Position numbers and translations under genes: made by a program. Below are positions 1 through 64,000 of a DNA stretch of 64,000 nucleotides, piece by piece (positions within the stretch are counted from its first letter, which is position 1; each line of letters begins with the position of its first letter). The stretch is from Halioglobus sp. (GTDB taxonomy: Bacteria; Pseudomonadota; Gammaproteobacteria; Pseudomonadales; Halieaceae). The DNA lies in NCBI GenBank assembly GCA_020443425.1, contig JAGRIE010000010.1:54528-118527 (forward strand), in the 5' to 3' direction. Below the pieces are notes generated by a model. That model searched no databases, had not been told where the DNA came from, and was given only the letters and a program-made list of their open reading frames with translations.

Positions 1-546
1 AGTGCTGTAGGCCGACTCCAGCTCCCGCTGCAGCATGCCCGCTGTCTTGTCTTCCGCTATCACGGCGCCGAGCAATGGCATGGATATGCGACCGTCCGGG
101 CCCACCTTGACCGTGGTGCTGTACTGCGAGACATAGGGGAACTTGATCTCGATAATATCCGCCGGCCCCAGCAGGTACACTTTCTGGTCCGGTGCCGGTG
201 CATCCTCTATCAGGGCTGCATAGCGTCGCTGCAGTTCTTTGGTGGCCTCATCGATCGTCATCCCCTCGACCCGCACCGAGGGAAGAAAGGGCAATTTGAT
301 AGTACCGTCGAAGCTGACCACCACCGTAGTGCTGTAATCGGGCTGGCGCATAAAGCGCACATCGATCTCATCGCCATAACTCAAACGGTAGCGAAACGTG
401 GGATCGAGGTCTTCCGCGTTGGCCGGCTTCACATCCTGCACAATCAACTGGTCGAGCGACTGGGCAGGCATATCTTTCTGTACTGTGGTGCAGGCGGTAA
501 CCGCAAATGACAGCAACGTGAGAACAATCAGGCGTCGAATGGTCAT
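1..546 (-). CDS. Wza-type polysaccharide export lipoprotein (partial)
   Basis: The first 182 residues are visible and the frame stays open to the window edge, so the C-terminus is missing. The N-terminus is a lipoprotein signal ending in a TAC lipobox (LLSFAVTAC), which suggests an outer-membrane anchor. Two copies of the Poly_export domain follow, starting near YRLSYGDEIDVRF and YLLGPADIIEIKF. Both copies contain YSTTV and a DG-I-x-(L/M)P-(F/L)L pattern. Wza-family proteins form the outer-membrane channel for EPS or capsule export. The ATG lies one base after the stop of the Wzz-type gene, so the two are almost certainly co-translated. Start and family are secure; full length is unknown. Confidence 0.88.
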   Translation of the reverse strand, partial: MTIRRLIVLTLLSFAVTACTTVQKDMPAQSLDQLIVQDVKPANAEDLDPTFRYRLSYGDEIDVRFMRQPDYSTTVVVSFDGTIKLPFLPSVRVEGMTIDEATKELQRRYAALIEDAPAPDQKVYLLGPADIIEIKFPYVSQYSTTVKVGPDGRISMPLLGAVIAEDKTAGMLQRELESAYST

Positions 547-547
547 A

Positions 548-1978
548 TCAGTTTTTTCCAAAATGCTTGCTGTCATAGAGCGGGAATGTGCCGACAAACT
601 CCAGGCCGAGATACTTACGCACGTCCGCCTCAGTGGCGATGGTGCGGTCATTGAGATAGGCCAGGAACGGCATCGCCAGGCCGACCAGCAGTGAGCCGAT
701 AAACGCGATTGCCAGGTACAACAGCTTGCGCGGACGCACTGTCTTCAGCGGGTAGGGCGCGTAACTGACAACTCTTACCGCGCTGATACTGGCACTGCTC
801 ATGGCCTGGCCGACACGCGCTTTTTCCAGGTTGCGCACATTCATCTGGTAAGACTCTTCCAGTATTGCAGCCTCCCTTTCACGGTTTCGAAGCTCAAGGT
901 TCACCGCCGCAATGGCATCGAGATCCCTTTTGTACTCGTTCAACACCTCCATGGTGCTGCGCTTCTCAGCCTGCAGCGCCGCCAACTCCGTTTCGAGATT
1001 CACCAGGTTTGTCTGCAGCGCTTCGCGCAGGTTGACGCTGTTGGGAGCTTTCTTCAGGTTTTCCCTGTTCGAGGCAACCTGTGACTGCAACCGGGCCTCC
1101 TGTATCTTCAGGCGTCGCAGTGCTTCCTTGGTTTGCTCATAGTGCAGAACCAGTGACCCTTCCTGCTCACTGCTCATGAAGTTGGTTGATTCAATCTGCA
1201 GGTTGAGGATGTCATTTTCCGACGCCATCAACTCCGCGCGCAGTCGCTCGGTTGATTCGGTGAAGAACTGGTTGGCCCTGTCCTCGCGAATAGTGCTGAA
1301 AAACTCAATGAATTCATCGAGCAGGGCATTGACCATATCCTTGGCAAGCACCGGGTCACTGCTGCGAAACGAAACACCCAGCACATTTGAATCCGCCAGC
1401 GGAGCTACCTCGATGCGATCGATCACCTCATCAACCAGCCTGATGTGGGCGAGCTCCGCCTTCTCCTCTTCGGTCAGCGGTATACCGAGCCCGAGCAGGC
1501 TTTTGATGCCGTCATACACAGCCCTGGCGGTATCGATCACGCCGTCGATAACCATCTGCACATAGCGACGGGCATCGCGGATATGGTTGAGCTTTTCCAT
1601 CGTCAGGTCGAGATCAGCGACCACATTCTCGGCAATCTCCCTGGCCTTGAACAGCGCCGCTGTGGTGGCGATCTCCTCATCCCGGTTGACGTTGCGAAAG
1701 GTCGTGCTCCCGCCGGAATCCGCGCGCGCGGAGAAGTTCACAGCGGGGTTATTCCGGTCCACCCATACCGAACCATGGCCCTCGTAAAGGGGCAGGATCA
1801 GGAAGATGACAATTACCGCAGGGACCAGAATACCGATGAAGGTATACAGGGCCAGCTTGTACCAGCGTTTATAGATAGCGACAATTTCGGCTAGCGAGAG
1901 AGGTTCGAACTCCCCGTCATTCACCGGCCCCTGGGGCATTGGTTTAGTGGTCACTAGCGGTAATTGATTCTCAGGCAT
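548..1978 (-). CDS. Wzz/GNVR-type chain-length determinant
   Basis: A 476-residue polysaccharide co-polymerase of the inner membrane. It has a cytoplasmic N-terminus, a first membrane segment near residues 40-65 (LALYTFIGILVPAVIVIFLI), a long periplasmic region rich in coiled coil (about 200-400), and a second membrane segment near 425-450 preceded by a Pro-containing stretch (YPLKTVRPRKLLYL). There is no C-terminal tyrosine kinase domain, so any Wzc-like kinase must be encoded elsewhere. Family members set EPS chain length together with the polymerase and the Wza channel. It sits 3 bases downstream of the secreted hydrolase-like gene and 1 base upstream of the Wza-type gene. Confidence 0.88.
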   Translation of the reverse strand: MPENQLPLVTTKPMPQGPVNDGEFEPLSLAEIVAIYKRWYKLALYTFIGILVPAVIVIFLILPLYEGHGSVWVDRNNPAVNFSARADSGGSTTFRNVNRDEEIATTAALFKAREIAENVVADLDLTMEKLNHIRDARRYVQMVIDGVIDTARAVYDGIKSLLGLGIPLTEEEKAELAHIRLVDEVIDRIEVAPLADSNVLGVSFRSSDPVLAKDMVNALLDEFIEFFSTIREDRANQFFTESTERLRAELMASENDILNLQIESTNFMSSEQEGSLVLHYEQTKEALRRLKIQEARLQSQVASNRENLKKAPNSVNLREALQTNLVNLETELAALQAEKRSTMEVLNEYKRDLDAIAAVNLELRNREREAAILEESYQMNVRNLEKARVGQAMSSASISAVRVVSYAPYPLKTVRPRKLLYLAIAFIGSLLVGLAMPFLAYLNDRTIATEADVRKYLGLEFVGTFPLYDSKHFGKN

Positions 1979-1981
1979 GAT

Positions 1982-3106
1982 TTATTTCATCGGCAAGTTG
2001 TAAAATGCATCCCATACATTTGAGGAAAACCGGACCTTCCCGGATTCACTCAAAAGCCCCGTATCCCGCCACAGCAGGCTGTAGGCAGGCAGCGCCGCCG
2101 AGCTCATCAGCTGGTCAAAGTCCCGATGGGCCCACACTACATAAAAGACATAGTCTTCCAGATAGGCTCTCACCAGCATGCGAAACAACATCTCACCTTG
2201 CAAGCGCTCTGTTGCAGGAATGTGATCGAGGCCAGGGAATTCTATCACTTCAGCAGGATATCCACTCTCTGATATGGCCAGCGGCTTGTCTGTATGCTCC
2301 CTTATCCGCGCCATGATGGCGACGGGGTCATTCAGGTCCAGCGGGTACTGCATGAACGGGTAATAGCTGAACGCCGCGATATCCGCGTAGTTCCACAGTT
2401 GCGACATCTCGCTCCAGGCGTCATCGGTATTGGCTCTCATCTGGTTGAGCGTGTGCAGTGAGCTGCTGAAGAAGACCGGCAGCTCCGGGTGTGCGAGCTT
2501 CAATGCACTGTAGGTCTCGATGTACAGCTCCACAAAATCCTGCCACAGCAGCGGCGAGTTGAAAAACAACTCATTGGCCTCTATCGCAATAGCCAGATAG
2601 TCCGGCTCAAAATGCGCGATAGCGGCCTCGGCATAGTTCAGGTAGGCCCGCTTTACATCGGGGTCATTGAAGCGTTTGCCCTGGAAAGCCGCAGGCATGG
2701 CCATGTGCGTGAATTCGCCGCGATAGTCCGCCAATCCGCTGCGGCTCTGGTTCAATGGCGAAATCGACAACAGGACTTTGAGGTCGCTGGACGACTTCGA
2801 TGTCCGCTGCTTCCACTCCCACATCATATTCGGATGGAAGCTTTTGTTTTCCAGCGCCTCCACCCAGGGAACACCTTCCTCCAGGTGGTGGGAAATAATG
2901 TTCGAATGGCTATTGATGAAGCTATAGGTGGAGTCAACCGCCTCTTCGCTCAAATCATATAGCCACGGTGTGAAACCCATTAAAAATGTCCTTTGCACTT
3001 CCGCGCTCGACACGCCGCTATAAACACTAGTGATAAAGCCGATAATGACAACACTACCGATTCGCCGCGCCAGTGCGCCAAAGGCGCGTCTATTACTTTT
3101 GCTCAT
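1982..3106 (-). CDS. secreted glycoside hydrolase-like protein (paralogue A)
   Basis: This 374-residue protein has an N-terminal signal or anchor segment near residues 15-35 and no lipobox cysteine. It then shows a pattern like a (beta/alpha)8 clan GH-A hydrolase: GFTPW near 44, HHLEEGVPW near 73, EANEL near 176-180 and AISESGYP near 277-284. The last motif resembles the GH17 nucleophile signature. The same landmarks occur in the proteins at 11932-13092 and 13162-14550. The substrate is unknown; trimming of the EPS made by this operon is an inference from position. The ATG has a good ribosome binding site (GGAGAG). It stands between the radical SAM gene and the Wzz-type gene. Confidence 0.72.
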   Translation of the reverse strand: MSKSNRRAFGALARRIGSVVIIGFITSVYSGVSSAEVQRTFLMGFTPWLYDLSEEAVDSTYSFINSHSNIISHHLEEGVPWVEALENKSFHPNMMWEWKQRTSKSSSDLKVLLSISPLNQSRSGLADYRGEFTHMAMPAAFQGKRFNDPDVKRAYLNYAEAAIAHFEPDYLAIAIEANELFFNSPLLWQDFVELYIETYSALKLAHPELPVFFSSSLHTLNQMRANTDDAWSEMSQLWNYADIAAFSYYPFMQYPLDLNDPVAIMARIREHTDKPLAISESGYPAEVIEFPGLDHIPATERLQGEMLFRMLVRAYLEDYVFYVVWAHRDFDQLMSSAALPAYSLLWRDTGLLSESGKVRFSSNVWDAFYNLPMK

Positions 3107-3137
3107 GATCTCTCCTGCAACTTCTGTTGACCGCTAT

Positions 3138-3169
3138 CTTGATGAGGGCAAAATTCCCGGATCATCAAG
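3138..3169. repeat. inverted repeat upstream of paralogue A
   Basis: Eight-base arms CTTGATGA and TCATCAAG flank an inner GGG...CCC pairing, about 32-63 bases ahead of the ATG of the secreted hydrolase-like gene. The structure could be a 5' leader hairpin or an operator. No T-tract follows it on the minus strand, so it is not an obvious terminator. Confidence 0.45.
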
Positions 3170-3312
3170 TAAAACGTCCAAGCACAAGTGCAGGAAAGGA
3201 AAAACCTTTAAAAAGTAAAGATACTCGGCGAGATCGCTAAAACTCCACAAAAAACGCTATAAAAACAGACCGCAAAGTGTACCTTATTCTCCACGGTTAT
3301 GACCTGATATTC

Positions 3313-4446
3313 TCATTGCACCGACTTCAGCGGTATCACATCCTGCGGCGCGGCGGGTTGCCCATGCTGCTTGAAGATATGGCATCCATCACAGATAGTC
3401 GGCTCAACACCTCGCCCACCCTTCTTGAAGAGCGAGCGCGCAGACTGGTACTTCCGGTTATTCCAGATGTCGTCCAGCGACTCTTTCTTGAAGTCCCCGA
3501 AATCGTTCTTGTCACCGTAGACAATACAACACGGCGCGGTGCCACCGTCGGGGTTCGTGGTCATGGAACGGTAGAGGTAGAAACAGGAGGTGGGCACATC
3601 GCCCTGGAAGGCCTCGACCCTGCCCTCATCATCTTTCAGGAACCAGTCGTCCTTCAGCTTGTCCGGCTCCTTGGCGGCGAACGGAATTCCCGGCGGTATC
3701 ACACGGAAGCGGTCTACACCCATCTCATAAGCCATTTCACGCGCCGCCTCCAGCTCGTGGGCGTTGTGTTCAAACACGATGAACTGCCACTCGATAAACG
3801 GCGTGCGACTACCCAGCTCCTTGCGTCGACGGATCAGCTTTTCCACGTTGCCCAGCACCTTGTTGACATTGCCGCGCACGCGGTACTTCACATAGGTGTC
3901 CTGGGTGATGCCGTCTATGGACAGGATCAGGTACTCGAGGCCGCTTTTGATCAGGTTGTCGATCTTCTCATCCGAGGCGCGATTGAAATTGGTGCTCATA
4001 TTGGTGGCGATATTCTTGCTGTTGACGTACTCGATCATGTCGAAGATACGCGGATGCAGCAGGGATTCACCCCAGTTGTGCAGATTGACTTCGTAGGCGT
4101 AGGGTGCGACTTCATCAATGGTGCGGGTGAAGGTCTCCCACTCCATCCGCTGCTGCTTGCGCTCAAGATCGCCGGTACCGGTCGGGCAGAGCGGGCAGCG
4201 CAGGTTACAGACATTCAGCGGGTCGACAATAATGATATACGGGTGACCGCGCACTGTGGTGCGGCGCAGCCGGTACTCCAACTCCACCAGTGCAAGATTG
4301 AAGAGTTTTCGCGGCGTCGAATGCTTGATCACAGATAGCGCGTGTCGACTCATGCGGGTCAGCTGTGGCAGCTTCTGGCGTAACTTTGCCAGAGAGGAGA
4401 TTGGCGCATTGTCATTGCGCGTCGAAATAGCGCGTTCAGCTGTCAT
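3313..4446 (-). CDS. radical SAM/SPASM protein in EPS operon
   Basis: A 377-residue protein with the radical SAM motif CNLRCPLC (CxxxCxxC) near residue 78, which would hold the 4Fe-4S cluster that cleaves S-adenosylmethionine. A SPASM-like cysteine set lies at the C-terminus (PTSCFY near 288, APCC near 306 and CDGCHIF near 355), suggesting at least one auxiliary cluster. Such proteins occur in polysaccharide and lipopolysaccharide loci, but I cannot assign the substrate. The gene begins 1 base after the epimerase stop. A 206-base gap separates it from the next gene of the run, so that downstream gene may also have its own promoter. Confidence 0.85.
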   Translation of the reverse strand: MTAERAISTRNDNAPISSLAKLRQKLPQLTRMSRHALSVIKHSTPRKLFNLALVELEYRLRRTTVRGHPYIIIVDPLNVCNLRCPLCPTGTGDLERKQQRMEWETFTRTIDEVAPYAYEVNLHNWGESLLHPRIFDMIEYVNSKNIATNMSTNFNRASDEKIDNLIKSGLEYLILSIDGITQDTYVKYRVRGNVNKVLGNVEKLIRRRKELGSRTPFIEWQFIVFEHNAHELEAAREMAYEMGVDRFRVIPPGIPFAAKEPDKLKDDWFLKDDEGRVEAFQGDVPTSCFYLYRSMTTNPDGGTAPCCIVYGDKNDFGDFKKESLDDIWNNRKYQSARSLFKKGGRGVEPTICDGCHIFKQHGQPAAPQDVIPLKSVQ

Positions 4447-4447
4447 C

Positions 4448-5395
4448 TTAACTACCTCCTACTCCCTCTAAAACACCGGCGATAGTATCCGCAAACACAT
4501 GCTTTGGATTGAATTCTATTGTTTGTCTTGCACGACTGTTGTCGGCTATGGAATTGCGCAGTTCGCCGGGTACTGCCTCGGCGTAAACCGGCGGCTGGTC
4601 GAAATTCAATGCTTGCGCTATAGCACTGTACACCTGATTGACTGTCAGCGCCTGGCCGGAACCGATATTAAACACCTTGCCCTCTGTGGGATGCAGCATG
4701 GCATTGATAAAGCCCTGGGCGACATCCTCGACATGGATGAAATCCCGCCGCTGCTCGCCGTCGCCAAATATCGAAGGCGCCCGCCCCTCACGCATGGCGT
4801 TGGCAAAAATAGTGGCGACCCCGACATAGGGGCTCAATGCCTGGCCGCGCCCGTAGGTGTTGAACAACCTCAGCACGGCCGAATCGATTCCGCTCTGGTC
4901 ACACATCTGTCGCACCAGCATCTCGGCCGCCAACTTTGACACCCCGTAGGGAGATACCGGCTGCAGGGTATAGTCTTCCGATATCGGTGTCGGCTGCGGC
5001 GAGTCCGCGTAAACCGCCATCGACGAGGCCAGTATGAACTTCCTGACCCGGGAGTCGGCGCGGGTCGCTCCGCGCAGAACATTGGCGGTACCGACAACGT
5101 TCGCCGTGGTGTCCTCGACCACAAACTCAAACGATGAGCGGATAGCCACCCGGGCTGCCAGGTGGAAGACGGCATCACAGCCGGCGATGTCGTCCATCAC
5201 TGCGCTGTCGAGGATATCCGCCTCAACCAGGGTTGCAGCAGCGGGTACATTCTCACGCCGGCCGACGCTGAGGTTATCGATGACCACAACGTCGATATCG
5301 CGCGCCAGCAGATTTCGCACCACCTGGCTGCCGATAAAACCGGCACCTCCTGTCACGCAGGCCTTTTTCACTGTTTTGCTCAAATCCCTATCCAC
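4448..5395 (-). CDS. NAD-dependent epimerase/dehydratase
   Basis: A 315-residue extended short-chain dehydrogenase of the UDP-glucose 4-epimerase type. The Rossmann motif GGAGFIGS is near residue 16 and the catalytic YxxxK appears as YGVSK near 151. The mid-region RRDFIHVEDV is typical of sugar-nucleotide epimerases. It probably supplies a nucleotide-sugar precursor for the EPS repeat unit; the exact sugar cannot be told from the sequence. It overlaps the end of the upstream nucleotidyltransferase gene by 8 bases and ends 1 base before the radical SAM gene, which supports one transcript. Confidence 0.9.
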   Translation of the reverse strand: MDRDLSKTVKKACVTGGAGFIGSQVVRNLLARDIDVVVIDNLSVGRRENVPAAATLVEADILDSAVMDDIAGCDAVFHLAARVAIRSSFEFVVEDTTANVVGTANVLRGATRADSRVRKFILASSMAVYADSPQPTPISEDYTLQPVSPYGVSKLAAEMLVRQMCDQSGIDSAVLRLFNTYGRGQALSPYVGVATIFANAMREGRAPSIFGDGEQRRDFIHVEDVAQGFINAMLHPTEGKVFNIGSGQALTVNQVYSAIAQALNFDQPPVYAEAVPGELRNSIADNSRARQTIEFNPKHVFADTIAGVLEGVGGS

Positions 5396-6350
5396 CTTCT
5401 GTCTGCTCCTGGCAACCGACCACTTTTTCCCGCGTCACGATGACATTGCTGAACTCAGTCTCGGCCGCCACCACCGCCTTTTCGAATACGACACAGTTCG
5501 ACAGGACCGCACCAGCCGAGATCCTGGCACCCGGCCCAATCACTGCATTGGTGAGGCTGGCACTGGGATGGACCTCAGCATCATCGGCAACCAGGTTGCC
5601 GTCCGGACTCTCCTGCGCCAGTTGCAGGTTGACCCGCAGCAGGTCGGCGGGATACGTCAGGTTCATATCATCGTACACCGCGTCGACGGCGGACACATGC
5701 TCCCCGTCGTTAATCAGAACCTGAATGGCCTCGGTGATCTCGTATTCATCGCGCATGGCCGTACGCGGCGTCCGCCGAATGGCGTCAAAAATAGTCAGGT
5801 CAAACAGGTACAGACCCACACCCTTGAGTTTGTTGGAAACATGCCGTGGCTTCTCCACCACGCGAACGACCCGGCCATCCTCTTCCAGCTGTACTGAGTA
5901 ATTGCGGCGTATGGCCAGCGGGTCTTCCTCGATCTTGGTGGCGAGCACCGCTCCGCCCCCCTGCCGTTCAAACTGTGCAAACATGCCCTCGATATCCTTG
6001 GCGACAAAATAAATATCGCCGAGAAACATCAGGAAGGGCTTTTCCACTGAATTTTCGAGCTGGCCGACCGCGTGCGCTATGCCCAGTGTCTCTGTCTGCT
6101 CCACGTAGGTGAGGTTTACACCCAGGCTGCTGCCGTCACCCAACACGCGCGCAATCTCGAAACCTTTATGCCCTATCAGCACGACAATATCACTGATCCC
6201 GACCTCCCTGAGCATTTCGATCTGGTGCACCAGCAGCGGCTTGTTGCCGACCGGAAGCATGGGCTTGGGAATGTGACTGCTGAAGGCGGCCATCCGCGAC
6301 CCCTTTCCCGCTGCCAGTAGTACTCCGCTGTATTTCTCTGCTTTGGACAT
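5388..6350 (-). CDS. sugar-phosphate nucleotidyltransferase
   Basis: About 320 residues. The N-terminal nucleotidyltransferase motif LLAAGKGSRM with KPMLPVGNKP is clear, followed by a Rossmann-like catalytic core (FLGDIYF). The C-terminal quarter shows hexapeptide left-handed beta-helix character (VIGPGARISAGAVLSNC). It resembles glucose-1-phosphate thymidylyl- or uridylyltransferases that make activated sugars. I chose the ATG at 6350 because AGGGAAG lies just upstream of it; an in-frame ATG at 6389 would overlap the methyltransferase gene and lacks a comparable site. Confidence 0.88.
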   Translation of the reverse strand: MSKAEKYSGVLLAAGKGSRMAAFSSHIPKPMLPVGNKPLLVHQIEMLREVGISDIVVLIGHKGFEIARVLGDGSSLGVNLTYVEQTETLGIAHAVGQLENSVEKPFLMFLGDIYFVAKDIEGMFAQFERQGGGAVLATKIEEDPLAIRRNYSVQLEEDGRVVRVVEKPRHVSNKLKGVGLYLFDLTIFDAIRRTPRTAMRDEYEITEAIQVLINDGEHVSAVDAVYDDMNLTYPADLLRVNLQLAQESPDGNLVADDAEVHPSASLTNAVIGPGARISAGAVLSNCVVFEKAVVAAETEFSNVIVTREKVVGCQEQTEGG

Positions 6351-6361
6351 GGGCTTCCCTG

Positions 6362-7309
6362 TCAGCGCCTCACCAATAGAATCAGCCACGGATTAAACCC
6401 GGTACTGCGTAACCAGCTAGTAATTCGCCAGGACATCAACTGGTTGAAATAGAAGCGGACCGGAATCTGCAGAATACGGCCCAGCAAATAGGTCGACGAC
6501 GAGTAGAAGCCCCAGTATCCGCGCAGGGGCAGCACTTCAATACTGCTGCACTCCGTCCCCACCTTGAGCAGTTTGGCGTAATCTTTCACGGACAGCAGGA
6601 AGGACTCCTTGGGCGAATGAAACCGGGGCGTGTGTTTGGCGACATCGGCGCGATGAAAAAAATCAACCGGGCACAGTCGATTGGGGCTGGTGACAATCAT
6701 CAGCCCGCCCCGACGTGTCACCCGGTTCATCTCCCCGGCTGCGAGTTCCCGCTCCTGCTGATAACCCGGCTGGGCGGCATAGGTATCGTCACCCACGCCG
6801 ATATGCGGCAGCACACATCCCATCATGATGATATCAAACGAGCCTGTCTCAAAGGGCAGGTATTTGGCGTTGGCGAGATAGTAGCGGTCCGGAAAACTTC
6901 GCCGCGCCCAGAACTCAGAGCGATTGCCGGCATCGATACCGTAAGCCTCGTACCCGGCATCATTGAGGGCCTCAACATCCGAGCCCACACCACAGCCGAT
7001 GGAGAGAATACGCAGGCTGCCCGGATCCCTGTCACCAAACTGCTCACGCAGCAGTGGTATGACATAGTTATTGGCCAGGTGCCGGCCGGTATTTTCTTCA
7101 TTGCACCACATACACTCGCACTTCTCGTCATTGAAGCGCTCACCGCGTATCAGGTCCCAGCAGTTGTTTTCGCGGCCGTAACGCGCGTGGCAACTCGGGC
7201 ATTCAAGGCAATCGTCGACCAGCGCCAATGGCGCCCGCTGGTCGCAGGGACAGACGAGCCCCGGCCCCGGCGTGAGTTGTGAACCTGCAATGTCAGGGGC
7301 TGATGTCAT
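6362..7309 (-). CDS. SAM-dependent methyltransferase with Cys-rich N-terminus
   Basis: About 315 residues from the ATG at 7309, which follows AAAGGA. A cysteine-rich N-terminus with zinc-ribbon spacing (CPC, then CLECPSC) and a further CECMWC cluster precede a class I methyltransferase fold. Motif I is ILSIGCGVGSDVEAL and a later motif is FDIIMMGCVL. It probably methylates an EPS sugar or a lipid-linked intermediate, but the target is not visible. The C-terminus holds hydrophobic and aromatic stretches that could touch the membrane. A longer in-frame start at 7429 would run into the glycosyltransferase gene and is less likely. Confidence 0.8.
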   Translation of the reverse strand: MTSAPDIAGSQLTPGPGLVCPCDQRAPLALVDDCLECPSCHARYGRENNCWDLIRGERFNDEKCECMWCNEENTGRHLANNYVIPLLREQFGDRDPGSLRILSIGCGVGSDVEALNDAGYEAYGIDAGNRSEFWARRSFPDRYYLANAKYLPFETGSFDIIMMGCVLPHIGVGDDTYAAQPGYQQERELAAGEMNRVTRRGGLMIVTSPNRLCPVDFFHRADVAKHTPRFHSPKESFLLSVKDYAKLLKVGTECSSIEVLPLRGYWGFYSSSTYLLGRILQIPVRFYFNQLMSWRITSWLRSTGFNPWLILLVRR

Positions 7310-7358
7310 AACAATCCTTTCGCTTTGAATACTGTGCCCGGAATACATCCGACATGGA

Positions 7359-8282
7359 TCATGACTCCTCGCGCTTGGCGGCCGGCGCCTGCCCCGGCAG
7401 GTTGGCGAGTTGCCAGCGCACATAGTCACTGAAAATCATCAGCTGCGCGCGCAGTGTCAGCCCGACCCAGGCGACCAGTGCCATGGGATGAAAGCGCGCC
7501 TTCGCGTGGTTCTTGCGATAGTACAGGTAGGCGCCGCTGTGAAAATCCTTGATCATGCGGGAACTCTTGCGAGCGGTGCGTTTGGCCTTGAGGTTTTCAT
7601 CGTGAATGATATGGCTGGCCGGCACTGCCACGATACGGAAGTTTGCCGCCTTCACACGCGCGCACCAGTCAGCGTCCACCCAGTATACGAAGAAGTCCTC
7701 GTCCAACCCGCCGGCCGTCTCGTAAGCGCGGCGACTGATGGCCAGTGCCGCCGTCGATACCCAGTCGACTTCAAACGGCTCTTCGTTCTCGACCTGCTCG
7801 TTCATCAGGTACTTGCTGGACAGCGGGTTGTTCGGCCACAGGCGCGTTATCAGTGAACGCCGACCGAATATCGCATTGTGCCAGGAGGGCTTGCGCCGAA
7901 AGGTCCGCTGCAAACTCATATCCGGGTTGTGCAGCATACTGCCCGCGATACCGATACTGGGGTCCGAATCCATCACCGCCAACAGTGCATCCAGGGCACC
8001 GGGCAGTATTCTCGTATCGTTGTCCAGCGACATCAAATGCCTGCCACGGGCCATGCGCAGACCGTCATTGAAGGCCAGGGCGAGTCCGACGTTTGCGTCG
8101 TTAGCCTGGCAGATCACTTGTGGGAACCGCTCGCGGACTCTCTCGAAACTGCCATCCGTGGATGCGTTATCGATGAGGATGACTTCAAACTCGCACGATG
8201 GCGGGTTCTCATAGATCGTCCCAATACAGGTATCTACCAGCAGTCCGCCATTGAAGTTAACGATAATTAGAGACAAGTCCAC
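7359..8282 (-). CDS. family 2 glycosyltransferase
   Basis: A 307-residue GT-A fold enzyme. It starts with SLIIVNFNG, has the DNAST nucleotide-sugar motif near residue 38 and the metal-binding DND (SLDNDTR) near 87. The acceptor-side motif DEDFFVYWVDADWC near 195 is typical of the rhamnosyltransferase (WbbL/RfbF-like) subgroup. It would add one sugar to the lipid-linked EPS unit at the inner face of the membrane. The donor sugar is not certain. It follows the initiating sugar transferase after 65 bases. Confidence 0.88.
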   Translation of the reverse strand: MDLSLIIVNFNGGLLVDTCIGTIYENPPSCEFEVILIDNASTDGSFERVRERFPQVICQANDANVGLALAFNDGLRMARGRHLMSLDNDTRILPGALDALLAVMDSDPSIGIAGSMLHNPDMSLQRTFRRKPSWHNAIFGRRSLITRLWPNNPLSSKYLMNEQVENEEPFEVDWVSTAALAISRRAYETAGGLDEDFFVYWVDADWCARVKAANFRIVAVPASHIIHDENLKAKRTARKSSRMIKDFHSGAYLYYRKNHAKARFHPMALVAWVGLTLRAQLMIFSDYVRWQLANLPGQAPAAKREES

Positions 8283-8347
8283 GGTCTGAATACTCCCTTT
8301 GCAGTTGTTGCTATGCCTACAGGTAAAGTGCTGATGCAGGGTTCGCC

Positions 8348-9136
8348 CTACTCCGCTCCCTTGCGCTGTATAACAGCAACAACCGTTTGCCAGAGAATTT
8401 TGAGATCGCCTTTGAACGTCCGCGTTTCGACATAGTCTGTGTCGATGTCCGCGGTTTCCTGAAACGCGAGATCGCCGCGACCGCCCACCTGGGCCGGACC
8501 GGTCAGCCCGGCCTGCACCTGGAACTTCTTCAGCTGGCGCTTGGTGTAGTAGGGGCTCATTTCAGGTATTTCCGGACGCGGGCCACACAGTGTCATATCA
8601 CCAGTGAGTACATTCCAGAAGTTGGGCAGCTCATCGAGGCTGGACTTTCGCAGCCAGCGACCGACACGGGTCACCCTTGGATCATTGGAGACTTTAAACC
8701 GGATGGTTTTGATCTCCTCGTCGGTGTAGTCGTAAGCGTACAACTCCGGAAACCGCTCCCTGGCATCGACGTACATGGTGCGAAACTTCAGGAAGGTAAA
8801 GGGGCGTCCGGCATAGTACACCTTGCGCCGGTCATCGCCCTCTATCGCAACTGCGAGTGTGTTACTGCGACGTCGATCCTTGGTCATCCGGATCTGGCGA
8901 AACAGCGCGGGACCGGGGGAGTCAAGCCTGATAATGATGGCAATGATTACCATGATTGGGAGGCCGACCGTCAGCGCCAGCACTGACACAACAATATCCA
9001 GCGAGCGCCGGACAAAAGTCTGCAACGCCGGGTCGGTGCGGATTATTCCCGGTGTCGGTGCATCCGCCTGCGCAAAGTATGGGGGCTGCTCGTCATTTTC
9101 CAGACTTAAGCCCTCCGTGGGTCCATTAGAGCTCAC
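8348..9136 (-). CDS. undecaprenyl-phosphate sugar phosphotransferase
   Basis: A 262-residue bacterial sugar transferase that starts EPS repeat-unit assembly by moving a sugar-1-phosphate to undecaprenyl phosphate. One N-terminal hydrophobic segment near residues 45-68 (IVVSVLALTVGLPIMVIIAI) is followed by the conserved SPGPALFRQIR, LKFRTM, RKSSLDELPN, LCGPRP and GLTGPAQV motifs. The short form with one membrane segment resembles the catalytic part of WcaJ/EpsB-type enzymes, without the long multi-spanning N-terminus. It is the first gene of the minus-strand EPS run; the divergent upstream region at 9137-9583 should hold its promoter. Confidence 0.92.
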   Translation of the reverse strand: MSSNGPTEGLSLENDEQPPYFAQADAPTPGIIRTDPALQTFVRRSLDIVVSVLALTVGLPIMVIIAIIIRLDSPGPALFRQIRMTKDRRRSNTLAVAIEGDDRRKVYYAGRPFTFLKFRTMYVDARERFPELYAYDYTDEEIKTIRFKVSNDPRVTRVGRWLRKSSLDELPNFWNVLTGDMTLCGPRPEIPEMSPYYTKRQLKKFQVQAGLTGPAQVGGRGDLAFQETADIDTDYVETRTFKGDLKILWQTVVAVIQRKGAE

Positions 9137-9583
9137 AGCCTGTCACCTCTCTTCCATGTACCGCCAATTGCCACTAAAAATAAAGCCATCTTTCCTAAAA
9201 CCTTGTTTGCTAGCCAAACCTGCAGCTCGCATCGCTAGCAAACAATTAGTGTGCGACCTGCTTCCTGAGGCTCCTGCTCTCTGCATCGTGCAGCAAACAG
9301 GAGGGTATTTCGCGGCGGGCGAGTCCAAGCCTTGCTCCATCCATTGGGAGTCATCCACCGTAAAACGGTATCGGCTTTGATTTCATAATGACAAGAATTT
9401 TCAGAATCGCAAGGTGCAGATGGCTCATCTCGCAATAATTTTTGCCGCGCCTCTAAAATCTGTGGATGCTTTCACACTATTGTGAAAGTGTTATTACGCA
9501 TCGGGCGAATTTTTTAACAAGCTCTTTGTATTCCGGTGAACAGAAGATACCGTAGGATATTGCAGACGGAGGTAAGTTGGCAG
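9137..9583. promoter_or_regulatory. 447-base divergent intergenic region
   Basis: This gap separates the minus-strand EPS operon from the plus-strand epimerase and should carry both promoters. It is richer in A and T than the flanking genes. The only clear structured element is the inverted repeat at 9469-9488. I see no convincing sigma-54 element, small gene or RNA gene. Confidence 0.5.
9469..9488. promoter_or_regulatory. perfect inverted repeat, possible operator
   Basis: CTTTCACA and TGTGAAAG are perfect 8-base arms around CTAT. The site lies about 95 bases before the epimerase ATG (9584) and about 330 bases before the sugar transferase ATG. A dimeric repressor or activator is the likely type of ligand. 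I do not recognise the binding protein. Confidence 0.5.
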
Positions 9584-10498
9584 ATGAATGTATTGGTCAC
9601 CGGTGGTACAGGGTTTATCGGGTCTCATGTATGTGATGCACTATTAAGGCGCGGGCACAATATCCGTGTGCTCAGTCGTAAGGCAGAGCCGTACCGACCC
9701 CCACTGCCCGGGGTAGATTATTTTCTCGGCGACATCGCCGATACGTTTTACCTCAGCGAAGCCCTCAGCGGCATGGACGCCGTCATCCACCTCGTCAGCA
9801 GCACCGTACCGGGAACGTCCAATCTCGACCCGGTAGCGGATATCAACTTCAATCTGGCTGGCACCGTGCGGATGCTGGAGTTGATGCGCCAGGCCGGGCC
9901 GAAACGCATCGTGTTTCTGTCTTCCGGTGGCACAGTGTATGGCGAGCCGTCGCGCCTTCCGGTCGCCGAGACCGAGCCCTTGAACCCGCTGTGTTCCTAT
10001 GGCGTGACCAAGGTTGCGATTGAGCACTACCTCGGCATGTACGCATTTCTTTACGGTATCGAGCCGGTTGTCCTGCGCGCATCCAACCCATTCGGCCCGC
10101 GCCAGGGGCGCCTCGGTATCCAGGGGCTGGTAGCGGCCTTTCTCAGTCGCATCCTTGCCGGCAAACCGCTCGTTGTCTGGGGTGACGGCGAGGTCATCAG
10201 GGATTATTTCTACGCCTCGGACCTGGCAGACCTGTGCGCGCTGGCCGTGGAGTCCACAGAAACGGGCATCTTCAATGCCGGCAGCGGCCAGGGCACGAGT
10301 ATCAACCGCATGATCGAACTGATCGGCAAAGCCACCGCTATCCAGCCGGAAGTGCACTACGAGCCACAGCGCAAATTCGACGTCAGGGAAACCTATCTGG
10401 ATATCAGCAAAGCGCGCACCGCATTCGGCTGGGAGCCGGTGGTCGACCTGGAGAGCGGTATCTCACAGCACTGGGACTGGTTGCGCAGCCTCAGTTGA
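9584..10498 (+). CDS. NAD-dependent epimerase/dehydratase
   Basis: About 304 residues starting MNVLVTGGTGFIGSHV, with the Rossmann GGTGFIGS and catalytic YGVTK near residue 139. It resembles the UDP-glucose 4-epimerase group and is distinct from the epimerase at 4448-5395. The ATG at 9584 is preceded by GGAGGT at ideal spacing; an upstream in-frame ATG at 9536 lacks this. It is transcribed away from the EPS operon and may provide another sugar precursor. The 270-base gap after it leads to the PEP-CTERM-type gene. Confidence 0.9.
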   Translation: MNVLVTGGTGFIGSHVCDALLRRGHNIRVLSRKAEPYRPPLPGVDYFLGDIADTFYLSEALSGMDAVIHLVSSTVPGTSNLDPVADINFNLAGTVRMLELMRQAGPKRIVFLSSGGTVYGEPSRLPVAETEPLNPLCSYGVTKVAIEHYLGMYAFLYGIEPVVLRASNPFGPRQGRLGIQGLVAAFLSRILAGKPLVVWGDGEVIRDYFYASDLADLCALAVESTETGIFNAGSGQGTSINRMIELIGKATAIQPEVHYEPQRKFDVRETYLDISKARTAFGWEPVVDLESGISQHWDWLRSLS

Positions 10499-10629
10499 GC
10501 GCTGCGTCACAGTTACAGCCACCGGACACGGCGCGCCTGTCAACATTCTTTACAAATACTGGAATAAGAGTAACCTGTAGAGGTGGTTTCACAAGCTAGT
10601 CACCTGTGTTCCAACACTATTTCCAACTC

Positions 10630-10645
10630 GGGCACGCTCTTTGCA
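10630..10645 (+). promoter_or_regulatory. sigma-54 promoter of the PEP-CTERM-type gene
   Basis: GGGCACGCTCTTTGCA has GG and GC exactly ten bases apart, close to the -24/-12 consensus TGGCACG-N4-TTGC. Transcription should begin near 10656, leaving a leader of about 110 bases. Sigma-54 promoters ahead of PEP-CTERM genes, worked by PrsK/PrsR-type regulators, are known in exosortase-carrying proteobacteria. No such regulator is encoded in this window. Confidence 0.8.
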
Positions 10646-10768
10646 TTGCCTTTACAGCGCGACGGAGTGCGCTTAAAACTGATAAAAATCGCACCGCAAA
10701 GCTGCCGACCACCTGTTTAGAACAGGCGGCCGACGATACATGTAACGTTAACGGGAGAGGGTGCAGCA

Positions 10769-11431
10769 ATGGGCAAGACATTTATGACAGCGGGATTCAG
10801 CAGCGCATTGAAGCTGGGCAAAGCACTGGCGGCGGCCAGTTGCCTGACATTGCTTGCCGGCACAGCGGCGGCGACACCTTTCCCCAACCCCGACCCGGGG
10901 TCGCTACTGGACGACCTCGATGGCAGTGGCTACTTCACGCCCGGCAACACCGGCAGCCTCTCTATCGAACTGTTTGACCTCGGCGACAGCGTCGCCAGCT
11001 TCGGCTTTTTTGCGCAGGGTACGCCGGGCACTCTGGTACCCATTTTTGAAGCCGGTGACCTCAGCGGCCAGTCGGCCATCATAGATTTCTCGATAGGCTA
11101 CGTGTTCGACCCGGAGGACAACGCGATACAGTCGCTCTTCCCGGCGACCTCTACCATAGGCTTCTACCTCGATTTTGCCGGGTTCATTCTCTATTCCGAC
11201 CCGACGCTCAACCTGGGTGGGCTGGACATAATGGGCGCCTACCCATCCATCAACGACGACTTTACCAGCCTGCTGTTTTTTGATGGCCCCGCCGATGACC
11301 CGCAGCGAACTCTGCTGTCGTGGCATGTCATCTCCGATGTCAGCCCGGTCCCCGTACCGGGAACCGCACTGCTTCTGGGCGTCGGACTGGCTCTGCTAGC
11401 CCGCAGGCGCACCGCCGGGGTGCGCCGCTAA
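10769..11431 (+). CDS. PEP-CTERM-type (VPxPG) secreted surface protein
   Basis: A 220-residue exported protein with an N-terminal signal near residues 12-36 (ALAAASCLTLLAGTAAA). The mid-region is acidic, low in Lys and has no recognised enzyme motif. The C-terminus has the three-part sorting signal of exosortase substrates: VPVPGT, a hydrophobic helix (ALLLGVGLALL) and an ARRR cluster. The VPVPG form departs from the usual VPEP. The ATG follows GGGAGAGG at good spacing. Such proteins are thought to be cleaved by an exosortase and to act with the EPS at the cell surface; no exosortase gene is present here, so it must lie outside the window. Confidence 0.82.
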   Translation: MGKTFMTAGFSSALKLGKALAAASCLTLLAGTAAATPFPNPDPGSLLDDLDGSGYFTPGNTGSLSIELFDLGDSVASFGFFAQGTPGTLVPIFEAGDLSGQSAIIDFSIGYVFDPEDNAIQSLFPATSTIGFYLDFAGFILYSDPTLNLGGLDIMGAYPSINDDFTSLLFFDGPADDPQRTLLSWHVISDVSPVPVPGTALLLGVGLALLARRRTAGVRR

Positions 11432-11458
11432 CCCGGCCGGGACTCTGAAAAGCCGGGG

Positions 11459-11914
11459 TTACCGGCCCTGCGGGACGGATGCTCGCGAGCGACGGGTCGC
11501 AACACGGCACACCAACACCCCGAGAGAGACGCCGAGTGTATTCGCCAGCAGGTCAAGCGCGGACATTTCCCGTCCCGGCACAAACGACTGACCCACCTCC
11601 AGCAACCCGCTGTAGGCAATGATGCCGATGCACACCCCGATATAGTGTCGCCTCGACAGGCGCAGGCGATACGCCAGTGTCGCGAAGATCGCGTAGATCA
11701 GCAGGTGTGCGGACTTATCGTAGGAACCGACCAGCGCACCGCCCGCCGGCAACAGGGACGCGAACGCAACCAGCGCTGTATAGCCGCCGAAAATCAGCTT
11801 GCGATACCTTTCGATCACCGGCGCGCACCCGCACCGTCGCGATAAAGCGCATCGGGCGGCAACAACACCACGCCGTGCAAACGCTGGCCGCGGCAAGCCT
11901 CTTGCAGTGCGCAC
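11459..11914 (-). CDS. VanZ-like membrane protein
   Basis: Up to 151 residues with four hydrophobic segments and the VanZ-family pattern DKSAHLLIYAIFATLAYRLR, then LLEVGQSFVPGREMSALDLLANTLG. VanZ-like proteins are common in EPS/exosortase loci, but their role there is not established. The start is uncertain: the first 32 residues are Arg- and Cys-rich and unlike the family, so a GTG at 11818 (about 119 residues) may be the true start, though neither has a clear ribosome binding site. It lies downstream of the two hydrolase-like lipoproteins on the same strand. Confidence 0.75.
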   Translation of the reverse strand: MRTARGLPRPAFARRGVVAARCALSRRCGCAPVIERYRKLIFGGYTALVAFASLLPAGGALVGSYDKSAHLLIYAIFATLAYRLRLSRRHYIGVCIGIIAYSGLLEVGQSFVPGREMSALDLLANTLGVSLGVLVCRVATRRSRASVPQGR

Positions 11915-11931
11915 CTCATGCCGGCCACCGC

Positions 11932-13092
11932 CTACTGCTGCGCACGCAGGGGTCTGTCAAACCACGCCTGCCATACATCCAACGCCGCTCGCGGGCGCAG
12001 GGTCTCATCGTAGAGGCCGGCATCACGCCAGATGGCCGGGAGGTCGTACTGGCCCAGCACCGTGTTCCACAGGGCATCAAAATCCACCGCGGTAAACCAG
12101 ATCACAAACCGGGCATCCAGCCGCTCTGCTTCATCCAGCGTACGCTCGACATAGTTGCGCTGTGTCGCATCGTCACTGCGGATATCGATCGCAAATCGCG
12201 GCAGCAGCAGATCCTCTGCCACCCAGCCGGTCTCGGTAATCGCCACAGGCTTGTTCGGTGCGATAACGCTGATCTGGCTCAACCAGTCGGTCGGCAGGGT
12301 GTCCGGGGAAGCCCCTTCCTGTGCATTGTAGAATGCGTAGGGATAGACACTGATGCCGACCAAGTCGACGTAATCTGCGATCCGGGCGAACTGGCCGGCG
12401 AATTCGCTGGTCTCCGCCGCGGCGGGACTTTTCAGCGCGATGGACACCATAACCGGCAGCGCCGGGTACTGTGCCTTGATATTGTTGTAGACCCCGCGTG
12501 CGAACACCACAAAATCATCAAACGCCGCCGGGTTTCGATTGTAGAGCTCATTGGCCTCTGTCGCGTAATTGAAATACGCCGGCTCGAAGCGCGCGATCAT
12601 ATCCAGCGAGAAATTGGAAAATGCCGCAATCACCTCAGGGTCAGCAAACGAGCGACTGTCCCAGGGCGGTGTCCGACTCTCCTGCCCGCTCTCTCCCCAG
12701 TTGCCTATCAGCGTCTCGCGCAGGATGCTGAGGGAGTCGATGGCAAGGTATACCGTCTTGTCACCCAGGGTCTGGGAGACGCGCCCATCGATCTCGCGGG
12801 TGAGATGCGCCGGATAGGCTGTTTGATTCAACGCCGCCTCCCAGGGCACCCCCTCAGTGATATGGTGCGCGACGATGTCCCCGTTCTGCTGGATCAGCGT
12901 ATAGGTGTTGTTCAGCGCGTCGAGTGTCGCATCGTAGGGCCAGGGCGTGAAGCCCATCTGGAAACCCCGGGTGAGCGTCGGAGTCACCACAGCGGATGAG
13001 TCATTGTCACTGTCGCCACCCGACCCACCGCCACAGGCGGCGAGCGTCGCGCCAAGCGACAACAGAATTACTTTCAGATACCTGGCTTTCAC
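11932..13092 (-). CDS. hydrolase-like lipoprotein (paralogue B)
   Basis: A 386-residue lipoprotein: signal MKARYLKVILLSLGATLAAC with the lipid-attachment cysteine at residue 20, then a Gly/Ser/Asp-rich linker to about 40. The folded part shares landmarks with the protein at 1982-3106: GFTPWPYD near 48, HHITEGVPWEAAL near 76, TEANELY near 178-184, AITETGW near 284-290 and an aromatic-rich end. EANE and ETGW would be the two catalytic carboxylate regions of a clan GH-A hydrolase; this is inference. It sits 69 bases downstream of paralogue C, probably in one transcript. Confidence 0.72.
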   Translation of the reverse strand: MKARYLKVILLSLGATLAACGGGSGGDSDNDSSAVVTPTLTRGFQMGFTPWPYDATLDALNNTYTLIQQNGDIVAHHITEGVPWEAALNQTAYPAHLTREIDGRVSQTLGDKTVYLAIDSLSILRETLIGNWGESGQESRTPPWDSRSFADPEVIAAFSNFSLDMIARFEPAYFNYATEANELYNRNPAAFDDFVVFARGVYNNIKAQYPALPVMVSIALKSPAAAETSEFAGQFARIADYVDLVGISVYPYAFYNAQEGASPDTLPTDWLSQISVIAPNKPVAITETGWVAEDLLLPRFAIDIRSDDATQRNYVERTLDEAERLDARFVIWFTAVDFDALWNTVLGQYDLPAIWRDAGLYDETLRPRAALDVWQAWFDRPLRAQQ

Positions 13093-13161
13093 TATCGGGG
13101 CACTCTGTCTACGTCAATACATTGCCCCTGCGGGGCGCAATCGCTACACCAGCACTACCGG

Positions 13162-14550
13162 CTACTGGCCGTCAGAGACCGTGTCATCCTGGAGAGGCAG
13201 GGCCAGCACCTCACGCCAGCGGTCAAGCAACAGTTCGCGCGACGTTCCATCGTACTCTTTCAGACCCATGGTGCCGAACGCCTTCAACACGATTTCCGAG
13301 AACAGTTCCAGTTCTCCGGGGATAGACACCGTATTCTTGGCCTGGTTCACCGCCTGGCACCAGAAATCCTGCTGACAGGCGTCGTTCTCCGGGTCGGTGC
13401 TGTCAGTGCGCACGTAACAGGTATCGACAACGTTTTTCGGCAGCACATCCACGGACGAGAACCATGCCAGCAACAGGAACTGGTTGGTGACTGCGCTATT
13501 CACCAGGTACTCGAAATAGTCGGCCGAGAACGTCTCGTCAGAATAAGGGAAGTTATTGAAACAGGTATTTTCATCACCCGCGGAGATACTGACATTGTTC
13601 CAGCCGGTCTCGACGATGGACAGGCGTTTCTCATCAGGATGCAAATTGAGCACCCGGGAGAAGTAATCGGCTGGCAGATCGTACGGTGTCGCGAACACGC
13701 CCTCGTCGTCCCTTATACCGAAAGGATAGCTGGCCATCGCAAACGTATCGTACTGCATCCGGGCCACCGCCTGGTACTGCTCCTCGGACCAACCGTCCAG
13801 CGTATCCTCATACAGCGCTTCGAGGTTGAAGGATGCGAACACGATGATGGTCGGGTCGTAGGCCTTGATAGCGTCATAGGCGCGCCGCTGAATGTCGACC
13901 AGGGCGTCCCAGGCATCACCCTCGCCACCACAATTGGCGTAGAAGATGTTCGCCTCGGCGAAATTCACCACATAGGTCGGCTGGAACACCTCGACCATCC
14001 ACAGTGCATAGTTGACATAGGCATCACCAATACGCGCCGCGTCAGGTGCGGACAGGTCGTAACAGGAGGGCGCCCAGGTGAGGTCGACTTGCAGTTTACC
14101 GTCGACGTCGAGCGCCTGGCCTACCATGCTGTCGCGCGAAAAGCCCAACTGCAGCAGCAGGGGACGCTCGCTGGCCTGTGCATCCGAGGCGAGCTTACGC
14201 GCCACTTTTGTCCACGGGTGTTGCTCGGGAACCCCGGTGTCATCGGCAAAAATGTCATAGGGAATACCGATGTAATCCGCCACGATTTTGACGAAATCCA
14301 CATCCTCGGCTATCGAGGCTATCGGAAACTGGGCATTGCCGTTTCGCAGGGGCCTGTCCTCCACCGGCTGCATCTGCACGACACCGGCGCCCATGCGAAA
14401 CTCGCGAAAATCGACACCGGCCTGCCCGGTCGGTTGCGTTGCCCTGTTGCCACTCAGCGTGATGGTTTCGCTGATCTCCGTGGAACCGCCCCCGCCACAG
14501 GCGTGGACCACCAGCAACAGCGGAATCAAGTAAAAGAAACGAGACTTCAT
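13162..14550 (-). CDS. hydrolase-like lipoprotein (paralogue C)
   Basis: About 462 residues from the ATG at 14550, which begins a lipoprotein signal (LIPLLLVVHAC). It is a more distant relative of paralogues A and B: FRMGAG near 51, AEANIF near 198-203 and SIVETGW in the second half. The second glutamate of EANE is replaced by isoleucine here, so if this protein is active the first glutamate must be the acid/base. Several extra cysteines suggest disulfides. An in-frame ATG at 14601 would add 17 residues ahead of the signal and is less likely. The substrate is unknown. Confidence 0.68.
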   Translation of the reverse strand: MKSRFFYLIPLLLVVHACGGGGSTEISETITLSGNRATQPTGQAGVDFREFRMGAGVVQMQPVEDRPLRNGNAQFPIASIAEDVDFVKIVADYIGIPYDIFADDTGVPEQHPWTKVARKLASDAQASERPLLLQLGFSRDSMVGQALDVDGKLQVDLTWAPSCYDLSAPDAARIGDAYVNYALWMVEVFQPTYVVNFAEANIFYANCGGEGDAWDALVDIQRRAYDAIKAYDPTIIVFASFNLEALYEDTLDGWSEEQYQAVARMQYDTFAMASYPFGIRDDEGVFATPYDLPADYFSRVLNLHPDEKRLSIVETGWNNVSISAGDENTCFNNFPYSDETFSADYFEYLVNSAVTNQFLLLAWFSSVDVLPKNVVDTCYVRTDSTDPENDACQQDFWCQAVNQAKNTVSIPGELELFSEIVLKAFGTMGLKEYDGTSRELLLDRWREVLALPLQDDTVSDGQ

Positions 14551-14767
14551 AACAAGTTTATTCCTGTAAGCTGCGCGCAATCGGCGATCGCGCACTGACA
14601 CTTGCGTAAACCTCGAAACAGGCAGATGGGCCTCGCAGCGTCATCACACAGGCACAACCCAGCTGGACCGGTTCTGCCGCTGCGACACTGTCACAGTGCC
14701 CGGACACATACCCCACTTCGACTTTACCCCATTCACTGCTGCCTTGAAACCAAAAAGCCTGCCGGCG

Positions 14768-15235
14768 TCAGGAGGCGATCACAGCGGCCAGCTGGCGGAT
14801 GGCTTCCTCCCACTCATCACGCGCCCGGCTCTCCCGCTGCGCCACCTGTGCCAGATTGAACAACAGCGGGTTGTCGCCGCGCTCCAGCGCGGCAGACTGC
14901 TGGTAGAAGGCGTACATCATATCCTGCTGTGCCTGCTCGGCCTTCAATTCAAGGCCCTTGAGGTCTTCGCGCACAGCGGCGGCCGGCGCATACCCCTGCA
15001 ACTGGCGACGCAACTCCCGCAGCGGCCTCACCACAGACTCTCGCCACTCGGACACCGCCGCGTCAAGTGCCTCGAGATGGCTTCCGGCCAGGCATTGATT
15101 ATTACGCGCCAGCCAGGCCGCATACAGTAACTGGTTCACATCCAGGCCAATCCGGTCCTGTAGCGCCAGGCAGGCAGCGGCCACCCCCTGCTCGCGATAG
15201 GTGGCCAGCGAGAACTCCCACAGTGGATTGCCCAT
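14768..15235 (-). CDS. TIGR02444 family protein
   Basis: About 155 residues from the ATG at 15235 (MGNPLWEFSLATY). The sequence matches the TIGR02444/DUF2390 pattern: an N-terminal LWxFSLxxY, RIGLDVNQLLYAAWLA near residue 30, and a helical C-terminus. It is a predicted soluble all-helical protein of unknown function. In Pseudomonas-like genomes this family sits beside the YheS-type ABC-F gene, as here, where the two are divergent. The start lacks a strong ribosome binding site, and longer in-frame starts would run into the ABC-F gene. Confidence 0.72.
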   Translation of the reverse strand: MGNPLWEFSLATYREQGVAAACLALQDRIGLDVNQLLYAAWLARNNQCLAGSHLEALDAAVSEWRESVVRPLRELRRQLQGYAPAAAVREDLKGLELKAEQAQQDMMYAFYQQSAALERGDNPLLFNLAQVAQRESRARDEWEEAIRQLAAVIAS

Positions 15236-15400
15236 GAATTGACCGCATGAATAGACTGCCACTGCCAACCATACACCAGCGTCACCCGCGCGCACCAGAG
15301 ACCCGTGCGGACCGGACCCGGCACCACTGCCGGGAGAATCGCAATTGCAGGGGCATAACACTGGCTCGCGGCGTGAGCGGCGGGTAGAATCCTCGCCCTC

Positions 15401-17284
15401 ATGATCATACTGCGCGATATCGTCCTGCGGCGCGGCAGCAAACTGCTGCTGCAGGATGCCAATGTCACCATTCAGCCGGGGCAGCGCCTCGCGCTGATCG
15501 GTGCCAATGGCTGTGGCAAGTCCAGCCTTTTCGCTCTGCTGGTGGGCGAGATGGGGGCCGATGCCGGCGACATAGAAGGTATGGCCACGCTGCGCCTGTC
15601 GCATATGGCGCAGGAGATACACGCCACCTCCCTGCCCGCCGGGGAGTTTGTCTGGCGCGGCGACACCCTGCTGGCCAATCTGCGCGACGAGGTCGCAGCA
15701 CTGGAAGCCGCCGGGAACTTCGAGAAAGCGGCACCGCTGCACAGCCGCCTTGACGAGATTGACGGCTACAGTGCGGAGCGTCGCGCCCAGCGCCTGCTGC
15801 AGGGGCTGGGTTTTGCAGAGGATGCGGCCACGCGCCCGGTCAGCGACTTCTCAGGCGGCTGGCGTATACGGCTCAACCTGGCCCGTGCACTGATGACGCC
15901 CTCAGACATCCTGCTGCTGGATGAACCCACCAACCATCTCGACCTCGACGCGACGCTGTGGCTGCAGCAGTGGCTGCAACAGTACCCGGGCACCCTGCTG
16001 ATGATTTCCCACGATCGCGACTTCATCGACGCCACCTGTGAACGCGTACTGCACATCGAACAGCAGCAGTTGTTCGCCTACAAAGGCAACTACTCGGACT
16101 TCGAACGCATGCGGGCCGAGCGCCTCGCCAACCAGCAGGCCAGTTACGAGAAGCAGCAGCGTCGCATCGCCGAGATCGACGACTTCGTACGTCGCTTCCG
16201 CTACAAAGCCACCAAGGCCAAGCAGGCGCAGAGTCGCCTGAAAGAACTGGAGCGGATGCAGACACTGGCGCCGGCCCACGCCGACTCGCCGTTCGATTTC
16301 AGCTTTCCGGCGCCGGCCAGAAGCAGCGACCCCCTGCTGCGGCTGGATGAAGCCGACCTGGGCTACGGTGACAGCGCTGTGCTGTGCGGCGTGAACCTGC
16401 AACTGCGACCGGGCAGTCGCTACGGCCTGCTGGGACGCAACGGCGCCGGGAAGTCGACCCTGCTGAAAAGCCTGATCGGCGAACTGCCTCTGCTCGGGGG
16501 CACCCGCAGCACCGGAGAGCACCTGGCTATCGGCTACTTTGACCAGCAGCAACTGGAGGCCCTGGACCTGCAGGCCAGTCCCGCGCTGCACCTGCAACGC
16601 CTGAGTCCAGCGGCGCGCGAGCAGGACATACTGAACTTCCTCGGCGGCTTCAACTTTCGCGGCGATGCGGCCACGTCGGCCATCGCGCCGTTCTCGGGTG
16701 GCGAGAAAGCGCGCCTCGCACTGGCCATGGTAGTCTGGCAAAAGCCCAATCTGCTGGTGCTGGACGAGCCCACCAACCACCTCGACCTGGAGATGCGCCA
16801 CGCCATGGAGGTTGCACTGCAGGCCTACGACGGCGCCCTGGTTCTGGTCAGTCACGATCGCCACATGCTGCGCAATACCGCAGAGGAATTGCTGCTGGTG
16901 CACGACGGGCGCGTGGAGGAGTACCGGGAGGATCTCGAGGGTTACGAGCGCTGGATACTGTCCAGCTACAAGCAGACGGACAAAGCCGACACCGGCCCGG
17001 CGGACACCTCGCGCAAGGAAAAACGGCAGCAGGCCGCCAGCCAGCGCGAAAAGCTGCGCCCACTGCAGAGGCAGGTGGATAAAACCGAGGCACAGATGGC
17101 GGAAGTTGCTCTCACGCTGCAGTCGGTGCGCGACCAGCTGAGTGACACCGAGCTGTATACCGACGGCAACAAGCAGCTACTCGCCGACCTGCTGAAGCGC
17201 GAGGGAGAGTTGAAAACCCGGGCCGCCGAGCTGGATGACCTGTGGCTGGAACAACAGCAGCAGTTGGAGGAGCTGGCGCAGTGA
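15401..17284 (+). CDS. ABC-F family ATPase (YheS-like)
   Basis: A 627-residue soluble protein with two ABC ATPase domains and no membrane segments. Walker A motifs are GANGCGKSS near residue 34 and GRNGAGKST near 346. Signature motifs are FSGGWRIRL and FSGGEKARL, and both domains contain LDEPTNHLDL. A charged linker between the domains and a coiled-coil C-terminus (about 540-627) are typical of the YheS/Uup subgroup. ABC-F proteins bind the ribosomal E site and act on stalled or initiating ribosomes. A resistance role is not suggested by context. Confidence 0.93.
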   Translation: MIILRDIVLRRGSKLLLQDANVTIQPGQRLALIGANGCGKSSLFALLVGEMGADAGDIEGMATLRLSHMAQEIHATSLPAGEFVWRGDTLLANLRDEVAALEAAGNFEKAAPLHSRLDEIDGYSAERRAQRLLQGLGFAEDAATRPVSDFSGGWRIRLNLARALMTPSDILLLDEPTNHLDLDATLWLQQWLQQYPGTLLMISHDRDFIDATCERVLHIEQQQLFAYKGNYSDFERMRAERLANQQASYEKQQRRIAEIDDFVRRFRYKATKAKQAQSRLKELERMQTLAPAHADSPFDFSFPAPARSSDPLLRLDEADLGYGDSAVLCGVNLQLRPGSRYGLLGRNGAGKSTLLKSLIGELPLLGGTRSTGEHLAIGYFDQQQLEALDLQASPALHLQRLSPAAREQDILNFLGGFNFRGDAATSAIAPFSGGEKARLALAMVVWQKPNLLVLDEPTNHLDLEMRHAMEVALQAYDGALVLVSHDRHMLRNTAEELLLVHDGRVEEYREDLEGYERWILSSYKQTDKADTGPADTSRKEKRQQAASQREKLRPLQRQVDKTEAQMAEVALTLQSVRDQLSDTELYTDGNKQLLADLLKREGELKTRAAELDDLWLEQQQQLEELAQ

Positions 17285-17304
17285 ACACAGCCGCCGGTGG
17301 CGGC

Positions 17305-17559
17305 TCAGGTCTGCACCAGCCGCAACTTCTCGATCCGGCTCAACTTCTTGATACAGGCCTCGCGCCGCTGCGCGGCGCTGCGATCCGGCTCGGTGGCCGA
17401 CCACAGCAGTGCTACCGGGCGGCGCGCCCGGGTGTAACGGGAGCCGCCCACCAGCTCGCCGTTGTGCTGCAACAGGCGCCGCTGCAGATCCCTGGCGACA
17501 CCGGTATAGAGTGAGCCGTCGGCACACTTGAGGATGTAGACATGCCACATATCAACCAC
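17305..17559 (-). CDS. GIY-YIG nuclease-like protein (YhbQ-like)
   Basis: An 84-residue single-domain protein. The GIY-YIG core appears as VYILKCADGSLYTGVA near residues 7-22, followed by the conserved Arg (RDLQRRL), HN and a late glutamate (EACIKKL). Small stand-alone members of this superfamily have weak or uncharacterised DNA nuclease activity. The start may be the second ATG at 17550 (MWHVYILK). The gene is convergent with the ABC-F gene and follows elbB by 4 bases, so it is probably co-transcribed with it. Confidence 0.85.
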   Translation of the reverse strand: MVDMWHVYILKCADGSLYTGVARDLQRRLLQHNGELVGGSRYTRARRPVALLWSATEPDRSAAQRREACIKKLSRIEKLRLVQT

Positions 17560-17563
17560 GGCA

Positions 17564-18217
17564 TCAGGCCAGCGCCAGCAGCTCTTTCACACAGGCACTG
17601 ATCCCGTCATACGCTTCCGACACCCTGCCGGCCAGCATATAGGCAGGTGTCGTCACCAGTTTACGCTGTGCATCGACTCGCGCCTCCGACACCGGGCACT
17701 GCAGATGCTCACCGCCCATGGCCTCGATAGCCGCCGCCACCTCGGCGTCGTCACCGACCGTGCACTGGGCTCCCTCACCACAGATCGCCGCTGCCATCAC
17801 CGGGGCGATGCAGATCAACCCTATCGGCTTGCCGCTGTCATGGAAGGCGCGCGCCAGTTGCAGGAAGTCGGGCTGCACTGCCATCTCGGCACCGGCCACG
17901 GCAAAATTACTCAGGTTTTTTGCCGCCCCGAACCCGCCCGGCACCAGCAGCGCATCGAAATCCGCCACCTTCAGCAGGGTGAGATCCCTGATGTTGCCGC
18001 GCGCAATCCGCGCCGCCTCCACCAGCACATTGCGCGACTCCCCCTCGACCGGCTCACCGGTGAGATGGTTGATCACATGCAGCTGCGGGATGTCCGGTGC
18101 AAAGCATTCATAACTGGCCCCCTGCTGCTCCAGGCACAACAGCGCCAGTACGGCCTCATTGATCTCTGCACCATCGTAGACACCACACCCCGCCAGTACC
18201 ACGGCAACCTTGCTCAT
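17564..18217 (-). CDS. elbB: ElbB-type DJ-1/PfpI-like glyoxalase
   Basis: A 217-residue class I glutamine amidotransferase-like (DJ-1/PfpI) protein. It begins KVAVVLAGCGVYDGAEI, has the LLVPGGFGAAKNLSNFA motif and the nucleophile-elbow cysteine in LICIAPVMAA near residue 136. The E. coli homologue ElbB was linked to isoprenoid biosynthesis and has glyoxalase activity in vitro. Length and motifs match the family throughout. It is followed closely by the GIY-YIG gene. A terminator is not evident. Confidence 0.9.
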   Translation of the reverse strand: MSKVAVVLAGCGVYDGAEINEAVLALLCLEQQGASYECFAPDIPQLHVINHLTGEPVEGESRNVLVEAARIARGNIRDLTLLKVADFDALLVPGGFGAAKNLSNFAVAGAEMAVQPDFLQLARAFHDSGKPIGLICIAPVMAAAICGEGAQCTVGDDAEVAAAIEAMGGEHLQCPVSEARVDAQRKLVTTPAYMLAGRVSEAYDGISACVKELLALA

Positions 18218-18283
18218 CGCTTATTCCCCTCCGTTGTTAATGCCCTGCAACGGGCCCTTCACTCGCCATTTCCCGCGCTGCGG

Positions 18284-20419
18284 TCAACCCCGGTTCCACC
18301 GGTGGTAGCGCTCCACCCAGCGCAGCAGCCGCTCCGGCTTGCGCGCCTTGCGCCACTCCCCGGCGACAAACTTGTTGCCCTCTCCCAGCGTCGGGTAGAT
18401 ATGAATAGTACCGAGAATTTTGCCCAGGCCAAGATTGTGCTTCATGGCCAACACAAACTCATTGATCAGTTCCGAGGCATGGTACCCGACAATCGTCGCA
18501 CCGAGAATACGGTCTCGACCTGGCTCGGTCAGCACTTTGATGAAGCCATTGGTCTCGCCATCGGCAATCGCCCGGTCGAGGTCGTCGAGTTGATAACAGG
18601 TCACCTCAACCGCGATACCCTTTGCCCTCGCCTCGTCTTCACTAAGCCCTACCCGCGCCACCTCGGGATCAGTGAAGGTCGCCCAGGGCACCACGGAGTA
18701 GTCGACCTTGAAGCGGCGGAAACGGCCAAACAGCGCATTCACCGCCGCATACCAGGCCTGGTGACTGGCCATGTGGGTGAACTGGTAGGGGCCGGCGACA
18801 TCGCCGCAGGCATATATCGTGGGAATCCGTGTGCACAAGTATTCGTCCACCTCGATGGTGCCGGAGCGGCCAATCGCAATACCGAGTTCCTCCAATCCCA
18901 TCTGCTCGGTGTTGGCGCTGCGCCCGACCGCCAGCAGTAGCCGCGAAAAGTCGACCGTGCGTTCGCCGCCGGCACTGCTGAATACCGCCTGTCCGGCGGC
19001 GCCCTCACCGGCGACTCGCAGCGGCTCAAAATTCTCGTGGATGGTGACCTGCAAGCGCTGCAGTGCGGCCCGTACCAGTGCGGCCACTTCAGCATCCTCG
19101 CGCGGCAGTATCCGGTCGGCATGCGTCACCAGCGTCACACAGCTGCCGAGTTCGGCAAACGCCTGCGCCAGTTCGCAGCCGATGGGCCCGGCACCCAGCA
19201 CCAGCAACTGCCCAGGCAGTTCATCAAGCTCCCAGACCGTATCCGAGGTGAGGTAGTCCAGTGCCGCCAGACCGGGAATATCCGGGACCCGGGGCCGCGC
19301 ACCGCTGGCGATGATGATATGGCGCGCCGTCAGTGTCTGGCCGTTCACCTCCACCGCCCACGGCGACACAATGCGGGCATCGCCGCTGACACAGTTCACC
19401 CCGAGGCCGGTAAAGCGCTCGACCGAGTCGTGCGGCTCAATGGTCTTGATGATGCCCCGCACCCGCTGCATGACCCTGGGGAAATTAACCGCCACTGTCA
19501 TCGGCGCCAGTCCGAACTCCTGTGCCCGGCGCGCTGTTTGTGCAACCCGGGCCGAGCGGATGATTGCTTTGCTCGGCACACAGCCGGTATTGAGGCAGTC
19601 GCCGCCCATCCTGTGCCGCTCTATCAGCGTGACCTTCGCCTTCACCGTGGCGGCAATCAGCGAAGCCACCAGGCCGGCGGAGCCGGCGCCGATGACGATG
19701 AGGTTGTTATCGAAGTGCTCGGGTTTGGTATAGGCGGCCAGCAACCGGCGCCGCTGCACGAACGCCAGCAGCCATCGCGCCAGGAACGGGAACACCGCCA
19801 GCAACACGAAAGACCCCAGCAGTGGCGCCGAGACAATACCCGCCAGCGACTCCAGCTCACCCAGCTGCGTGCCCGCATTCACATAAACAGCAGTGCCGGC
19901 GAGCATACCCAGCTGCGACACCCAGTAGAACGTCCAGGTTCGCAGCGGCAGCAAGCCCATCAGCAGGTTGATCAGGAAAAACGGGAAAATCGGCACCAGC
20001 CGCAACGAGAACAGGTAGAAGGCGCCATCTTTTTCGAAACCCGCGTTTACCGCACCGAGATGGCGGCTGAAGCGCTGCTGCACCCAGTCCCGCAGCAACA
20101 CCCGGGACACCAGGAAGGCCAGTGTGGCCCCGATGCTGCTGGCAAAAGACACCAGCAGTAACGCATACCAGAACCCGAACAACGCGCCCCCGGCCAGTGT
20201 CATCACAGCGGCACCCGGCAGCGAGAATGCGGTCACCGCCACGTATCCGGCCAGGTAGATAAAGCCCGCCAGCAGTGGATTCGCCTCGTACCAGGCCCTC
20301 AGGTCACCGAGGCGCTGCTGCAGTGAATCGAGCTGCAGGTAGCTGCCAAGATCAAACGCAAACCAGGCGGCGATGGCCAGCAGCACAGCGACGATGACGA
20401 CGATTTGTTTGGCTTGCAC
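18284..20419 (-). CDS. VTT-domain/pyridine nucleotide-disulfide oxidoreductase fusion
   Basis: A 711-residue two-part protein. The N-terminal 200 residues are hydrophobic and match the VTT (SNARE-associated/TVP38-like) family, including GYVAVTAFSLPGAAVMTLAG. The rest is a FAD-dependent disulfide reductase of the mercuric reductase/dihydrolipoamide dehydrogenase type: FAD motif VIGAGSAGLVAS near 245, redox pair GGDCLNTGCVPSK, a second Rossmann GAGPIGCELAQ, and a C-terminal dimerisation domain with YHASELINE. The fusion would put electron transfer at the inner membrane; the substrate is unknown. I chose a GTG start at 20419 because GGGAGAG lies just upstream; a longer reading frame lacks this. 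Confidence 0.87.
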   Translation of the reverse strand: MQAKQIVVIVAVLLAIAAWFAFDLGSYLQLDSLQQRLGDLRAWYEANPLLAGFIYLAGYVAVTAFSLPGAAVMTLAGGALFGFWYALLLVSFASSIGATLAFLVSRVLLRDWVQQRFSRHLGAVNAGFEKDGAFYLFSLRLVPIFPFFLINLLMGLLPLRTWTFYWVSQLGMLAGTAVYVNAGTQLGELESLAGIVSAPLLGSFVLLAVFPFLARWLLAFVQRRRLLAAYTKPEHFDNNLIVIGAGSAGLVASLIAATVKAKVTLIERHRMGGDCLNTGCVPSKAIIRSARVAQTARRAQEFGLAPMTVAVNFPRVMQRVRGIIKTIEPHDSVERFTGLGVNCVSGDARIVSPWAVEVNGQTLTARHIIIASGARPRVPDIPGLAALDYLTSDTVWELDELPGQLLVLGAGPIGCELAQAFAELGSCVTLVTHADRILPREDAEVAALVRAALQRLQVTIHENFEPLRVAGEGAAGQAVFSSAGGERTVDFSRLLLAVGRSANTEQMGLEELGIAIGRSGTIEVDEYLCTRIPTIYACGDVAGPYQFTHMASHQAWYAAVNALFGRFRRFKVDYSVVPWATFTDPEVARVGLSEDEARAKGIAVEVTCYQLDDLDRAIADGETNGFIKVLTEPGRDRILGATIVGYHASELINEFVLAMKHNLGLGKILGTIHIYPTLGEGNKFVAGEWRKARKPERLLRWVERYHRWNRG

Positions 20420-20701
20420 AGGACTCTCCCAACAGTGGCGGTGAACTAGACTAGCACGGACCGCCGCCGGCGACTCGCACCCGGCCCGCACCGCGGCATA
20501 CGGCCGGCACCGGGTACTTGCGGGCACAGCGGGGCGGAGACAGTATTGCGCAGCAAGCCGCGGGTTTAACGCTAATAGCCAGAGGGCATATCAGCATACC
20601 AAAATACTCTATCCGCACAGTTGTACCCAGACTGTCCGGTGGTATCATGGCGCCTTTGTCATCCCGCGGAATTAACAACCGCAGAATAACCGGAGAACAA
20701 C

Positions 20702-21028
20702 ATGAGCGACCAGATCGTCCACGTCAGCGACGCCACCTTTGACGCAGAAGTATTAAATTCCGATGTTCCTGTGCTGGTGGATTTTTGGGCAGAGTGGTGT
20801 GGACCCTGCAAGATGATAGCGCCCGTACTGGACGAGTTGGCCGCTGATTACGACGGCAAACTGAAGATCTGCAAGGTCGATGTGGACGCCAACCCTGAAA
20901 TCCCGCAGAAGTTCGGCATTCGCGGCATCCCGACCCTGATCATGTTCAAGGGCGGCAACGCAGAGGCCACCAAAGTCGGCGCACTGTCCAAGACACAGCT
21001 GACTGACTTCATTCAGGAAGTGATCTAG
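20702..21028 (+). CDS. trxA: thioredoxin 1
   Basis: A 108-residue thioredoxin with the active site WCGPC near residue 32, the buried aspartate (VLVDFWAEW), and the cis-proline loop GIRGIPTL. It reduces protein disulfides in the cytoplasm and serves ribonucleotide reductase and methionine sulfoxide reductases. Length equals E. coli TrxA. GGAG lies seven bases before the ATG. The trxA-rho-ubiD order found here is conserved in Pseudomonas-like genomes. A 238-base gap separates it from rho. Confidence 0.96.
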
Positions 21029-21266
21029 ACGGCGGGGTGATGCCTCTCCCGCCTGCGCCGGCGGCGCCGGAGCAACCTTCATATTGGTAAAAAAAAGCGG
21101 TAGACGGCCCTAACGGGCCGTGCTACATTCCGAATCGTCGCACATTCCTGTGCCATAACAAAAACTCTGCAACCCACGTTAAAGCTAATATTTGTTGGCA
21201 GCGCCAACCAGCGTTCGGTTACACCCTATTCCTTCCTCCAATCATACGTGCACACTAGTTTTCCCT

Positions 21267-22535
21267 ATGAATCTAACTGACCTTAAGACTAAATCTACAC
21301 AAGAAATCATCGATATTGCCAAAGAGATGGGCCTGGATAACATGGCCCGTTCGCGCAAGCAGGACATTATTTTCGCCGTGCTGAAGCACCACGCGAAAAG
21401 CGGCGAGGACATCTACGGCGATGGCGTACTGGAAATTTTACAGGACGGGTTCGGGTTTCTGCGCTCCGCCGACAGCTCCTACCTGGCAGGCCCCGATGAT
21501 ATCTATGTCTCGCCCAGCCAGATTCGCCGCTTCAACCTGCGCACCGGGGACACGATCTCCGGCAAGATCCGGCCACCGAAGGACAGCGAGCGCTACTTCG
21601 CGCTGCTGAAAATAGACAAGGTCAACCTCGACCGGCCCGAAAACTCCAAGCACAAGATTCTCTTCGAAAACCTCACCCCCCTCTTCCCCGACCAGCGCCT
21701 GACCCTTGAAACCGGCAATGGCAGCACCGAGGATTTGACCGGTCGCATCATCGATCTCGTCTCTCCGATCGGAAAGGGACAGCGGGGACTGCTGGTGGCG
21801 CCGCCGAAGGCGGGTAAAACCATCATGATGCAGAACATCGCGCAGGCGATCATCACCAACAACCCGGAGTGTTACATCATCGTACTGCTGATCGATGAAC
21901 GCCCGGAGGAAGTGACGGAGATGCAGCGCTCGGTCGGCGTTCGCGGCGCCGAGGTCGTGGCCTCCACCTTTGATGAACCCCCCTCACGCCATGTGCAGGT
22001 CGCCGATATGGTGATCGAGAAAGCGAAGCGACTGGTCGAACACAAGATGGATGTGGTGATCCTGCTGGACTCCATCACCCGCCTGGCCCGCGCCTACAAC
22101 ACGGTCATCCCCAGTTCCGGCAAAGTGCTGACCGGTGGTGTCGACGCCCACGCGCTGGAGCGCCCGAAACGCTTTTTCGGTGCGGCGCGAAATATTGAGG
22201 AGGGTGGCAGCCTGTCCATCATCGCGACCGCCCTGATCGATACCGGCTCCAAAATGGACGAGGTGATCTACGAGGAGTTCAAGGGCACCGGTAACCTCGA
22301 GTTGCACCTGGACCGCAAGATTGCCGAGAAGCGTGTCTACCCGGCGATCAATATCCGCCGCTCCGGCACCCGCCGCGAAGAACTGCTCACCGCCGACGAT
22401 GAACTGCAGCGTATGTGGATACTGCGCAAACTGCTGCACGGCATGGAAGACCTGCCCGCCATTGAGTTTTTGTCTGACAAACTCAAGGAGACCAAGACCA
22501 ACGACGAGTTCTTCAAGTCCATGAAGCGCAAATAG
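21267..22535 (+). CDS. rho: transcription termination factor Rho
   Basis: A 422-residue hexameric RNA helicase. It starts [18 protein letters not shown], has the N-terminal RNA-binding fold with GFGFLRS near residue 66, Walker A PPKAGKT near 178, Walker [17 protein letters not shown], and the Q/R loop regions [10 protein letters not shown] and FKGTGN. Length is close to E. coli Rho (419). An in-frame upstream start at 21192 is rejected because the family begins at MNLT. No strong ribosome binding site is seen. The long leader (21029-21266) may serve autoregulation, which is known for rho. Confidence 0.96.
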
Positions 22536-22569
22536 TCTCCACCCGCAGCGCGATGCACCCGCAGACACT

Positions 22570-24054
22570 GTGAAATACACTGATCTCAGAGATTTCATCG
22601 ACGCACTGGAAAAACGCGGCGAACTGGTGCGCATCAGGGCGGAGGTCGATCCCCATCTCGAGATGACGGAAATCGCCGACCGCACACTGCGCGCCGGCGG
22701 CCCCGCACTGCTGTTTGAAAACCCCAAAGGCTATGACACGCCGGTACTGGCCAACCTGTTCGGCACCGAGCTTCGCGTGGCGCTGGGCATGGGCGCGCCG
22801 GACCTGACCGCACTGCGCGAGATCGGCGAGATTCTCGCCTACCTGCGCCAGCCGGATCCGCCCAAGGGCATGCGCGACCTGTGGGACAAGGCGCCACTGC
22901 TGAAGCAGGTGCTGCACATGTCACCCAAGCTGGTGCGCAATCCGCTGTGCCAGTACCACGCCAAACAGGGCGCGGACGTCGATCTCTACCAATTACCCAT
23001 ACAGACCTGCTGGCCGGGCGATGCCGGGCCACTGGTCACCTGGCCGCTGGTGATTACCCGCGGCCCCAACAAGGAGCGCCAGAACCTCGGTATCTACCGC
23101 CTGCAATTGATTGGCAGGAACAAGCTGATCATGCGCTGGCTGTCGCACCGGGGCGGGGCACTGGATTACCGGGAGTGGCAATTGCGGCACCCCGGCAAGC
23201 GCTACCCGGTGGCGGTGGCACTCGGCGCGGATCCGGCCACAACTTTAGGCGCTGTCACCCCCGTGCCCGATGCCATTTCCGAGTACGCCTTCGCCGGACT
23301 GCTGCGCGGCAGCAAAACCGAAGTGGCGGAGTGCTTTACACCGCTGTGTCGCGAACACGGGCTACAGGTTCCCGCGTCCGCGGAGTACATACTGGAGGGC
23401 TACCTCGAGCCCGGCGAGATGGCCGATGAAGGCCCCTTCGGCGATCACACCGGCTATTACAATGAGGTGGAGCGCTTCCCCGTGTTCACCGTGGAGGCGA
23501 TCACGCACCGCGAATCACCCATCTACCACAGCACCTATACCGGGCGGCCACCGGATGAACCGGCGATACTCGGCATGGCACTGAACGAGGTGTTCATCCC
23601 GATACTGCAGAAGCAGTTTCCCGAGATTGTCGATTTCTACCTGCCACCGGAGGGCTGTTCATATCGCCTCGCGGTGGTGACGATGCGCAAGGAGTACCCG
23701 GGACACGCCAAGCGCGTCATGCTGGGCGTATGGTCATTCCTGCGCCAATTCATGTACACCAAATTTGTCATTGTCACCGATGAGGATGTGAACGCCCGCG
23801 ACTGGAAGGACGTCATCTGGGCGATGACCACCCGCATGGACCCACAGCGCGACTCGGTGTTTATCGACAACACACCGATCGACTACCTGGATTTTGCCTC
23901 CCCCGTCTCCGGCCTCGGCTCCAAGGTGGGTTTTGACGCCACCAACAAGTGGCCGGGGGAGACGACACGGGAGTGGGGCCGCCCCATCGTGATGGATGAA
24001 GCGGTGAAACAGCGTATCGATTCGCTGTGGGACGAGCTCGGCATCACGCTGTAG
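22570..24054 (+). CDS. ubiD: UbiD 4-hydroxy-3-polyprenylbenzoate decarboxylase
   Basis: A 494-residue prenylated-FMN-dependent decarboxylase of ubiquinone synthesis. Conserved stretches include [19 protein letters not shown] near 44, [10 protein letters not shown], and the E-x-x-x-R region, with [13 protein letters not shown] near 290. It removes the carboxylate from the polyprenylated ring and needs flavin prenyltransferase UbiX, which is not encoded here. The start is a GTG at 22570. It lies 34 bases after rho. Confidence 0.94.
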
Positions 24055-24096
24055 CGACAGCCGGAACGCTGCGCCGCACTCCGCTGCGGATTGCGA

Positions 24097-25335
24097 TCAG
24101 ACGCTGGCCACGACCCGCGAATCGTGCAGGTAGCGGTCCGGCTTCGGCAGGGTCGGCAGCCCCTTCTCCTGCAACATCAAACCCTCGCGAAAATACGCAG
24201 CCGCCACCGTGGGCTCACCGAGGCCATCCAGCAGTCGACCCAGTTCGGCGCAGATTTCGGTCGTTTTCTCCAGGCGGTACGCGCTCTCGAAATAGTCGCG
24301 CGCCTTGCCCCACAAACCGTCACGCGCAGACAACCTGCCCAGGCACAGCAGCAACTGCGGCTCCTTGGGATGGGCTGCCAGCCAGCTTTCCGCCCTGGAC
24401 AGCTGTCGCGAGGCGTCCGCTTCGACATAGCCGTACAGGCGTACCAGCGGTATCCGCCACTCCTGCTTCAGCACCCGCAGAATCGCTTTCTCCGCAGCGG
24501 CGTGATCGCCGCACTCAACCAAACGGCGCACATACACCTCGACGAATGCGGCATCATCACGCAGTGACTTCGGCACCTGTTGCCACATCGCGTGCAACTG
24601 CTGCAGGCCGGCATCGCCGCTGTCGAGGCTGTGCAGGCACACCTGCCGCTCCAGTCGCTCAAAATCCTCGCGTTTCAGCAGTTTGTGCTTCTGCAGTTGC
24701 GGCAGCAGATCACGCAGCTTGTCCCAGTCCTGCAGGCCCTCATACGCCTGGGCCAGCAGGCTGAGCACATAGGGATGACGGCCGGGATTCGCCAGCGAGT
24801 GATTGAGGGCCGCAATTGCCTGGTGGTACTCGCCGTCCTGCAGCCGCATCTCGGCCAGCGATATCTCCACCGCCATCGCCGCAGCCGGCTCGGCGTCTTC
24901 AGCGCTGCGCAAATACTCGTGGACTTTATCGCTGTCGTCCAGACGCGCACTGGCGCGTGCCGCCAACAGGTAATTCAGCAGTGGCGCCTCGTTATGCCGG
25001 GCGCCCTGTACCAGCTGACGGCGCGCCGTCAGCCAGTTGCCCTCGATGAAACTGACCAGTCCCTGCGTGCTCAGGCGCAGGGACTTGCGCGATTTGCGCG
25101 CGCCCAGCCAGGAGGCGAGGCTGCGCTGGCCACTGAATACCTGGTAGGCCAGGCGCAGCACGAAGAACACCAGCGCGACCAGCAGCAACAGCAACACCAG
25201 GCCGATCCAGAGGCTGGCCTCCAAGGTGTAGTTGCCGTAGGCCACCAGTACATAGCCAGGGTCGGTTTCGATAACAGCGACAATAGTGACACCGAGCAGC
25301 AGCGCCACCAGTGCAATGGCGAATAATTTACGCAT
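24097..25335 (-). CDS. hemY: HemY tetratricopeptide membrane protein
   Basis: A 412-residue inner-membrane protein with two N-terminal hydrophobic segments (residues 5-22 and 40-64) followed by a helical TPR-like region to the end, which matches the HemY N-terminal family. GYVLVAYGNYTLEASLW is the typical stretch between the membrane segments. It is the last gene of hemC-hemD-hemX-hemY. This proteobacterial HemY is not the protoporphyrinogen oxidase of the same name in Gram-positives; its role in heme synthesis or membrane assembly is not settled. It starts 2 bases after the hemX stop. Confidence 0.9.
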   Translation of the reverse strand: MRKLFAIALVALLLGVTIVAVIETDPGYVLVAYGNYTLEASLWIGLVLLLLLVALVFFVLRLAYQVFSGQRSLASWLGARKSRKSLRLSTQGLVSFIEGNWLTARRQLVQGARHNEAPLLNYLLAARASARLDDSDKVHEYLRSAEDAEPAAAMAVEISLAEMRLQDGEYHQAIAALNHSLANPGRHPYVLSLLAQAYEGLQDWDKLRDLLPQLQKHKLLKREDFERLERQVCLHSLDSGDAGLQQLHAMWQQVPKSLRDDAAFVEVYVRRLVECGDHAAAEKAILRVLKQEWRIPLVRLYGYVEADASRQLSRAESWLAAHPKEPQLLLCLGRLSARDGLWGKARDYFESAYRLEKTTEICAELGRLLDGLGEPTVAAAYFREGLMLQEKGLPTLPKPDRYLHDSRVVASV

Positions 25336-25337
25336 GG

Positions 25338-26498
25338 CTACTGCTCGCCTCCGTCTTGGGCACGCAGTTCAATCGCCTTATCCAGCGCGTTTTGCGAGCG
25401 GGAGATATTGGGCTGCGGTATCTGGATGGTGAGCGCCTGCAACTCTTTTATCTGTGCGGATATCGCTTTCGCCGCGGCGGTGTCGGAATCCTTGAACTGT
25501 GCCACCCACTCCTGCGCCTGCGACAGGCTGGTGGTGTACAGCGCCTGGTTGCCGGACAGCAGGGCAATCTGCGCCTGCTCCAGCAGCATGCGCAGGTTCT
25601 GTCGCACCAACCCCTCCCACTGCGGATCCATCAGCGCCTGCATGGGCACATCCCGACGACGGATGATAATGTAGTCCGAGAGCTTGGACAGCGCCGCTTC
25701 ATACTGCTGGCGCAGGCGACCCCGCCAGCTGTCCGCCGCCTCCGGTGCGGGCTTCGCATCCTGCTCCTCGAACTGGAAGATCACCAGCTTGTCGGCCTGC
25801 CCTATGAGTGCGGACAGGCGCAGGTAGATGCCTTCCACATCGACCTCAGGCACCGCGCGCAGGGCCGCGATGTCAGCGGCAACAGCGGCGCGGACCACGT
25901 GCAGGGCCGGATCGTTGAGGTCGCGCAGCACAGAGTCCGCACCGTTCAGCAGCGCTTCGGCGGCAACCGGGTCACCGGCCATGACCAGCCGCTGATTGGC
26001 GAGGCGCAGCAGGTGACCGGCTTCTGCCAACAGCCAGTTTTCTCTATCGGTGGCGCTGAAGCGGGCGAGTTCCTTCTTCTGGTCGGCCAGTTGCGCCTCG
26101 ACGGTTTCCAGGCTGCGGGACAGATCAGCCGCCTGCGTATTCATATCGCTCTTCAGACCCTCCAGCCCGGCGTTCAACTGCCGTGTCAGGCGGTCGGAGA
26201 GCTGGTCCAGATTGGCCTGCTTCTGCCCGGTAACGCTCTCGAGTTGGGCAATGCGCTCCTTCAGGCCGGACTCCCGCAACTGCGCTTCGCGCAGCACCCA
26301 GACCGCGCCGGCCGCCAGCGCAATCACCAACAGGAATGCCAACCATGCGACCGCGGCGGACAGACCGCCGGACGATTTCGCAGGTTGGCCGGACTTCTCG
26401 GTCGATACGGATTTGCTGCTCAATTTTTCTACTCCAGATGCCGCGGTTGCCGACGAGTCCTGCGGCGGCGACAGTTTATTGGGTTCGGTGTCACTCAT
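25338..26498 (-). CDS. hemX: HemX-like membrane protein
   Basis: About 386 residues from the ATG at 26498, which follows GGAG. A Ser/Thr/Lys-rich cytoplasmic N-terminus precedes one membrane segment (VAWLAFLLVIALAAGAVWVL, about residues 50-69). A coiled coil follows to about 140, then a helical periplasmic domain with NWLLAEAGHLLRLANQRL. Such proteins are often labelled uroporphyrinogen-III C-methyltransferase, but no methyltransferase motif is visible, so that label should not be used. The gene lies 2 bases after hemD and 2 bases before hemY, indicating tight translational coupling. Confidence 0.88.
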   Translation of the reverse strand: MSDTEPNKLSPPQDSSATAASGVEKLSSKSVSTEKSGQPAKSSGGLSAAVAWLAFLLVIALAAGAVWVLREAQLRESGLKERIAQLESVTGQKQANLDQLSDRLTRQLNAGLEGLKSDMNTQAADLSRSLETVEAQLADQKKELARFSATDRENWLLAEAGHLLRLANQRLVMAGDPVAAEALLNGADSVLRDLNDPALHVVRAAVAADIAALRAVPEVDVEGIYLRLSALIGQADKLVIFQFEEQDAKPAPEAADSWRGRLRQQYEAALSKLSDYIIIRRRDVPMQALMDPQWEGLVRQNLRMLLEQAQIALLSGNQALYTTSLSQAQEWVAQFKDSDTAAAKAISAQIKELQALTIQIPQPNISRSQNALDKAIELRAQDGGEQ

Positions 26499-26500
26499 TG

Positions 26501-27292
26501 TTATTCTCCAGTGCCGGGTCGCCACGCCTGCAGCGCGTGAAGCATGGCTTCATCCGAGGCATTTTCGGCGGTCACGACGTGACAGAAACCAGCCTCGCGA
26601 GCCATTTGGGCAACGCGTTCCGACGGCACGATCAGGCCGATAGTTTTTAACTTAGTGGTTTCTGCCGGGCTAAGCAATAGCAGGAGGTTGGCGAGGCCCT
26701 CACCACTGCTGACCAGAATGAGATCAATCCGCCACTGCGCGATGCGCGCCGCCAGTGCACCCGCCGGCAGCTCGGGCAGTCCGCGCCGGTAGCAGGCCAG
26801 CTCATCGACCAGCGCACCCCGGTGCAACAGCTCCGTGCGCAGTGTGTGGCGACCGCCCTCGCCTTTGACGATCAGCAGCCGCTGGCCCTCCACATTGCGC
26901 AGGTAGGGCAGTGCCAGCAGGCCCTCGCTGCTCATATCACGGCCCGGCGTGACCGCGTGTATGTCGTATTGCTCCAGACGCCGCGCGGTGGCCGCGCCGA
27001 CCGCATACCAGTTGATACCCACCGGCAGCTGGGGCCAGAAATCGCTGATCAGCGCCATGCCGAAACGCACGGCGTTGGCACTGATAAAAATAATATGCTG
27101 GTAGTGATCGAGGTCGAGCAGCAGGTGCCGCTGCGCGGGCGGCAGCTCCGCCAGCGCGGTCAACTCGAGCAAGGGCTGGCTGTAGGCCTGGTAACCCGCC
27201 GCCCTGACCGCGTCACACAAGGTGTCGGCCGGTTCACCCTGCGGACGGGTGACCAGTACTGCGCGCACGGCCCTGTCACTGCTGGCTGCCAT
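26501..27292 (-). CDS. hemD: uroporphyrinogen-III synthase
   Basis: A 263-residue two-lobed enzyme that cyclises hydroxymethylbilane to uroporphyrinogen III. Visible family features are VLVTRPQGE at the N-terminus, [12 protein letters not shown] near 70, [10 protein letters not shown] near 99, and [13 protein letters not shown] near 142. HemD sequences diverge strongly, so position between hemC and hemX supports the call. I chose the ATG at 27292, giving a 17-base overlap with the end of hemC; a longer in-frame start would lie deep in hemC. Confidence 0.9.
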
Positions 27293-28214
27293 ACACCTCT
27301 GCCAGAATCGCCGCCGCGCCCTGTGCCAGCAAGTCTTCGGCGACCTCGATACCAAGCTGCTCGGCGGCGTCAACCGGCGCCTCGGCCTGCGCTCGCAGCA
27401 CCAGTGAACCGTCGGGTTTGCCGACCAGGCCGCGCAACAGCAGTGTGGTGCCATCTTCGGATAACTCCGCATAACAGGCGATCGGCACCTGGCAACCACC
27501 CTCAAGGCGCCGGTTCATCGCCCGCTCCGCTGTCACCCTCGCCGCCGTAGGCGCGTGGTGCAGCGGCTGCAGCAGTGACAGCACTGCGGCGTCCCCGCTG
27601 CGCAGCTCGATACCGACAGCGCCCTGCCCGCCGGCCGGCAGGGACTGGGACACCGGCATACGCTGGCGGATTCGGGCATCAAACCCCAGCCGCAGCAGGC
27701 CTGCGCTGGCCAGGATGATGGCGTCATACTCGCCCTCATCCAGTTTGCGCAGGCGGGTATTCACATTGCCGCGCAGGAAATTCACTTCCAGGTCCGGACG
27801 CCGCTCACGCAGCTGGCACTCGCGCCGCAGGCTCGAGGTGCCCACCACACTGCCGGCCGGCAGCGCCTCCAGCGATGCATACCGGTTGCTGACAAACGCG
27901 TCAGAGGGGTCCTCCCGATCGCAGATCACACCCAGCCCAAGCCCGGGCGGGAACTCCATCGGCACATCCTTCATCGAGTGCACCGCAATATCGGCGCTGC
28001 CATCGAGCAGCGCCTCCTCCAACTCCTTCACGAACAGGCCCTTGCCACCCAGCTTGGACAGCGGCGAATCCAGCAACTGGTCGCCGCGCGAGGTCATGCC
28101 CAACAGGTGCACTTCGAGGTCGGGGTGCTGCTCCGATAACGCAGCGCGGACGAATTCCGCCTGCCACAGGGCCAGCGGGCTCTCCCGGGTGGCGATAGTC
28201 AATTTGCGCAGCAT
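27276..28214 (-). CDS. hemC: porphobilinogen deaminase
   Basis: A 312-residue hydroxymethylbilane synthase starting [18 protein letters not shown]. It shows [20 protein letters not shown] near residue 45, the catalytic aspartate in SMKDVP near 82, and the dipyrromethane-cofactor cysteine in [10 protein letters not shown] near 240. It polymerises four porphobilinogens. The ATG at 28214 fits the family start. It is divergent from argH across a 146-base gap that must hold both promoters, an arrangement also found in Pseudomonas. Confidence 0.95.
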
Positions 28215-28360
28215 GCATGGGGTTCCGTAATTGCCTGCGGGCAATCATACCAGCCGGGCACAGTATCAGCGACTCCTCGGCGCAGCGAACTGGTATACTT
28301 GCCGCGGCCCGGGCCTCCATTACGGCTCCAATTGCGCATGACCATGGAATAGACAGAGCG

Positions 28361-29758
28361 ATGAGCAAAGAAAAAGACACCAGCAAACTCTGGGGCGGCC
28401 GCTTCAGCGAGGCGACTGACGCGTTTGTACAGCGTTTTACCGCATCGGTTACCTTCGACCAGCGCATGGCCGCCGAGGACATTGCCGGGTCGCTCGCCCA
28501 CGCACGCATGCTGCACAGCGTCGGGGTGTTGAGCGCACAGGAGCTGGCCGAGATCGAGGCTGGTCTCGCCCAGGTGCAACAGGAGATCAACGAGGGCAGC
28601 CTGCCGTGGTCGATCGAGCTGGAAGACGTGCACATGAACATCGAGGCGCGCCTGACCGAGCTCATCGGCATCACCGGCAAGAAACTGCACACCGGGCGCT
28701 CCCGCAACGACCAGGTGGCCACAGATATCCGCCTGCACCTGCGCGCCGCCATCGATACCATCGCCGCCGAGCTGACCCGGTTGCAACAGGGCACGATCGG
28801 GCTGGCTGAAGCCAATACCGACACCATCATGCCGGGTTTCACGCACCTGCAGACAGCACAGCCGGTGGTGTTCGGGCATCACCTGCTGGCGTGGAATGAG
28901 ATGCTGGAACGCGATTACGGGCGATTGATGGACTGCCGCGCGCGCCTCAATCAATCGCCGCTGGGCGCCGCCGCACTGGCCGGCACCACCTACCCGATCG
29001 ACCGCGCCCACACTGCGGCAGCACTCGGCTTCGACAAGCCGACAGAGAATTCGCTGGACTCTGTGTCAGACCGGGATTTCGCCATCGAATTCTGTGCGTT
29101 CGCCGCACTGCTGCTGACCCACCTGTCACGCATGTCCGAGGAGCTGGTGCTGTGGACCTCGGCACAGTTCAATTTCATCGAGTTGCCCGACCGCTTCTGC
29201 ACCGGCTCCTCCATCATGCCGCAGAAAAAGAACCCCGATGTACCGGAACTGGTGCGCGGCAAGGTGGGCAGGGTCAACGGCCACCTCATCTCCCTGCTGA
29301 CACTGATGAAGAGCCAGCCGCTGGCCTACAACAAGGACAACCAGGAAGACAAGGAACCGCTGTTCGATACCATCGACACGGTATTCGACTGCCTGCGCGC
29401 GTTCGCCGACATGGTTCCTGCGATCAGGCCCCGGGCCGAGGCGATGCGCGAGGCCGCAAGGCGCGGCTTCTCCACCGCCACTGACCTGGCGGACTACCTG
29501 GTGCGACAGGGGCTGCCGTTCCGCGACGCCCATGAAGTGGTGGGCAAGGCCGTGGCTCACGGGGTGGACAGCGGCCAGGACCTGGCGGAAATGAGCCTGG
29601 ATACCCTGCAGGGGTTTTGTGCGGATATCGGTGAGGATGTGTTTGCGGTACTGACGCTGGAGGGCTCTGTGGCAGCCCGCGACCACCTCGGTGGCACCGC
29701 GCCGGCGCAGGTGGCGGCCGCCGCCGGCCGGGCCCGGGCGCGACTGGCCGAGCGCTAG
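28361..29758 (+). CDS. argH: argininosuccinate lyase
   Basis: A 465-residue fumarase/aspartase-superfamily enzyme of arginine synthesis. It has [12 protein letters not shown] at the N-terminus, [13 protein letters not shown] near residue 110, TTYPIDR near 210, and the superfamily signature [15 protein letters not shown] near 282. It cleaves argininosuccinate to arginine and fumarate. An in-frame upstream ATG overlaps hemC and is rejected; the family starts at [13 protein letters not shown]. It ends 19 bases before the convergent DUF3187 gene. Confidence 0.96.
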
Positions 29759-29777
29759 CGCCCGCAGCCGGGCCGGG

Positions 29778-30770
29778 TCAGTCCAGCAGCGCTGAGCGGT
29801 AGCGCACACTCGCCTGGAAGGTGACGTCCGGCGCCGTCTCGACACGGATATCCTCGACGATACTGAAATCCACCGACCAGTGCGGTGCGACATACCAGCG
29901 CGCACCCAGCGTTCCCAGGATCGCATCGTCGCCGACGCCGGTGAGTGAGCTGTCCAGTGGCGCGGCGTGGCTGTCTATCTGGGCGATCAGCGACCAGTTC
30001 TGCGCAAAACGCCAGTCCATCGCCAGCCCCGCAAACCACAGGTTCTTCTCCTGCAGCCCTTCCAGTACGTCGCTGTCACCGGCCCGCAGGTAGCCGACCT
30101 GGCCGTGCCAGCTCAGCGGCAGGTCGGACAACTGCTGCCCGGAAAACCGCAGCGCGATATAGGCATCGTCGCCGCCGCTGCCGAGGAAATCGTCGTCATC
30201 CCCGGTGCTGAACTTGTAGCCCAGGGCGGCGCTGACGGCGGAGTTTTCATCGCGGTAGAACGCGTGACTGACCGACAGGCTGATATCGCCAACACCGGAG
30301 CTGTCGTCCTGCAGCGAGAACCCGCCCTGCGGGGACACGTAACGGTAGTCGAGCACATCCCGGGGCACATTCGAGCGACCGCCGTCAGACATGCCCCAGA
30401 AATCGTGCCAGTCGTCGATCAGGCCATCCAGGTCGCCGCCGCTCTGGTCCAGCCAGGGCACTTCCAGCTGCACATCCCAATTCTCGGCAAAGCCGTAGCG
30501 AAACTCCAGGTCGACGCGGCCGGTCTCGCCGTCGAAATTGAGGTATTCAGTGGCATTGTTTTCGTTCACGTAGTGGTTGGCGAGACTGCCGTGCACCGCG
30601 ACGGCGAAATTGCCACTGGGTGTGGTCAGCGCATCGCGCTGTGAGGGCAGGCCAAGCAGGCCCGCCACCGGGCTCAGGTTCTTGACATACAGTGGCTCAC
30701 TGCCCGCAGCGGGCAGGGCCGCCAGTGCGAGCGCGACCGGTATACACGCCCGACCGGCACGCCGCTTCAC
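29778..30770 (-). CDS. DUF3187 outer-membrane beta-barrel-like protein
   Basis: About 330 residues. A signal peptide (ACIPVALALAALPAAGS) is followed by PLYVKNLSPVAGLLGLPSQR, a hallmark of the DUF3187 family. Alternating polar and aromatic strands run to the end (YRSALLD), as expected for an outer-membrane barrel. Function is unknown. I chose a GTG at 30770 because AAGGGGG sits just upstream; an in-frame ATG at 30806 would overlap cyaY. It follows cyaY on the same strand after 13 bases. Confidence 0.82.
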   Translation of the reverse strand: MKRRAGRACIPVALALAALPAAGSEPLYVKNLSPVAGLLGLPSQRDALTTPSGNFAVAVHGSLANHYVNENNATEYLNFDGETGRVDLEFRYGFAENWDVQLEVPWLDQSGGDLDGLIDDWHDFWGMSDGGRSNVPRDVLDYRYVSPQGGFSLQDDSSGVGDISLSVSHAFYRDENSAVSAALGYKFSTGDDDDFLGSGGDDAYIALRFSGQQLSDLPLSWHGQVGYLRAGDSDVLEGLQEKNLWFAGLAMDWRFAQNWSLIAQIDSHAAPLDSSLTGVGDDAILGTLGARWYVAPHWSVDFSIVEDIRVETAPDVTFQASVRYRSALLD

Positions 30771-30783
30771 GTCGGCCCCCTTG

Positions 30784-31104
30784 TTACAACCAGGCAAAAC
30801 GGACACCCCCCTGCTCCTGCATCTGCTCCGTCACAAACGGCCGGAACAGCTGTCCGGTGCGGGTGTCGCGCCAGTCGCCGGCCTCGTCATCGAAGGCGAA
30901 GTGAAAGCCGCCGGAACGCGCGGCCAACCACAGCTGACGCGTCGGTGGCTGGCGACTGAACACCAGTTGGCGGCCGTTCTCGAACACCACAGTGAGCACC
31001 CCACCGGAGGTTTCACAGTCGATATCCGCGTCGATTTCGTCCAGCGCTGTCTCCAGCTCGGAAAACGTACGGTCTATCAACTCATTGAAGGTAGATTCGT
31101 TCAT
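30784..31104 (-). CDS. cyaY: frataxin-like iron donor CyaY
   Basis: A 106-residue frataxin family protein. An acidic helix (FNELIDRTFSELETALDEID) is followed by DIDCETSGGVLTVVFENG and the strand region QLWLAARSGGFHFAF, as in E. coli CyaY. It binds iron and regulates Fe-S cluster assembly by the Isc system. The ATG at 31104 fits the family start. It is divergent from lptM across a 105-base gap, as in E. coli cyaY-yifL. Confidence 0.9.
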   Translation of the reverse strand: MNESTFNELIDRTFSELETALDEIDADIDCETSGGVLTVVFENGRQLVFSRQPPTRQLWLAARSGGFHFAFDDEAGDWRDTRTGQLFRPFVTEQMQEQGGVRFAWL

Positions 31105-31209
31105 CTCAGGGGGTTTCCAGCAAAGTGTGCACAATTCAATAATAAGGGCTGTTCGCACTGCTTACTAGCGGGCAGTATAATTTGACGCAACATCGCCCGG
31201 ACTCTAGCC

Positions 31210-31389
31210 ATGCATTATTACATTTCAAACCTGCTGCTCGTCGTCGCCCTGCTCGCCCTCCCGGGGTGCGGACAGATGGGGCCGCTGTATATGCCGCCGG
31301 AGGAAACGCCCCCTCCGCCCGCACTGTCCGAGCCCAGCGCCGCACCTGACGCCGACGAACGCGCCAAGCAATCGCAACAGCAGCCCTGA
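31210..31389 (+). CDS. lptM: LptM (YifL-like) lipoprotein
   Basis: A 59-residue lipoprotein. The signal MHYYISNLLLVVALLALPGC ends in a lipobox, followed by GQMGPLYMPPEE, the LptM hallmark. The rest is Pro/Glu/Asp-rich. In E. coli LptM helps the LPS translocon LptDE mature its disulfides at the outer membrane. It is the first gene of lptM-lysA-dapF-DUF484-xerC-yigB and lies divergent from cyaY, which strongly supports the call despite the small size. lysA follows after 14 bases. Confidence 0.88.
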   Translation: MHYYISNLLLVVALLALPGCGQMGPLYMPPEETPPPPALSEPSAAPDADERAKQSQQQP

Positions 31390-31403
31390 CGAGAGGTGGA
31401 CCG

Positions 31404-32669
31404 ATGACTCCGTTCACGTATCGTGAGGGCAGCCTGTATGCCGAAAATATCGCCGTCAGCGCCATTGCCGCCGAGCACGGCACGCCCTGCTATATCTATT
31501 CGCGGGCGGCACTGGAAGCGGCCTTTACCGAGTACCAACAGGCGCTCGCCGGCGCCGATCACCTGATCTGCTATGCGGTGAAAGCCAACTCCAACCTGGC
31601 CGTACTCAATGTGCTGGCCCGGTTGGGCGCCGGATTCGACATCGTATCCGGCGGGGAGCTGGAGCGCGTGGTCGCGGCCGGCGGCGACCCGGCAAAAATC
31701 GTCTTCTCCGGGGTCAGCAAAAAGCCCGCCGAGATGGCGCGTGCGCTGGAGCTTGGCATCCACTGCTTCAACCTTGAATCGGCCGCGGAACTGGAGGTGC
31801 TGAACCGCGTCGCCGGGGAGCTGGGCCGGGTGGCACCGGTGTCCGTGCGGGTGAATCCCGACGTCGATGCCAGGACCCATCCCTACATCTCCACCGGGCT
31901 GCGGGAGAACAAGTTCGGGCTGACCATAGAGGAGGCCCTGCGGGTCTACCAACGCGCGGCGCAACTGGACCACATCTCGGTGGTGGGTCTCGACTGCCAT
32001 ATCGGGTCACAGCTCACTGACGTCAGCCCGTTTATCGACGCCCTGCACCGCCTGCTGGCACTGGTGGACGCGCTGGCGGAGTCGGGGATCGCCATCCAGC
32101 ACCTGGACCTGGGCGGCGGCCTCGGTGTGCAATACCACGATGAGAAACCGCCTTCTATCGCCAGCTATATCGGCGCTATCCGCGAAATACTGGGCGATCG
32201 CAAGGTGCAGCTGCTGTTTGAACCCGGGCGCTCGATAGCGGCCAACGCCGGGCTGCTGGTGATGCAGGTGGAATACCTGAAATCCACCCCGGACCACCAC
32301 TTCGCCCTGGTCGACGCCGCCATGAATGACATGATCCGCCCCGCCCTCTACCAGGCCTGGATGGATATCCGCCGGGTGGAAGACGACGGCGAGGGCCAGA
32401 CCGCCGCCTGGGATGTGGTCGGCCCGGTGTGCGAGACCGGTGACTTCCTCGGCAAGGGGCGCCAGCTGTCGCTGCGCCAGGGTGACCTGCTGGCTATGTT
32501 TGGTGCCGGAGCCTATGGTTTCACGATGAGTTCGAACTACAACAGCCGCGGCCGGGCGCCGGAAATCATGGTGGATGGCGATACCGCACACCTGGTGCGG
32601 GCGCGCGAGACCTTTGCCGATCTGGTTCGCGGTGAATCCTGCCTGCCCGCACCGGGCGCAGCGCAGTGA
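31404..32669 (+). CDS. lysA: diaminopimelate decarboxylase
   Basis: A 421-residue fold-type III PLP enzyme making lysine from meso-diaminopimelate. The PLP lysine lies in ICYAVKANSN near residue 56. Family motifs include GFDIVSGGELER, HIGSQLTD, LDLGGGLGVQY, EPGRSIAANAG and the substrate cysteine in GPVCETGDFL near 345. The ATG is preceded by GAGAGGTGGA. It stands before dapF, which supplies its substrate by epimerisation. Confidence 0.95.
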   Translation: MTPFTYREGSLYAENIAVSAIAAEHGTPCYIYSRAALEAAFTEYQQALAGADHLICYAVKANSNLAVLNVLARLGAGFDIVSGGELERVVAAGGDPAKIVFSGVSKKPAEMARALELGIHCFNLESAAELEVLNRVAGELGRVAPVSVRVNPDVDARTHPYISTGLRENKFGLTIEEALRVYQRAAQLDHISVVGLDCHIGSQLTDVSPFIDALHRLLALVDALAESGIAIQHLDLGGGLGVQYHDEKPPSIASYIGAIREILGDRKVQLLFEPGRSIAANAGLLVMQVEYLKSTPDHHFALVDAAMNDMIRPALYQAWMDIRRVEDDGEGQTAAWDVVGPVCETGDFLGKGRQLSLRQGDLLAMFGAGAYGFTMSSNYNSRGRAPEIMVDGDTAHLVRARETFADLVRGESCLPAPGAAQ

Positions 32670-32683
32670 GCGGGTAGCGACGC

Positions 32684-33514
32684 GTGTTACTGAAATTCAC
32701 CAAAATGCACGGGACGGGGAACGATTTTGTCGTCGTTGACCTGATCACCCAGCACTACAAAATCCGCTCCCGGGATGTCCGCAAGCTGGCCGACCGGCAT
32801 TTCGGCGTGGGCTGTGACCAGGTGCTGGTGGTGGAGCCACCGCAGAGCCCGGAGGTGGATTTCCGCTACCGCATCTTCAATGCCGATGGCAGTGAAGTCG
32901 AGCAGTGCGGCAACGGCGCACGCTGTTTTGCACGCTTCGTGCGTGAGAAAAAACTCACGGCCAAGAAAGTCATCAGCGTCGAGACCGCTGCCGGGGTCAT
33001 AGAGCTGCGCGTACGCCCCAACCACGACGTTGAGGTCAATATGGGGCCGCCGCAGTTCGAGCCGCAGAGCATCCCGTTCGCGGCCCAGGCGCGCGCACCG
33101 AGCTACAGCCTGCAGGTAGATGGCAGCGAGGTGGAGATCGGCGCCGTATCGATGGGCAACCCGCATGCGGTATTGCGCGTCAGCAGCACCAGCCGCGCGG
33201 CCGTCGAGCACCTGGGGCCATTGATCGAATCGCACCCCGACTTCCCGAACCGGGTCAATGTCGGTTTCATGCAGGTGGTATCAGAGCGGGAGATACGGCT
33301 GCGCGTCTACGAGCGCGGTGTGGGCGAGACCCTGGCCTGCGGCACCGGCGCCTGCGCGGCGGTGGTGTATGGTATTTCCCGTGGCTGGCTGCGCGAATCC
33401 GTGACAGTTGGACTGCCGGGGGGTAAGCTTTCCGTATCCTGGGCGGGCGAGGGCCAGCCGGTGATGATGACGGGGCCCACCGCCATTGTATTTGAAGGCA
33501 CAATAAAGATTTGA
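32684..33514 (+). CDS. dapF: diaminopimelate epimerase
   Basis: A 276-residue cofactor-independent racemase. The two catalytic cysteines lie in EQCGNGARC near residue 73 and LACGTGACA near 220. [15 protein letters not shown] at the N-terminus is the family start. It interconverts LL- and meso-diaminopimelate for lysine and peptidoglycan. The start is GTG at 32684, 15 bases after lysA. Confidence 0.95.
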
Positions 33515-33558
33515 CGCTACAGCAACGCAGTTCACCCCAATAACGAGAGGCAGTGATA

Positions 33559-34293
33559 ATGTCAGCCAGCAAAAAGCAGGAAACAGCAGTGAAGATGGCG
33601 ACGGAACAGGGCAGTGACACCGGTCTCAATGATGAATCCGTGCGCGAGTACCTGAAAAATCACGACGATTTCCTGCAGCGGTATCCCGACATGCTGGATT
33701 ACCTGCACGTGTCGCACGCCTCTGGCAGCGCGATATCACTGGTCGAGAAGCAGGTCAGCGTGCTGCGTGAGCGCAACACGGAGATCCGCCAGCGACTGAA
33801 GGCGCTCTCCACCAATGCCAAGGACAATGACGCGCTGTTCGAGCAGACACGGGTACTGGTGCTGAAACTGCTGGATGCCGAGTCTGCGGAGGATCTCTAC
33901 AGCACCTTCCTGGCGTCCATGAAGGACGACTTCCGGGTCGACTATGCCAGTATGATCCTGTACTCGGAGGAGAGCGGGGAGACAACCGTGCGCACGGAAT
34001 CCCGCGACACAGTGAAGAAACAGATCGGCTCACTGTTCCGGGGCCACAAGGCGGTGTGCGGCACACTGCGCGCGGAGGAGCTCAGCTTCCTGTTCGCCGA
34101 GCGTGTCGAGGTCGGCTCTGCCGCGATTGTGCCGCTTTCGATGAAATCACCCGACAGCGAGCCGCTGGGCCTGATCGCCGTGGGCAGCGCCAATGCCAGC
34201 CAGTACAACAACAACGTTGGCACACTGTTCCTGTCACACATTGCCGATGTCATCGTCAAGCTGCTGACACGGCTGAATGGCGCGAGAGACTGA
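33559..34293 (+). CDS. DUF484 family protein (YigA-like)
   Basis: About 244 residues. The N-terminal part has VREYLKNHDDFLQRYPDML and LVEKQVSVLRERN, typical of DUF484, followed by a GAF-like domain (about 95-240) ending in GTLFLSHIADVI. Its function is unknown; the gene sits between dapF and xerC in E. coli and Pseudomonas alike. I chose the ATG at 33559 because GAGAGG is eight bases upstream; a GTG at 33553 is too close to that site. It overlaps xerC by 17 bases. Confidence 0.88.
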   Translation: MSASKKQETAVKMATEQGSDTGLNDESVREYLKNHDDFLQRYPDMLDYLHVSHASGSAISLVEKQVSVLRERNTEIRQRLKALSTNAKDNDALFEQTRVLVLKLLDAESAEDLYSTFLASMKDDFRVDYASMILYSEESGETTVRTESRDTVKKQIGSLFRGHKAVCGTLRAEELSFLFAERVEVGSAAIVPLSMKSPDSEPLGLIAVGSANASQYNNNVGTLFLSHIADVIVKLLTRLNGARD

Positions 34294-35233
34294 GAACACG
34301 GTGAACACGGAGTCAGCGCAGGACACCCCACTGGGGCCAGCTGCGACGCGATTTCTCGACTACCTGCGCGACGTGCGCCAGCTTTCACCACACACGATCA
34401 GCAACTACCAGCGCGACCTGCTATCGCTGCAACGCTACTGCGAGGCCAGCGGCAGGGCGGATATAGGCTCGCTGGCGGAAGCGGATATCCGCGGCTGGGT
34501 CGGCCAGTTGCGCCGCCAGGGGCTCGCCGGCGGCAGCATCCAGCGCAGCTTGTCCGCCACCCGCTCGTTCTACAATTTCCTCGGCCGTGAAAGCGGGCTG
34601 CTGCGGAACCCGGCCGCCAGCGTGCAGGCGCCGCGCAAACCCCGCAAACTGCCCAAGACGCTGGATGCCGACCAGGTGAACCAGTACCTGTGCTTCGACT
34701 CTGAATCCGTGACGGCGCGGCGCGACAGCGCGATGGCGGAGTTGTTCTACTCCTCCGGGCTGCGGCTCGCGGAGCTGGCTTCACTGGAAGTAGACGATAT
34801 CGACCCACAGGCCAAACTGCTGACAGTCACCGGCAAGGGCAGGAAGACCCGCACTGTGCCCGTGGGCAGCGCGGCGCTGAAGGCCATCGAACACTGGCTG
34901 GAGGTGCGCCCGCCCGCAGCGGCAGACAGCGGTGACAGCCGCGCCCTGTTCACAAGCAACCGCGGCCGTCGCATCAGCGTGCGCAATATCCAGCAGCGAC
35001 TCAAACTGCAGGGCCGCAAATCCGGCATGCGCCAGGACGTGCACCCCCATATGCTGCGCCACTCTTTCGCCAGCCACATGCTGGAATCCAGCGGTGACCT
35101 GCGTGCGGTGCAGGAGCTGCTCGGGCATGCCAATATCTCCACCACGCAGATCTATACCCACCTGGATTTCCAGCACCTCGCCAAGGTGTACGACGCCGCA
35201 CACCCCCGCGCCAAGCGGCGCAAGGACGATTGA
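34277..35233 (+). CDS. xerC: tyrosine recombinase XerC
   Basis: A 318-residue site-specific recombinase that, with XerD, resolves chromosome dimers at dif. The N-terminal SAM-like domain covers about 20-105. The catalytic set is visible: Arg in SGLRLAEL, Lys in GKGRKTRTV, HMLRHSFASHML, LLGHANISTT and the nucleophile Tyr in QIYTHLD. Position downstream of DUF484 identifies it as XerC rather than XerD. A start at GTG 34301 is also possible. Confidence 0.93.
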   Translation: MARETENTVNTESAQDTPLGPAATRFLDYLRDVRQLSPHTISNYQRDLLSLQRYCEASGRADIGSLAEADIRGWVGQLRRQGLAGGSIQRSLSATRSFYNFLGRESGLLRNPAASVQAPRKPRKLPKTLDADQVNQYLCFDSESVTARRDSAMAELFYSSGLRLAELASLEVDDIDPQAKLLTVTGKGRKTRTVPVGSAALKAIEHWLEVRPPAAADSGDSRALFTSNRGRRISVRNIQQRLKLQGRKSGMRQDVHPHMLRHSFASHMLESSGDLRAVQELLGHANISTTQIYTHLDFQHLAKVYDAAHPRAKRRKDD

Positions 35234-35234
35234 C

Positions 35235-35942
35235 GTGCCTGTCTCCGTGATCACCTTCGACCTCGACAACACACTGTGGGATGTCGAACCTGTACTGGTC
35301 AAAGCGGAGCAGGCACAGCAGCAGTGGCTGCTGCAGCACCGGCCCGGGGCGGCGGACGCCTTCGATCACGAGGCGCTGTTCGCGTTCAAGAAGTCGGTGT
35401 GGAAGCGACACCCGGAGCTGGCGCACCATGTCAGCCAGATGCGTATCCAGATGCTGTACGAGTTGCAGCTGGCCGCCGGTTACAGTGAGGAGGAGGCGCT
35501 CAGCGGCGCCCGCCAGGCGTTTTCGATCTTTCTACAGGAGCGTCGCAAAGTGGTGCTCTACGAGGAGGCGCTGGGCGTGCTGGAGCGACTGGCCAATCAC
35601 TACACGCTGGGGGCGCTCACCAATGGCAATGCCGATATCTACAGGACTGATGCCGCTGAATATTTTGACTTCGCGTTCCTGGCCGAGGATATAGGTGCCA
35701 GCAAACCGCATCCGGACATGTTTCACGCCGCTCTCAAGCAGACCGGCGTCGACGCCGGGGGTATCATCCACGTCGGCGATGACCCGGAGCACGATGTGCG
35801 CGGCGCGCGCGAGGTGGGCATGCACACAATCTGGGTCAATACGCAGCGCAAGCCCTGGCCCGGTGGCCAACCGGCTGACGCCGAAGTGATCAATCTCAGC
35901 GAGTTGCCCGACGCGGTCGAGACTATCAGCGCCCGCGCCTAA
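35235..35942 (+). CDS. yigB: HAD-family hydrolase (YigB-like)
   Basis: A 235-residue HAD phosphatase: motif I FDLDNTLWD near residue 7, motif II ALTNGN near 120, and motif IV GDDPEHDVRGA near 180. E. coli YigB dephosphorylates FMN and related phosphates. The start is a GTG at 35235, one base after the xerC stop, and is supported by the family start. Its last 4 bases overlap the end of the convergent small secreted gene. Confidence 0.87.
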   Translation: MPVSVITFDLDNTLWDVEPVLVKAEQAQQQWLLQHRPGAADAFDHEALFAFKKSVWKRHPELAHHVSQMRIQMLYELQLAAGYSEEEALSGARQAFSIFLQERRKVVLYEEALGVLERLANHYTLGALTNGNADIYRTDAAEYFDFAFLAEDIGASKPHPDMFHAALKQTGVDAGGIIHVGDDPEHDVRGAREVGMHTIWVNTQRKPWPGGQPADAEVINLSELPDAVETISARA

Positions 35943-36241
35943 CGCGGCATGGCGTCGACGAACGCTTGCAGTTTCGGGTCCTGGAAGCGACCCTGAGGGA
36001 AATCAATACACTGTAGGACGGTCTTCACCTGCTCCTTGACTCCATCCAACCGGGTGGCAACGCCCCCGCCCGCGACCTCGACGGCGCCCGCCTCGTCATG
36101 GGCCTGCACCATCACCACTGCCGTCTGCTCGCTCATGGTTTCTACAGCGCAGACAAATTCGTTCTCCGGAAACGCGCTCGCAGCGCCGACCGGCAGGAGT
36201 AAGGCGACACCGATGGAGACAGCCGCGATTATGTTCTTCAT
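35939..36241 (-). CDS. small secreted protein at the end of the pilin operon
   Basis: A 100-residue protein with a signal peptide (MKNIIAAVSIGVALLLPVGAASA) and a mature part of about 77 residues. The mature part contains two cysteines (FVCAV and LQCID), which could form one periplasmic disulfide. I do not recognise the family. It starts 18 bases after the pilE-like stop on the same strand, so it is probably the last gene of the minor pilin transcript. Confidence 0.68.
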   Translation of the reverse strand: MKNIIAAVSIGVALLLPVGAASAFPENEFVCAVETMSEQTAVVMVQAHDEAGAVEVAGGGVATRLDGVKEQVKTVLQCIDFPQGRFQDPKLQAFVDAMPR

Positions 36242-36259
36242 AGCATTTAATCCCTGTTC

Positions 36260-36718
36260 CTAATGCCAACACTCGTCCGCGTTGCTGCCCGTCGCGCTCT
36301 TGGCCCCGGAGTGCGACAACACGAAGGTGGTGCAGGCCGCGTCGTGAGACTGGGGAGAGGTGTTCTGCGGTGTCGCCGTCAGCACATAGCAAGTCGCTAT
36401 GGTGCCGTTCGCGCAGGCGGCAGCATCGATTGTGTAATGCCCCTCTGTGGTGACCATGGGGTCGTCCTCATAACCGAGGTCTTCCATATCCAGCGTATAG
36501 CTGCCGCGGTCCAGCATGAATTGCTCCATGCGACCGGCGACATCCAGCAAACCCGCTTTGGCGTCGCTGCGCTGCCCCTTGCGCACGCTGTCCTGGTAGG
36601 CCGGCAGCGCAATCGTCGCAATGATTCCGAGAATCACCACTACAATAATCACCTCAATCAGCGTGAAACCGCGCTGCGCACGTCCTGTTACAGGCGGCAT
36701 CTTACTGCAGTCGACCAT
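36260..36718 (-). CDS. pilE: type IV pilin-like protein (PilE-like)
   Basis: A 152-residue prepilin: a short positive leader, cleavage after Gly in QRG|FTLIEV with Glu5 present, the N-terminal hydrophobic helix, then a globular head with two cysteine pairs. PilE-like minor pilins end the pilY1 operon in Pseudomonas and Xanthomonas relatives. The ATG overlaps the last base of the pilY1 stop (TGATG). A second ATG at 36700 would give a shorter leader and is also plausible. Confidence 0.88.
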   Translation of the reverse strand: MVDCSKMPPVTGRAQRGFTLIEVIIVVVILGIIATIALPAYQDSVRKGQRSDAKAGLLDVAGRMEQFMLDRGSYTLDMEDLGYEDDPMVTTEGHYTIDAAACANGTIATCYVLTATPQNTSPQSHDAACTTFVLSHSGAKSATGSNADECWH

Positions 36719-39700
36719 CAGTCAGTGTCCATATGCCAGTAGGAACCGTAGGGCGCCGGTATCTGGGAGTTTGTCCGCAACGGGTTGCCGACGACATTGG
36801 TGGTTGACACGCCGGGCGGCAGCAGAAGGCGAATCTCGCCATCTTCCCCGAAATGCGCCGAGGGCGTATCCGGTATCAGTCCGCCTACCATCAGGAAGCG
36901 ATCATAATTGCCGTCGCCATCGAAGTCCATGACCGAGGTCGCACCCTGCAGGCTGACGTTGTACAGGCGGCCGGTACCGGGCGTGGGCTCACAGATATTG
37001 GTGGACTGGGCATCCGGGGAGAACGTGGTGAAGTAGACCTTGCCATCGATCGTCAGCGACTCCGCCAGGCTCTTCTCACCGTCGGCCAACAGATTGATCA
37101 ACCAACCCGACGCCTCTGACAATCCCTCCGCTGCCGCCGCCTTCTGGGCCGCGGTACCTTCCTGCAGCAGGTTATCGGTGGCATCGTACAAACCGGCGGG
37201 CGTCATCGGCAGGCCGCAGCGGAAATCCTGCTCGGGCTCGCTCACACAGACACTGCTGTCCAGCGCGCTGAAGTACGGGTTGATCTGCTTGTCGCGGATC
37301 ATGTAGAACTGGTTGTCCACCGCCACCCTGGTCTCATCCGTGGCATCGTCTTTCTCAGCCGGGTTGGTGCGATCGCCGGTGCCGATCAGGATCGCGTCGA
37401 CCGGCGCGTTATCGGCCGTGGTGCGCACTACATCGGGCGCACTGAAGAAGCGCCGGTCAGTGCTTCTGGTGCCGCCGTTGGCAGCAAACATTTTGACAAT
37501 GCGCCAGGTGTTCTGGCTGCTGGTTGGCAGGGCGTCCAGCGGCATATCGATACGCCACAGGTTGCCGCCGGTATCGCCGAAGTAGATTCTGTCGGCAACA
37601 CCGTCGCCATTGCTGTCGAGCGGCGTCACTGCGGCTGGCACGGAGTGAATAAGACCCGTCTCCTGCAGGTTCTTGTTGGAGTTCGACGCCGGTGTAACAC
37701 TCCAGACTTTTTCGCCGGTGACCGCGTCCACGAAAAAGATACCGCGCCCCATGCGGTCACTGTTGGAGACCGCCAGCGTGTCGTGATCGTCCTTCACCGG
37801 GTCGTACCCGGCGCCAAAAACCAGCACCGGCTTGTGGTAGCCCTCGTCATCCACATAGCCCGGGATACGCACGACTTTCGGCACGGACCAGGTTTGGCCC
37901 AGCTCTTCAAAGCCGTCTTCCTCATCGCTGATCCGCCACAGGAAGCTGGGCGTATCGGGGTCGGAGATATCCAGTGCGTACAGCTGGCGGCCCCCTCTGC
38001 GCAGACCGAAGTAGACCCGCGCTGAATCGCCCGCTGTGTGGTCGATAGTACCGTCCAGGTTGAGATCCTCCGTGGCGACCACCACAGGCGAGTCAATGCC
38101 GTAGACGCGCTCGGAAGACACCACGTTGTCCTTGCGACGGGTCAGTACCGAACCCAGTTCCTTGGCAAAGAATGCCCAGTCCTCTTCACCGTCGCTGTTT
38201 CCGAACATGTGCAGGAAGCCGGCGTTGGTACCCACCAGAATGCGGATATCCGGGTTCTCGTTGGTGAAGGAACCCAGTGCGCCGTAGTTCACAATATGCG
38301 GCTTGCTGTGCAGTATATCGCCGAGCAGCCACGGCCGGTTGTCATTGGTTGAGTCATCCTCATCCTCGTCCTCGGTGTCGTAACCCACGCCCCAGCGAAT
38401 GACTTCATTGAGCTCAGCCTGGTCACTGACACCCCAGACAGAATACAGCAGGGCCAGTTGATCCTCTGGTTCGGTGATATCAAAACCGTACGCCGCGGTG
38501 TCAATATTCGCGCTGCTGAACAGTTCCAGCGCCTCATCCGTGCCGGTATTGGTCCAGAGCCGGTTGGCGCGAGCGGACAGGTTGGTGGTGGCCAGCAGCC
38601 CGCCGACGCCGCCTTTGCCGACGTTGGCGCCGTCGACTTCGGTGCTCCAGACCGTCGTGGCATTGTCCTTGATCAGCCCGGTGGACGCGTCTATCGCCGG
38701 GTCGCCATTGCTGTCTTCCAGCACGGCATCGCCGGTGTCAAAGGAGATATCAAGGCGCTTGATATTACCCGGCCAGTTCTGGGAGTCATCGGGCTTGAAC
38801 ATGGCGAAGAACACTTCGTTGCGACTCTGCACACGGGTGAACGTATCCACGGCCACCGCCGGCGCAGTGAAGGTGGAGTCGGTGGAGAGAATGCTGAGCA
38901 CGGCGCCCTGGAATGCCGCGGTCAGCTCCGCTGAGTTTTCGGCCTGGTAGTAGCGCCCCTTACCTTTGGTCGCCGCGTCCCTGAGCAATTCCTGCCGCTG
39001 CGTGAAGCCGATGGTATAGGTGATACCAAACTGGTTGCCGTTGCTGGCGACGCCATCCAGGTCGCGGTTCGCCATATACTCTGTCAGGGTCGGCAGGCAG
39101 TTCTTGTCGGTGTTGCCATTGCTGTCAATCTCGTAGCGGCCACAGGTTTTGCCGGTGAGTGACTCGATCGCACTGTTGGCATAGGAGTCGTAGGTCGGAT
39201 AGCCGTCTGTCATCAGGATGACATAGGTATAGGCACAGTCGCTGGTGGGCGGGGCATACTTGCCGCCACTTTCCGCCGCATAATCGCGGTCCGGGCTGTC
39301 ACTGGAGCGTTTTTTATTACCGTACACCAGCGACTGGCCGGAGAGGTAACGGTAGACCTCGTAGGTGGATTCGCACAGTGGCGTCCAGGTGTCGGGGCTC
39401 AGGCTGCTGACCACATTTGTCAGCGTTGTACGCTGTGCATCGCTCATACTCGGGATAATGCGCTTTACAATCCTGCCGCCGTTATTGCTGCTACTGCTGT
39501 TGCCGTTGTTGTAGTTGAACACCGCCAGGCCAAAATCGATGATCGGGTTGGAGTTGATCAGGCTGTTGACCACTTCCTGTGCAATCTGCATACGGGTCTT
39601 CTCTTCCGACAAGATCGTGTCGTCGTACAGCCAGTCCATGTAGTGGGCGCTGTAGAAGGTGTAGGTGGTATTGCCCCAGTCGACGTTGGAGGTGCCGCGA

Positions 39701-40377
39701 TTATCGGTGTACGCCTGGCTGTTGGAGGCAGCGGGGTCACTCGGCTGGTAGGGGTAGCCATCGTCCTGGCCCGGGCCATTCCCGGCATTGCCCGGATCAA
39801 TCACGTCAGCCGCACAGTCGACATGCATCGGCGAGCGGTCGCTGGTGCTGAGCGCACGCCACTCGGCCTCATCACCACTCCAGTACCGGGTTTCCACCCA
39901 CTCCCAATCTCTGCAGCGTCCCTTTTTGTACCGGGTACATTCCCAGCCGGAACTCTCGTGCCAATAGCCATCACTGGGGCGCCACAACTGGGCTTTGGAG
40001 GTGAATTTTCCCACGGTACTGAGCGGTGTGACCGAGGAGGCACAGCGATTGCTGCTGGTGGAGAAGTACTGGCTTGAGTTCGAGCTGGGTGGATACTGGT
40101 CATCGGACCAATAGATACGGTCGCTGTTGAAGCGCTGCACGTAGGTGCCATTGGGATCGTACTCAGGGCGCTCCCCGCCCTCCTGAACCACGGTATCCAT
40201 ACTGCCGGAGTTATCGAAAATGATCAGGACTTTGGGACGCCCCGAAGTACCAGACTGGTAATCGGCCTGGTAGATCTCGGTATCATCAGCGCGTACAGCG
40301 GGGCCGGCTGCGACAAGCAGCACCAGCAGGCTGGCCACCACCAGCAGCCGCTCCACTCCTTCAACGCAGTATTTCAT
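36718..40377 (-). CDS. pilY1: PilY1-type pilus tip adhesin
   Basis: About 1219 residues from the ATG at 40377, which follows GGGGAG. A signal peptide precedes a von Willebrand A-like domain with the MIDAS motif DNSGSMD near residue 43. The C-terminal part is the PilC/PilY1 beta-propeller, with calcium-loop-like stretches DLNLDGTID, DSNGDGVAD and DFDGDGNYD. PilY1 sits at the pilus tip, supports pilus extension and takes part in surface sensing linked to c-di-GMP. A longer in-frame start would overlap the pilX end and has no signal peptide. Confidence 0.93.
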   Translation of the reverse strand: MKYCVEGVERLLVVASLLVLLVAAGPAVRADDTEIYQADYQSGTSGRPKVLIIFDNSGSMDTVVQEGGERPEYDPNGTYVQRFNSDRIYWSDDQYPPSSNSSQYFSTSSNRCASSVTPLSTVGKFTSKAQLWRPSDGYWHESSGWECTRYKKGRCRDWEWVETRYWSGDEAEWRALSTSDRSPMHVDCAADVIDPGNAGNGPGQDDGYPYQPSDPAASNSQAYTDNRGTSNVDWGNTTYTFYSAHYMDWLYDDTILSEEKTRMQIAQEVVNSLINSNPIIDFGLAVFNYNNGNSSSSNNGGRIVKRIIPSMSDAQRTTLTNVVSSLSPDTWTPLCESTYEVYRYLSGQSLVYGNKKRSSDSPDRDYAAESGGKYAPPTSDCAYTYVILMTDGYPTYDSYANSAIESLTGKTCGRYEIDSNGNTDKNCLPTLTEYMANRDLDGVASNGNQFGITYTIGFTQRQELLRDAATKGKGRYYQAENSAELTAAFQGAVLSILSTDSTFTAPAVAVDTFTRVQSRNEVFFAMFKPDDSQNWPGNIKRLDISFDTGDAVLEDSNGDPAIDASTGLIKDNATTVWSTEVDGANVGKGGVGGLLATTNLSARANRLWTNTGTDEALELFSSANIDTAAYGFDITEPEDQLALLYSVWGVSDQAELNEVIRWGVGYDTEDEDEDDSTNDNRPWLLGDILHSKPHIVNYGALGSFTNENPDIRILVGTNAGFLHMFGNSDGEEDWAFFAKELGSVLTRRKDNVVSSERVYGIDSPVVVATEDLNLDGTIDHTAGDSARVYFGLRRGGRQLYALDISDPDTPSFLWRISDEEDGFEELGQTWSVPKVVRIPGYVDDEGYHKPVLVFGAGYDPVKDDHDTLAVSNSDRMGRGIFFVDAVTGEKVWSVTPASNSNKNLQETGLIHSVPAAVTPLDSNGDGVADRIYFGDTGGNLWRIDMPLDALPTSSQNTWRIVKMFAANGGTRSTDRRFFSAPDVVRTTADNAPVDAILIGTGDRTNPAEKDDATDETRVAVDNQFYMIRDKQINPYFSALDSSVCVSEPEQDFRCGLPMTPAGLYDATDNLLQEGTAAQKAAAAEGLSEASGWLINLLADGEKSLAESLTIDGKVYFTTFSPDAQSTNICEPTPGTGRLYNVSLQGATSVMDFDGDGNYDRFLMVGGLIPDTPSAHFGEDGEIRLLLPPGVSTTNVVGNPLRTNSQIPAPYGSYWHMDTD

Positions 40378-40441
40378 AGCCACCCACTCCCCTGTTTTAT
40401 GACAGCTGCGGCGGCCTGGCCACCACAATTGCCGCCGCCCA

Positions 40442-40933
40442 CTAGCGGACATTCTTGCCGATAATCGTCTTGACCACACCGACGTTAATCCTGGTGCGCG
40501 CGCGCCTCTCCACCTCGTGTTCGGACTCGATCCGGTAGTAATCGCAATCAAACAGCCCCACGCTGGAGCCGTTCGCTCGCCGCGGGCAGGCCGTGGCATC
40601 CACGGTAAGGAAAACGTCAGTCGTCACGGAGTCAGGGCCGCTGTCCAGCAGCCGCAGCGGGTTGTCGTCATCACCATAAGCGGCGAATACGTCCTCTGTA
40701 GAGGCGCCCATGAACAGGTCATTGGCGGTGCCCGATGTGGCGAGTGCAGCGTACACACCGGCCTCCGCGGCCTGGAAGGATTGTAATCCATCCTGGGCAT
40801 TCATCGACATCTTCAGCGCGGAGCGGCTGTTGGTCGCCGCCACCACACTGATCACTGTGAGAATCAGCAGAAACAACAGGGACACGACCAGTGCCATGCC
40901 CTGCTGTTGCGATCTGCCCGCAAAACCGCTCAT
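40442..40933 (-). CDS. pilX: minor pilin assembly protein PilX
   Basis: A 163-residue protein. The N-terminal helix is QQGMALVVSLLFLLILTVIS, followed by the PilX-typical AEAGVYAAL near residue 57 and a head with a few cysteines. The Glu5 of classical pilins is not present, as in PilX proteins. It primes pilus assembly with FimT/PilV/PilW and PilY1. Its ATG overlaps the pilW stop by 4 bases. Confidence 0.88.
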   Translation of the reverse strand: MSGFAGRSQQQGMALVVSLLFLLILTVISVVAATNSRSALKMSMNAQDGLQSFQAAEAGVYAALATSGTANDLFMGASTEDVFAAYGDDDNPLRLLDSGPDSVTTDVFLTVDATACPRRANGSSVGLFDCDYYRIESEHEVERRARTRINVGVVKTIIGKNVR

Positions 40934-41964
40934 GCCGCGTTACCTCGTATCATCAATTTAGGATTGCGCAGCGACATACTGTTGGTGATCAACATGCGCC
41001 TGAAGCTGTCCGCCGGTGTCACATTGCCGCCCGGCATGACATAGGATTTCGGGTTGCTGTAGTTCGGGTCCTCATTGGCACTGCGCACCAGCACCGAGAC
41101 CTCTACCGACTCCACCTGCCCCCAGTTGCTACCCATATCGCCCACCGCGGTGTAGGTATCCACTTCACCATCCCCGCTGCCGGCACCGTCCAGGCCGAAA
41201 CGCAGTCGCATATCCTCGACGCCTTCAACCAGATCTTCGGTCACAATGGTCATGCCGCCGGCGACAAACGCCAGCACCTTGCGGCTCAACTGCGGGATAT
41301 CGTCGTCGCGGACATAGTACACCTCGTAGCGGTAGGCCCAGGCGACACCACCCGGCACATCCCCTCCGGTGAGTATGCTGGGTGCGGAGTCCGCCCCGTC
41401 GAACATAATGCCCACGGTATCGTTGGTCATCACATAGGTCTGTGTGGCGCTCAGCGCAGTGGGCGTGTCGATTTCGCCGTCGCCGTGGGTCTCCACATCC
41501 GGGTCCGGGTTATCTCGCGGCCCATCAGTAAAGGGACTGGGTGCCACCGACTTGATCACAAGCACATGGCTGCCCGGCACGGCGTCGGTAATGCAACCCA
41601 GCGCATCGCCGTCAGCGTCGGCGACAGCGGCAAACAGGTAGTTCTGCAGGTCGTAGGCGGCGGCATCTCCGGCGCAGTCCACGGCGCCGGGTATCGCCGT
41701 CAGGTCATCGTCCAGCTCAATGCGGTTGGATTGCACCTCGCCAAAAAAGCCCGCGTGCAACAGTGCGTTGTTCAGCAGGCGCTGGGCAAACTGGGCGTTT
41801 TCTGTCAGCGCCGAGATTTGCTCGACCTCGGTGTAGGAGCGCTTTGACGCCAGGAAAATCGATATCGCCCCGCCAATCAGTATCAGTCCGAGCAGCATCC
41901 CTATCATCAACTCGATGGCGGATATACCTTTCTGGCGCTGCCGTAAGCCCTGGCGCATGCTCAA
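40930..41964 (-). CDS. pilW: minor pilin PilW
   Basis: A 344-residue prepilin-like protein. The leader ends QRQKG and the mature part begins ISAIELMIGMLLGLILIGG, with Glu5 kept but Ile at position 1. YTEVEQISALTENAQFAQRLL follows, which is typical of PilW. The large head has several cysteines. It overlaps both neighbours by 4 bases, so the set is translationally coupled. Confidence 0.9.
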   Translation of the reverse strand: MSMRQGLRQRQKGISAIELMIGMLLGLILIGGAISIFLASKRSYTEVEQISALTENAQFAQRLLNNALLHAGFFGEVQSNRIELDDDLTAIPGAVDCAGDAAAYDLQNYLFAAVADADGDALGCITDAVPGSHVLVIKSVAPSPFTDGPRDNPDPDVETHGDGEIDTPTALSATQTYVMTNDTVGIMFDGADSAPSILTGGDVPGGVAWAYRYEVYYVRDDDIPQLSRKVLAFVAGGMTIVTEDLVEGVEDMRLRFGLDGAGSGDGEVDTYTAVGDMGSNWGQVESVEVSVLVRSANEDPNYSNPKSYVMPGGNVTPADSFRRMLITNSMSLRNPKLMIRGNAA

Positions 41965-42581
41965 ATCTCCGTCTCGTCTACCACAAAGGTATTCACCGCC
42001 ACCTGCCGGCGATAGCCTTCGTCGCCGTCGCTCACGCCGCCGCAGACATTTTCATCGTCTTCCAGCGCGTCAGCGGTATCGACCAGGCCGCGCCACTGGA
42101 TAATCACGCTGAGCTGGCCGGACCGGACACGAGGTGCGGCCGGCGTAAAGACGATACAGCCGCGCGGGCTGACCAGGCCATCAGCGCCCTCTCCCGCCAC
42201 GGTCGCAGTCTGGCCCTGCAGCGACTGCTCCCAGGCCCACAGATCGTGAGCCGCCAGTTGTGTCGGCGTACAGGGGCTGGATGAGCAGTTCGGTGAGGGC
42301 TCCGGACTGGGCTCACCGCTGGGTGAAGCAGGGCCGACGGGATTCAGGCCGATATTGTAGGTTGCGATGGCGGCAGGATTGATACGGATTCGCTCCACCA
42401 TTGCGTCCGCCAGCTCAACGGCGCGCGTCCGCTGCACGGCCTGGTGCTGGGACACCTTGGAATTCACCATCAGGCCAACCACACCCAGCAACCCGACGCT
42501 GAGAATCAGAAAAGCGACCAGCACCTCAAGCAGGGTGAAGCCGGACTGGCTGGAGACGGCGGATTTACTGACAGGAGACAT
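41961..42581 (-). CDS. pilV: minor pilin PilV
   Basis: About 206 residues from the ATG at 42581 (or the adjacent ATG at 42584). The prepilin site is QSG|FTLLEVLVAFLILSVGL with Glu5. The head includes a Pro/Ser-rich stretch near 85-100 and paired cysteines. It overlaps the fimT end by about 17 bases. A much longer in-frame start inside fimT is unlikely because it would give an overlong leader. Confidence 0.88.
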   Translation of the reverse strand: MSPVSKSAVSSQSGFTLLEVLVAFLILSVGLLGVVGLMVNSKVSQHQAVQRTRAVELADAMVERIRINPAAIATYNIGLNPVGPASPSGEPSPEPSPNCSSSPCTPTQLAAHDLWAWEQSLQGQTATVAGEGADGLVSPRGCIVFTPAAPRVRSGQLSVIIQWRGLVDTADALEDDENVCGGVSDGDEGYRRQVAVNTFVVDETEI

Positions 42582-43140
42582 CATTGCCGGTGTGATCCTG
42601 AACGATGTGCGTGGAATCCTCATCTTCCGATGGCACTGCGGCCCTGACAGCACCCACTGCGGTGACAATCAGCCCGCGGGCATCACCGGCACCGCGGTCG
42701 TCACAGAAGGTAAACGTCCCGTTGCTGCCAAGCGCCGTGCCGTTGCTGTCGAAGCGCAGGGTCGTGCCCGCCCCGACCTGGTTGTAACTGATGGCGATAC
42801 CCTGGGTGTTTTGCTCGCGGCTCTGCAGCAGTTGTTCATCGTTGTCGAGCTGGCCGTCGTTGTCCAGGTCGATGAAGGCCATGTAGCCCACGCCCCAGTC
42901 ACCAGAGCTGCAATCAATCGCATTGGCGCTGCGGCATACGGTCACGGTCGTGCGCTGCGTCTGCGCCTCTGAGCGCGCCGCGCTGAGGACGGTGCGCAGC
43001 GCGTAGTTTTCGGTCACCAGGCGATTGTTCTTGATCATCGCGCTGAAGGAGGGGACGCCCGCTGACAGCAGTACCGCCACGACGGCCAGCGTCACCATCA
43101 GTTCGATCAGCGTGAAGCCGCGACTTGTGTTCACTCTCAT
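42565..43140 (-). CDS. fimT: minor pseudopilin FimT/GspH
   Basis: A 191-residue prepilin. The leader MRVNTSRG is followed by FTLIELMVTLAVVAVLL with Glu5, then SFSAMIKNNRLVTENYALR and SAARSEAQ, typical of the FimT/GspH family. It is the first gene of the minor pilin operon. A GAGAGG site lies about 11 bases before the ATG. The 190 bases between this start and the c-di-GMP riboswitch form the expression platform. Confidence 0.9.
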   Translation of the reverse strand: MRVNTSRGFTLIELMVTLAVVAVLLSAGVPSFSAMIKNNRLVTENYALRTVLSAARSEAQTQRTTVTVCRSANAIDCSSGDWGVGYMAFIDLDNDGQLDNDEQLLQSREQNTQGIAISYNQVGAGTTLRFDSNGTALGSNGTFTFCDDRGAGDARGLIVTAVGAVRAAVPSEDEDSTHIVQDHTGNDVSCQ

Positions 43141-43197
43141 AGCGCTCGTTACCTCTCTTCCGGGCGGCCGCTGTTGGCCTGGTCACTCGCAGTGACT

Positions 43198-43220
43198 GAA
43201 AAAGCGGTACAAAGAACCGT
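43198..43220 (-). terminator. possible expression-platform terminator
   Basis: On the minus strand CGGT and ACCG pair around a 7-base loop and are followed by CTTTTT. The stem is only 4-5 pairs, so it is weak for an intrinsic terminator. It lies between the aptamer and fimT, where a riboswitch-controlled terminator would be expected. Confidence 0.35.
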
Positions 43221-43330
43221 TGGAGGCGCGAAGGCGAGGGATGGGCAGGCGCCGGACACAGTCCGTCACCAGTGGCGATTGCGGGGGCCATGTCAGTTGT
43301 ACCCCGACCATCATTGTTACGTCACTTTCC

Positions 43331-43415
43331 ATTCCGGCGGCCCCGCTGTCATCAGGCTTACGCCTCTTAGACCGGTTGCTTTGCGTCCCCACCTTTCAGT
43401 GGGTTTGCCTTTTTC
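43331..43415 (-). promoter_or_regulatory. cyclic-di-GMP-I (GEMM-I) riboswitch
   Basis: Read on the minus strand, the order of conserved parts matches GEMM-I: GGCAAACC, a hairpin CCCACU-GAAA-GGUGGG with a GNRA loop, GGACGCAAAGC, ACCGGUCUAA, a second hairpin AGGC-GUAA-GCCU, CAGCGGGG and a closing GCC. It lies about 190 bases ahead of fimT and is the only gene start it could control. c-di-GMP control of minor pilins fits the role of PilY1 in surface attachment. Confidence 0.92.
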
Positions 43416-43583
43416 AGAACTGACTTACTGTCACAGACTATGGCACCGGGCCACAGACAGTCAATGATATGCCGCCATGATATTTTCTGATATCGAGTTA
43501 TACGCCCAGGTTATATCAGGGCGGGTCTGCGGCGCCCGACTGCCGACGCCTGGCAGGGCGCGGGCGCCACCGGGCGCGGCTTG

Positions 43584-43790
43584 CTAGTTCTGCTTGAGAA
43601 TTTCGTTCTTGGTGCGATTGTACTCGCTCTCCGAAATAACGCCCTGGTCGTAGGCCGCCTTCAGGTCGAGCAGCTGTTTGCCCTGGGTCTCCGTGGTCTT
43701 CACCACCGTCTGTGTATCGTTGCCACCGCACCCGGACAGGCCCAACACCAACGCCAGCACGGTGGCGCTCACAGCAATCTGTTTCAACAC
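43584..43790 (-). CDS. small SHOCT-domain lipoprotein
   Basis: About 68 residues from a GTG at 43790, which follows AAAGGA. The signal ends in the lipobox LGLSGC. The C-terminal half (LLDLKAAYDQGVISESEYNRT) is a SHOCT module, a short helical pair found at the ends of many unrelated proteins. An ATG at 43838 would put 16 extra residues before the signal and is less likely. It lies downstream of the amtB terminator and probably has its own promoter. Confidence 0.72.
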   Translation of the reverse strand: MLKQIAVSATVLALVLGLSGCGGNDTQTVVKTTETQGKQLLDLKAAYDQGVISESEYNRTKNEILKQN

Positions 43791-43882
43791 TTGATGTAAT
43801 CCTTTCTGATGAATGATTGTCACATCCCGGCGCCGCACAACAGCGAGCGATTGGCAGCAGCGGAAAGCGCAACATTATGGAA

Positions 43883-43910
43883 TAAAAAAAGGGGGGCCGA
43901 AAGGCCCCCC
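43883..43910 (-). terminator. intrinsic terminator of the porin-glnK-amtB operon
   Basis: On the minus strand GGGGGGCC and GGCCCCCC pair around TTTC and are followed by a run of seven T. It lies 45 bases past the amtB stop, which makes it the clearest intrinsic terminator of the central part of the window. Confidence 0.92.
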
Positions 43911-43954
43911 AAACACGCATCATAAGACGCGCCCGCAAAGTCTATGCACTACAC

Positions 43955-45208
43955 TCAGCCGCTACCGCTGGCGCCGACGAACTCGGGGTAGGCTTCCATA
44001 CCGCACTCAGCCATATCCACACCCTCGTACTCTTCCTGCTCGCTGACACGGATACCCATGACGGCTTTCAGGATGCCCCAGACGATCAGGCTGACCACGA
44101 ACACCCAGATGAAGATGGTCAGGGCGCCGATGATCTGGCCGCTGAAAGAGGATCCATCGTTGGTGACGGGTACCAGCAGCAGGCCCAGCAGACCGACAAC
44201 ACCGTGTACCGAGATCGCACCAACAGGGTCATCGATTTTCAGCTTGTCCAGGGTGACGATGGCGAATACCACCAGCACACCACCGATGACACCGAACAGG
44301 GTCGCCTGCAGGGGGCTCGGTGTCGACGGCTCAGCAGTGATGGCAACCAAGCCAGCCAGTGCGCCGTTGAGGGCCATCGTGAGGTCGGCTTTACCGAACA
44401 TCATGCGCGCCACAATCAGTGCGGCGATCAGGCCACCGGCCGCAGCCGCGTTGGTGTTCATGAACACCACTGCCACCGCGTTGGCACTTTCCACACTGGC
44501 TGTCGCCAGCACCGAGCCACCGTTGAATCCGAACCAGCCCAACCACAGTACAAAGGTACCCAGCGTTGCCATGGGAAGGTTGGCACCCGGGATCGGGCGG
44601 ACCGAGCCGTCAGCACCGTACTTGCCTTTTCGCGCGCCGAGCAGCAGTACACCTGCCAGAGCCGCGGCAGCACCTGCCATGTGGACGATGCCGGAGCCGG
44701 CGAAGTCAGAGAAGCCGAGGTCGCCCAGCGTGTACATGCCGAACACCGCTTCACCACCCCAGGTCCAGCTACCTTCCATCGGATAGATAAAGCCGGTCAT
44801 GACGATGGCGAATGTCAGGAAGGCCCACAACTTCATCCGCTCGGCAACCGCACCGGACACGATGGACATGGCTGTCGCCACGAAGACCACCTGGAAGAAG
44901 AAGTCAGCCGAGGGGGCGTAGGTTGCCGGCTCTTCCGCTCCAGCGACACCGTCAGCAACAATTCCCTGCAAAAACAGCGTAAAGTCGCCACCACCGTACA
45001 TGATGGAGTAACCGCAGATCATGTACATGGTACAGGCTACCGCGTACAGCGAAATGTTCTTGAGCAGGATCTCAGTCGTGTTTTTGGAACGCACCAGACC
45101 AGCTTCGAGCATTGCGAAGCCTGCTGCCATCCACATTACCAGCGCGCCACAGATCAGGAAATAAAACGTATCCAGGGCGTACTGTAGTTCAAAAATAGTG
45201 TTTTCCAT
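43955..45208 (-). CDS. amtB: ammonium transporter AmtB
   Basis: A 417-residue inner-membrane channel with eleven predicted membrane segments. DFAGSGIVHMAGAAAAL near 155 carries the conserved Asp and first pore His; AISVHGVVGLLG near 300 carries the second. The C-terminal cytoplasmic tail is where GlnK docks to close the channel. There is no strong cleavable signal. It is the last gene of the porin-glnK-amtB set, 33 bases after glnK. Confidence 0.95.
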   Translation of the reverse strand: MENTIFELQYALDTFYFLICGALVMWMAAGFAMLEAGLVRSKNTTEILLKNISLYAVACTMYMICGYSIMYGGGDFTLFLQGIVADGVAGAEEPATYAPSADFFFQVVFVATAMSIVSGAVAERMKLWAFLTFAIVMTGFIYPMEGSWTWGGEAVFGMYTLGDLGFSDFAGSGIVHMAGAAAALAGVLLLGARKGKYGADGSVRPIPGANLPMATLGTFVLWLGWFGFNGGSVLATASVESANAVAVVFMNTNAAAAGGLIAALIVARMMFGKADLTMALNGALAGLVAITAEPSTPSPLQATLFGVIGGVLVVFAIVTLDKLKIDDPVGAISVHGVVGLLGLLLVPVTNDGSSFSGQIIGALTIFIWVFVVSLIVWGILKAVMGIRVSEQEEYEGVDMAECGMEAYPEFVGASGSG

Positions 45209-45241
45209 GGGAATACTCTCTGCTAACAGTCGATTGGGGGT

Positions 45242-45640
<399 letters not shown>

Positions 45641-45643
45641 CTA

Positions 45644-46375
45644 TTACAGGCTCTTGCTGATTGAGAAGACCGCTGTGTCGTCGCAGTAGTTGCTGTTCCA
45701 GCAGTCGTCGTCATCGAGGTCGGTACCGACCCAGGCCACGGAGAAATCAACACCTTTGAAGGTGTAACCCAGGGTTACCGAGTAGTCGGTGTAGCTGTCC
45801 TCGTCTGTCGCGAAAAAGCCGACATCATCGAAGTCGTTGTAGCCCACGTGCAGGCCCAGCGAGAAGTCCTCGAGGAAGGACAGGCTGTAGTCACCTGAGT
45901 AGTACCAGTACTTGCCGGTCTTCGCGTAGAAGTCGTCCGAGTACACGATACCGATCGACAGGTCTTTCCAGGACGGTGTGATGTGGAACTCCTGGTAGTC
46001 ACCTTTGGGGTCAACGGTGTCACCGGGGTACTGGTAGTAGGCGTAGCCCACGTCTACCGCGAAGTCGGTATCACCGATAGGACCGGCCCAACCTGCGTAG
46101 TAGTCGATCTCCATGGTGCCCCAGCTACCTGTGTCGTTGTCGCTTCCGAAATCCACTGAGGAAGCCCAGGTGCCGACATAGATGCCCGGCTCAAAGGATG
46201 CATCGAAGCCGCCCTGAATTGCCGCATTGGTATCGGTTTGCGAAATACCGCGGAAGCGGTAGTCAGAAACCAGCGCGACGTTTGCGCTGATATCGAAGGC
46301 CTGTACTGACGCTGCTCCCATACCTGTCAGAAGGGCGGTGCTTACTGCTGCTGTAACCAGTTTCTTGTTTAACAT
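45644..46375 (-). CDS. TorF family putative porin
   Basis: A 243-residue outer-membrane protein. The signal peptide ends near AASVQA and the mature part begins FDISANVALVSDYRFRGISQT, the hallmark of the TorF/TIGR02001 family. Alternating aromatic strands run to the terminal SISKSL. Genes of this family recur beside glnK-amtB in marine gammaproteobacteria. It is first in the operon and directly downstream of the sigma-54 promoter, which suggests a role in uptake of a nitrogen compound; the solute is not known. Confidence 0.85.
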   Translation of the reverse strand: MLNKKLVTAAVSTALLTGMGAASVQAFDISANVALVSDYRFRGISQTDTNAAIQGGFDASFEPGIYVGTWASSVDFGSDNDTGSWGTMEIDYYAGWAGPIGDTDFAVDVGYAYYQYPGDTVDPKGDYQEFHITPSWKDLSIGIVYSDDFYAKTGKYWYYSGDYSLSFLEDFSLGLHVGYNDFDDVGFFATDEDSYTDYSVTLGYTFKGVDFSVAWVGTDLDDDDCWNSNYCDDTAVFSISKSL

Positions 46376-46482
46376 GTCTCTTTACTCCCGTGTGTTTTAA
46401 GTCAGAAAACAGACTCTGCAAAGCGTCAAATTATTGCTGCGGACGCATTTCGTGCGCATTACTAATCTGTCGCCTAGACATA

Positions 46483-46498
46483 GCAGAGTCTGTGCCAA
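46483..46498 (-). promoter_or_regulatory. sigma-54 promoter of the porin-glnK-amtB operon
   Basis: On the minus strand TTGGCACAGACTCTGC shows GG and GC exactly ten bases apart, matching the -24/-12 elements. Transcription would start near 46471, about 95 bases before the porin ATG. This is the expected promoter type for an NtrC-controlled glnK-amtB unit. Confidence 0.85.
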
Positions 46499-46575
46499 AT
46501 AGATTATTTTCTTTATATATCAATTACATGTGAATTATTGCCTGTTTTTTGTACTACAGTAGCCGGGGTATTTGT

Positions 46576-46592
46576 GGTTCCACTATGGTGCA
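46576..46592. promoter_or_regulatory. NtrC-like site, weaker copy
   Basis: The right half TGGTGCA is perfect; the left half GGTTCCA keeps four of seven bases of TGCACCA. Its centre is 18 bases from the neighbouring site, so two dimers could sit close together. Confidence 0.5.
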
Positions 46593-46593
46593 A

Positions 46594-46610
46594 TGCACCA
46601 GTTTTGTGCG
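46594..46610. promoter_or_regulatory. NtrC-like enhancer site
   Basis: TGCACCA-GTT-TTGTGCG has a perfect left half and five of seven right-half bases of the NtrC consensus TGCACCA-N3-TGGTGCA. It lies about 100-115 bases upstream of the sigma-54 element, a usual enhancer distance. Confidence 0.65.
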
Positions 46611-46686
46611 CCATGCTGCGCTGTGCCCGCCTGCCGAAATGCACTAGACTTCCCACCTATACACCACAGCATGAAACGGCGAATTG

Positions 46687-46950
46687 ATGGCATTGAAACC
46701 ACCCCCTCCCCCCTGGGAATTATTGCAACAGGTCAGCGAACTGGTCGGCGGCAGCGGCGTCAGGCAGGAAGTGGACAAGAACATGCGCTCGCTGGCCCAG
46801 TCAGCGCTGTCGCGGCTGGACGTGGTGAGCCGCGACGAGTTTGACGCGCAGGCCGAAATCCTGCAGCGCACACGCAGCCGCGTGACGGAACTGGAGACGA
46901 CACTGGAAGCGTTGACAAAGGAACTGGAACGCCTCAGCGAGACCCAATAA
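46687..46950 (+). CDS. ubiK: ubiquinone accessory factor UbiK (YqiC/BMFP)
   Basis: An 87-residue helical protein of the BMFP family. The C-terminal half is a coiled coil (VVSRDEFDAQAEILQRTRSR, then an ELE-rich heptad stretch). In E. coli UbiK works with UbiJ in the soluble complex that completes ubiquinone. The Pro-rich start (MALKPPPPPW) is unusual. The ATG at 46687 directly follows an in-frame TTG. The yifB gene follows after 30 bases, an order also seen in Pseudomonas. Confidence 0.85.
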   Translation: MALKPPPPPWELLQQVSELVGGSGVRQEVDKNMRSLAQSALSRLDVVSRDEFDAQAEILQRTRSRVTELETTLEALTKELERLSETQ

Positions 46951-46980
46951 GCCGACCCGGCACAAGCTCAAGGACGAGCG

Positions 46981-48468
46981 ATGGAATTGTCAGTCGTACA
47001 CAGCAGGGCACTGGCCGGCATCGACGCCCCATCGGTGCAGGTCGAAACCCATCTATCGAACGGCCTGCCGTCTTTCCATATCGTGGGCCTGCCTGAAACC
47101 GCGGTCAGGGAGAGCAAGGATCGCGTTCGCAGCGCCCTCATCAACTCGCACTTTGAATTCCCCGACCGGCGCATCACCATCAACCTGGCCCCCGCCGACC
47201 TGCCCAAAGAAGGTGGGCGCTTCGATCTGCCCATCGCGCTCGGCATCCTCAGCGCCTCCGGGCAAGTGCCGAAAGACCGCCTGCAGCAACACGAATTCCT
47301 CGCCGAACTGGCGCTCGACGGCAGCCTGCGAGCGGTATCCGGCGCTGTGGCCGCAGCATCGGCAGCGTCACGGGCCGGACGCCGGCTGGTGACGGCGAGC
47401 GACAGCGCCGCGCTGGCGGCCCATGTACCGGGTGCCGAGGTCATCGCGGCGCCCGATATCCTCACGCTCTGCGCCCACCTCAACGGCAGCGAGACCATTG
47501 CCCCGCACCGGGCGGAACTACCGCCCGCCACCGCACCGCTGCCCGACCTGCGCGACGTCGCCGGGCAGCAAGCGGCGCGCCGGGCGCTGGAAATCGCCGC
47601 CAGCGGCGGCCACAACCTGCTCCTGCAGGGTCCGCCCGGTACCGGTAAAACCCTGCTGGCGAGCCGCCTGCCGGGAATACTGCCGCCACCGGGTGCCGAT
47701 GAGATCCTGCAGGGCCTCGCGCTGCGCGATATTCACGGCCACTTCTGCGCGGGGGCGGCGATCTTCAGCCGCCCGTTCCGCAGCCCCCACCACAGCGCCA
47801 CGCCCCCGGCACTGGTCGGTGGCGGCAGCCGGCCACGGCCCGGCGAGGTGTCGCTCGCCCACGGCGGCGTGTTGTTCCTGGATGAGCTCCCGGAATTCAG
47901 CCGCCAGTGCCTGGAGGTGTTGCGCGAACCCCTGGAATCCGGGGTCATCACCCTGTCCCGCGCCAACCACAGATTCACCTACCCCGCCCGCTTCCAGCTG
48001 GTCGCGGCAATGAACCCCTGCCCCTGCGGCTATCTGGGCGATCCGCAGCACCCCTGTCGCTGCACGCCCGACCAGGTCCAGCGCTATCGGTCGCGGATTT
48101 CCGGCCCACTACTCGATCGCATCGACCTGCATGTACAGGTAAACCGCCTGCCGCCCGCCGATTTACTCAGGCCACGCTGCACCGGTGAGGACTCCGCGAC
48201 GGTGCGGGCCCGTGTCGAGAGCAGCCGCGTGCGGCAGGTACAGCGCCAGGGCGGCCCCAATGCGCGCCTCTCACCCGATGAGTTAGCTAGCGCTTGCGTA
48301 CTTGGCAAGGCCGAAAGAAAGGCACTGGAATCCGCAGCCACACAGATGCAGCTGTCCGGCCGGGGGCTGCACCGCACACTGCGGGTAGCCCGCACCATCG
48401 CCGACCTCGCAGACTGCGAGACCATTGGTATGGCGCATCTCAGTGAGGCGCTGGGCTACCGCGCCTGA
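46981..48468 (+). CDS. yifB: YifB/ComM-type AAA+ ATPase
   Basis: A 495-residue Mg-chelatase-like AAA+ protein. The N-terminal ChlI-type domain has SRALAGIDAPSVQVETHLS and GLPSFHIVGLPETAV. Walker A is GPPGTGKT near residue 220 and Walker B LFLDELPEF near 298; a C-terminal Mg_chelatase_C domain follows. The related ComM is a branch-migration helicase in natural transformation. The cysteine cluster CPCGYLGDPQHPCRC near 342 is typical. Confidence 0.92.
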   Translation: MELSVVHSRALAGIDAPSVQVETHLSNGLPSFHIVGLPETAVRESKDRVRSALINSHFEFPDRRITINLAPADLPKEGGRFDLPIALGILSASGQVPKDRLQQHEFLAELALDGSLRAVSGAVAAASAASRAGRRLVTASDSAALAAHVPGAEVIAAPDILTLCAHLNGSETIAPHRAELPPATAPLPDLRDVAGQQAARRALEIAASGGHNLLLQGPPGTGKTLLASRLPGILPPPGADEILQGLALRDIHGHFCAGAAIFSRPFRSPHHSATPPALVGGGSRPRPGEVSLAHGGVLFLDELPEFSRQCLEVLREPLESGVITLSRANHRFTYPARFQLVAAMNPCPCGYLGDPQHPCRCTPDQVQRYRSRISGPLLDRIDLHVQVNRLPPADLLRPRCTGEDSATVRARVESSRVRQVQRQGGPNARLSPDELASACVLGKAERKALESAATQMQLSGRGLHRTLRVARTIADLADCETIGMAHLSEALGYRA

Positions 48469-48596
48469 TCGCACTGCGGGCTTTCCCCACTCAGCCAACT
48501 GTTTATACTGCGACTGCCGCGAATGCCGCAGCCGGCCCTGCGGGCGGCAGCGGTAAGGCCGTTGGCACACCGCAGGCCTGCCAGAGGAGAAAAAAG

Positions 48597-48857
48597 ATGA
48601 ATGATTCAACACTGCGCGACAATCTGGCTCTGGAGCGGACACGGCTCGCCAACGAGCGCACATTTCTTGCGTATGTACGCACCGCGCTCTCGCTGATGGC
48701 GGGCAGCGCGGTGCTGTTCCAGTTCTTCTCCGATCTCCCGTCGTACCTGTTCGCGGCCTGGGCACTGGTAGTGGGCGGTGGCCTCACCCTTGTCGTCGGC
48801 CTGGTGCGATTTTTACGGGTAGCACGGCAACTGAAGGCCACTCCCGCAGTGGAGTAG
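48597..48857 (+). CDS. DUF202 small membrane protein
   Basis: An 86-residue protein: a charged N-terminus with NLALERTRLANERTFLAYVR, the DUF202 signature, then two hydrophobic segments (about 35-50 and 53-74). Members are inner-membrane proteins of unknown function (YidH-like). Its ribosome binding site (AGAGGAG) is good. It lies between yifB and the guanidine operon control region and is probably independent of both. Confidence 0.85.
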   Translation: MNDSTLRDNLALERTRLANERTFLAYVRTALSLMAGSAVLFQFFSDLPSYLFAAWALVVGGGLTLVVGLVRFLRVARQLKATPAVE

Positions 48858-48898
48858 CTGCCACCCAGTGCTCGCCGCGGGCGGCGCACAGGCAGGGA

Positions 48899-48915
48899 TG
48901 CACCGAAATAGTGCA
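48899..48915. promoter_or_regulatory. NtrC-like enhancer site of the guanidine operon
   Basis: TGCACCG-AAA-TAGTGCA matches the NtrC consensus at six of seven bases in each half with the correct three-base spacer. It lies about 110 bases upstream of the sigma-54 element. Confidence 0.78.
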
Positions 48916-49011
48916 CAACACCGTCTCCAGCGCTGTGCTTTCGCGTCCAGCCTACCCCTGAAGTACACGCGGAATATTTTCCCTCCTTTTAAAACAAGGG
49001 CTGCGAGCTTG

Positions 49012-49027
49012 TTGGCATAGTGCTTGC
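49012..49027 (+). promoter_or_regulatory. sigma-54 promoter of the guanidine operon
   Basis: TTGGCATAGTGCTTGC keeps GG and GC ten bases apart and the TTGC of the -12 element. Transcription would begin near 49039, so the RNA would start just ahead of the leader segment GCGAGAGATCCC. Confidence 0.82.
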
Positions 49028-49042
49028 TTTTCCTTGGGCAGT

Positions 49043-49225
49043 GCGAGAGATCCCCCTGCTGGTGTGGCCGGGGGTCAGGAACACAAGCCCAATAGATATC
49101 TAGGGTTCCGGTCGCAGCGGCCTGTCGCCGCTGCGATGACTGGACCGAGAGTTATCGACCTCCTCTGGCAGGGGGTTACACGGAGGGATAAAAGCCCGGG
49201 AGAACGCGTAAGCGGGATCTCTCGC
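49043..49225 (+). other. long-range stem enclosing the guanidine-I aptamer
   Basis: GCGAGAGATCCC (49043-49054) is perfectly complementary to GGGATCTCTCGC (49214-49225), and two more pairs extend it outward. The 5' strand can alternatively pair through CCCCCTGC (49052-49059) with GCAGGGGG (49168-49175) inside the aptamer. The two pairings exclude each other, which suits a switching platform. The regulatory role is inference. Confidence 0.55.
49098..49207 (+). promoter_or_regulatory. guanidine-I (ykkC) riboswitch
   Basis: The conserved blocks of the ykkC aptamer occur in order: ATCTAGGGTTCCG, a GC-rich hairpin (GTCGCAGCGG with CCGCTGCGAT), GACTGGACCGAGAG, a second hairpin (ACCTCC with GGGGGT), then TACACGGAGGGATAAAAGCC and CGGGAGA. 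The aptamer binds guanidinium. It sits directly before the guanidine ABC transporter and carboxylase genes, a known type of target. Confidence 0.95.
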
Positions 49226-49262
49226 GCGCCCAGCTACTGTGCAACTCTTTGGAGGAGTTTTT

Positions 49263-50255
49263 ATGAACATCGCAACTACATTCAGAAAACTGGTTAAACC
49301 ACTCGCCGCGACCCTCGCGGCGGCAACACTCAGTCTCGCCGCGCAGGCGGCGGAGCCGCTGAAAATCGGCTACAGCGACTGGCCTGGCTGGGTGGCCTGG
49401 GAAGTGGCGATAGAAAAGGAGTGGTTCAAGGACGCCGGCGTCGATGTTGAATTCGAGTGGTTCGACTACGTCGCCTCCATGGACGCGTTTGCCGCCGGCA
49501 AGCTGGACGCGGTGACCATGACCAACGGCGACGCCCTGGTGACCGGTGCCTCCGGCGCCCAGAGCGTGATGATCCTGGTCAACGACTTCAGCAACGGCAA
49601 CGACATGATAGTGGCCAGTCCCGGCATCACCTCGGTCGCCGAACTGAAGGGCAAAACCATCGGTGTGGAAGTGGGTTTTGTCGGCCACCTCCTGCTGCTG
49701 AACGCACTGGAAGCCGCCGGCCTGTCGGAGAGTGACGTCACGCTGGTCAACGTACCCACCAATGAGACACCCCAGGTGCTGGCCTCCGGTGATGTCGACG
49801 CCATTGTCGCCTGGCAACCCAGTTCCGGACAGGCCCTGTCGCAGGTGCCGGGCTCAACAGCCATCGCCACCTCCCGCGACGCGCCCGGCCTGATCTACGA
49901 TGTACTGGCCGTCAGCCCCGCCTCGCTGGCCACGCGCAAAGCCGATTGGGAAAAAGTGGCAACTGTCTGGTACAAGGCCGTGGATTACATCTATGGCGAG
50001 GAAACGCAGGCCGATGCACTGTCTATCATGGCGGCCCGGGTCGGTATTCCCGCCGACCAGTACAAGGCCATTCTCGATGGCACCAAAATCCTCAGCCTCG
50101 AAGAGTCGCAGGCAGTCATGCAAAAGGGTGAGGGCATGAAGTCACTGTATGGCTCGAGCAAGATCTCGGACGATTTCAATGTGAAGTACGAAGTCTATGC
50201 CGAGCCGCAGGCCATCGACACCTATATCGACCCTTCCATCATACTGGGGATGTAA
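49263..50255 (+). CDS. guanidine/urea-region ABC transporter, substrate-binding protein
   Basis: A 330-residue periplasmic protein of the NitT/TauT-like family found beside urea/guanidine carboxylases. The signal peptide ends AAQAAEP; the mature part begins [35 protein letters not shown] and ATEIPQV-like [16 protein letters not shown] stretches are family features. It probably binds guanidinium or a related compound. GGAGG lies nine bases before the ATG; an in-frame start at 49239 would overlap that site. Confidence 0.88.
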
Positions 50256-50271
50256 GCACACCCGACTGGAG

Positions 50272-50287
50272 CCCCGCGCGAGCGGGG
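50272..50287 (+). other. intercistronic GNRA-capped hairpin
   Basis: CCCCGC-GCGA-GCGGGG is a perfect 6-bp GC stem with a GNRA tetraloop, 17 bases after the binding-protein stop. Such stems commonly protect the upstream mRNA so that the binding protein is made in excess over the permease. No T-tract follows. Confidence 0.7.
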
Positions 50288-50318
50288 TAAACAGACTGAG
50301 ACAAACAAGGGTTTTCAC

Positions 50319-51287
50319 ATGTCGCAATCACCACGGTGGTTTGCTGTACGGCAGGCCTTGACCAAAAAACAGGTCACCACCCTCACATTACTGTCATTCT
50401 TTCTGCCGATATTGCTGTGGTCACTGGTCAGCTATGTGCCATTCCTGTGGCACCCGAAAGTAGAGATTGTGGAGTCGGGTTCCATCACCTGGCTCAAGCC
50501 CGGTATGCTGGTCGACCAGGAGGTGTTCGCCGAGCAGCAGCGCCTGGCCACAGAGCAGGAGTCTGCGCTACCTCAGGGCACCGGGGCAAACCCGATCTAC
50601 CTGCCGGCGCCGCACGAAGTGGCCATCGCGTTCTATGCCGCCTTCGCGACCGAACCGACGCGCAGCAGTGAGCAGTGGCTGCACGAGAGCCTGTGGCACA
50701 GCATACAGATCATATTCTGGGGCTTCACCCTGTCGTCACTGATCGGTGTGCCGCTGGGGGTGCTGTGCGGCACCTATGTCGCTATCTCGCGGCTGCATGA
50801 GCCATTTATCGAGTTCTTCCGCTACCTGCCGGCGCCGGCGTTCGGCGCACTGGCGGTCGCCATACTGGGTATTCACGACGGGCCCAAGATAGCGATTATC
50901 TTCATCGGCACATTTTTCCAGCAGGTGCTCATCATCGCCAACACCACCCGCAAGCTGGACGTTGCCCTGGTGGAGGCGGCACTGACGCTGGGGGCGAAAA
51001 AATTCCAGCTGCTGTTCCGCGTGGTGATACCGGGCATCCTGCCGGACCTGTACCGGGACCAGAGAATCCTGCTCGGCTGGGCCTGGACCTACCTGATTGT
51101 CGCCGAGTTGATCGGCACCAGTTCGGGCATCACCTGGTTTATCACCCAGCAGGCCCGCTACAAGAACTTCGATAACGTCTACGCCGCCATCATCATGATC
51201 GGCATCATCGGTGTAGTGTCAGACATCTTGCTGGCCAAACTCGGCAAGCGTCTGTTTCCCTGGGAAAAAGAACAGGTAAAGGCCTGA
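50319..51287 (+). CDS. ABC transporter permease of the guanidine region
   Basis: A 322-residue inner-membrane permease of the BPD_transp_1 family. The first membrane segment is near residues 22-45, then a long periplasmic stretch to about 125, followed by five more segments. The EAA loop appears as [21 protein letters not shown] near 220. The extended first periplasmic loop (about 80 residues) is typical of permeases beside urea/guanidine carboxylase. It pairs with the ATPase that starts 4 bases later. Confidence 0.9.
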
Positions 51288-51291
51288 GCCA

Positions 51292-52200
51292 ATGACTACG
51301 ATAGAACTCCCCAGCTACCTGGACAAAAGCGAAGCGGTAAGCGCCCGTTTCGAGAAACTGAAACAGCGCGAGGTGATACTGGAAGTCAAACACCTCGGCA
51401 AGCAGTTCAACTCGCAACAGGGCCCGGTAACCGCACTCAAGGATATCAACTTCAAGACCCACCGGCGCGAATTCGTCTGCGTTATCGGCCCCTCCGGTTG
51501 CGGCAAGTCCACCCTGATCAGGATTCTGGCAGGGCTGGAGTCGCCGAGCAGCGGTGAGGTCCTGCTGGACAACAAGCCCGTGTTTGAACCCGGTCCCGAC
51601 CGGGGCATGGTGTTCCAGGGCTACACGCTGTTCCCCTGGCTGAGCGTCAAGGAGAATGTGATGTTTGGCCTGCAGATGCAGGGCGCCACCAAGGCCACGG
51701 CCGAGAGCGAGGCGCTGAACTGGATAGAGCTGGTGGGACTGGAACGCTTTGCGGACGCCTATCCCCACCAGCTGTCCGGCGGTATGAAGCAGCGCGTCGC
51801 CATCGCCAGGGCGCTGGCGAACAAGCCGCGGATACTGCTGATGGACGAACCCTTCGGGGCGCTCGATGCACAGACGCGCAGCAAGATGCAGGCGAACCTG
51901 ATCGAGATCTGGCGCAATATCGATATCACGGTGTTATTCATCACCCACGACCTGGACGAGGCCATCTACCTGGCCGATCGCATCCTGGTGCTGAAGGCCA
52001 ACCCGGGTGAGGTGGAGGAACTGATCGAGGTTTCCGTGCCCCGCCCAAGGCACAGCGGCCAGATCATCTCCCCGGAATTCCTCGCCACCAAGAAGCGCCT
52101 GGAAGAACTGATCCATCCGCCATCCGAGGAGGACGAGGCCGATGGCCTGCACATGATTCGCATGGCACACGTTGGCGATGACGTAGAGGTTATGGAATAA
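51292..52200 (+). CDS. ABC transporter ATP-binding protein of the guanidine region
   Basis: A 302-residue NitT/TauT-type ATPase. Walker A is GPSGCGKST near residue 65, the signature [15 protein letters not shown] near 160, and Walker [12 protein letters not shown] near 180, with the H-loop in [11 protein letters not shown]-terminal extension of about 45 residues ends the chain. It energises the permease encoded just upstream. Confidence 0.93.
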
Positions 52201-52225
52201 TGCGTCTTCTTTCCTTAGGAACCCT

Positions 52226-52266
52226 CCAGGACGTCCTGGCAGGTGTAGCTCAATCGGGACGGCCCG
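52226..52266 (+). promoter_or_regulatory. tandem ACGN-loop hairpins, guanidine-II-like candidate
   Basis: CCAGG-ACGT-CCTGG (52226-52239) and CGGG-ACGG-CCCG (52255-52266) are two short hairpins with ACGN loops, 15 bases apart. Guanidine-II (mini-ykkC) riboswitches consist of two such hairpins with ACGR loops. The first loop ends in T rather than R, and the next start codon is about 200 bases away, so the call is tentative. The 272-base gap after the ATPase gene is long for this operon and otherwise featureless. Confidence 0.4.
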
Positions 52267-52472
52267 CGGTGCATTGTGATGCTGTGGTTCTACAGTCCTG
52301 AAAAGCTGACAACCAGACTGCGATTCTTACCCTCTTTGTTACCGGCGCAAACACCAACCGTTTGCACCGCGTTGCCGCGCCTGCGTATCGCGCACTCGCG
52401 CGCAGGCCCTTCCCCTCGACGCAAGCGCAACAAGCAATGGCAACTATTTCAACCGGCCAGCGGAGACAGGCT

Positions 52473-53195
52473 ATGAAAGATACGATTCACTATCAGGACA
52501 CAATTTCGGGCGGCTGCCACTGGTCAGTGGTGATGAAGAAGGGCCTGACCCTGAGATTGATTGACAAGGAGGGCGGCGCCAATGTCGGCATGCTCTTCTA
52601 CAACCCGGAGAACCTGCTGGAGCGCTACAACGCACCCGACACACTCAAGTGCCAGCACACATTCAAGCTGACCCGCGGCAACTGCCTGTACTCGGATATG
52701 GGTCGCGTGTTCTGTTCCATTGTCGAGGACACCGCTGGCTGGCACGACACCGTGTGCGGCAACACCACCAAAAAAATCGTCAGGCAGAAGTGGGGGGAGC
52801 GAAACTACCAGGAGTATCGCAATGACTGGCAGCTGAACGGTTACGACTCGTTCCTGGTCGAGGTCGCAAAATACGGCCTGGGTAAAAAGGACCTCGCCGC
52901 GAATCTCAACCTGTTCAGCAAGGTCACCGTCGACACGCAGGGCAATCTGGCATTCGACGCCAGCGCCGCGCGGGCCGGAAGCTTCATCGACCTGCGCTTT
53001 GAAATGGACACCCTGGTGGTGCTGCACACCTGTCCCCACCCGCTGAACCCGGCCGCAGAGTACCCCCGCAAGCCGATCAGCTTCCAGATACGGACCAGCG
53101 AGGGCATCGCGGAGGATGACGACTGCAGGAACCACTGCCCGGAAAACCAGCGCGGCTTCCTGAACACTGAACTGTACACGCTGGGCCGCGCCTGA
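52473..53195 (+). CDS. cgdA: DUF1989 carboxyguanidine deiminase subunit (UAAP1)
   Basis: A 240-residue protein formerly called urea amidolyase-associated protein 1. GANVGMLFYNPENLLERYN near 34, TLKCQHTF, and CGNTTKK carry conserved polar and metal-ligand residues of DUF1989. With its partner it is reported to convert carboxyguanidine to allophanate and ammonia. The subunit letter follows gene order and is not certain. The ATG at 52473 follows GGAGACAGG. Confidence 0.82.
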   Translation: MKDTIHYQDTISGGCHWSVVMKKGLTLRLIDKEGGANVGMLFYNPENLLERYNAPDTLKCQHTFKLTRGNCLYSDMGRVFCSIVEDTAGWHDTVCGNTTKKIVRQKWGERNYQEYRNDWQLNGYDSFLVEVAKYGLGKKDLAANLNLFSKVTVDTQGNLAFDASAARAGSFIDLRFEMDTLVVLHTCPHPLNPAAEYPRKPISFQIRTSEGIAEDDDCRNHCPENQRGFLNTELYTLGRA

Positions 53196-53228
53196 GACGC
53201 GGCCGCTAACTGAGAGCGGAGATGTAAC

Positions 53229-53867
53229 ATGATAAAAGAGAGTGTGATGCAGCCAGAACAGGCGGTTTACCGCGAAGTGGTAAAAGCCGGCGACTACTAC
53301 CTGCGGCCGATGAAACAGGGCCAGACCATTCGCATCCTGGACCTCGAGGGCAACCAGGCCGCCGACACCCTGTTCTACAACGCACACGATACCAGCGAGC
53401 GCTACAGCGCCATCGATACCATTCGCGAACAGGGCAATGTCTATCTCACGGCCGGCTCCATGCTGCTGAGCAACGAGGGCAACCCGATGCTGGAGATTGT
53501 CGCCGACACCTGCGGACGCCACGACACCCTCGGTGGCGCCTGCGCCACCGAGTCCAACACGGTGCGCTACGCACTGGAGAAGCGCTGTATGCACGCCTGC
53601 CGCGACTCCTGGCTGCTCGCTGTCGCAGAGCATGAGGAGTTCGGCATGAGCAAGCGCGACATCACCCACAACATCAATTTTTTTATGAACGTGCCGGTGA
53701 CCCCGGAGGGTGGACTGACCTTTGCCGACGGTATCAGCGACGCCGGCAAGTATGTCGAACTGACCGCAGCCATGGATATCCTCGTGCTGGTCTCCAACTG
53801 CCCACAACTGAATAACCCCTGCAATGCCTACAACCCCACTCCGATTGAAATTCTGATCTGGGACTGA
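53229..53867 (+). CDS. cgdB: DUF1989 carboxyguanidine deiminase subunit (UAAP2)
   Basis: A 212-residue homologue of the preceding protein. It has [20 protein letters not shown] near 35, [14 protein letters not shown] near 92, and [12 protein letters not shown] with a cluster of cysteines and histidines, consistent with a bound metal. The [10 protein letters not shown] stretch is shared with the family. It would act as a heteromer with UAAP1. The gap to the previous gene is 33 bases and to the carboxylase 25 bases. Confidence 0.82.
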
Positions 53868-53892
53868 GCGCATCCGCCGGGAGGGAAACATT

Positions 53893-56800
53893 ATGTTCAG
53901 CAAAATACTCATCGCGAATCGCGGCGCCATCGCCACGCGAATTATCCGAACCCTGAGACGCCTCGGCGTGCAGTCTGTCGCGGTCTACAACGAAGCGGAT
54001 GCGCAGTCCCTGCATGTACAGCACGCCGATATCGCCATCAATCTCGGCGCGGGCAGTGCGGCCGACACCTACCTGGACATGGACAAGGTGCTGCAGGCAG
54101 CGCGCGACTGCGGTGCCGAGGCGATACACCCGGGTTATGGCTTCCTCAGTGAGAACACTGAATTTGTCGCCCGCTGTGAGGCACAGGGGCTGGTGTTCAT
54201 CGGCCCGACCACCGCTCAGATGGAACTGTTCGGCTTGAAACACCAGGCGCGCGATGCCGCCGAGCGCGCCGGTGTACCACTGGTGCCTGGCTCACCGCTG
54301 TTGCAGAACCTTGACGACGCCCTCGCCTGGGCGGCAGACGTGGGCTATCCGGTGATGCTGAAAAGCACGGCTGGCGGGGGCGGCATCGGCATGCAGGTCT
54401 GCACCGGTGACGGGGTACTGCGCTCGGCGTGGGACAGCGTCAAGCGCCTGGGGGCAAACTACTTCGCCAACGACGGTGTCTTCCTGGAGAAGTACATCGC
54501 CAACGCCCGCCACATCGAAGTGCAGGTTTTCGGCGACGGCTGCGGTGCGGCGATCGCACTGGGTGAACGCGACTGTTCCGCGCAGCGCCGCAACCAGAAG
54601 GTCATCGAGGAAACGCCGGCACCAAACCTGCCCGACGCCGCGCGCCAAAACCTGCACGCGACGGCAGAGCGCCTGATGGCCTCAGTGCAATACCGCAATG
54701 CCGGTACCGTGGAGTTCATCTACGATGCCGACAGCCAGCAGTTCTACTTCCTGGAGGTGAACACCCGGTTGCAGGTCGAGCACGGTGTCAGCGAGGAGGT
54801 GTGGGGCGTCGACCTGGTCGAGTGGATGCTGCAACAGGCGGCGGGGGAGCTGGCCGACCTCGACACACTGAAGGCGTCGCTGTCACCGCGCGGTCACGCC
54901 ATCCAGGTTCGCGTATACGCGGAGGACCCGGCGCAGGACTTCCGTCCCTCCGCGGGCCTGCTGTCACAGGTCAGCTGGCCGCAGGCAGACGGCCTGCGCA
55001 TCGATCACTGGATTGAATCCGGCATCGAGGTGCCGGCGCTGTTCGACCCGATGCTCGCCAAGGTCATCGTGCACGGTGTCGATCGCGGCGCGGCGCTGGC
55101 GCAATTGTCACAGGCGCTGGCCGACAGCGAGATTTACGGCATCGAAACCAATCTGGCCTACCTGCAGGCCGTCCTGCGCGGCGACGCCTGCCAGCGCGGC
55201 AAACTGCTGACGCGGACACTCGCCGAGTTCGATTTTTCACCCGCCACCGTACAGGTGTTGGTGGCCGGCACACAGACCACAGTGCAGGACTTTCCCGGCC
55301 GGGTCGGCCTGTGGCACGTCGGCGTGCCGCCCTCGGGCCCGATGGATTCCCTGTCCTTTCGGCTCGCCAACCGGCTGCTGCAAAACCGCACCGACGCCGC
55401 AGCACTGGAGATCACCCTGAACGGCCCGACACTGCGCTTCAACTGTGCCACGCAAATCGCCCTGACCGGTGCGACGATCGAGGCCAGCCTGGACGGCGCG
55501 CCACTGGCGCCGTTCACGGTGACAGAGGTGCAGGCCGGCCAGGTACTGGCGCTGGGCAAAGTGACGGGGCACGGGGCACGCGCCTACCTGGCCGTGGCCG
55601 GAGGTTTCCAGTGTCCCGACTACCTCGGCTCAAAGTCCACGTTCACACTCGGTCAGTTCGGCGGCCATGTGGGCCGCGCGCTGCGGGTCGCCGACGTGCT
55701 GCACCTCGCACCCCACAGCGGGTCGGCAGGGGTCGACGCGGCGGTGCTGCCAGCGGCACTCCGACCCGACATCGGCAACAGCTGGACACTGCGGGTCATC
55801 TACGGGCCGCACGGGGCGCCGGACTTTTTCACCGACGGTGACATCGACACATTTTTCAGTACCGAGTGGGAGGTGCACTACAACTCCAGCCGCACCGGCG
55901 TGCGCCTGAAAGGCCCCAAACCGCAGTGGGCACGCGAGACCGGCGGCGAGGCGGGACTGCACCCCTCCAATATCCACGACAACGCGTATGCGTTCGGCAC
56001 CGTGGATTTCACCGGCGATATGCCGGTAATCCTCGGCCCCGACGGCCCCTCGCTCGGCGGCTTCGTCTGTCCCGCAACGGTCATCACCGCCGACCTGTGG
56101 AAGCTCGGCCAGTTGCAGGCCGGGGCCACGCTGCGCTTCGAGCCGGTGAGCTACGAGCAGGCGGTCACGCTTGAGGCCGAGCAACTTGCGTACATTGAGC
56201 AGTTGCAGGCGCCGGGCCACCGCGCCAGCGTACCCTGTGTGCCGGATTCTCCGATTGTGCACCACACGGCTATCGACGGGGATGACGTCGTCTGCAGGCT
56301 CGCCGGCGATCACTTCCTGCTGATCGAACTGGGTCCACAGGAACTGGATATTGAGCGCCGCTTCAAGGTGCATGCGCTGATGCTCTGGTTTGAAAGCAAC
56401 CCGCTAACCGGCATCCGCGAGTTGACCCCGGGTATACGCTCCCTGCAGATTCACTATGACTCCCAGCAGCTGACGCTGGCGCAGTTACTGCGTCACATCG
56501 ACCTGGCGGCGACAGCACTGCTGCAGGGCAGCGAAGTCTCCGTCCCCTCGCGCATCGTGCACCTGCCACTGAGCTGGGATGACGAGGCCTGTCGCGAGGC
56601 GATCCAGAAATACATGCAGTCGGTGCGCCCCGGCGCGCCGTGGTGTCCCAGCAATCTCGAGTTCATCCGCCGCATCAATGGCCTCGACGATATCGACGCG
56701 GTGAAAGAGATCGTGTTCGCAGCCTCCTACCTGGTGATGGGGCTGGGCGATGTCTACCTCGGCGCCCCGGTCGCGACACCACTGGACCCCCGGCACCGCC

Positions 56801-57522
56801 TGGTCACCACCAAGTACAATCCGGCGCGCACCTGGACGGCGGAGAATTCCGTGGGTATCGGCGGCGCCTATCTGTGCGTCTACGGCATGGAGGGGCCGGG
56901 CGGCTACCAGTTTGTCGGTCGCACGCTGCAGATGTGGAACCGCTACCGGCAGACCGAGGCCTTCACCCGGCCCTGGCTGCTGCGCTTCTTTGACCAGATA
57001 CGCTTCTATCCCGTCAGTGCTACGGAATTGCAACAGATACGGCGCGACTTCCCGCTGGGCAACTATCCGCTGAAGATCGAGGAGACACGTTTCAACCTCG
57101 CCGAATACCAGCAATTCCTGCAACAGCACAGTAGCGAGATCAACCGCTTCGAGTGCGGCCGGCGAGCCGCATTCGCCGAGGAGCTGGCGCAGTGGAAGCG
57201 CGATGGCCAGCTCACCTACGAGCAGGAGGAGGGCTCCCCCGAGGAGGCCGACGAAGAACGATTACCCGAGGGCGTTGCGGCACTGGACAGCCCCGTGTCC
57301 GGCAATGTCTGGAAAGTGATGGTAGAGGACGACCGCGTGGTGACAGCGGGCGAGGTCGTCATGATCCTTGAATCCATGAAGATGGAAATTGAAATCCACG
57401 CACCACAGTCCGGCAGCATCAGGAAAATCCTGCGCCAGCAGGGCCAGTCCGTCACCGCGGGTCAAACCCTGCTGTGGCTGGAGGAGTCTGCCGGGGTAGC
57501 ATCGAGTGAAGGAGAGCACTGA
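53893..57522 (+). CDS. biotin-dependent guanidine (urea-type) carboxylase
   Basis: A 1209-residue single-chain enzyme. The biotin carboxylase domain (1-450) has the ATP-grasp glycine loop STAGGGGIGMQVC near 157 and EVNTRLQVEHGVSE near 290. A KipI/KipA-like carboxyltransferase domain spans about 455-1090. The C-terminal biotin carrier domain carries the biotinyl lysine in ESMKMEI near 1163. Homologues are named urea carboxylase, but those under guanidine riboswitches prefer guanidine, and the context here argues for that. Direct proof needs kinetics. Confidence 0.92.
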   Translation: MFSKILIANRGAIATRIIRTLRRLGVQSVAVYNEADAQSLHVQHADIAINLGAGSAADTYLDMDKVLQAARDCGAEAIHPGYGFLSENTEFVARCEAQGLVFIGPTTAQMELFGLKHQARDAAERAGVPLVPGSPLLQNLDDALAWAADVGYPVMLKSTAGGGGIGMQVCTGDGVLRSAWDSVKRLGANYFANDGVFLEKYIANARHIEVQVFGDGCGAAIALGERDCSAQRRNQKVIEETPAPNLPDAARQNLHATAERLMASVQYRNAGTVEFIYDADSQQFYFLEVNTRLQVEHGVSEEVWGVDLVEWMLQQAAGELADLDTLKASLSPRGHAIQVRVYAEDPAQDFRPSAGLLSQVSWPQADGLRIDHWIESGIEVPALFDPMLAKVIVHGVDRGAALAQLSQALADSEIYGIETNLAYLQAVLRGDACQRGKLLTRTLAEFDFSPATVQVLVAGTQTTVQDFPGRVGLWHVGVPPSGPMDSLSFRLANRLLQNRTDAAALEITLNGPTLRFNCATQIALTGATIEASLDGAPLAPFTVTEVQAGQVLALGKVTGHGARAYLAVAGGFQCPDYLGSKSTFTLGQFGGHVGRALRVADVLHLAPHSGSAGVDAAVLPAALRPDIGNSWTLRVIYGPHGAPDFFTDGDIDTFFSTEWEVHYNSSRTGVRLKGPKPQWARETGGEAGLHPSNIHDNAYAFGTVDFTGDMPVILGPDGPSLGGFVCPATVITADLWKLGQLQAGATLRFEPVSYEQAVTLEAEQLAYIEQLQAPGHRASVPCVPDSPIVHHTAIDGDDVVCRLAGDHFLLIELGPQELDIERRFKVHALMLWFESNPLTGIRELTPGIRSLQIHYDSQQLTLAQLLRHIDLAATALLQGSEVSVPSRIVHLPLSWDDEACREAIQKYMQSVRPGAPWCPSNLEFIRRINGLDDIDAVKEIVFAASYLVMGLGDVYLGAPVATPLDPRHRLVTTKYNPARTWTAENSVGIGGAYLCVYGMEGPGGYQFVGRTLQMWNRYRQTEAFTRPWLLRFFDQIRFYPVSATELQQIRRDFPLGNYPLKIEETRFNLAEYQQFLQQHSSEINRFECGRRAAFAEELAQWKRDGQLTYEQEEGSPEEADEERLPEGVAALDSPVSGNVWKVMVEDDRVVTAGEVVMILESMKMEIEIHAPQSGSIRKILRQQGQSVTAGQTLLWLEESAGVASSEGEH

Positions 57523-57525
57523 GCA

Positions 57526-59331
57526 ATGAGCAGCAGCCCCAATGAAGTCCACAACCTCAGCCTGCAGGCGCTGAAGAGCGCCTATAGCAGCGGCGGCATA
57601 ACACCCAGGGAACTGATCGGCCAATTGTCGGCACAGGCGCGCCGGCAGGATGAATACAACGCCTGGATTTACCTGTTGAGCGATGCCGAACTCGAACCCT
57701 ACCTGAGCGCGCTGGAGCAGCGGGACCCGGCGAGCCTGCCACTCTACGGCGTACCCTTTGCAATCAAGGACAACATCGACCTGGCCGGCATCCCCACCAC
57801 CGCCGCCTGCCCGGACTTTGCCTACACACCCACCGAACACGCCGCTGTCGTCAGCACCCTGATAGCCGCCGGCGCTGTGCCACTGGGGAAGACCAACCTC
57901 GACCAGTTCGCCACCGGCCTGGTGGGCACCCGCTCGCCCTACGGTGAGGGCAAGAACAGTTTTAATACCGACTATATCTCTGGCGGCAGCAGCGCCGGCT
58001 CGGCGATTGCCACGGCGCTCGGACAGGTGGCGTTTGCACTGGGCACGGACACCGCGGGTTCCGGGCGCGTACCCGCAGTGCTGAACAACCTGGTCGGCCA
58101 CAAGCCCACCCGGGGGCTGCTGAGCACCCGCGGCGTGGTGCCGGCCTGCCGCACCCTGGACTGCGTCAGCATATTCGCGCTCAGCTGCGACGATGCGGCG
58201 GTGTTGCTGGACATCGCCGCCCGCTACGACGCCGCAGACCCCTACGCACGGCCCAATACGTTCTACAACCGCCAGCGCTATTTCGACACAGCAGCGGCCG
58301 CGCCCTTTCGCTTCGGGGTGCCGTCATCACTGGATTTCCAGGGCGACAGCGAAACGCAGGCGCTGTTTGAGGACAGCGTCCGGCGCCTGGAGCGACTGGG
58401 CGGCGAAGCGGTTGCGGTGGCGTTCGAGCCCTTTCTGGAAACCGCCAGGCTGCTGTACGAGGGGCCGTGGGTGAGCGAGCGCTGGCTGGCGACACAGGGC
58501 GTCGACCGCGCCTCCATGCTGCCGGTCATCCGGGAGATCATCGCCGGTGCCGAGGGCAAAACGGCAGCGGATGCCTTTGCCGCACAGTACCGGCTGGCCG
58601 ACCTGAAACGCCGCTGTGACGCAGCACTACAGGGACTGGACTTCGTTCTGACCCCGACCTGCCCGCGATTCTACACTCGCGCAGAAATGGCCGCGCAGCC
58701 GATCGCAAACAACTCGCTGCTCGGCACCTACACCAATTTCATGAACCTGCTGGACTACAGCGCCACCGCGGTGCCGGTGGGTTTCACCGAGTGCGGTGTG
58801 CCGTGGGGCGTGACGCTGTTTACTGCGGCGTTTGACGATATCCGCCTGCTCGGTCTCGCCGGATTACTGCACCGCGATTGCGAGCTGCCACTGGGGGCGA
58901 CCGGCCTCACACCGCCCCCGCCGGCCAGCGGCACCGCCCCGGCGGTGGCACAGGCCATTGACGTGGTGGTGTGCGGTGCCCACCTTGAGGGACAGCCGCT
59001 GAACTGGCAGCTCACGGAGCGCGATGCACGGTTGCTGCAGAAGACCACCAGCTCACCGCACTACCAGCTGTACGCCCTGCCCGACGGCAAGCGACCCGCC
59101 ATGGTGCGCGACGAGGAACAGGGTGTCGCCATCGAGGTGGAGGTGTGGTCCATGCCACACAGTCACTTCGGCAGCTTTGTCGCCGGCATTCCGGCACCAC
59201 TGGGAATCGGCAAGGTGGAACTGGCCGACGGGCGCTGGCTCAGCGGCTTTATCTGCGACGGTTTCGGCCTCACCGGCGCCAGCAACATCAGCGACTACGG
59301 CAGCTGGCGCAACTGGCTGAACGCCCGGTAG
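57526..59331 (+). CDS. atzF: allophanate hydrolase
   Basis: A 601-residue amidase-signature enzyme that hydrolyses allophanate to ammonia and CO2, the last step of the pathway. The Ser-cisSer-Lys triad is seen as Lys in FAIKDNID near 83, GGSSAGSAIA near 155, and the nucleophile region GTDTAGSGRVPA near 175. The C-terminal domain (about 480-601, with GIGKVELADGRWLSGFICDG) is typical of bacterial AtzF/DUR1-type proteins. It starts 3 bases after the carboxylase stop. Confidence 0.94.
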   Translation: MSSSPNEVHNLSLQALKSAYSSGGITPRELIGQLSAQARRQDEYNAWIYLLSDAELEPYLSALEQRDPASLPLYGVPFAIKDNIDLAGIPTTAACPDFAYTPTEHAAVVSTLIAAGAVPLGKTNLDQFATGLVGTRSPYGEGKNSFNTDYISGGSSAGSAIATALGQVAFALGTDTAGSGRVPAVLNNLVGHKPTRGLLSTRGVVPACRTLDCVSIFALSCDDAAVLLDIAARYDAADPYARPNTFYNRQRYFDTAAAAPFRFGVPSSLDFQGDSETQALFEDSVRRLERLGGEAVAVAFEPFLETARLLYEGPWVSERWLATQGVDRASMLPVIREIIAGAEGKTAADAFAAQYRLADLKRRCDAALQGLDFVLTPTCPRFYTRAEMAAQPIANNSLLGTYTNFMNLLDYSATAVPVGFTECGVPWGVTLFTAAFDDIRLLGLAGLLHRDCELPLGATGLTPPPPASGTAPAVAQAIDVVVCGAHLEGQPLNWQLTERDARLLQKTTSSPHYQLYALPDGKRPAMVRDEEQGVAIEVEVWSMPHSHFGSFVAGIPAPLGIGKVELADGRWLSGFICDGFGLTGASNISDYGSWRNWLNAR

Positions 59332-59361
59332 CTCTCCATCTCTGCGGGGCCGGCCGCCGGA

Positions 59362-59399
59362 GCGCACAGAGTCACCGCCGCCGGCAAGCGCCTGTGCGC
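59362..59399. repeat. inverted repeat after the guanidine operon
   Basis: GCGCACAG and CTGTGCGC are perfect 8-base arms, 22 bases apart, 31 bases after the atzF stop. No T-tract follows. It may end or stabilise the operon mRNA. Confidence 0.4.
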
Positions 59400-59524
59400 G
59401 GGTGCCGGCCCTTTCGCGGCCAGGCCGCTTGTGCCACAATTTTGGCCTCAGGACTCTACAAGCTACTAGTTATTAGTTAGTATTGCTGCAGCCAAATACT
59501 ATAACGCGACCCTCGGAGAAACCC

Positions 59525-60781
59525 ATGAGCCAGTGCCCCTTTACCAACCTGCTCGACCCGGACACCTACGCCAACGGCATGCCGTATGCCAAGCTCAGGG
59601 AAATCCGCGACGCCGGCCCGGTGGTCAAACTGGAAGACCCGCTCACGGGCGTCCCCTACTGGGCAGTCACCCATATCGCTGAAATGGACTATGTGTCGAA
59701 GAATCCCAAACTGTTTTCTTCCGCGGCCCGCTCGGCGTTCCCGATGGAGTATGACCCGGACATGGTGAGCGGCATCCACAGCCAGACCATCATCAATATG
59801 GATCCCCCCCTGCACCAGAAGGTGCGGCGGATTGTGCGCAATGCGTTCACGCCCAAGCGGGTCGAGTCCTACGCGCCCCAATTCCGGGAACATGCCAAAC
59901 GCATCATCGACGCCGTGGCGTCCAGGGGCGAGTGCGAATTTGTCGAGGAAGTCGCGGCCGAGCTGCCGTTGATCGCCATCCTTGAACTGCTGGGCGTGCC
60001 ACTCGAAGACCGCAAACAGTTCTTCGACTGGACCAATACCATGATCTTCGCCGATGACCCCGACATGGCCATCTCCGAGGGCGAGGGCCAACTGGCATCC
60101 CTGCATGTAATCGAATACGCGTTGAAGCTGGCGGCACAGCACCGCCAGACCCCGATGGACAATATCACCGGGGCACTGCTGGACGGTGACCTCGAGGGCG
60201 CCCCGATTGGCGAGGACATGTTCGGCTGGATGTTCATCCTCATTCTGGTGGGCGGCAATGAATCCACCCGCACCGTGATCGCCCAGGGCATGCGGCTGCT
60301 GATGGAGCACCCCGACCAACTGCAGTACCTGGTGGACAACCCGGACAAGATTGGCAATGCCTGCGAGGAGATCCTGCGCTACAACACGGCGTTTATCTCC
60401 ATGCGCCGCACCGCCATGGAAGATGTCGAACTGGGTGGCCAGCTCATCAAGCGGGGTGACAAGGTCGTGCTGCACTATCACGCGGCCAACCACGATGAAA
60501 ACGTGTTCGGCGAGGATGCGATGGCGTTCGATGTGACCCGCGCCGAGCGCATGCCAGACCTCTACAACCAGTTGCGCTCGTTCGGGATCGGGCAGCACTT
60601 CTGCATCGGCTCCCACCTCGCCCGCCTGGAGCTGAACATCATGTTCGAGGAACTGATCCCGCGCCTGCGCAACCCGCGGCTGAAAGGTGAGGCGAAGTTT
60701 GTCCGCTCATTTTTCGTCAATGCCATGAAGGAAATGCACATTACCTTCGACCCCGAGAGCAGCGCTGCCAAGGTCGCCTGA
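59525..60781 (+). CDS. cytochrome P450
   Basis: A 418-residue soluble bacterial P450. The heme-ligand Cys lies in FGIGQHFCIGSHLARLE near residue 361; the I-helix is LILVGGNESTRT near 244, with Glu-Ser in place of the common acid-Thr order; EEILRYNT is the K-helix ExxR. The substrate is not clear; linalool-, terpene- or sterol-side-chain groups are possible. No ferredoxin or reductase gene is adjacent. I chose the ATG at 59525 because GGAG precedes it; an earlier in-frame start at 59483 lacks this. Confidence 0.92.
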   Translation: MSQCPFTNLLDPDTYANGMPYAKLREIRDAGPVVKLEDPLTGVPYWAVTHIAEMDYVSKNPKLFSSAARSAFPMEYDPDMVSGIHSQTIINMDPPLHQKVRRIVRNAFTPKRVESYAPQFREHAKRIIDAVASRGECEFVEEVAAELPLIAILELLGVPLEDRKQFFDWTNTMIFADDPDMAISEGEGQLASLHVIEYALKLAAQHRQTPMDNITGALLDGDLEGAPIGEDMFGWMFILILVGGNESTRTVIAQGMRLLMEHPDQLQYLVDNPDKIGNACEEILRYNTAFISMRRTAMEDVELGGQLIKRGDKVVLHYHAANHDENVFGEDAMAFDVTRAERMPDLYNQLRSFGIGQHFCIGSHLARLELNIMFEELIPRLRNPRLKGEAKFVRSFFVNAMKEMHITFDPESSAAKVA

Positions 60782-60872
60782 ACTCCCCGTTCAGGCGCGC
60801 TCCCTTTTACCAGCCGGCGGCAAAGAGCGGTAGATATTTGTCGCTGACTGATCTACTCTTCGCCTAGCCATA

Positions 60873-60878
60873 TATAAT
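60873..60878 (+). promoter_or_regulatory. perfect -10 box ahead of DUF1329 gene
   Basis: TATAAT occurs 21 bases before the ATG at 60900. No good -35 hexamer is seen at the usual distance. If used, the leader would be very short, just covering the GGAG site. Confidence 0.4.
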
Positions 60879-60899
60879 AGCTAAATTGGAGCCGACATA

Positions 60900-62267
60900 A
60901 TGACCATGAAATCAGCACTGGCAGTACTCTGCCTGTCATCCATTGCCACCAGCACCGCACTGGCGGCAGTTAGTCCCGAGGAAGCCGCGCGTCTGGGCAA
61001 AGACCTGACGCCCGTCGGCGCGGAAAAAGCCGGCAATGCCGACGGCAGCATCCCGCCCTGGAACCCCGAGGGCACACCGACACCACCAGACTTCGTCCCC
61101 GGCTCGGATAACTATGTCAATCCCTACGCCGACGAGAAGCCGCTGTATACGATCGATGGCAGCAATTGGAAGGAATACGCCGATCTTTTGACCGTCGGTA
61201 CACAGGCCCTGTTCGAAAAATTCGGTGACGAGGGATTCAAGATTCACGTCTATCCCACACACCGTGGCACTATCCGCCCGCAGTGGTATTACACCAACTC
61301 ATTCAAGAACGCCACTGACGCCACGCTGGTGGCGGACGGGCAGAAAATTGATGGCAACCTGCCAGGGGTGCCTTTCCCGATCCCGCAATCCGGCCTGGAA
61401 GTGATGTGGAACCACATGATCCGCTACGGCGAAGACACCACGCTGGAATCGGATGTCTACTATGTCGGCTCCAATGGCAACCCGGTGCTGTCGACCACCA
61501 GTTCCTCCGTCTCGGTGTTCCCCATGTACCAGGAGGAAAATCGCGACAAGGTCGTCGGCGAGACCCCCTTCACCAAGCTGCGTATCAACTATGAGGCACC
61601 CGCCCGCCGCGCCGGTGAAATCCTGCTGGTCCACGAGCCGGGTGCCGACTACACCGAGGGCAAGGGCCGCAAAGCCTGGCAGTATCTCGTCGGCCAACGC
61701 CGTGTGCGACTGGCTCCCGCGGTCTCGTTTGACACTCCCAACCCCGGTGTCGCCGGAACATCCACCTACGATGACGCCTTTGTCTACAACGGCTCACCCG
61801 AGCGCTTTGACTGGACGCTGATCGGCAAGAAGGAAATGATTGTCCCCGCCTCCAACTACGACATGATCTTCCAGGGAAAAATCGAGGACCTGCTGGGCGA
61901 GAAATTCCTCAACCCGGAGAAAATCCGCTGGGAGAAACACCGCGTCTGGGTGGTCGACTCCAACCTGAAGGAAGGCAATCGCCACCTGTACAGCCGCCGC
62001 ACCTTCTATATTGACGAGGATAGCTGGACTGCAGTTTCCGGCGAGATGTACGATGGCCGCGACCAGCTCTGGCGCGTACAGTACAACTACGGCGCGAACC
62101 TGTATGACCGTGAGTCCAGCTTCGGCTCTTCCTACGGCTCCTACGATCTGCTGCAGGACATCTACAACCTGAGCGGTAAGCCCATCCCCGGCAAGTTCAA
62201 GAACGGCGTGGAGCAGGGTGACAAATACTTCACACCTGAGGGTATGGCCCGCGGCGGTGTTCGCTAA
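60900..62267 (+). CDS. DUF1329 secreted/outer-membrane protein
   Basis: A 455-residue protein with a signal peptide ([17 protein letters not shown]). [19 protein letters not shown] near 38, [12 protein letters not shown] near 170, [16 protein letters not shown]-like [16 protein letters not shown] near 260, and [11 protein letters not shown] near 300 are DUF1329 features. The family is LolA-like in fold prediction and often near lipid- or hydrocarbon-related genes; its function is unknown. It follows the P450 by 118 bases on the same strand. Confidence 0.87.
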
Positions 62268-62311
62268 GGCCTGAACCAGGCATGGGCGCTGCGGCGCCCG
62301 ATAGACCCGAT

Positions 62312-62344
62312 AAAAAGGCTGGCATCGCGCCAGCCTTTTTTTTT
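62312..62344 (+). terminator. intrinsic terminator after DUF1329 gene
   Basis: GGCTGGC (62317-62323) and GCCAGCC (62329-62335) pair around ATCGC and are followed by nine T. The left arm is preceded by a run of A, so it may also act for minus-strand transcripts. Confidence 0.95.
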
Positions 62345-62488
62345 CACTGCTCACCCGCCAGACAGCGACGAAAACCAGGGCGGGAGGCACCACAAGGGCC
62401 TGTCCGGGCCAAATTTGTGGTTACTTTCGGGACAAAAAACGCGAAAATCACCCCCCGTTTTTTTGATCACATCCACCAAGGAGCCCCA

Positions 62489-62770
62489 ATGTTCAAGATC
62501 AACCAGTACTTCGACGGCAAGGTCGCCTCTATCGCCTTCCAGACTGCGACCCTGCCCGCCACGGTAGGCGTCATGGCCGTGGGAGAGTACGAGTTCGGCA
62601 CCAGCCAGCTGGAAACCATGACCGTGGTCAGCGGCGCACTGACCGTGAAACTGCCGGGCAGCAGTGCGTGGCAGACCTTTGCCGCCGGCGATCAGTTCAC
62701 AGTGCCCGCCGATGCCAAATTCCAGCTCAAAGTCGCCGAAGAGACGGCCTACCTCTGCACCTATGAGTAG
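62489..62770 (+). CDS. ppnP: pyrimidine/purine nucleoside phosphorylase PpnP
   Basis: A 93-residue single-domain cupin. [23 protein letters not shown]-type features are present: [15 protein letters not shown] near 25, [14 protein letters not shown] near 47, and [16 protein letters not shown] near 67. PpnP (YaiE) dimers split nucleosides with phosphate over a broad range. AAGGAG lies nine bases before the ATG; a longer frame beginning at 62282 is rejected because it would cross the terminator. Confidence 0.9.
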
Positions 62771-62894
62771 CGAGCAGGACAACCAGGCCGGCATCGAACT
62801 GCCCAATGCGGCGGCACCCGGGTTCCTGAAGATGCTCGACGGCAGGGTTGTGGCCAGCGCCAGTTCCGTCGCAAACCTTGTGCGCACCGCGTGA
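62763..62894 (+). CDS. 43-residue ORF coupled to ppnP and rep
   Basis: The ATG lies inside the last codons of ppnP (ATGAGTAG) and the TGA overlaps the GTG of rep (GTGA). The predicted peptide starts [20 protein letters not shown] and has no recognised domain. Tight overlap at both ends suggests translational coupling, but a peptide of this size may also be chance. It fills the only gap between the two genes. Confidence 0.35.
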
Positions 62895-64000
62895 CGACAC
62901 TCAACCCGCGCCAGCGCGAGGCGGTGCGCTACATCGACGGCCCCCTGCTGGTGCTGGCCGGTGCCGGCAGCGGCAAGACCAGTGTGATCACGCAGAAGAT
63001 CGCCTATCTGGTGGATACCTGCGGCATCAATGCCAGCCATGTCGCGGCCGTGACATTCACCAACAAGGCCGCCCGTGAAATGAAAGAGCGCGTCGGCAAA
63101 CTGCTGCGCAGCGGCGCGGAGGGCCTGACCGTCAGCACCTTTCACCAGCTGGGGCTGAAAATCATCCGCGCAGAGCGCCGCGAGCTGGGGCTGAAGTCCG
63201 GCTTTTCCATCTTCGACGCCGAGGACACCCGCACCCTGATCCGCGACCTGTTGATCCAGCAGCACGGCGCCGAGGGCGACCAGGCGAACACCATCGCCCA
63301 GCGCATTTCCAGCTGGAAGAATGATCGCGTGCTGCCGGAACAGGCGCTGGCTGCGGCCACCAGCCCGGCCGACATCCTCTGCGCCCAGGCCTACCTGCGC
63401 TACAAACGCGCGCTGAAAGCGTACAACGCGCTGGATTTTGATGACCTGATCCTGCTGCCGACGATTCTGTTCGAACACCACCCGGCGATCCTGGAAAAGT
63501 GGCAGAACCAGATCCACTACCTGCTGGTCGACGAGTACCAGGACACCAACTCCAGCCAGTACCTGCTGGTGCGGCAGCTGATCGGCATGCGCGGCGGGCT
63601 GACCGTGGTCGGCGACGACGACCAGTCCATCTACGCCTGGCGCGGCGCGAGGCCGGAGAACCTGGTGCAGTTGCAGGAGGATTTCCCGGCCCTGAATGTG
63701 GTCAAGCTGGAGCAGAACTACCGCTCCACCGCGCGCATCCTGAAGGCGGCAAATACGCTGATCGCCAACAACCCGCACGTCTTCGACAAGCAGCTGTGGA
63801 GTGAACTGGGCTATGGCGAGCCGCTGCGCGTCCTGCGCTGCAACGACGAGCAGCACGAGGCCGACCAGGTGGTGGCCGAGATTCTCGACCACAAGCTGCG
63901 CAAGCGCACCCGCTTCGGCGACTACGCTGTGCTCTACCGCGGCAACCACCAGTCGCGCCTGATCGAACTGGCACTGCAGGCGCAGCAGGTTCCCTATCCC
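62891..64000 (+). CDS. rep: ATP-dependent DNA helicase Rep (partial)
   Basis: The first 370 residues are present and the frame is open at the window end. A UvrD/Rep superfamily 1A helicase: Walker A AGAGSGKT near residue 22, motif Ia TFTNKAAREMKERV, motif II VDEYQDTN near 217, motif III GDDDQSIYAWRGA near 242, and motif IV QNYRST. The LNPRQREAVRYIDGPLLVLA start and the YRGNHQSRL stretch favour Rep over UvrD. The start is GTG at 62891. Confidence 0.92.
   Translation, partial: MTTLNPRQREAVRYIDGPLLVLAGAGSGKTSVITQKIAYLVDTCGINASHVAAVTFTNKAAREMKERVGKLLRSGAEGLTVSTFHQLGLKIIRAERRELGLKSGFSIFDAEDTRTLIRDLLIQQHGAEGDQANTIAQRISSWKNDRVLPEQALAAATSPADILCAQAYLRYKRALKAYNALDFDDLILLPTILFEHHPAILEKWQNQIHYLLVDEYQDTNSSQYLLVRQLIGMRGGLTVVGDDDQSIYAWRGARPENLVQLQEDFPALNVVKLEQNYRSTARILKAANTLIANNPHVFDKQLWSELGYGEPLRVLRCNDEQHEADQVVAEILDHKLRKRTRFGDYAVLYRGNHQSRLIELALQAQQVPYP

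What the first reader, a model, noticed from the sequence alone, without database searches (positions are those of the whole stretch)
48899..49207. Guanidine operon under three-layer control: NtrC, sigma-54 and guanidine-I riboswitch
An NtrC-like palindrome, a sigma-54 element with exact -24/-12 spacing and a complete ykkC aptamer stand in series before a full guanidine-use operon. ykkC control of such operons is known; combining it with a nitrogen-starvation promoter would give an AND gate: low nitrogen plus guanidine present. I do not recall this exact layout being described in this group.
Basis: partly seen in the sequence, partly recalled or inferred. Interest (0 to 1): 0.8.

Follow-up and report, generated by a model that had tools for sequence, protein, structure and literature searches.

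The report
Nitrogen-starvation promoter feeding a guanidine riboswitch
A bacterium appears to read its guanidine-eating genes through a nitrogen-starvation promoter followed by a guanidine-sensing RNA switch; this pairing turns out to be common among related bacteria, and the RNA carries an extra long-range helix, made by its first letters, that may act as a latch.

Summary
The window has a full guanidine-I (ykkC) aptamer (RF00442, 87.5 bits, 49089-49204), a sigma-54 element with exact spacing (49012-49028) and an 11/12 NtrC-like palindrome (48899-48915). They precede a guanidine import and guanidine carboxylase operon; rpoN and ntrC are in the genome. NtrC and sigma-54 form one layer, so this is a two-input gate: low nitrogen AND guanidine.

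It is not special to this genome. In a survey of its class, 32 of 38 detected guanidine-I aptamers had a sigma-54-like element within 160 nt upstream (background 3.3%). Sigma-54 prediction for such genes and NtrC dependence of one Burkholderia cluster are in print; my searches showed no paper joining them to the riboswitch.

The first transcribed letters (49041-49053) can pair with a strand after the aptamer (49215-49227), enclosing it ("P0"). Across 87 non-redundant leaders own partners pair far better than swapped ones (0 of 20,000 permutations). Published structural work calls P0 absent from guanidine-I riboswitches. Folding suggests an ON-state latch competing with an OFF fold that hides the ribosome-binding site. 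Function is inferred; nothing was tested at the bench.

The parts
48899..48915 (+). NtrC-like palindrome TGCACC-N5-AGTGCA, starting 113 nt upstream of the sigma-54 element
   Evidence: 11 of 12 consensus letters, only site of that quality in the window; sites of 10 or more of 12 upstream of 54 of 157 sigma-54/aptamer leaders against 1.3% in Markov controls
49012..49028 (+). sigma-54 promoter element (-24 GG 49014-49015, -12 GC 49026-49027)
   Evidence: score 17.3 on my recalled matrix; kept upstream of most aptamers in relatives (155 of 189)
49039..49039 (+). predicted transcription start
   Evidence: 12 nt after the C of the -12 GC; not mapped
49041..49053 (+). 5' strand of the long-range helix P0
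   Evidence: 12-bp perfect complement 49043-49054 / 49214-49225; 0 of 20,000 Markov sequence pairs reach 12
49089..49204 (+). guanidine-I (ykkC) riboswitch aptamer
   Evidence: RF00442 87.5 bits, full length
49215..49227 (+). 3' strand of P0; part of it (49218-49224) is also the 3' arm of the competing hairpin 49197-49203/49218-49224
   Evidence: folds; own against swapped partner test
49237..49251 (+). anti-aptamer stretch (CTGTG 49237-49241 with CACGG 49179-49183; AACTCTTTG 49243-49251 with CAGGGGGTT 49169-49177) in the predicted OFF fold
   Evidence: an element of this kind is enriched in other leaders, but the window's own copy has only 7 Watson-Crick pairs and so falls under the 8-of-10 line used there
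49251..49257 (+). Shine-Dalgarno GGAGGAG; 49252-49256 pairs 49161-49165 in the predicted OFF fold
49263..50255 (+). ABC substrate-binding protein (NMT1-like; SsuA/TauA-like NCBIfam matches below curated cut-offs)
50319..51287 (+). ABC permease
   Evidence: matches below curated cut-offs
51292..52200 (+). ABC ATPase
   Evidence: matches below curated cut-offs
52473..53195 (+). urea amidolyase associated protein UAAP1 (PF09347; likely carboxyguanidine deiminase subunit)
   Evidence: TIGR03425 337.8 bits, cut-off 205.95; PF09347 211.3 bits; start at the internal ATG is my choice, the ORF is listed from TTG 52362
53229..53867 (+). UAAP2 (likely second deiminase subunit)
   Evidence: TIGR03424 341.3 bits, cut-off 284.7
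53893..57522 (+). guanidine carboxylase (urea carboxylase family)
   Evidence: TIGR02712 1811.6 bits; D705 opposite K. lactis N1330 and D opposite D1584, positions counted by me in the alignment
57526..59331 (+). allophanate hydrolase
   Evidence: TIGR02713 754.8 bits

Best explanation
This is a two-input control region for guanidine use as a nitrogen source. In nitrogen starvation, phosphorylated NtrC bound at 48899-48915 activates sigma-54 polymerase at 49012-49028, and transcription starts near 49039. The leader then tests for guanidine. Without it, the RNA falls into an OFF fold: the aptamer's 3' tail pairs with the strand after it (49197-49203/49218-49224), CACGG and the GGGGGTT arm pair within 49237-49251, and the freed TCCTC arm covers the Shine-Dalgarno. 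With guanidine, the aptamer holds P1, P2 and P3, and the strand after it is captured by the transcript's first letters (P0, 49041-49053/49215-49227), which keeps the OFF fold apart so that the operon is translated. Shown: the sequence elements, their conservation, and P0 pairing by comparison. Inferred: NtrC as the activator, the start site, the ON/OFF assignment and translational (rather than Rho- or terminator-based) control. Rough odds: sigma-54/NtrC promoter 0.9; guanidine-I switch 0.97; P0 is a real helix 0.9; P0 is an ON latch 0.6; translational control 0.6.
For: Aptamer RF00442 87.5 bits. rpoN 499.9 bits and ntrC 754.4 bits over cut-off in the genome. Operon is guanidine-type: D705 where K. 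lactis urea carboxylase has N1330, the rule given in PMC11410670 (passage). Sigma-54-like element upstream of 155 of 189 aptamers, 32 of 38 in the class survey, background 3.3%. NtrC-like sites of 10/12 or more in 54 of 157 leaders, control 1.3%. P0: 87 non-redundant leaders, own partner 29.49 against swapped 20.42, 0 of 20,000 permutations; three control region pairs give 20.24/19.32, 15.81/15.26 and 20.11/18.99. In one hand-picked clade of 20 leaders, P0 is 96.4% paired (39-49% when slid), 5 pairs and 19 cells change on both sides (shuffled means 1.8 and 5.4; 0 of 500). Window P0 is 12 bp perfect; 0 of 20,000 Markov pairs reach 12. Forcing the aptamer in the window moves P0 probability from 0.18 to 1.00 and Shine-Dalgarno openness from 0.11 to 0.47 at a cost of 3.0 kcal/mol. 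No terminator-like site and no sigma-70-like promoter in 48860-49300.
Against: In the window's near relatives (9 leaders picked from 15 printed) P0 is conserved (87.6% paired, 21-58% when slid) but shows no covariation above shuffles (292 of 500); one row (L056) looks shifted by a base to me. In the clade of 20 the number of further pair types is not above shuffles (97 of 500), and the structure was read from those same rows, which favours it over slid versions. In folds of 85 leaders, forcing the aptamer raises P0 by more than 0.1 in only 39 and opens the Shine-Dalgarno by more than 0.1 in 48 but closes it in 8. Leaders of the permease and UAAP1 classes show no P0 excess (4162 and 7480 of 20,000). 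23 aptamers with a weak or no sigma-54 element (not reduced for redundancy) still show own-partner excess (27.05 against 21.54, 0 of 5000), so P0 is not tied to sigma-54. When the 5' strand was sought from 60 nt upstream of the start, best matches began at -7 to +9 in only 16 of 30, 41 of 89, 4 of 13 and 6 of 13 leaders of the four classes. The window's own anti-aptamer match is below the line used. The sigma-54 matrix and NtrC consensus are from my memory.
Confidence: 0.68

Rival explanations
1. Ordinary guanidine-I ON switch on a sigma-54 promoter; the 5'/3' complementarity is an mRNA-stability feature (5' end protection) with no part in switching.
For: P0 pairing also appears at aptamers with weak sigma-54 elements; 46 of 85 folds show no rise of P0 above 0.1 when the aptamer is forced.
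Against: The P0 3' strand overlaps the strand that pairs with the conserved aptamer tail in the OFF fold, so the two are mutually exclusive; the first letters show no comparable excess against a region 60-110 nt after the aptamer (20.11 against 18.99).
Confidence: 0.25
2. Transcriptional rather than translational control: the hairpin 49197-49203/49218-49224 stops transcription through Rho or an unusual terminator.
For: Guanidine-I is usually described as a transcriptional switch (review PMC12186494, part 1 of section 4 read); 9 of 183 leaders have terminator-like hairpins with a T run.
Against: No terminator-like site in the window leader, and my scan found none in the other 174 of 183.
Confidence: 0.3
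3. A sigma-70 promoter drives the operon and the -24/-12 match is chance.
For: Single-site odds are poor: 2 hits where 1.21 are expected.
Against: Sigma-54-like element upstream of 155 of 189 aptamers, NtrC-site enrichment, no sigma-70-like site in the region.
Confidence: 0.04
4. Another sigma-54 activator, not NtrC, works at this promoter.
For: The genome holds seven further long matches to the NtrC model, below its cut-off, besides the ntrC itself.
Against: The palindrome fits the NtrC consensus as I recall it, and a sigma-54 element with NtrC-like sites also stands before the P-II/ammonium transporter genes in the window; a Burkholderia cluster of the same kind falls in an ntrC mutant (PMC5491218, passages).
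Confidence: 0.08

Closest known systems
Guanidine-I (ykkC subtype 1) riboswitch, RF00442
   Same: Complete aptamer over the full model, in front of guanidine import and carboxylase genes
   Different: Leader starts with a strand that can pair across the aptamer (P0); no terminator-like site in the window; promoter is sigma-54 type
PRPP/ppGpp ykkC subtypes with P0 (PMC6031431; abstract and passages seen)
   Same: A helix made by the two ends of the aptamer region that takes part in the expression platform
   Different: Per the paper that P0 is formed by the aptamer's own ends and contacts the ligand; here the 5' strand ends about 40 nt upstream of P1 and the best Rfam match is Guanidine-I
NtrC/sigma-54 nitrogen promoters (glnA, glnK-amtB type; recalled)
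   Same: NtrC-like palindrome about 110 nt upstream of a -24/-12 element; a similar set before the P-II/ammonium transporter genes in this window
   Different: The transcript is gated again by a metabolite riboswitch
Burkholderia cenocepacia H111 cluster I35_7282-7286 (PMC5491218; passages seen)
   Same: Genes of the same kind, NtrC dependent (urea carboxylase log2 -6.0 in the ntrC mutant)
   Different: The text has no occurrence of 'riboswitch'; I did not look at its leader
Tandem riboswitch logic gates (PMC5912903; start of abstract seen in the listing)
   Same: Two inputs combined in one leader
   Different: Here one input is a promoter and the other an RNA switch

Membership tests
Guanidine-I riboswitch (RF00442) | Score above the curated threshold over the full model | tested here: met
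   87.5 bits, gathering 63, positions 1-107
Guanidine-I riboswitch (RF00442) | Binds guanidine | not testable with these tools
   needs in-line probing; gene context fits
Sigma-54 promoter | GG-N10-GC with TGGCAY and TTGCW context (recalled) | tested here: met
   49012-49028, score 17.3
Sigma-54 promoter | RpoN present; expression depends on RpoN | tested here: inconclusive
   rpoN present; dependence not testable
NtrC regulon | NtrC-type palindrome some 70-150 nt upstream (recalled) and ntrC in the genome | tested here: met
NtrC regulon | Binding and activation by NtrC in nitrogen starvation | not testable with these tools
   bench test needed
Guanidine carboxylase (against urea carboxylase) | Asp at K. 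lactis 1330 and Asp at 1584 (rule from PMC11410670) | tested here: met
   query D705 opposite N1330; Asp opposite D1584 (positions counted by me)
ykkC subtype with P0 (PRPP/ppGpp) | P0 formed directly by the aptamer ends | tested here: not met
   P0 strands lie outside the aptamer; the only Rfam match is Guanidine-I. It may work like a P0 platform without being a member
ykkC subtype with P0 (PRPP/ppGpp) | Pocket letters that differ from guanidine-I | not tested
   the paper's diagnostic positions were not mapped onto the window
Terminator-type guanidine-I ON switch | Intrinsic terminator after the aptamer | tested here: not met
   0 terminator-like sites in 48860-49300

The most novel reading that the evidence does not exclude
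Proteobacterial guanidine-I riboswitches carry an unrecognised long-range P0 helix whose 5' strand is the very beginning of the transcript, most often one laid down by a sigma-54 promoter. The transcript's first letters serve as a latch for the ON state, so start-site choice and ligand switching have evolved together in a widespread nitrogen AND guanidine gate.
Probability: 0.5. Interest if true: 0.66.

Novelty: new variant of a known kind. Interest (0 to 1): 0.58.

Why it matters
It gives guanidine use a clear place in nitrogen regulation: cells would spend on guanidine import only when nitrogen is short and guanidine is there. The pairing is found over much of the class sampled, so it bears on the open question of when guanidine is a nutrient and when a toxin. 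The P0 helix, if confirmed, revises the stated anatomy of guanidine-I riboswitches and offers a simple, testable case of a riboswitch whose switching strand is the transcript's own 5' end.

Tried and rejected
Covariation inside the window's near relatives (9 leaders) gave conservation but no signal above shuffles; I rely on the wider set. A MAFFT alignment of 36 of the 63 leaders listed did not align the P0 strands and was not used for counting. The counted clade (20 leaders) was picked by me because the 5' strands looked alike; 21 were listed and L139 was left out. A second clade alignment (15 of 18 listed) was made but not counted. P0 as a strict partner of sigma-54 was rejected because aptamers with weak sigma-54 elements show it too. 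A fold script whose constraint was not applied was replaced. An aptamer pattern that missed many loci was replaced. Searches use the older set of 183 aptamers, whose pattern missed the loci from outside the class that I had listed; one search uses 204, with 2 dropped for short upstream sequence and 9 fetched loci without a detected aptamer (L185, L189, L194, L231, L241, L263, L271, L274, L279). 'First gene' in these counts means the best tblastn match within 900 nt after the aptamer. A UAAP1 search in phages and a carboxylase search in plasmids gave nothing that bears on the mechanism. I did not look for a guanidine-I leader at the B. cenocepacia cluster.

Full report
What is there. The window holds, in this order on the + strand, an NtrC-like palindrome (48899-48915), a sigma-54 element (49012-49028), a predicted start near 49039, a full guanidine-I aptamer (49089-49204; 87.5 bits, gathering 63), a Shine-Dalgarno (49251-49257) and an ATG at 49263. 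The genes that follow are an ABC importer (49263-52200), UAAP1 and UAAP2, a urea-carboxylase-family enzyme and allophanate hydrolase. The carboxylase carries Asp705 opposite K. lactis Asn1330 and keeps the Asp at 1584 (positions counted by me), which by the rule in PMC11410670 (passages seen) marks a guanidine carboxylase. The genome has one rpoN match and one ntrC match over the curated cut-offs and one guanidine-I aptamer.

Chance. Single motifs are weak evidence: the sigma-54 pattern occurs twice where 1.21 are expected, and the NtrC pattern with up to 2 mismatches 9 times where 6.29 are expected. The other sigma-54 hit (46482-46497, - strand) lies upstream of a Gcw_chp protein, a P-II protein and an ammonium transporter with NtrC-like sites at 46576 (9/12) and 46594 (10/12), which looks like a classical nitrogen promoter and is a useful internal comparison.

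Comparison. RF00442 matches were sought in 57 relatives (11 with a match), 369 genomes of the class (31), 390 of the order (116) and 397 of the phylum (49); these sets overlap. 80 named loci came from a search with the substrate-binding protein (best 80 of 551 kept). From all fetched loci I detected 204 distinct aptamers; 2 were dropped for short upstream sequence. Inside the class or of unknown group, 155 of 189 have a sigma-54-like element of score 12 or more within 160 nt upstream (166 at 10 or more); by the best-matching gene within 900 nt: substrate-binding protein of the window's type 33 of 35, a second type 86 of 102, permease 13 of 13, ATPase 1 of 1, UAAP1 15 of 29, carboxylase 0 of 1, allophanate hydrolase 1 of 1, other 6 of 7. 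Outside the class it is 8 of 13. Random 160-nt windows reach 12 in 3.3% of 6000. In the class survey alone, drawn without regard to the promoter, it is 32 of 38 detected aptamers; one search lists 40 matches there. The matrix is approximate and recalled. NtrC-like sites of 10 or more of 12 letters stand 30-200 nt upstream of the element in 54 of 157 leaders against 1.3% in Markov sequences (9 or more: 110 of 157 against 9.6%).

Because NtrC is the activator that a sigma-54 promoter needs, the design has two inputs, not three layers.

The P0 helix. A perfect 12-bp inverted repeat, GCGAGAGATCCC 49043-49054 and GGGATCTCTCGC 49214-49225, encloses the aptamer; 0 of 20,000 Markov pairs reach 12 bp. 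For 145 leaders with a sigma-54-like element (score 10 or more, at least 40 nt before the aptamer) I compared the first transcribed letters with the strand after the aptamer; against shuffled leaders p was 0.05 or less in 19 of 30 (window's binding-protein type), 70 of 89 (second type), 6 of 13 (permease) and 3 of 13 (UAAP1). Reduced to 87 non-redundant leaders, own partners score 29.49 and swapped partners 20.42; 0 of 20,000 permutations reach the own score. Three control region pairs give 20.24/19.32, 15.81/15.26 and 20.11/18.99 (436, 1286 and 84 of 20,000), so a small composition effect exists but is about a tenth of the signal. Split by gene, the window's type (22) and the second type (51) each give 0 of 20,000, while permease (8) and UAAP1 (6) leaders give no excess (4162 and 7480). 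In a clade of 20 leaders, picked by me, the 11-pair helix is 96.4% paired, 39-49% when slid by 1-3 columns, with 5 pairs and 19 cells changed on both sides (shuffled means 1.8 and 5.4, 0 of 500 each); the number of further pair types is not above shuffles (97 of 500). In a near group of 9 that includes the window, it is 87.6% paired against 21-58% when slid, but without covariation above shuffles (292 of 500). 23 aptamers with weak sigma-54 elements show the excess too (27.05 against 21.54, 0 of 5000), for example L109 by eye, so P0 seems to belong to the riboswitch rather than to the promoter type. When the 5' strand was sought from 60 nt upstream of the predicted start, best matches began between -7 and +9 in 16 of 30, 41 of 89, 4 of 13 and 6 of 13 leaders of the four classes.

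How it may work. In the unconstrained fold of 49039-49282 (-100.1 kcal/mol) the aptamer tail CGGGAGA 49197-49203 pairs TCTCTCG 49218-49224, CACGG 49179-49183 pairs CTGTG 49237-49241, CAGGGGGTT 49169-49177 pairs AACTCTTTG 49243-49251, and TCCTC 49161-49165 pairs GAGGA 49252-49256 of the Shine-Dalgarno. With the aptamer pairs forced (-98.1) P0 forms over 13 bp (49041-49053/49215-49227), P2 forms, and the Shine-Dalgarno is left in a short local hairpin (49243-49249/49253-49259), so it is freed only in part. In 29 leaders, forcing the aptamer moved the median P0 probability from 0.04 to 0.79 and left the Shine-Dalgarno more open in 19 (by more than 0.2 in 11). In a wider set of 85 (2 failed) the picture is weaker: P0 rises by more than 0.1 in 39, the tail hairpin falls in 35, the Shine-Dalgarno opens in 48 and closes in 8; median P0 goes from 0.01 to 0.16. 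A downstream match of 8 or more of 10 Watson-Crick pairs to the aptamer's GGUUACACGG is found in 46 of 183, controls 1.5-4.2% in the four larger gene classes; the window's own has 7 plus wobbles. Terminator-like hairpins are found in 9 of 183 and not in the window. I therefore favour a translational ON switch with P0 as latch, at about 0.6, and leave transcriptional control open.

What is known. The review PMC12186494 (part 1 of section 4 and passages seen) describes guanidine-I as usually a transcriptional ON switch; 'sigma' does not occur in it and the listing counts no 'NtrC' in it. PMC6031431 (abstract and passages seen; [quoted passage not shown] PMC5491218 (passages) lists urea carboxylase (log2 -6.0) and neighbouring genes as NtrC dependent in Burkholderia cenocepacia H111. 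[quoted passage not shown] that COG3665 is the UAAP family is recalled. Full-text searches for guanidine with riboswitch and sigma-54, NtrC, RpoN, sigma54 or nitrogen starvation, and related sets showed no title or abstract start that joins the two; some listings were capped (20 of 91, 20 of 56), I opened only the papers named here and PMC12508155, PMC11410670 and PMC12403871 by term search, and only openly licensed papers are held, so this is not proof of absence.

Verdict.

Noticed in passing
43333-43419 (- strand): c-di-GMP-I riboswitch (RF01051, 85.1 bits) upstream of a GspH-type pseudopilin gene 42565-43140 (PF12019) on the same strand.
   Followed up: partly
43955-46610 (- strand): Ammonium transporter (TIGR03644), P-II protein (NF007946) and Gcw_chp protein genes behind a sigma-54-like element (46482-46498) with NtrC-like sites at 46576-46592 and 46594-46610.
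   Followed up: partly
L114, L117, L123: Guanidine-I aptamers head to head: in L114 and L117 one faces a substrate-binding protein gene and one an ORF that reads to me like a ureohydrolase (no family search), all four with sigma-54-like elements; L123 looks alike.
   Followed up: no
L038, L043, L049, L051 (second aptamer near 10000-10150): A second guanidine-I aptamer inside the operon before UAAP1, without a sigma-54-like element.
   Followed up: partly
L159, L173, L175, L270, L272, L273, L275, L278: In these 8 of 13 loci from outside the class the sigma-54-like element lies only 21-23 nt before the aptamer core, so the transcript would start almost at P1, with no room for P0.
   Followed up: partly
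leaders: Distances between NtrC-like sites (10/12 or more) and the sigma-54 element seem to bunch about a helical turn apart (67-70, 78-81, 90-94, 99-100, 108-115, 122-125 nt); seen by eye, not tested, and some loci are close kin.
   Followed up: no
59483-62267 (+ strand): A cytochrome P450 gene (PF00067) and a DUF1329 gene (PF07044) follow the guanidine operon; whether they belong to it is open.
   Followed up: no
phage records CAKLQH020000001.1 and CAKLQF020000001.1: Two records of 328,530 and 378,590 bases labelled Acinetobacter phage hold UAAP genes; possibly mislabelled bacterial contigs.
   Followed up: no
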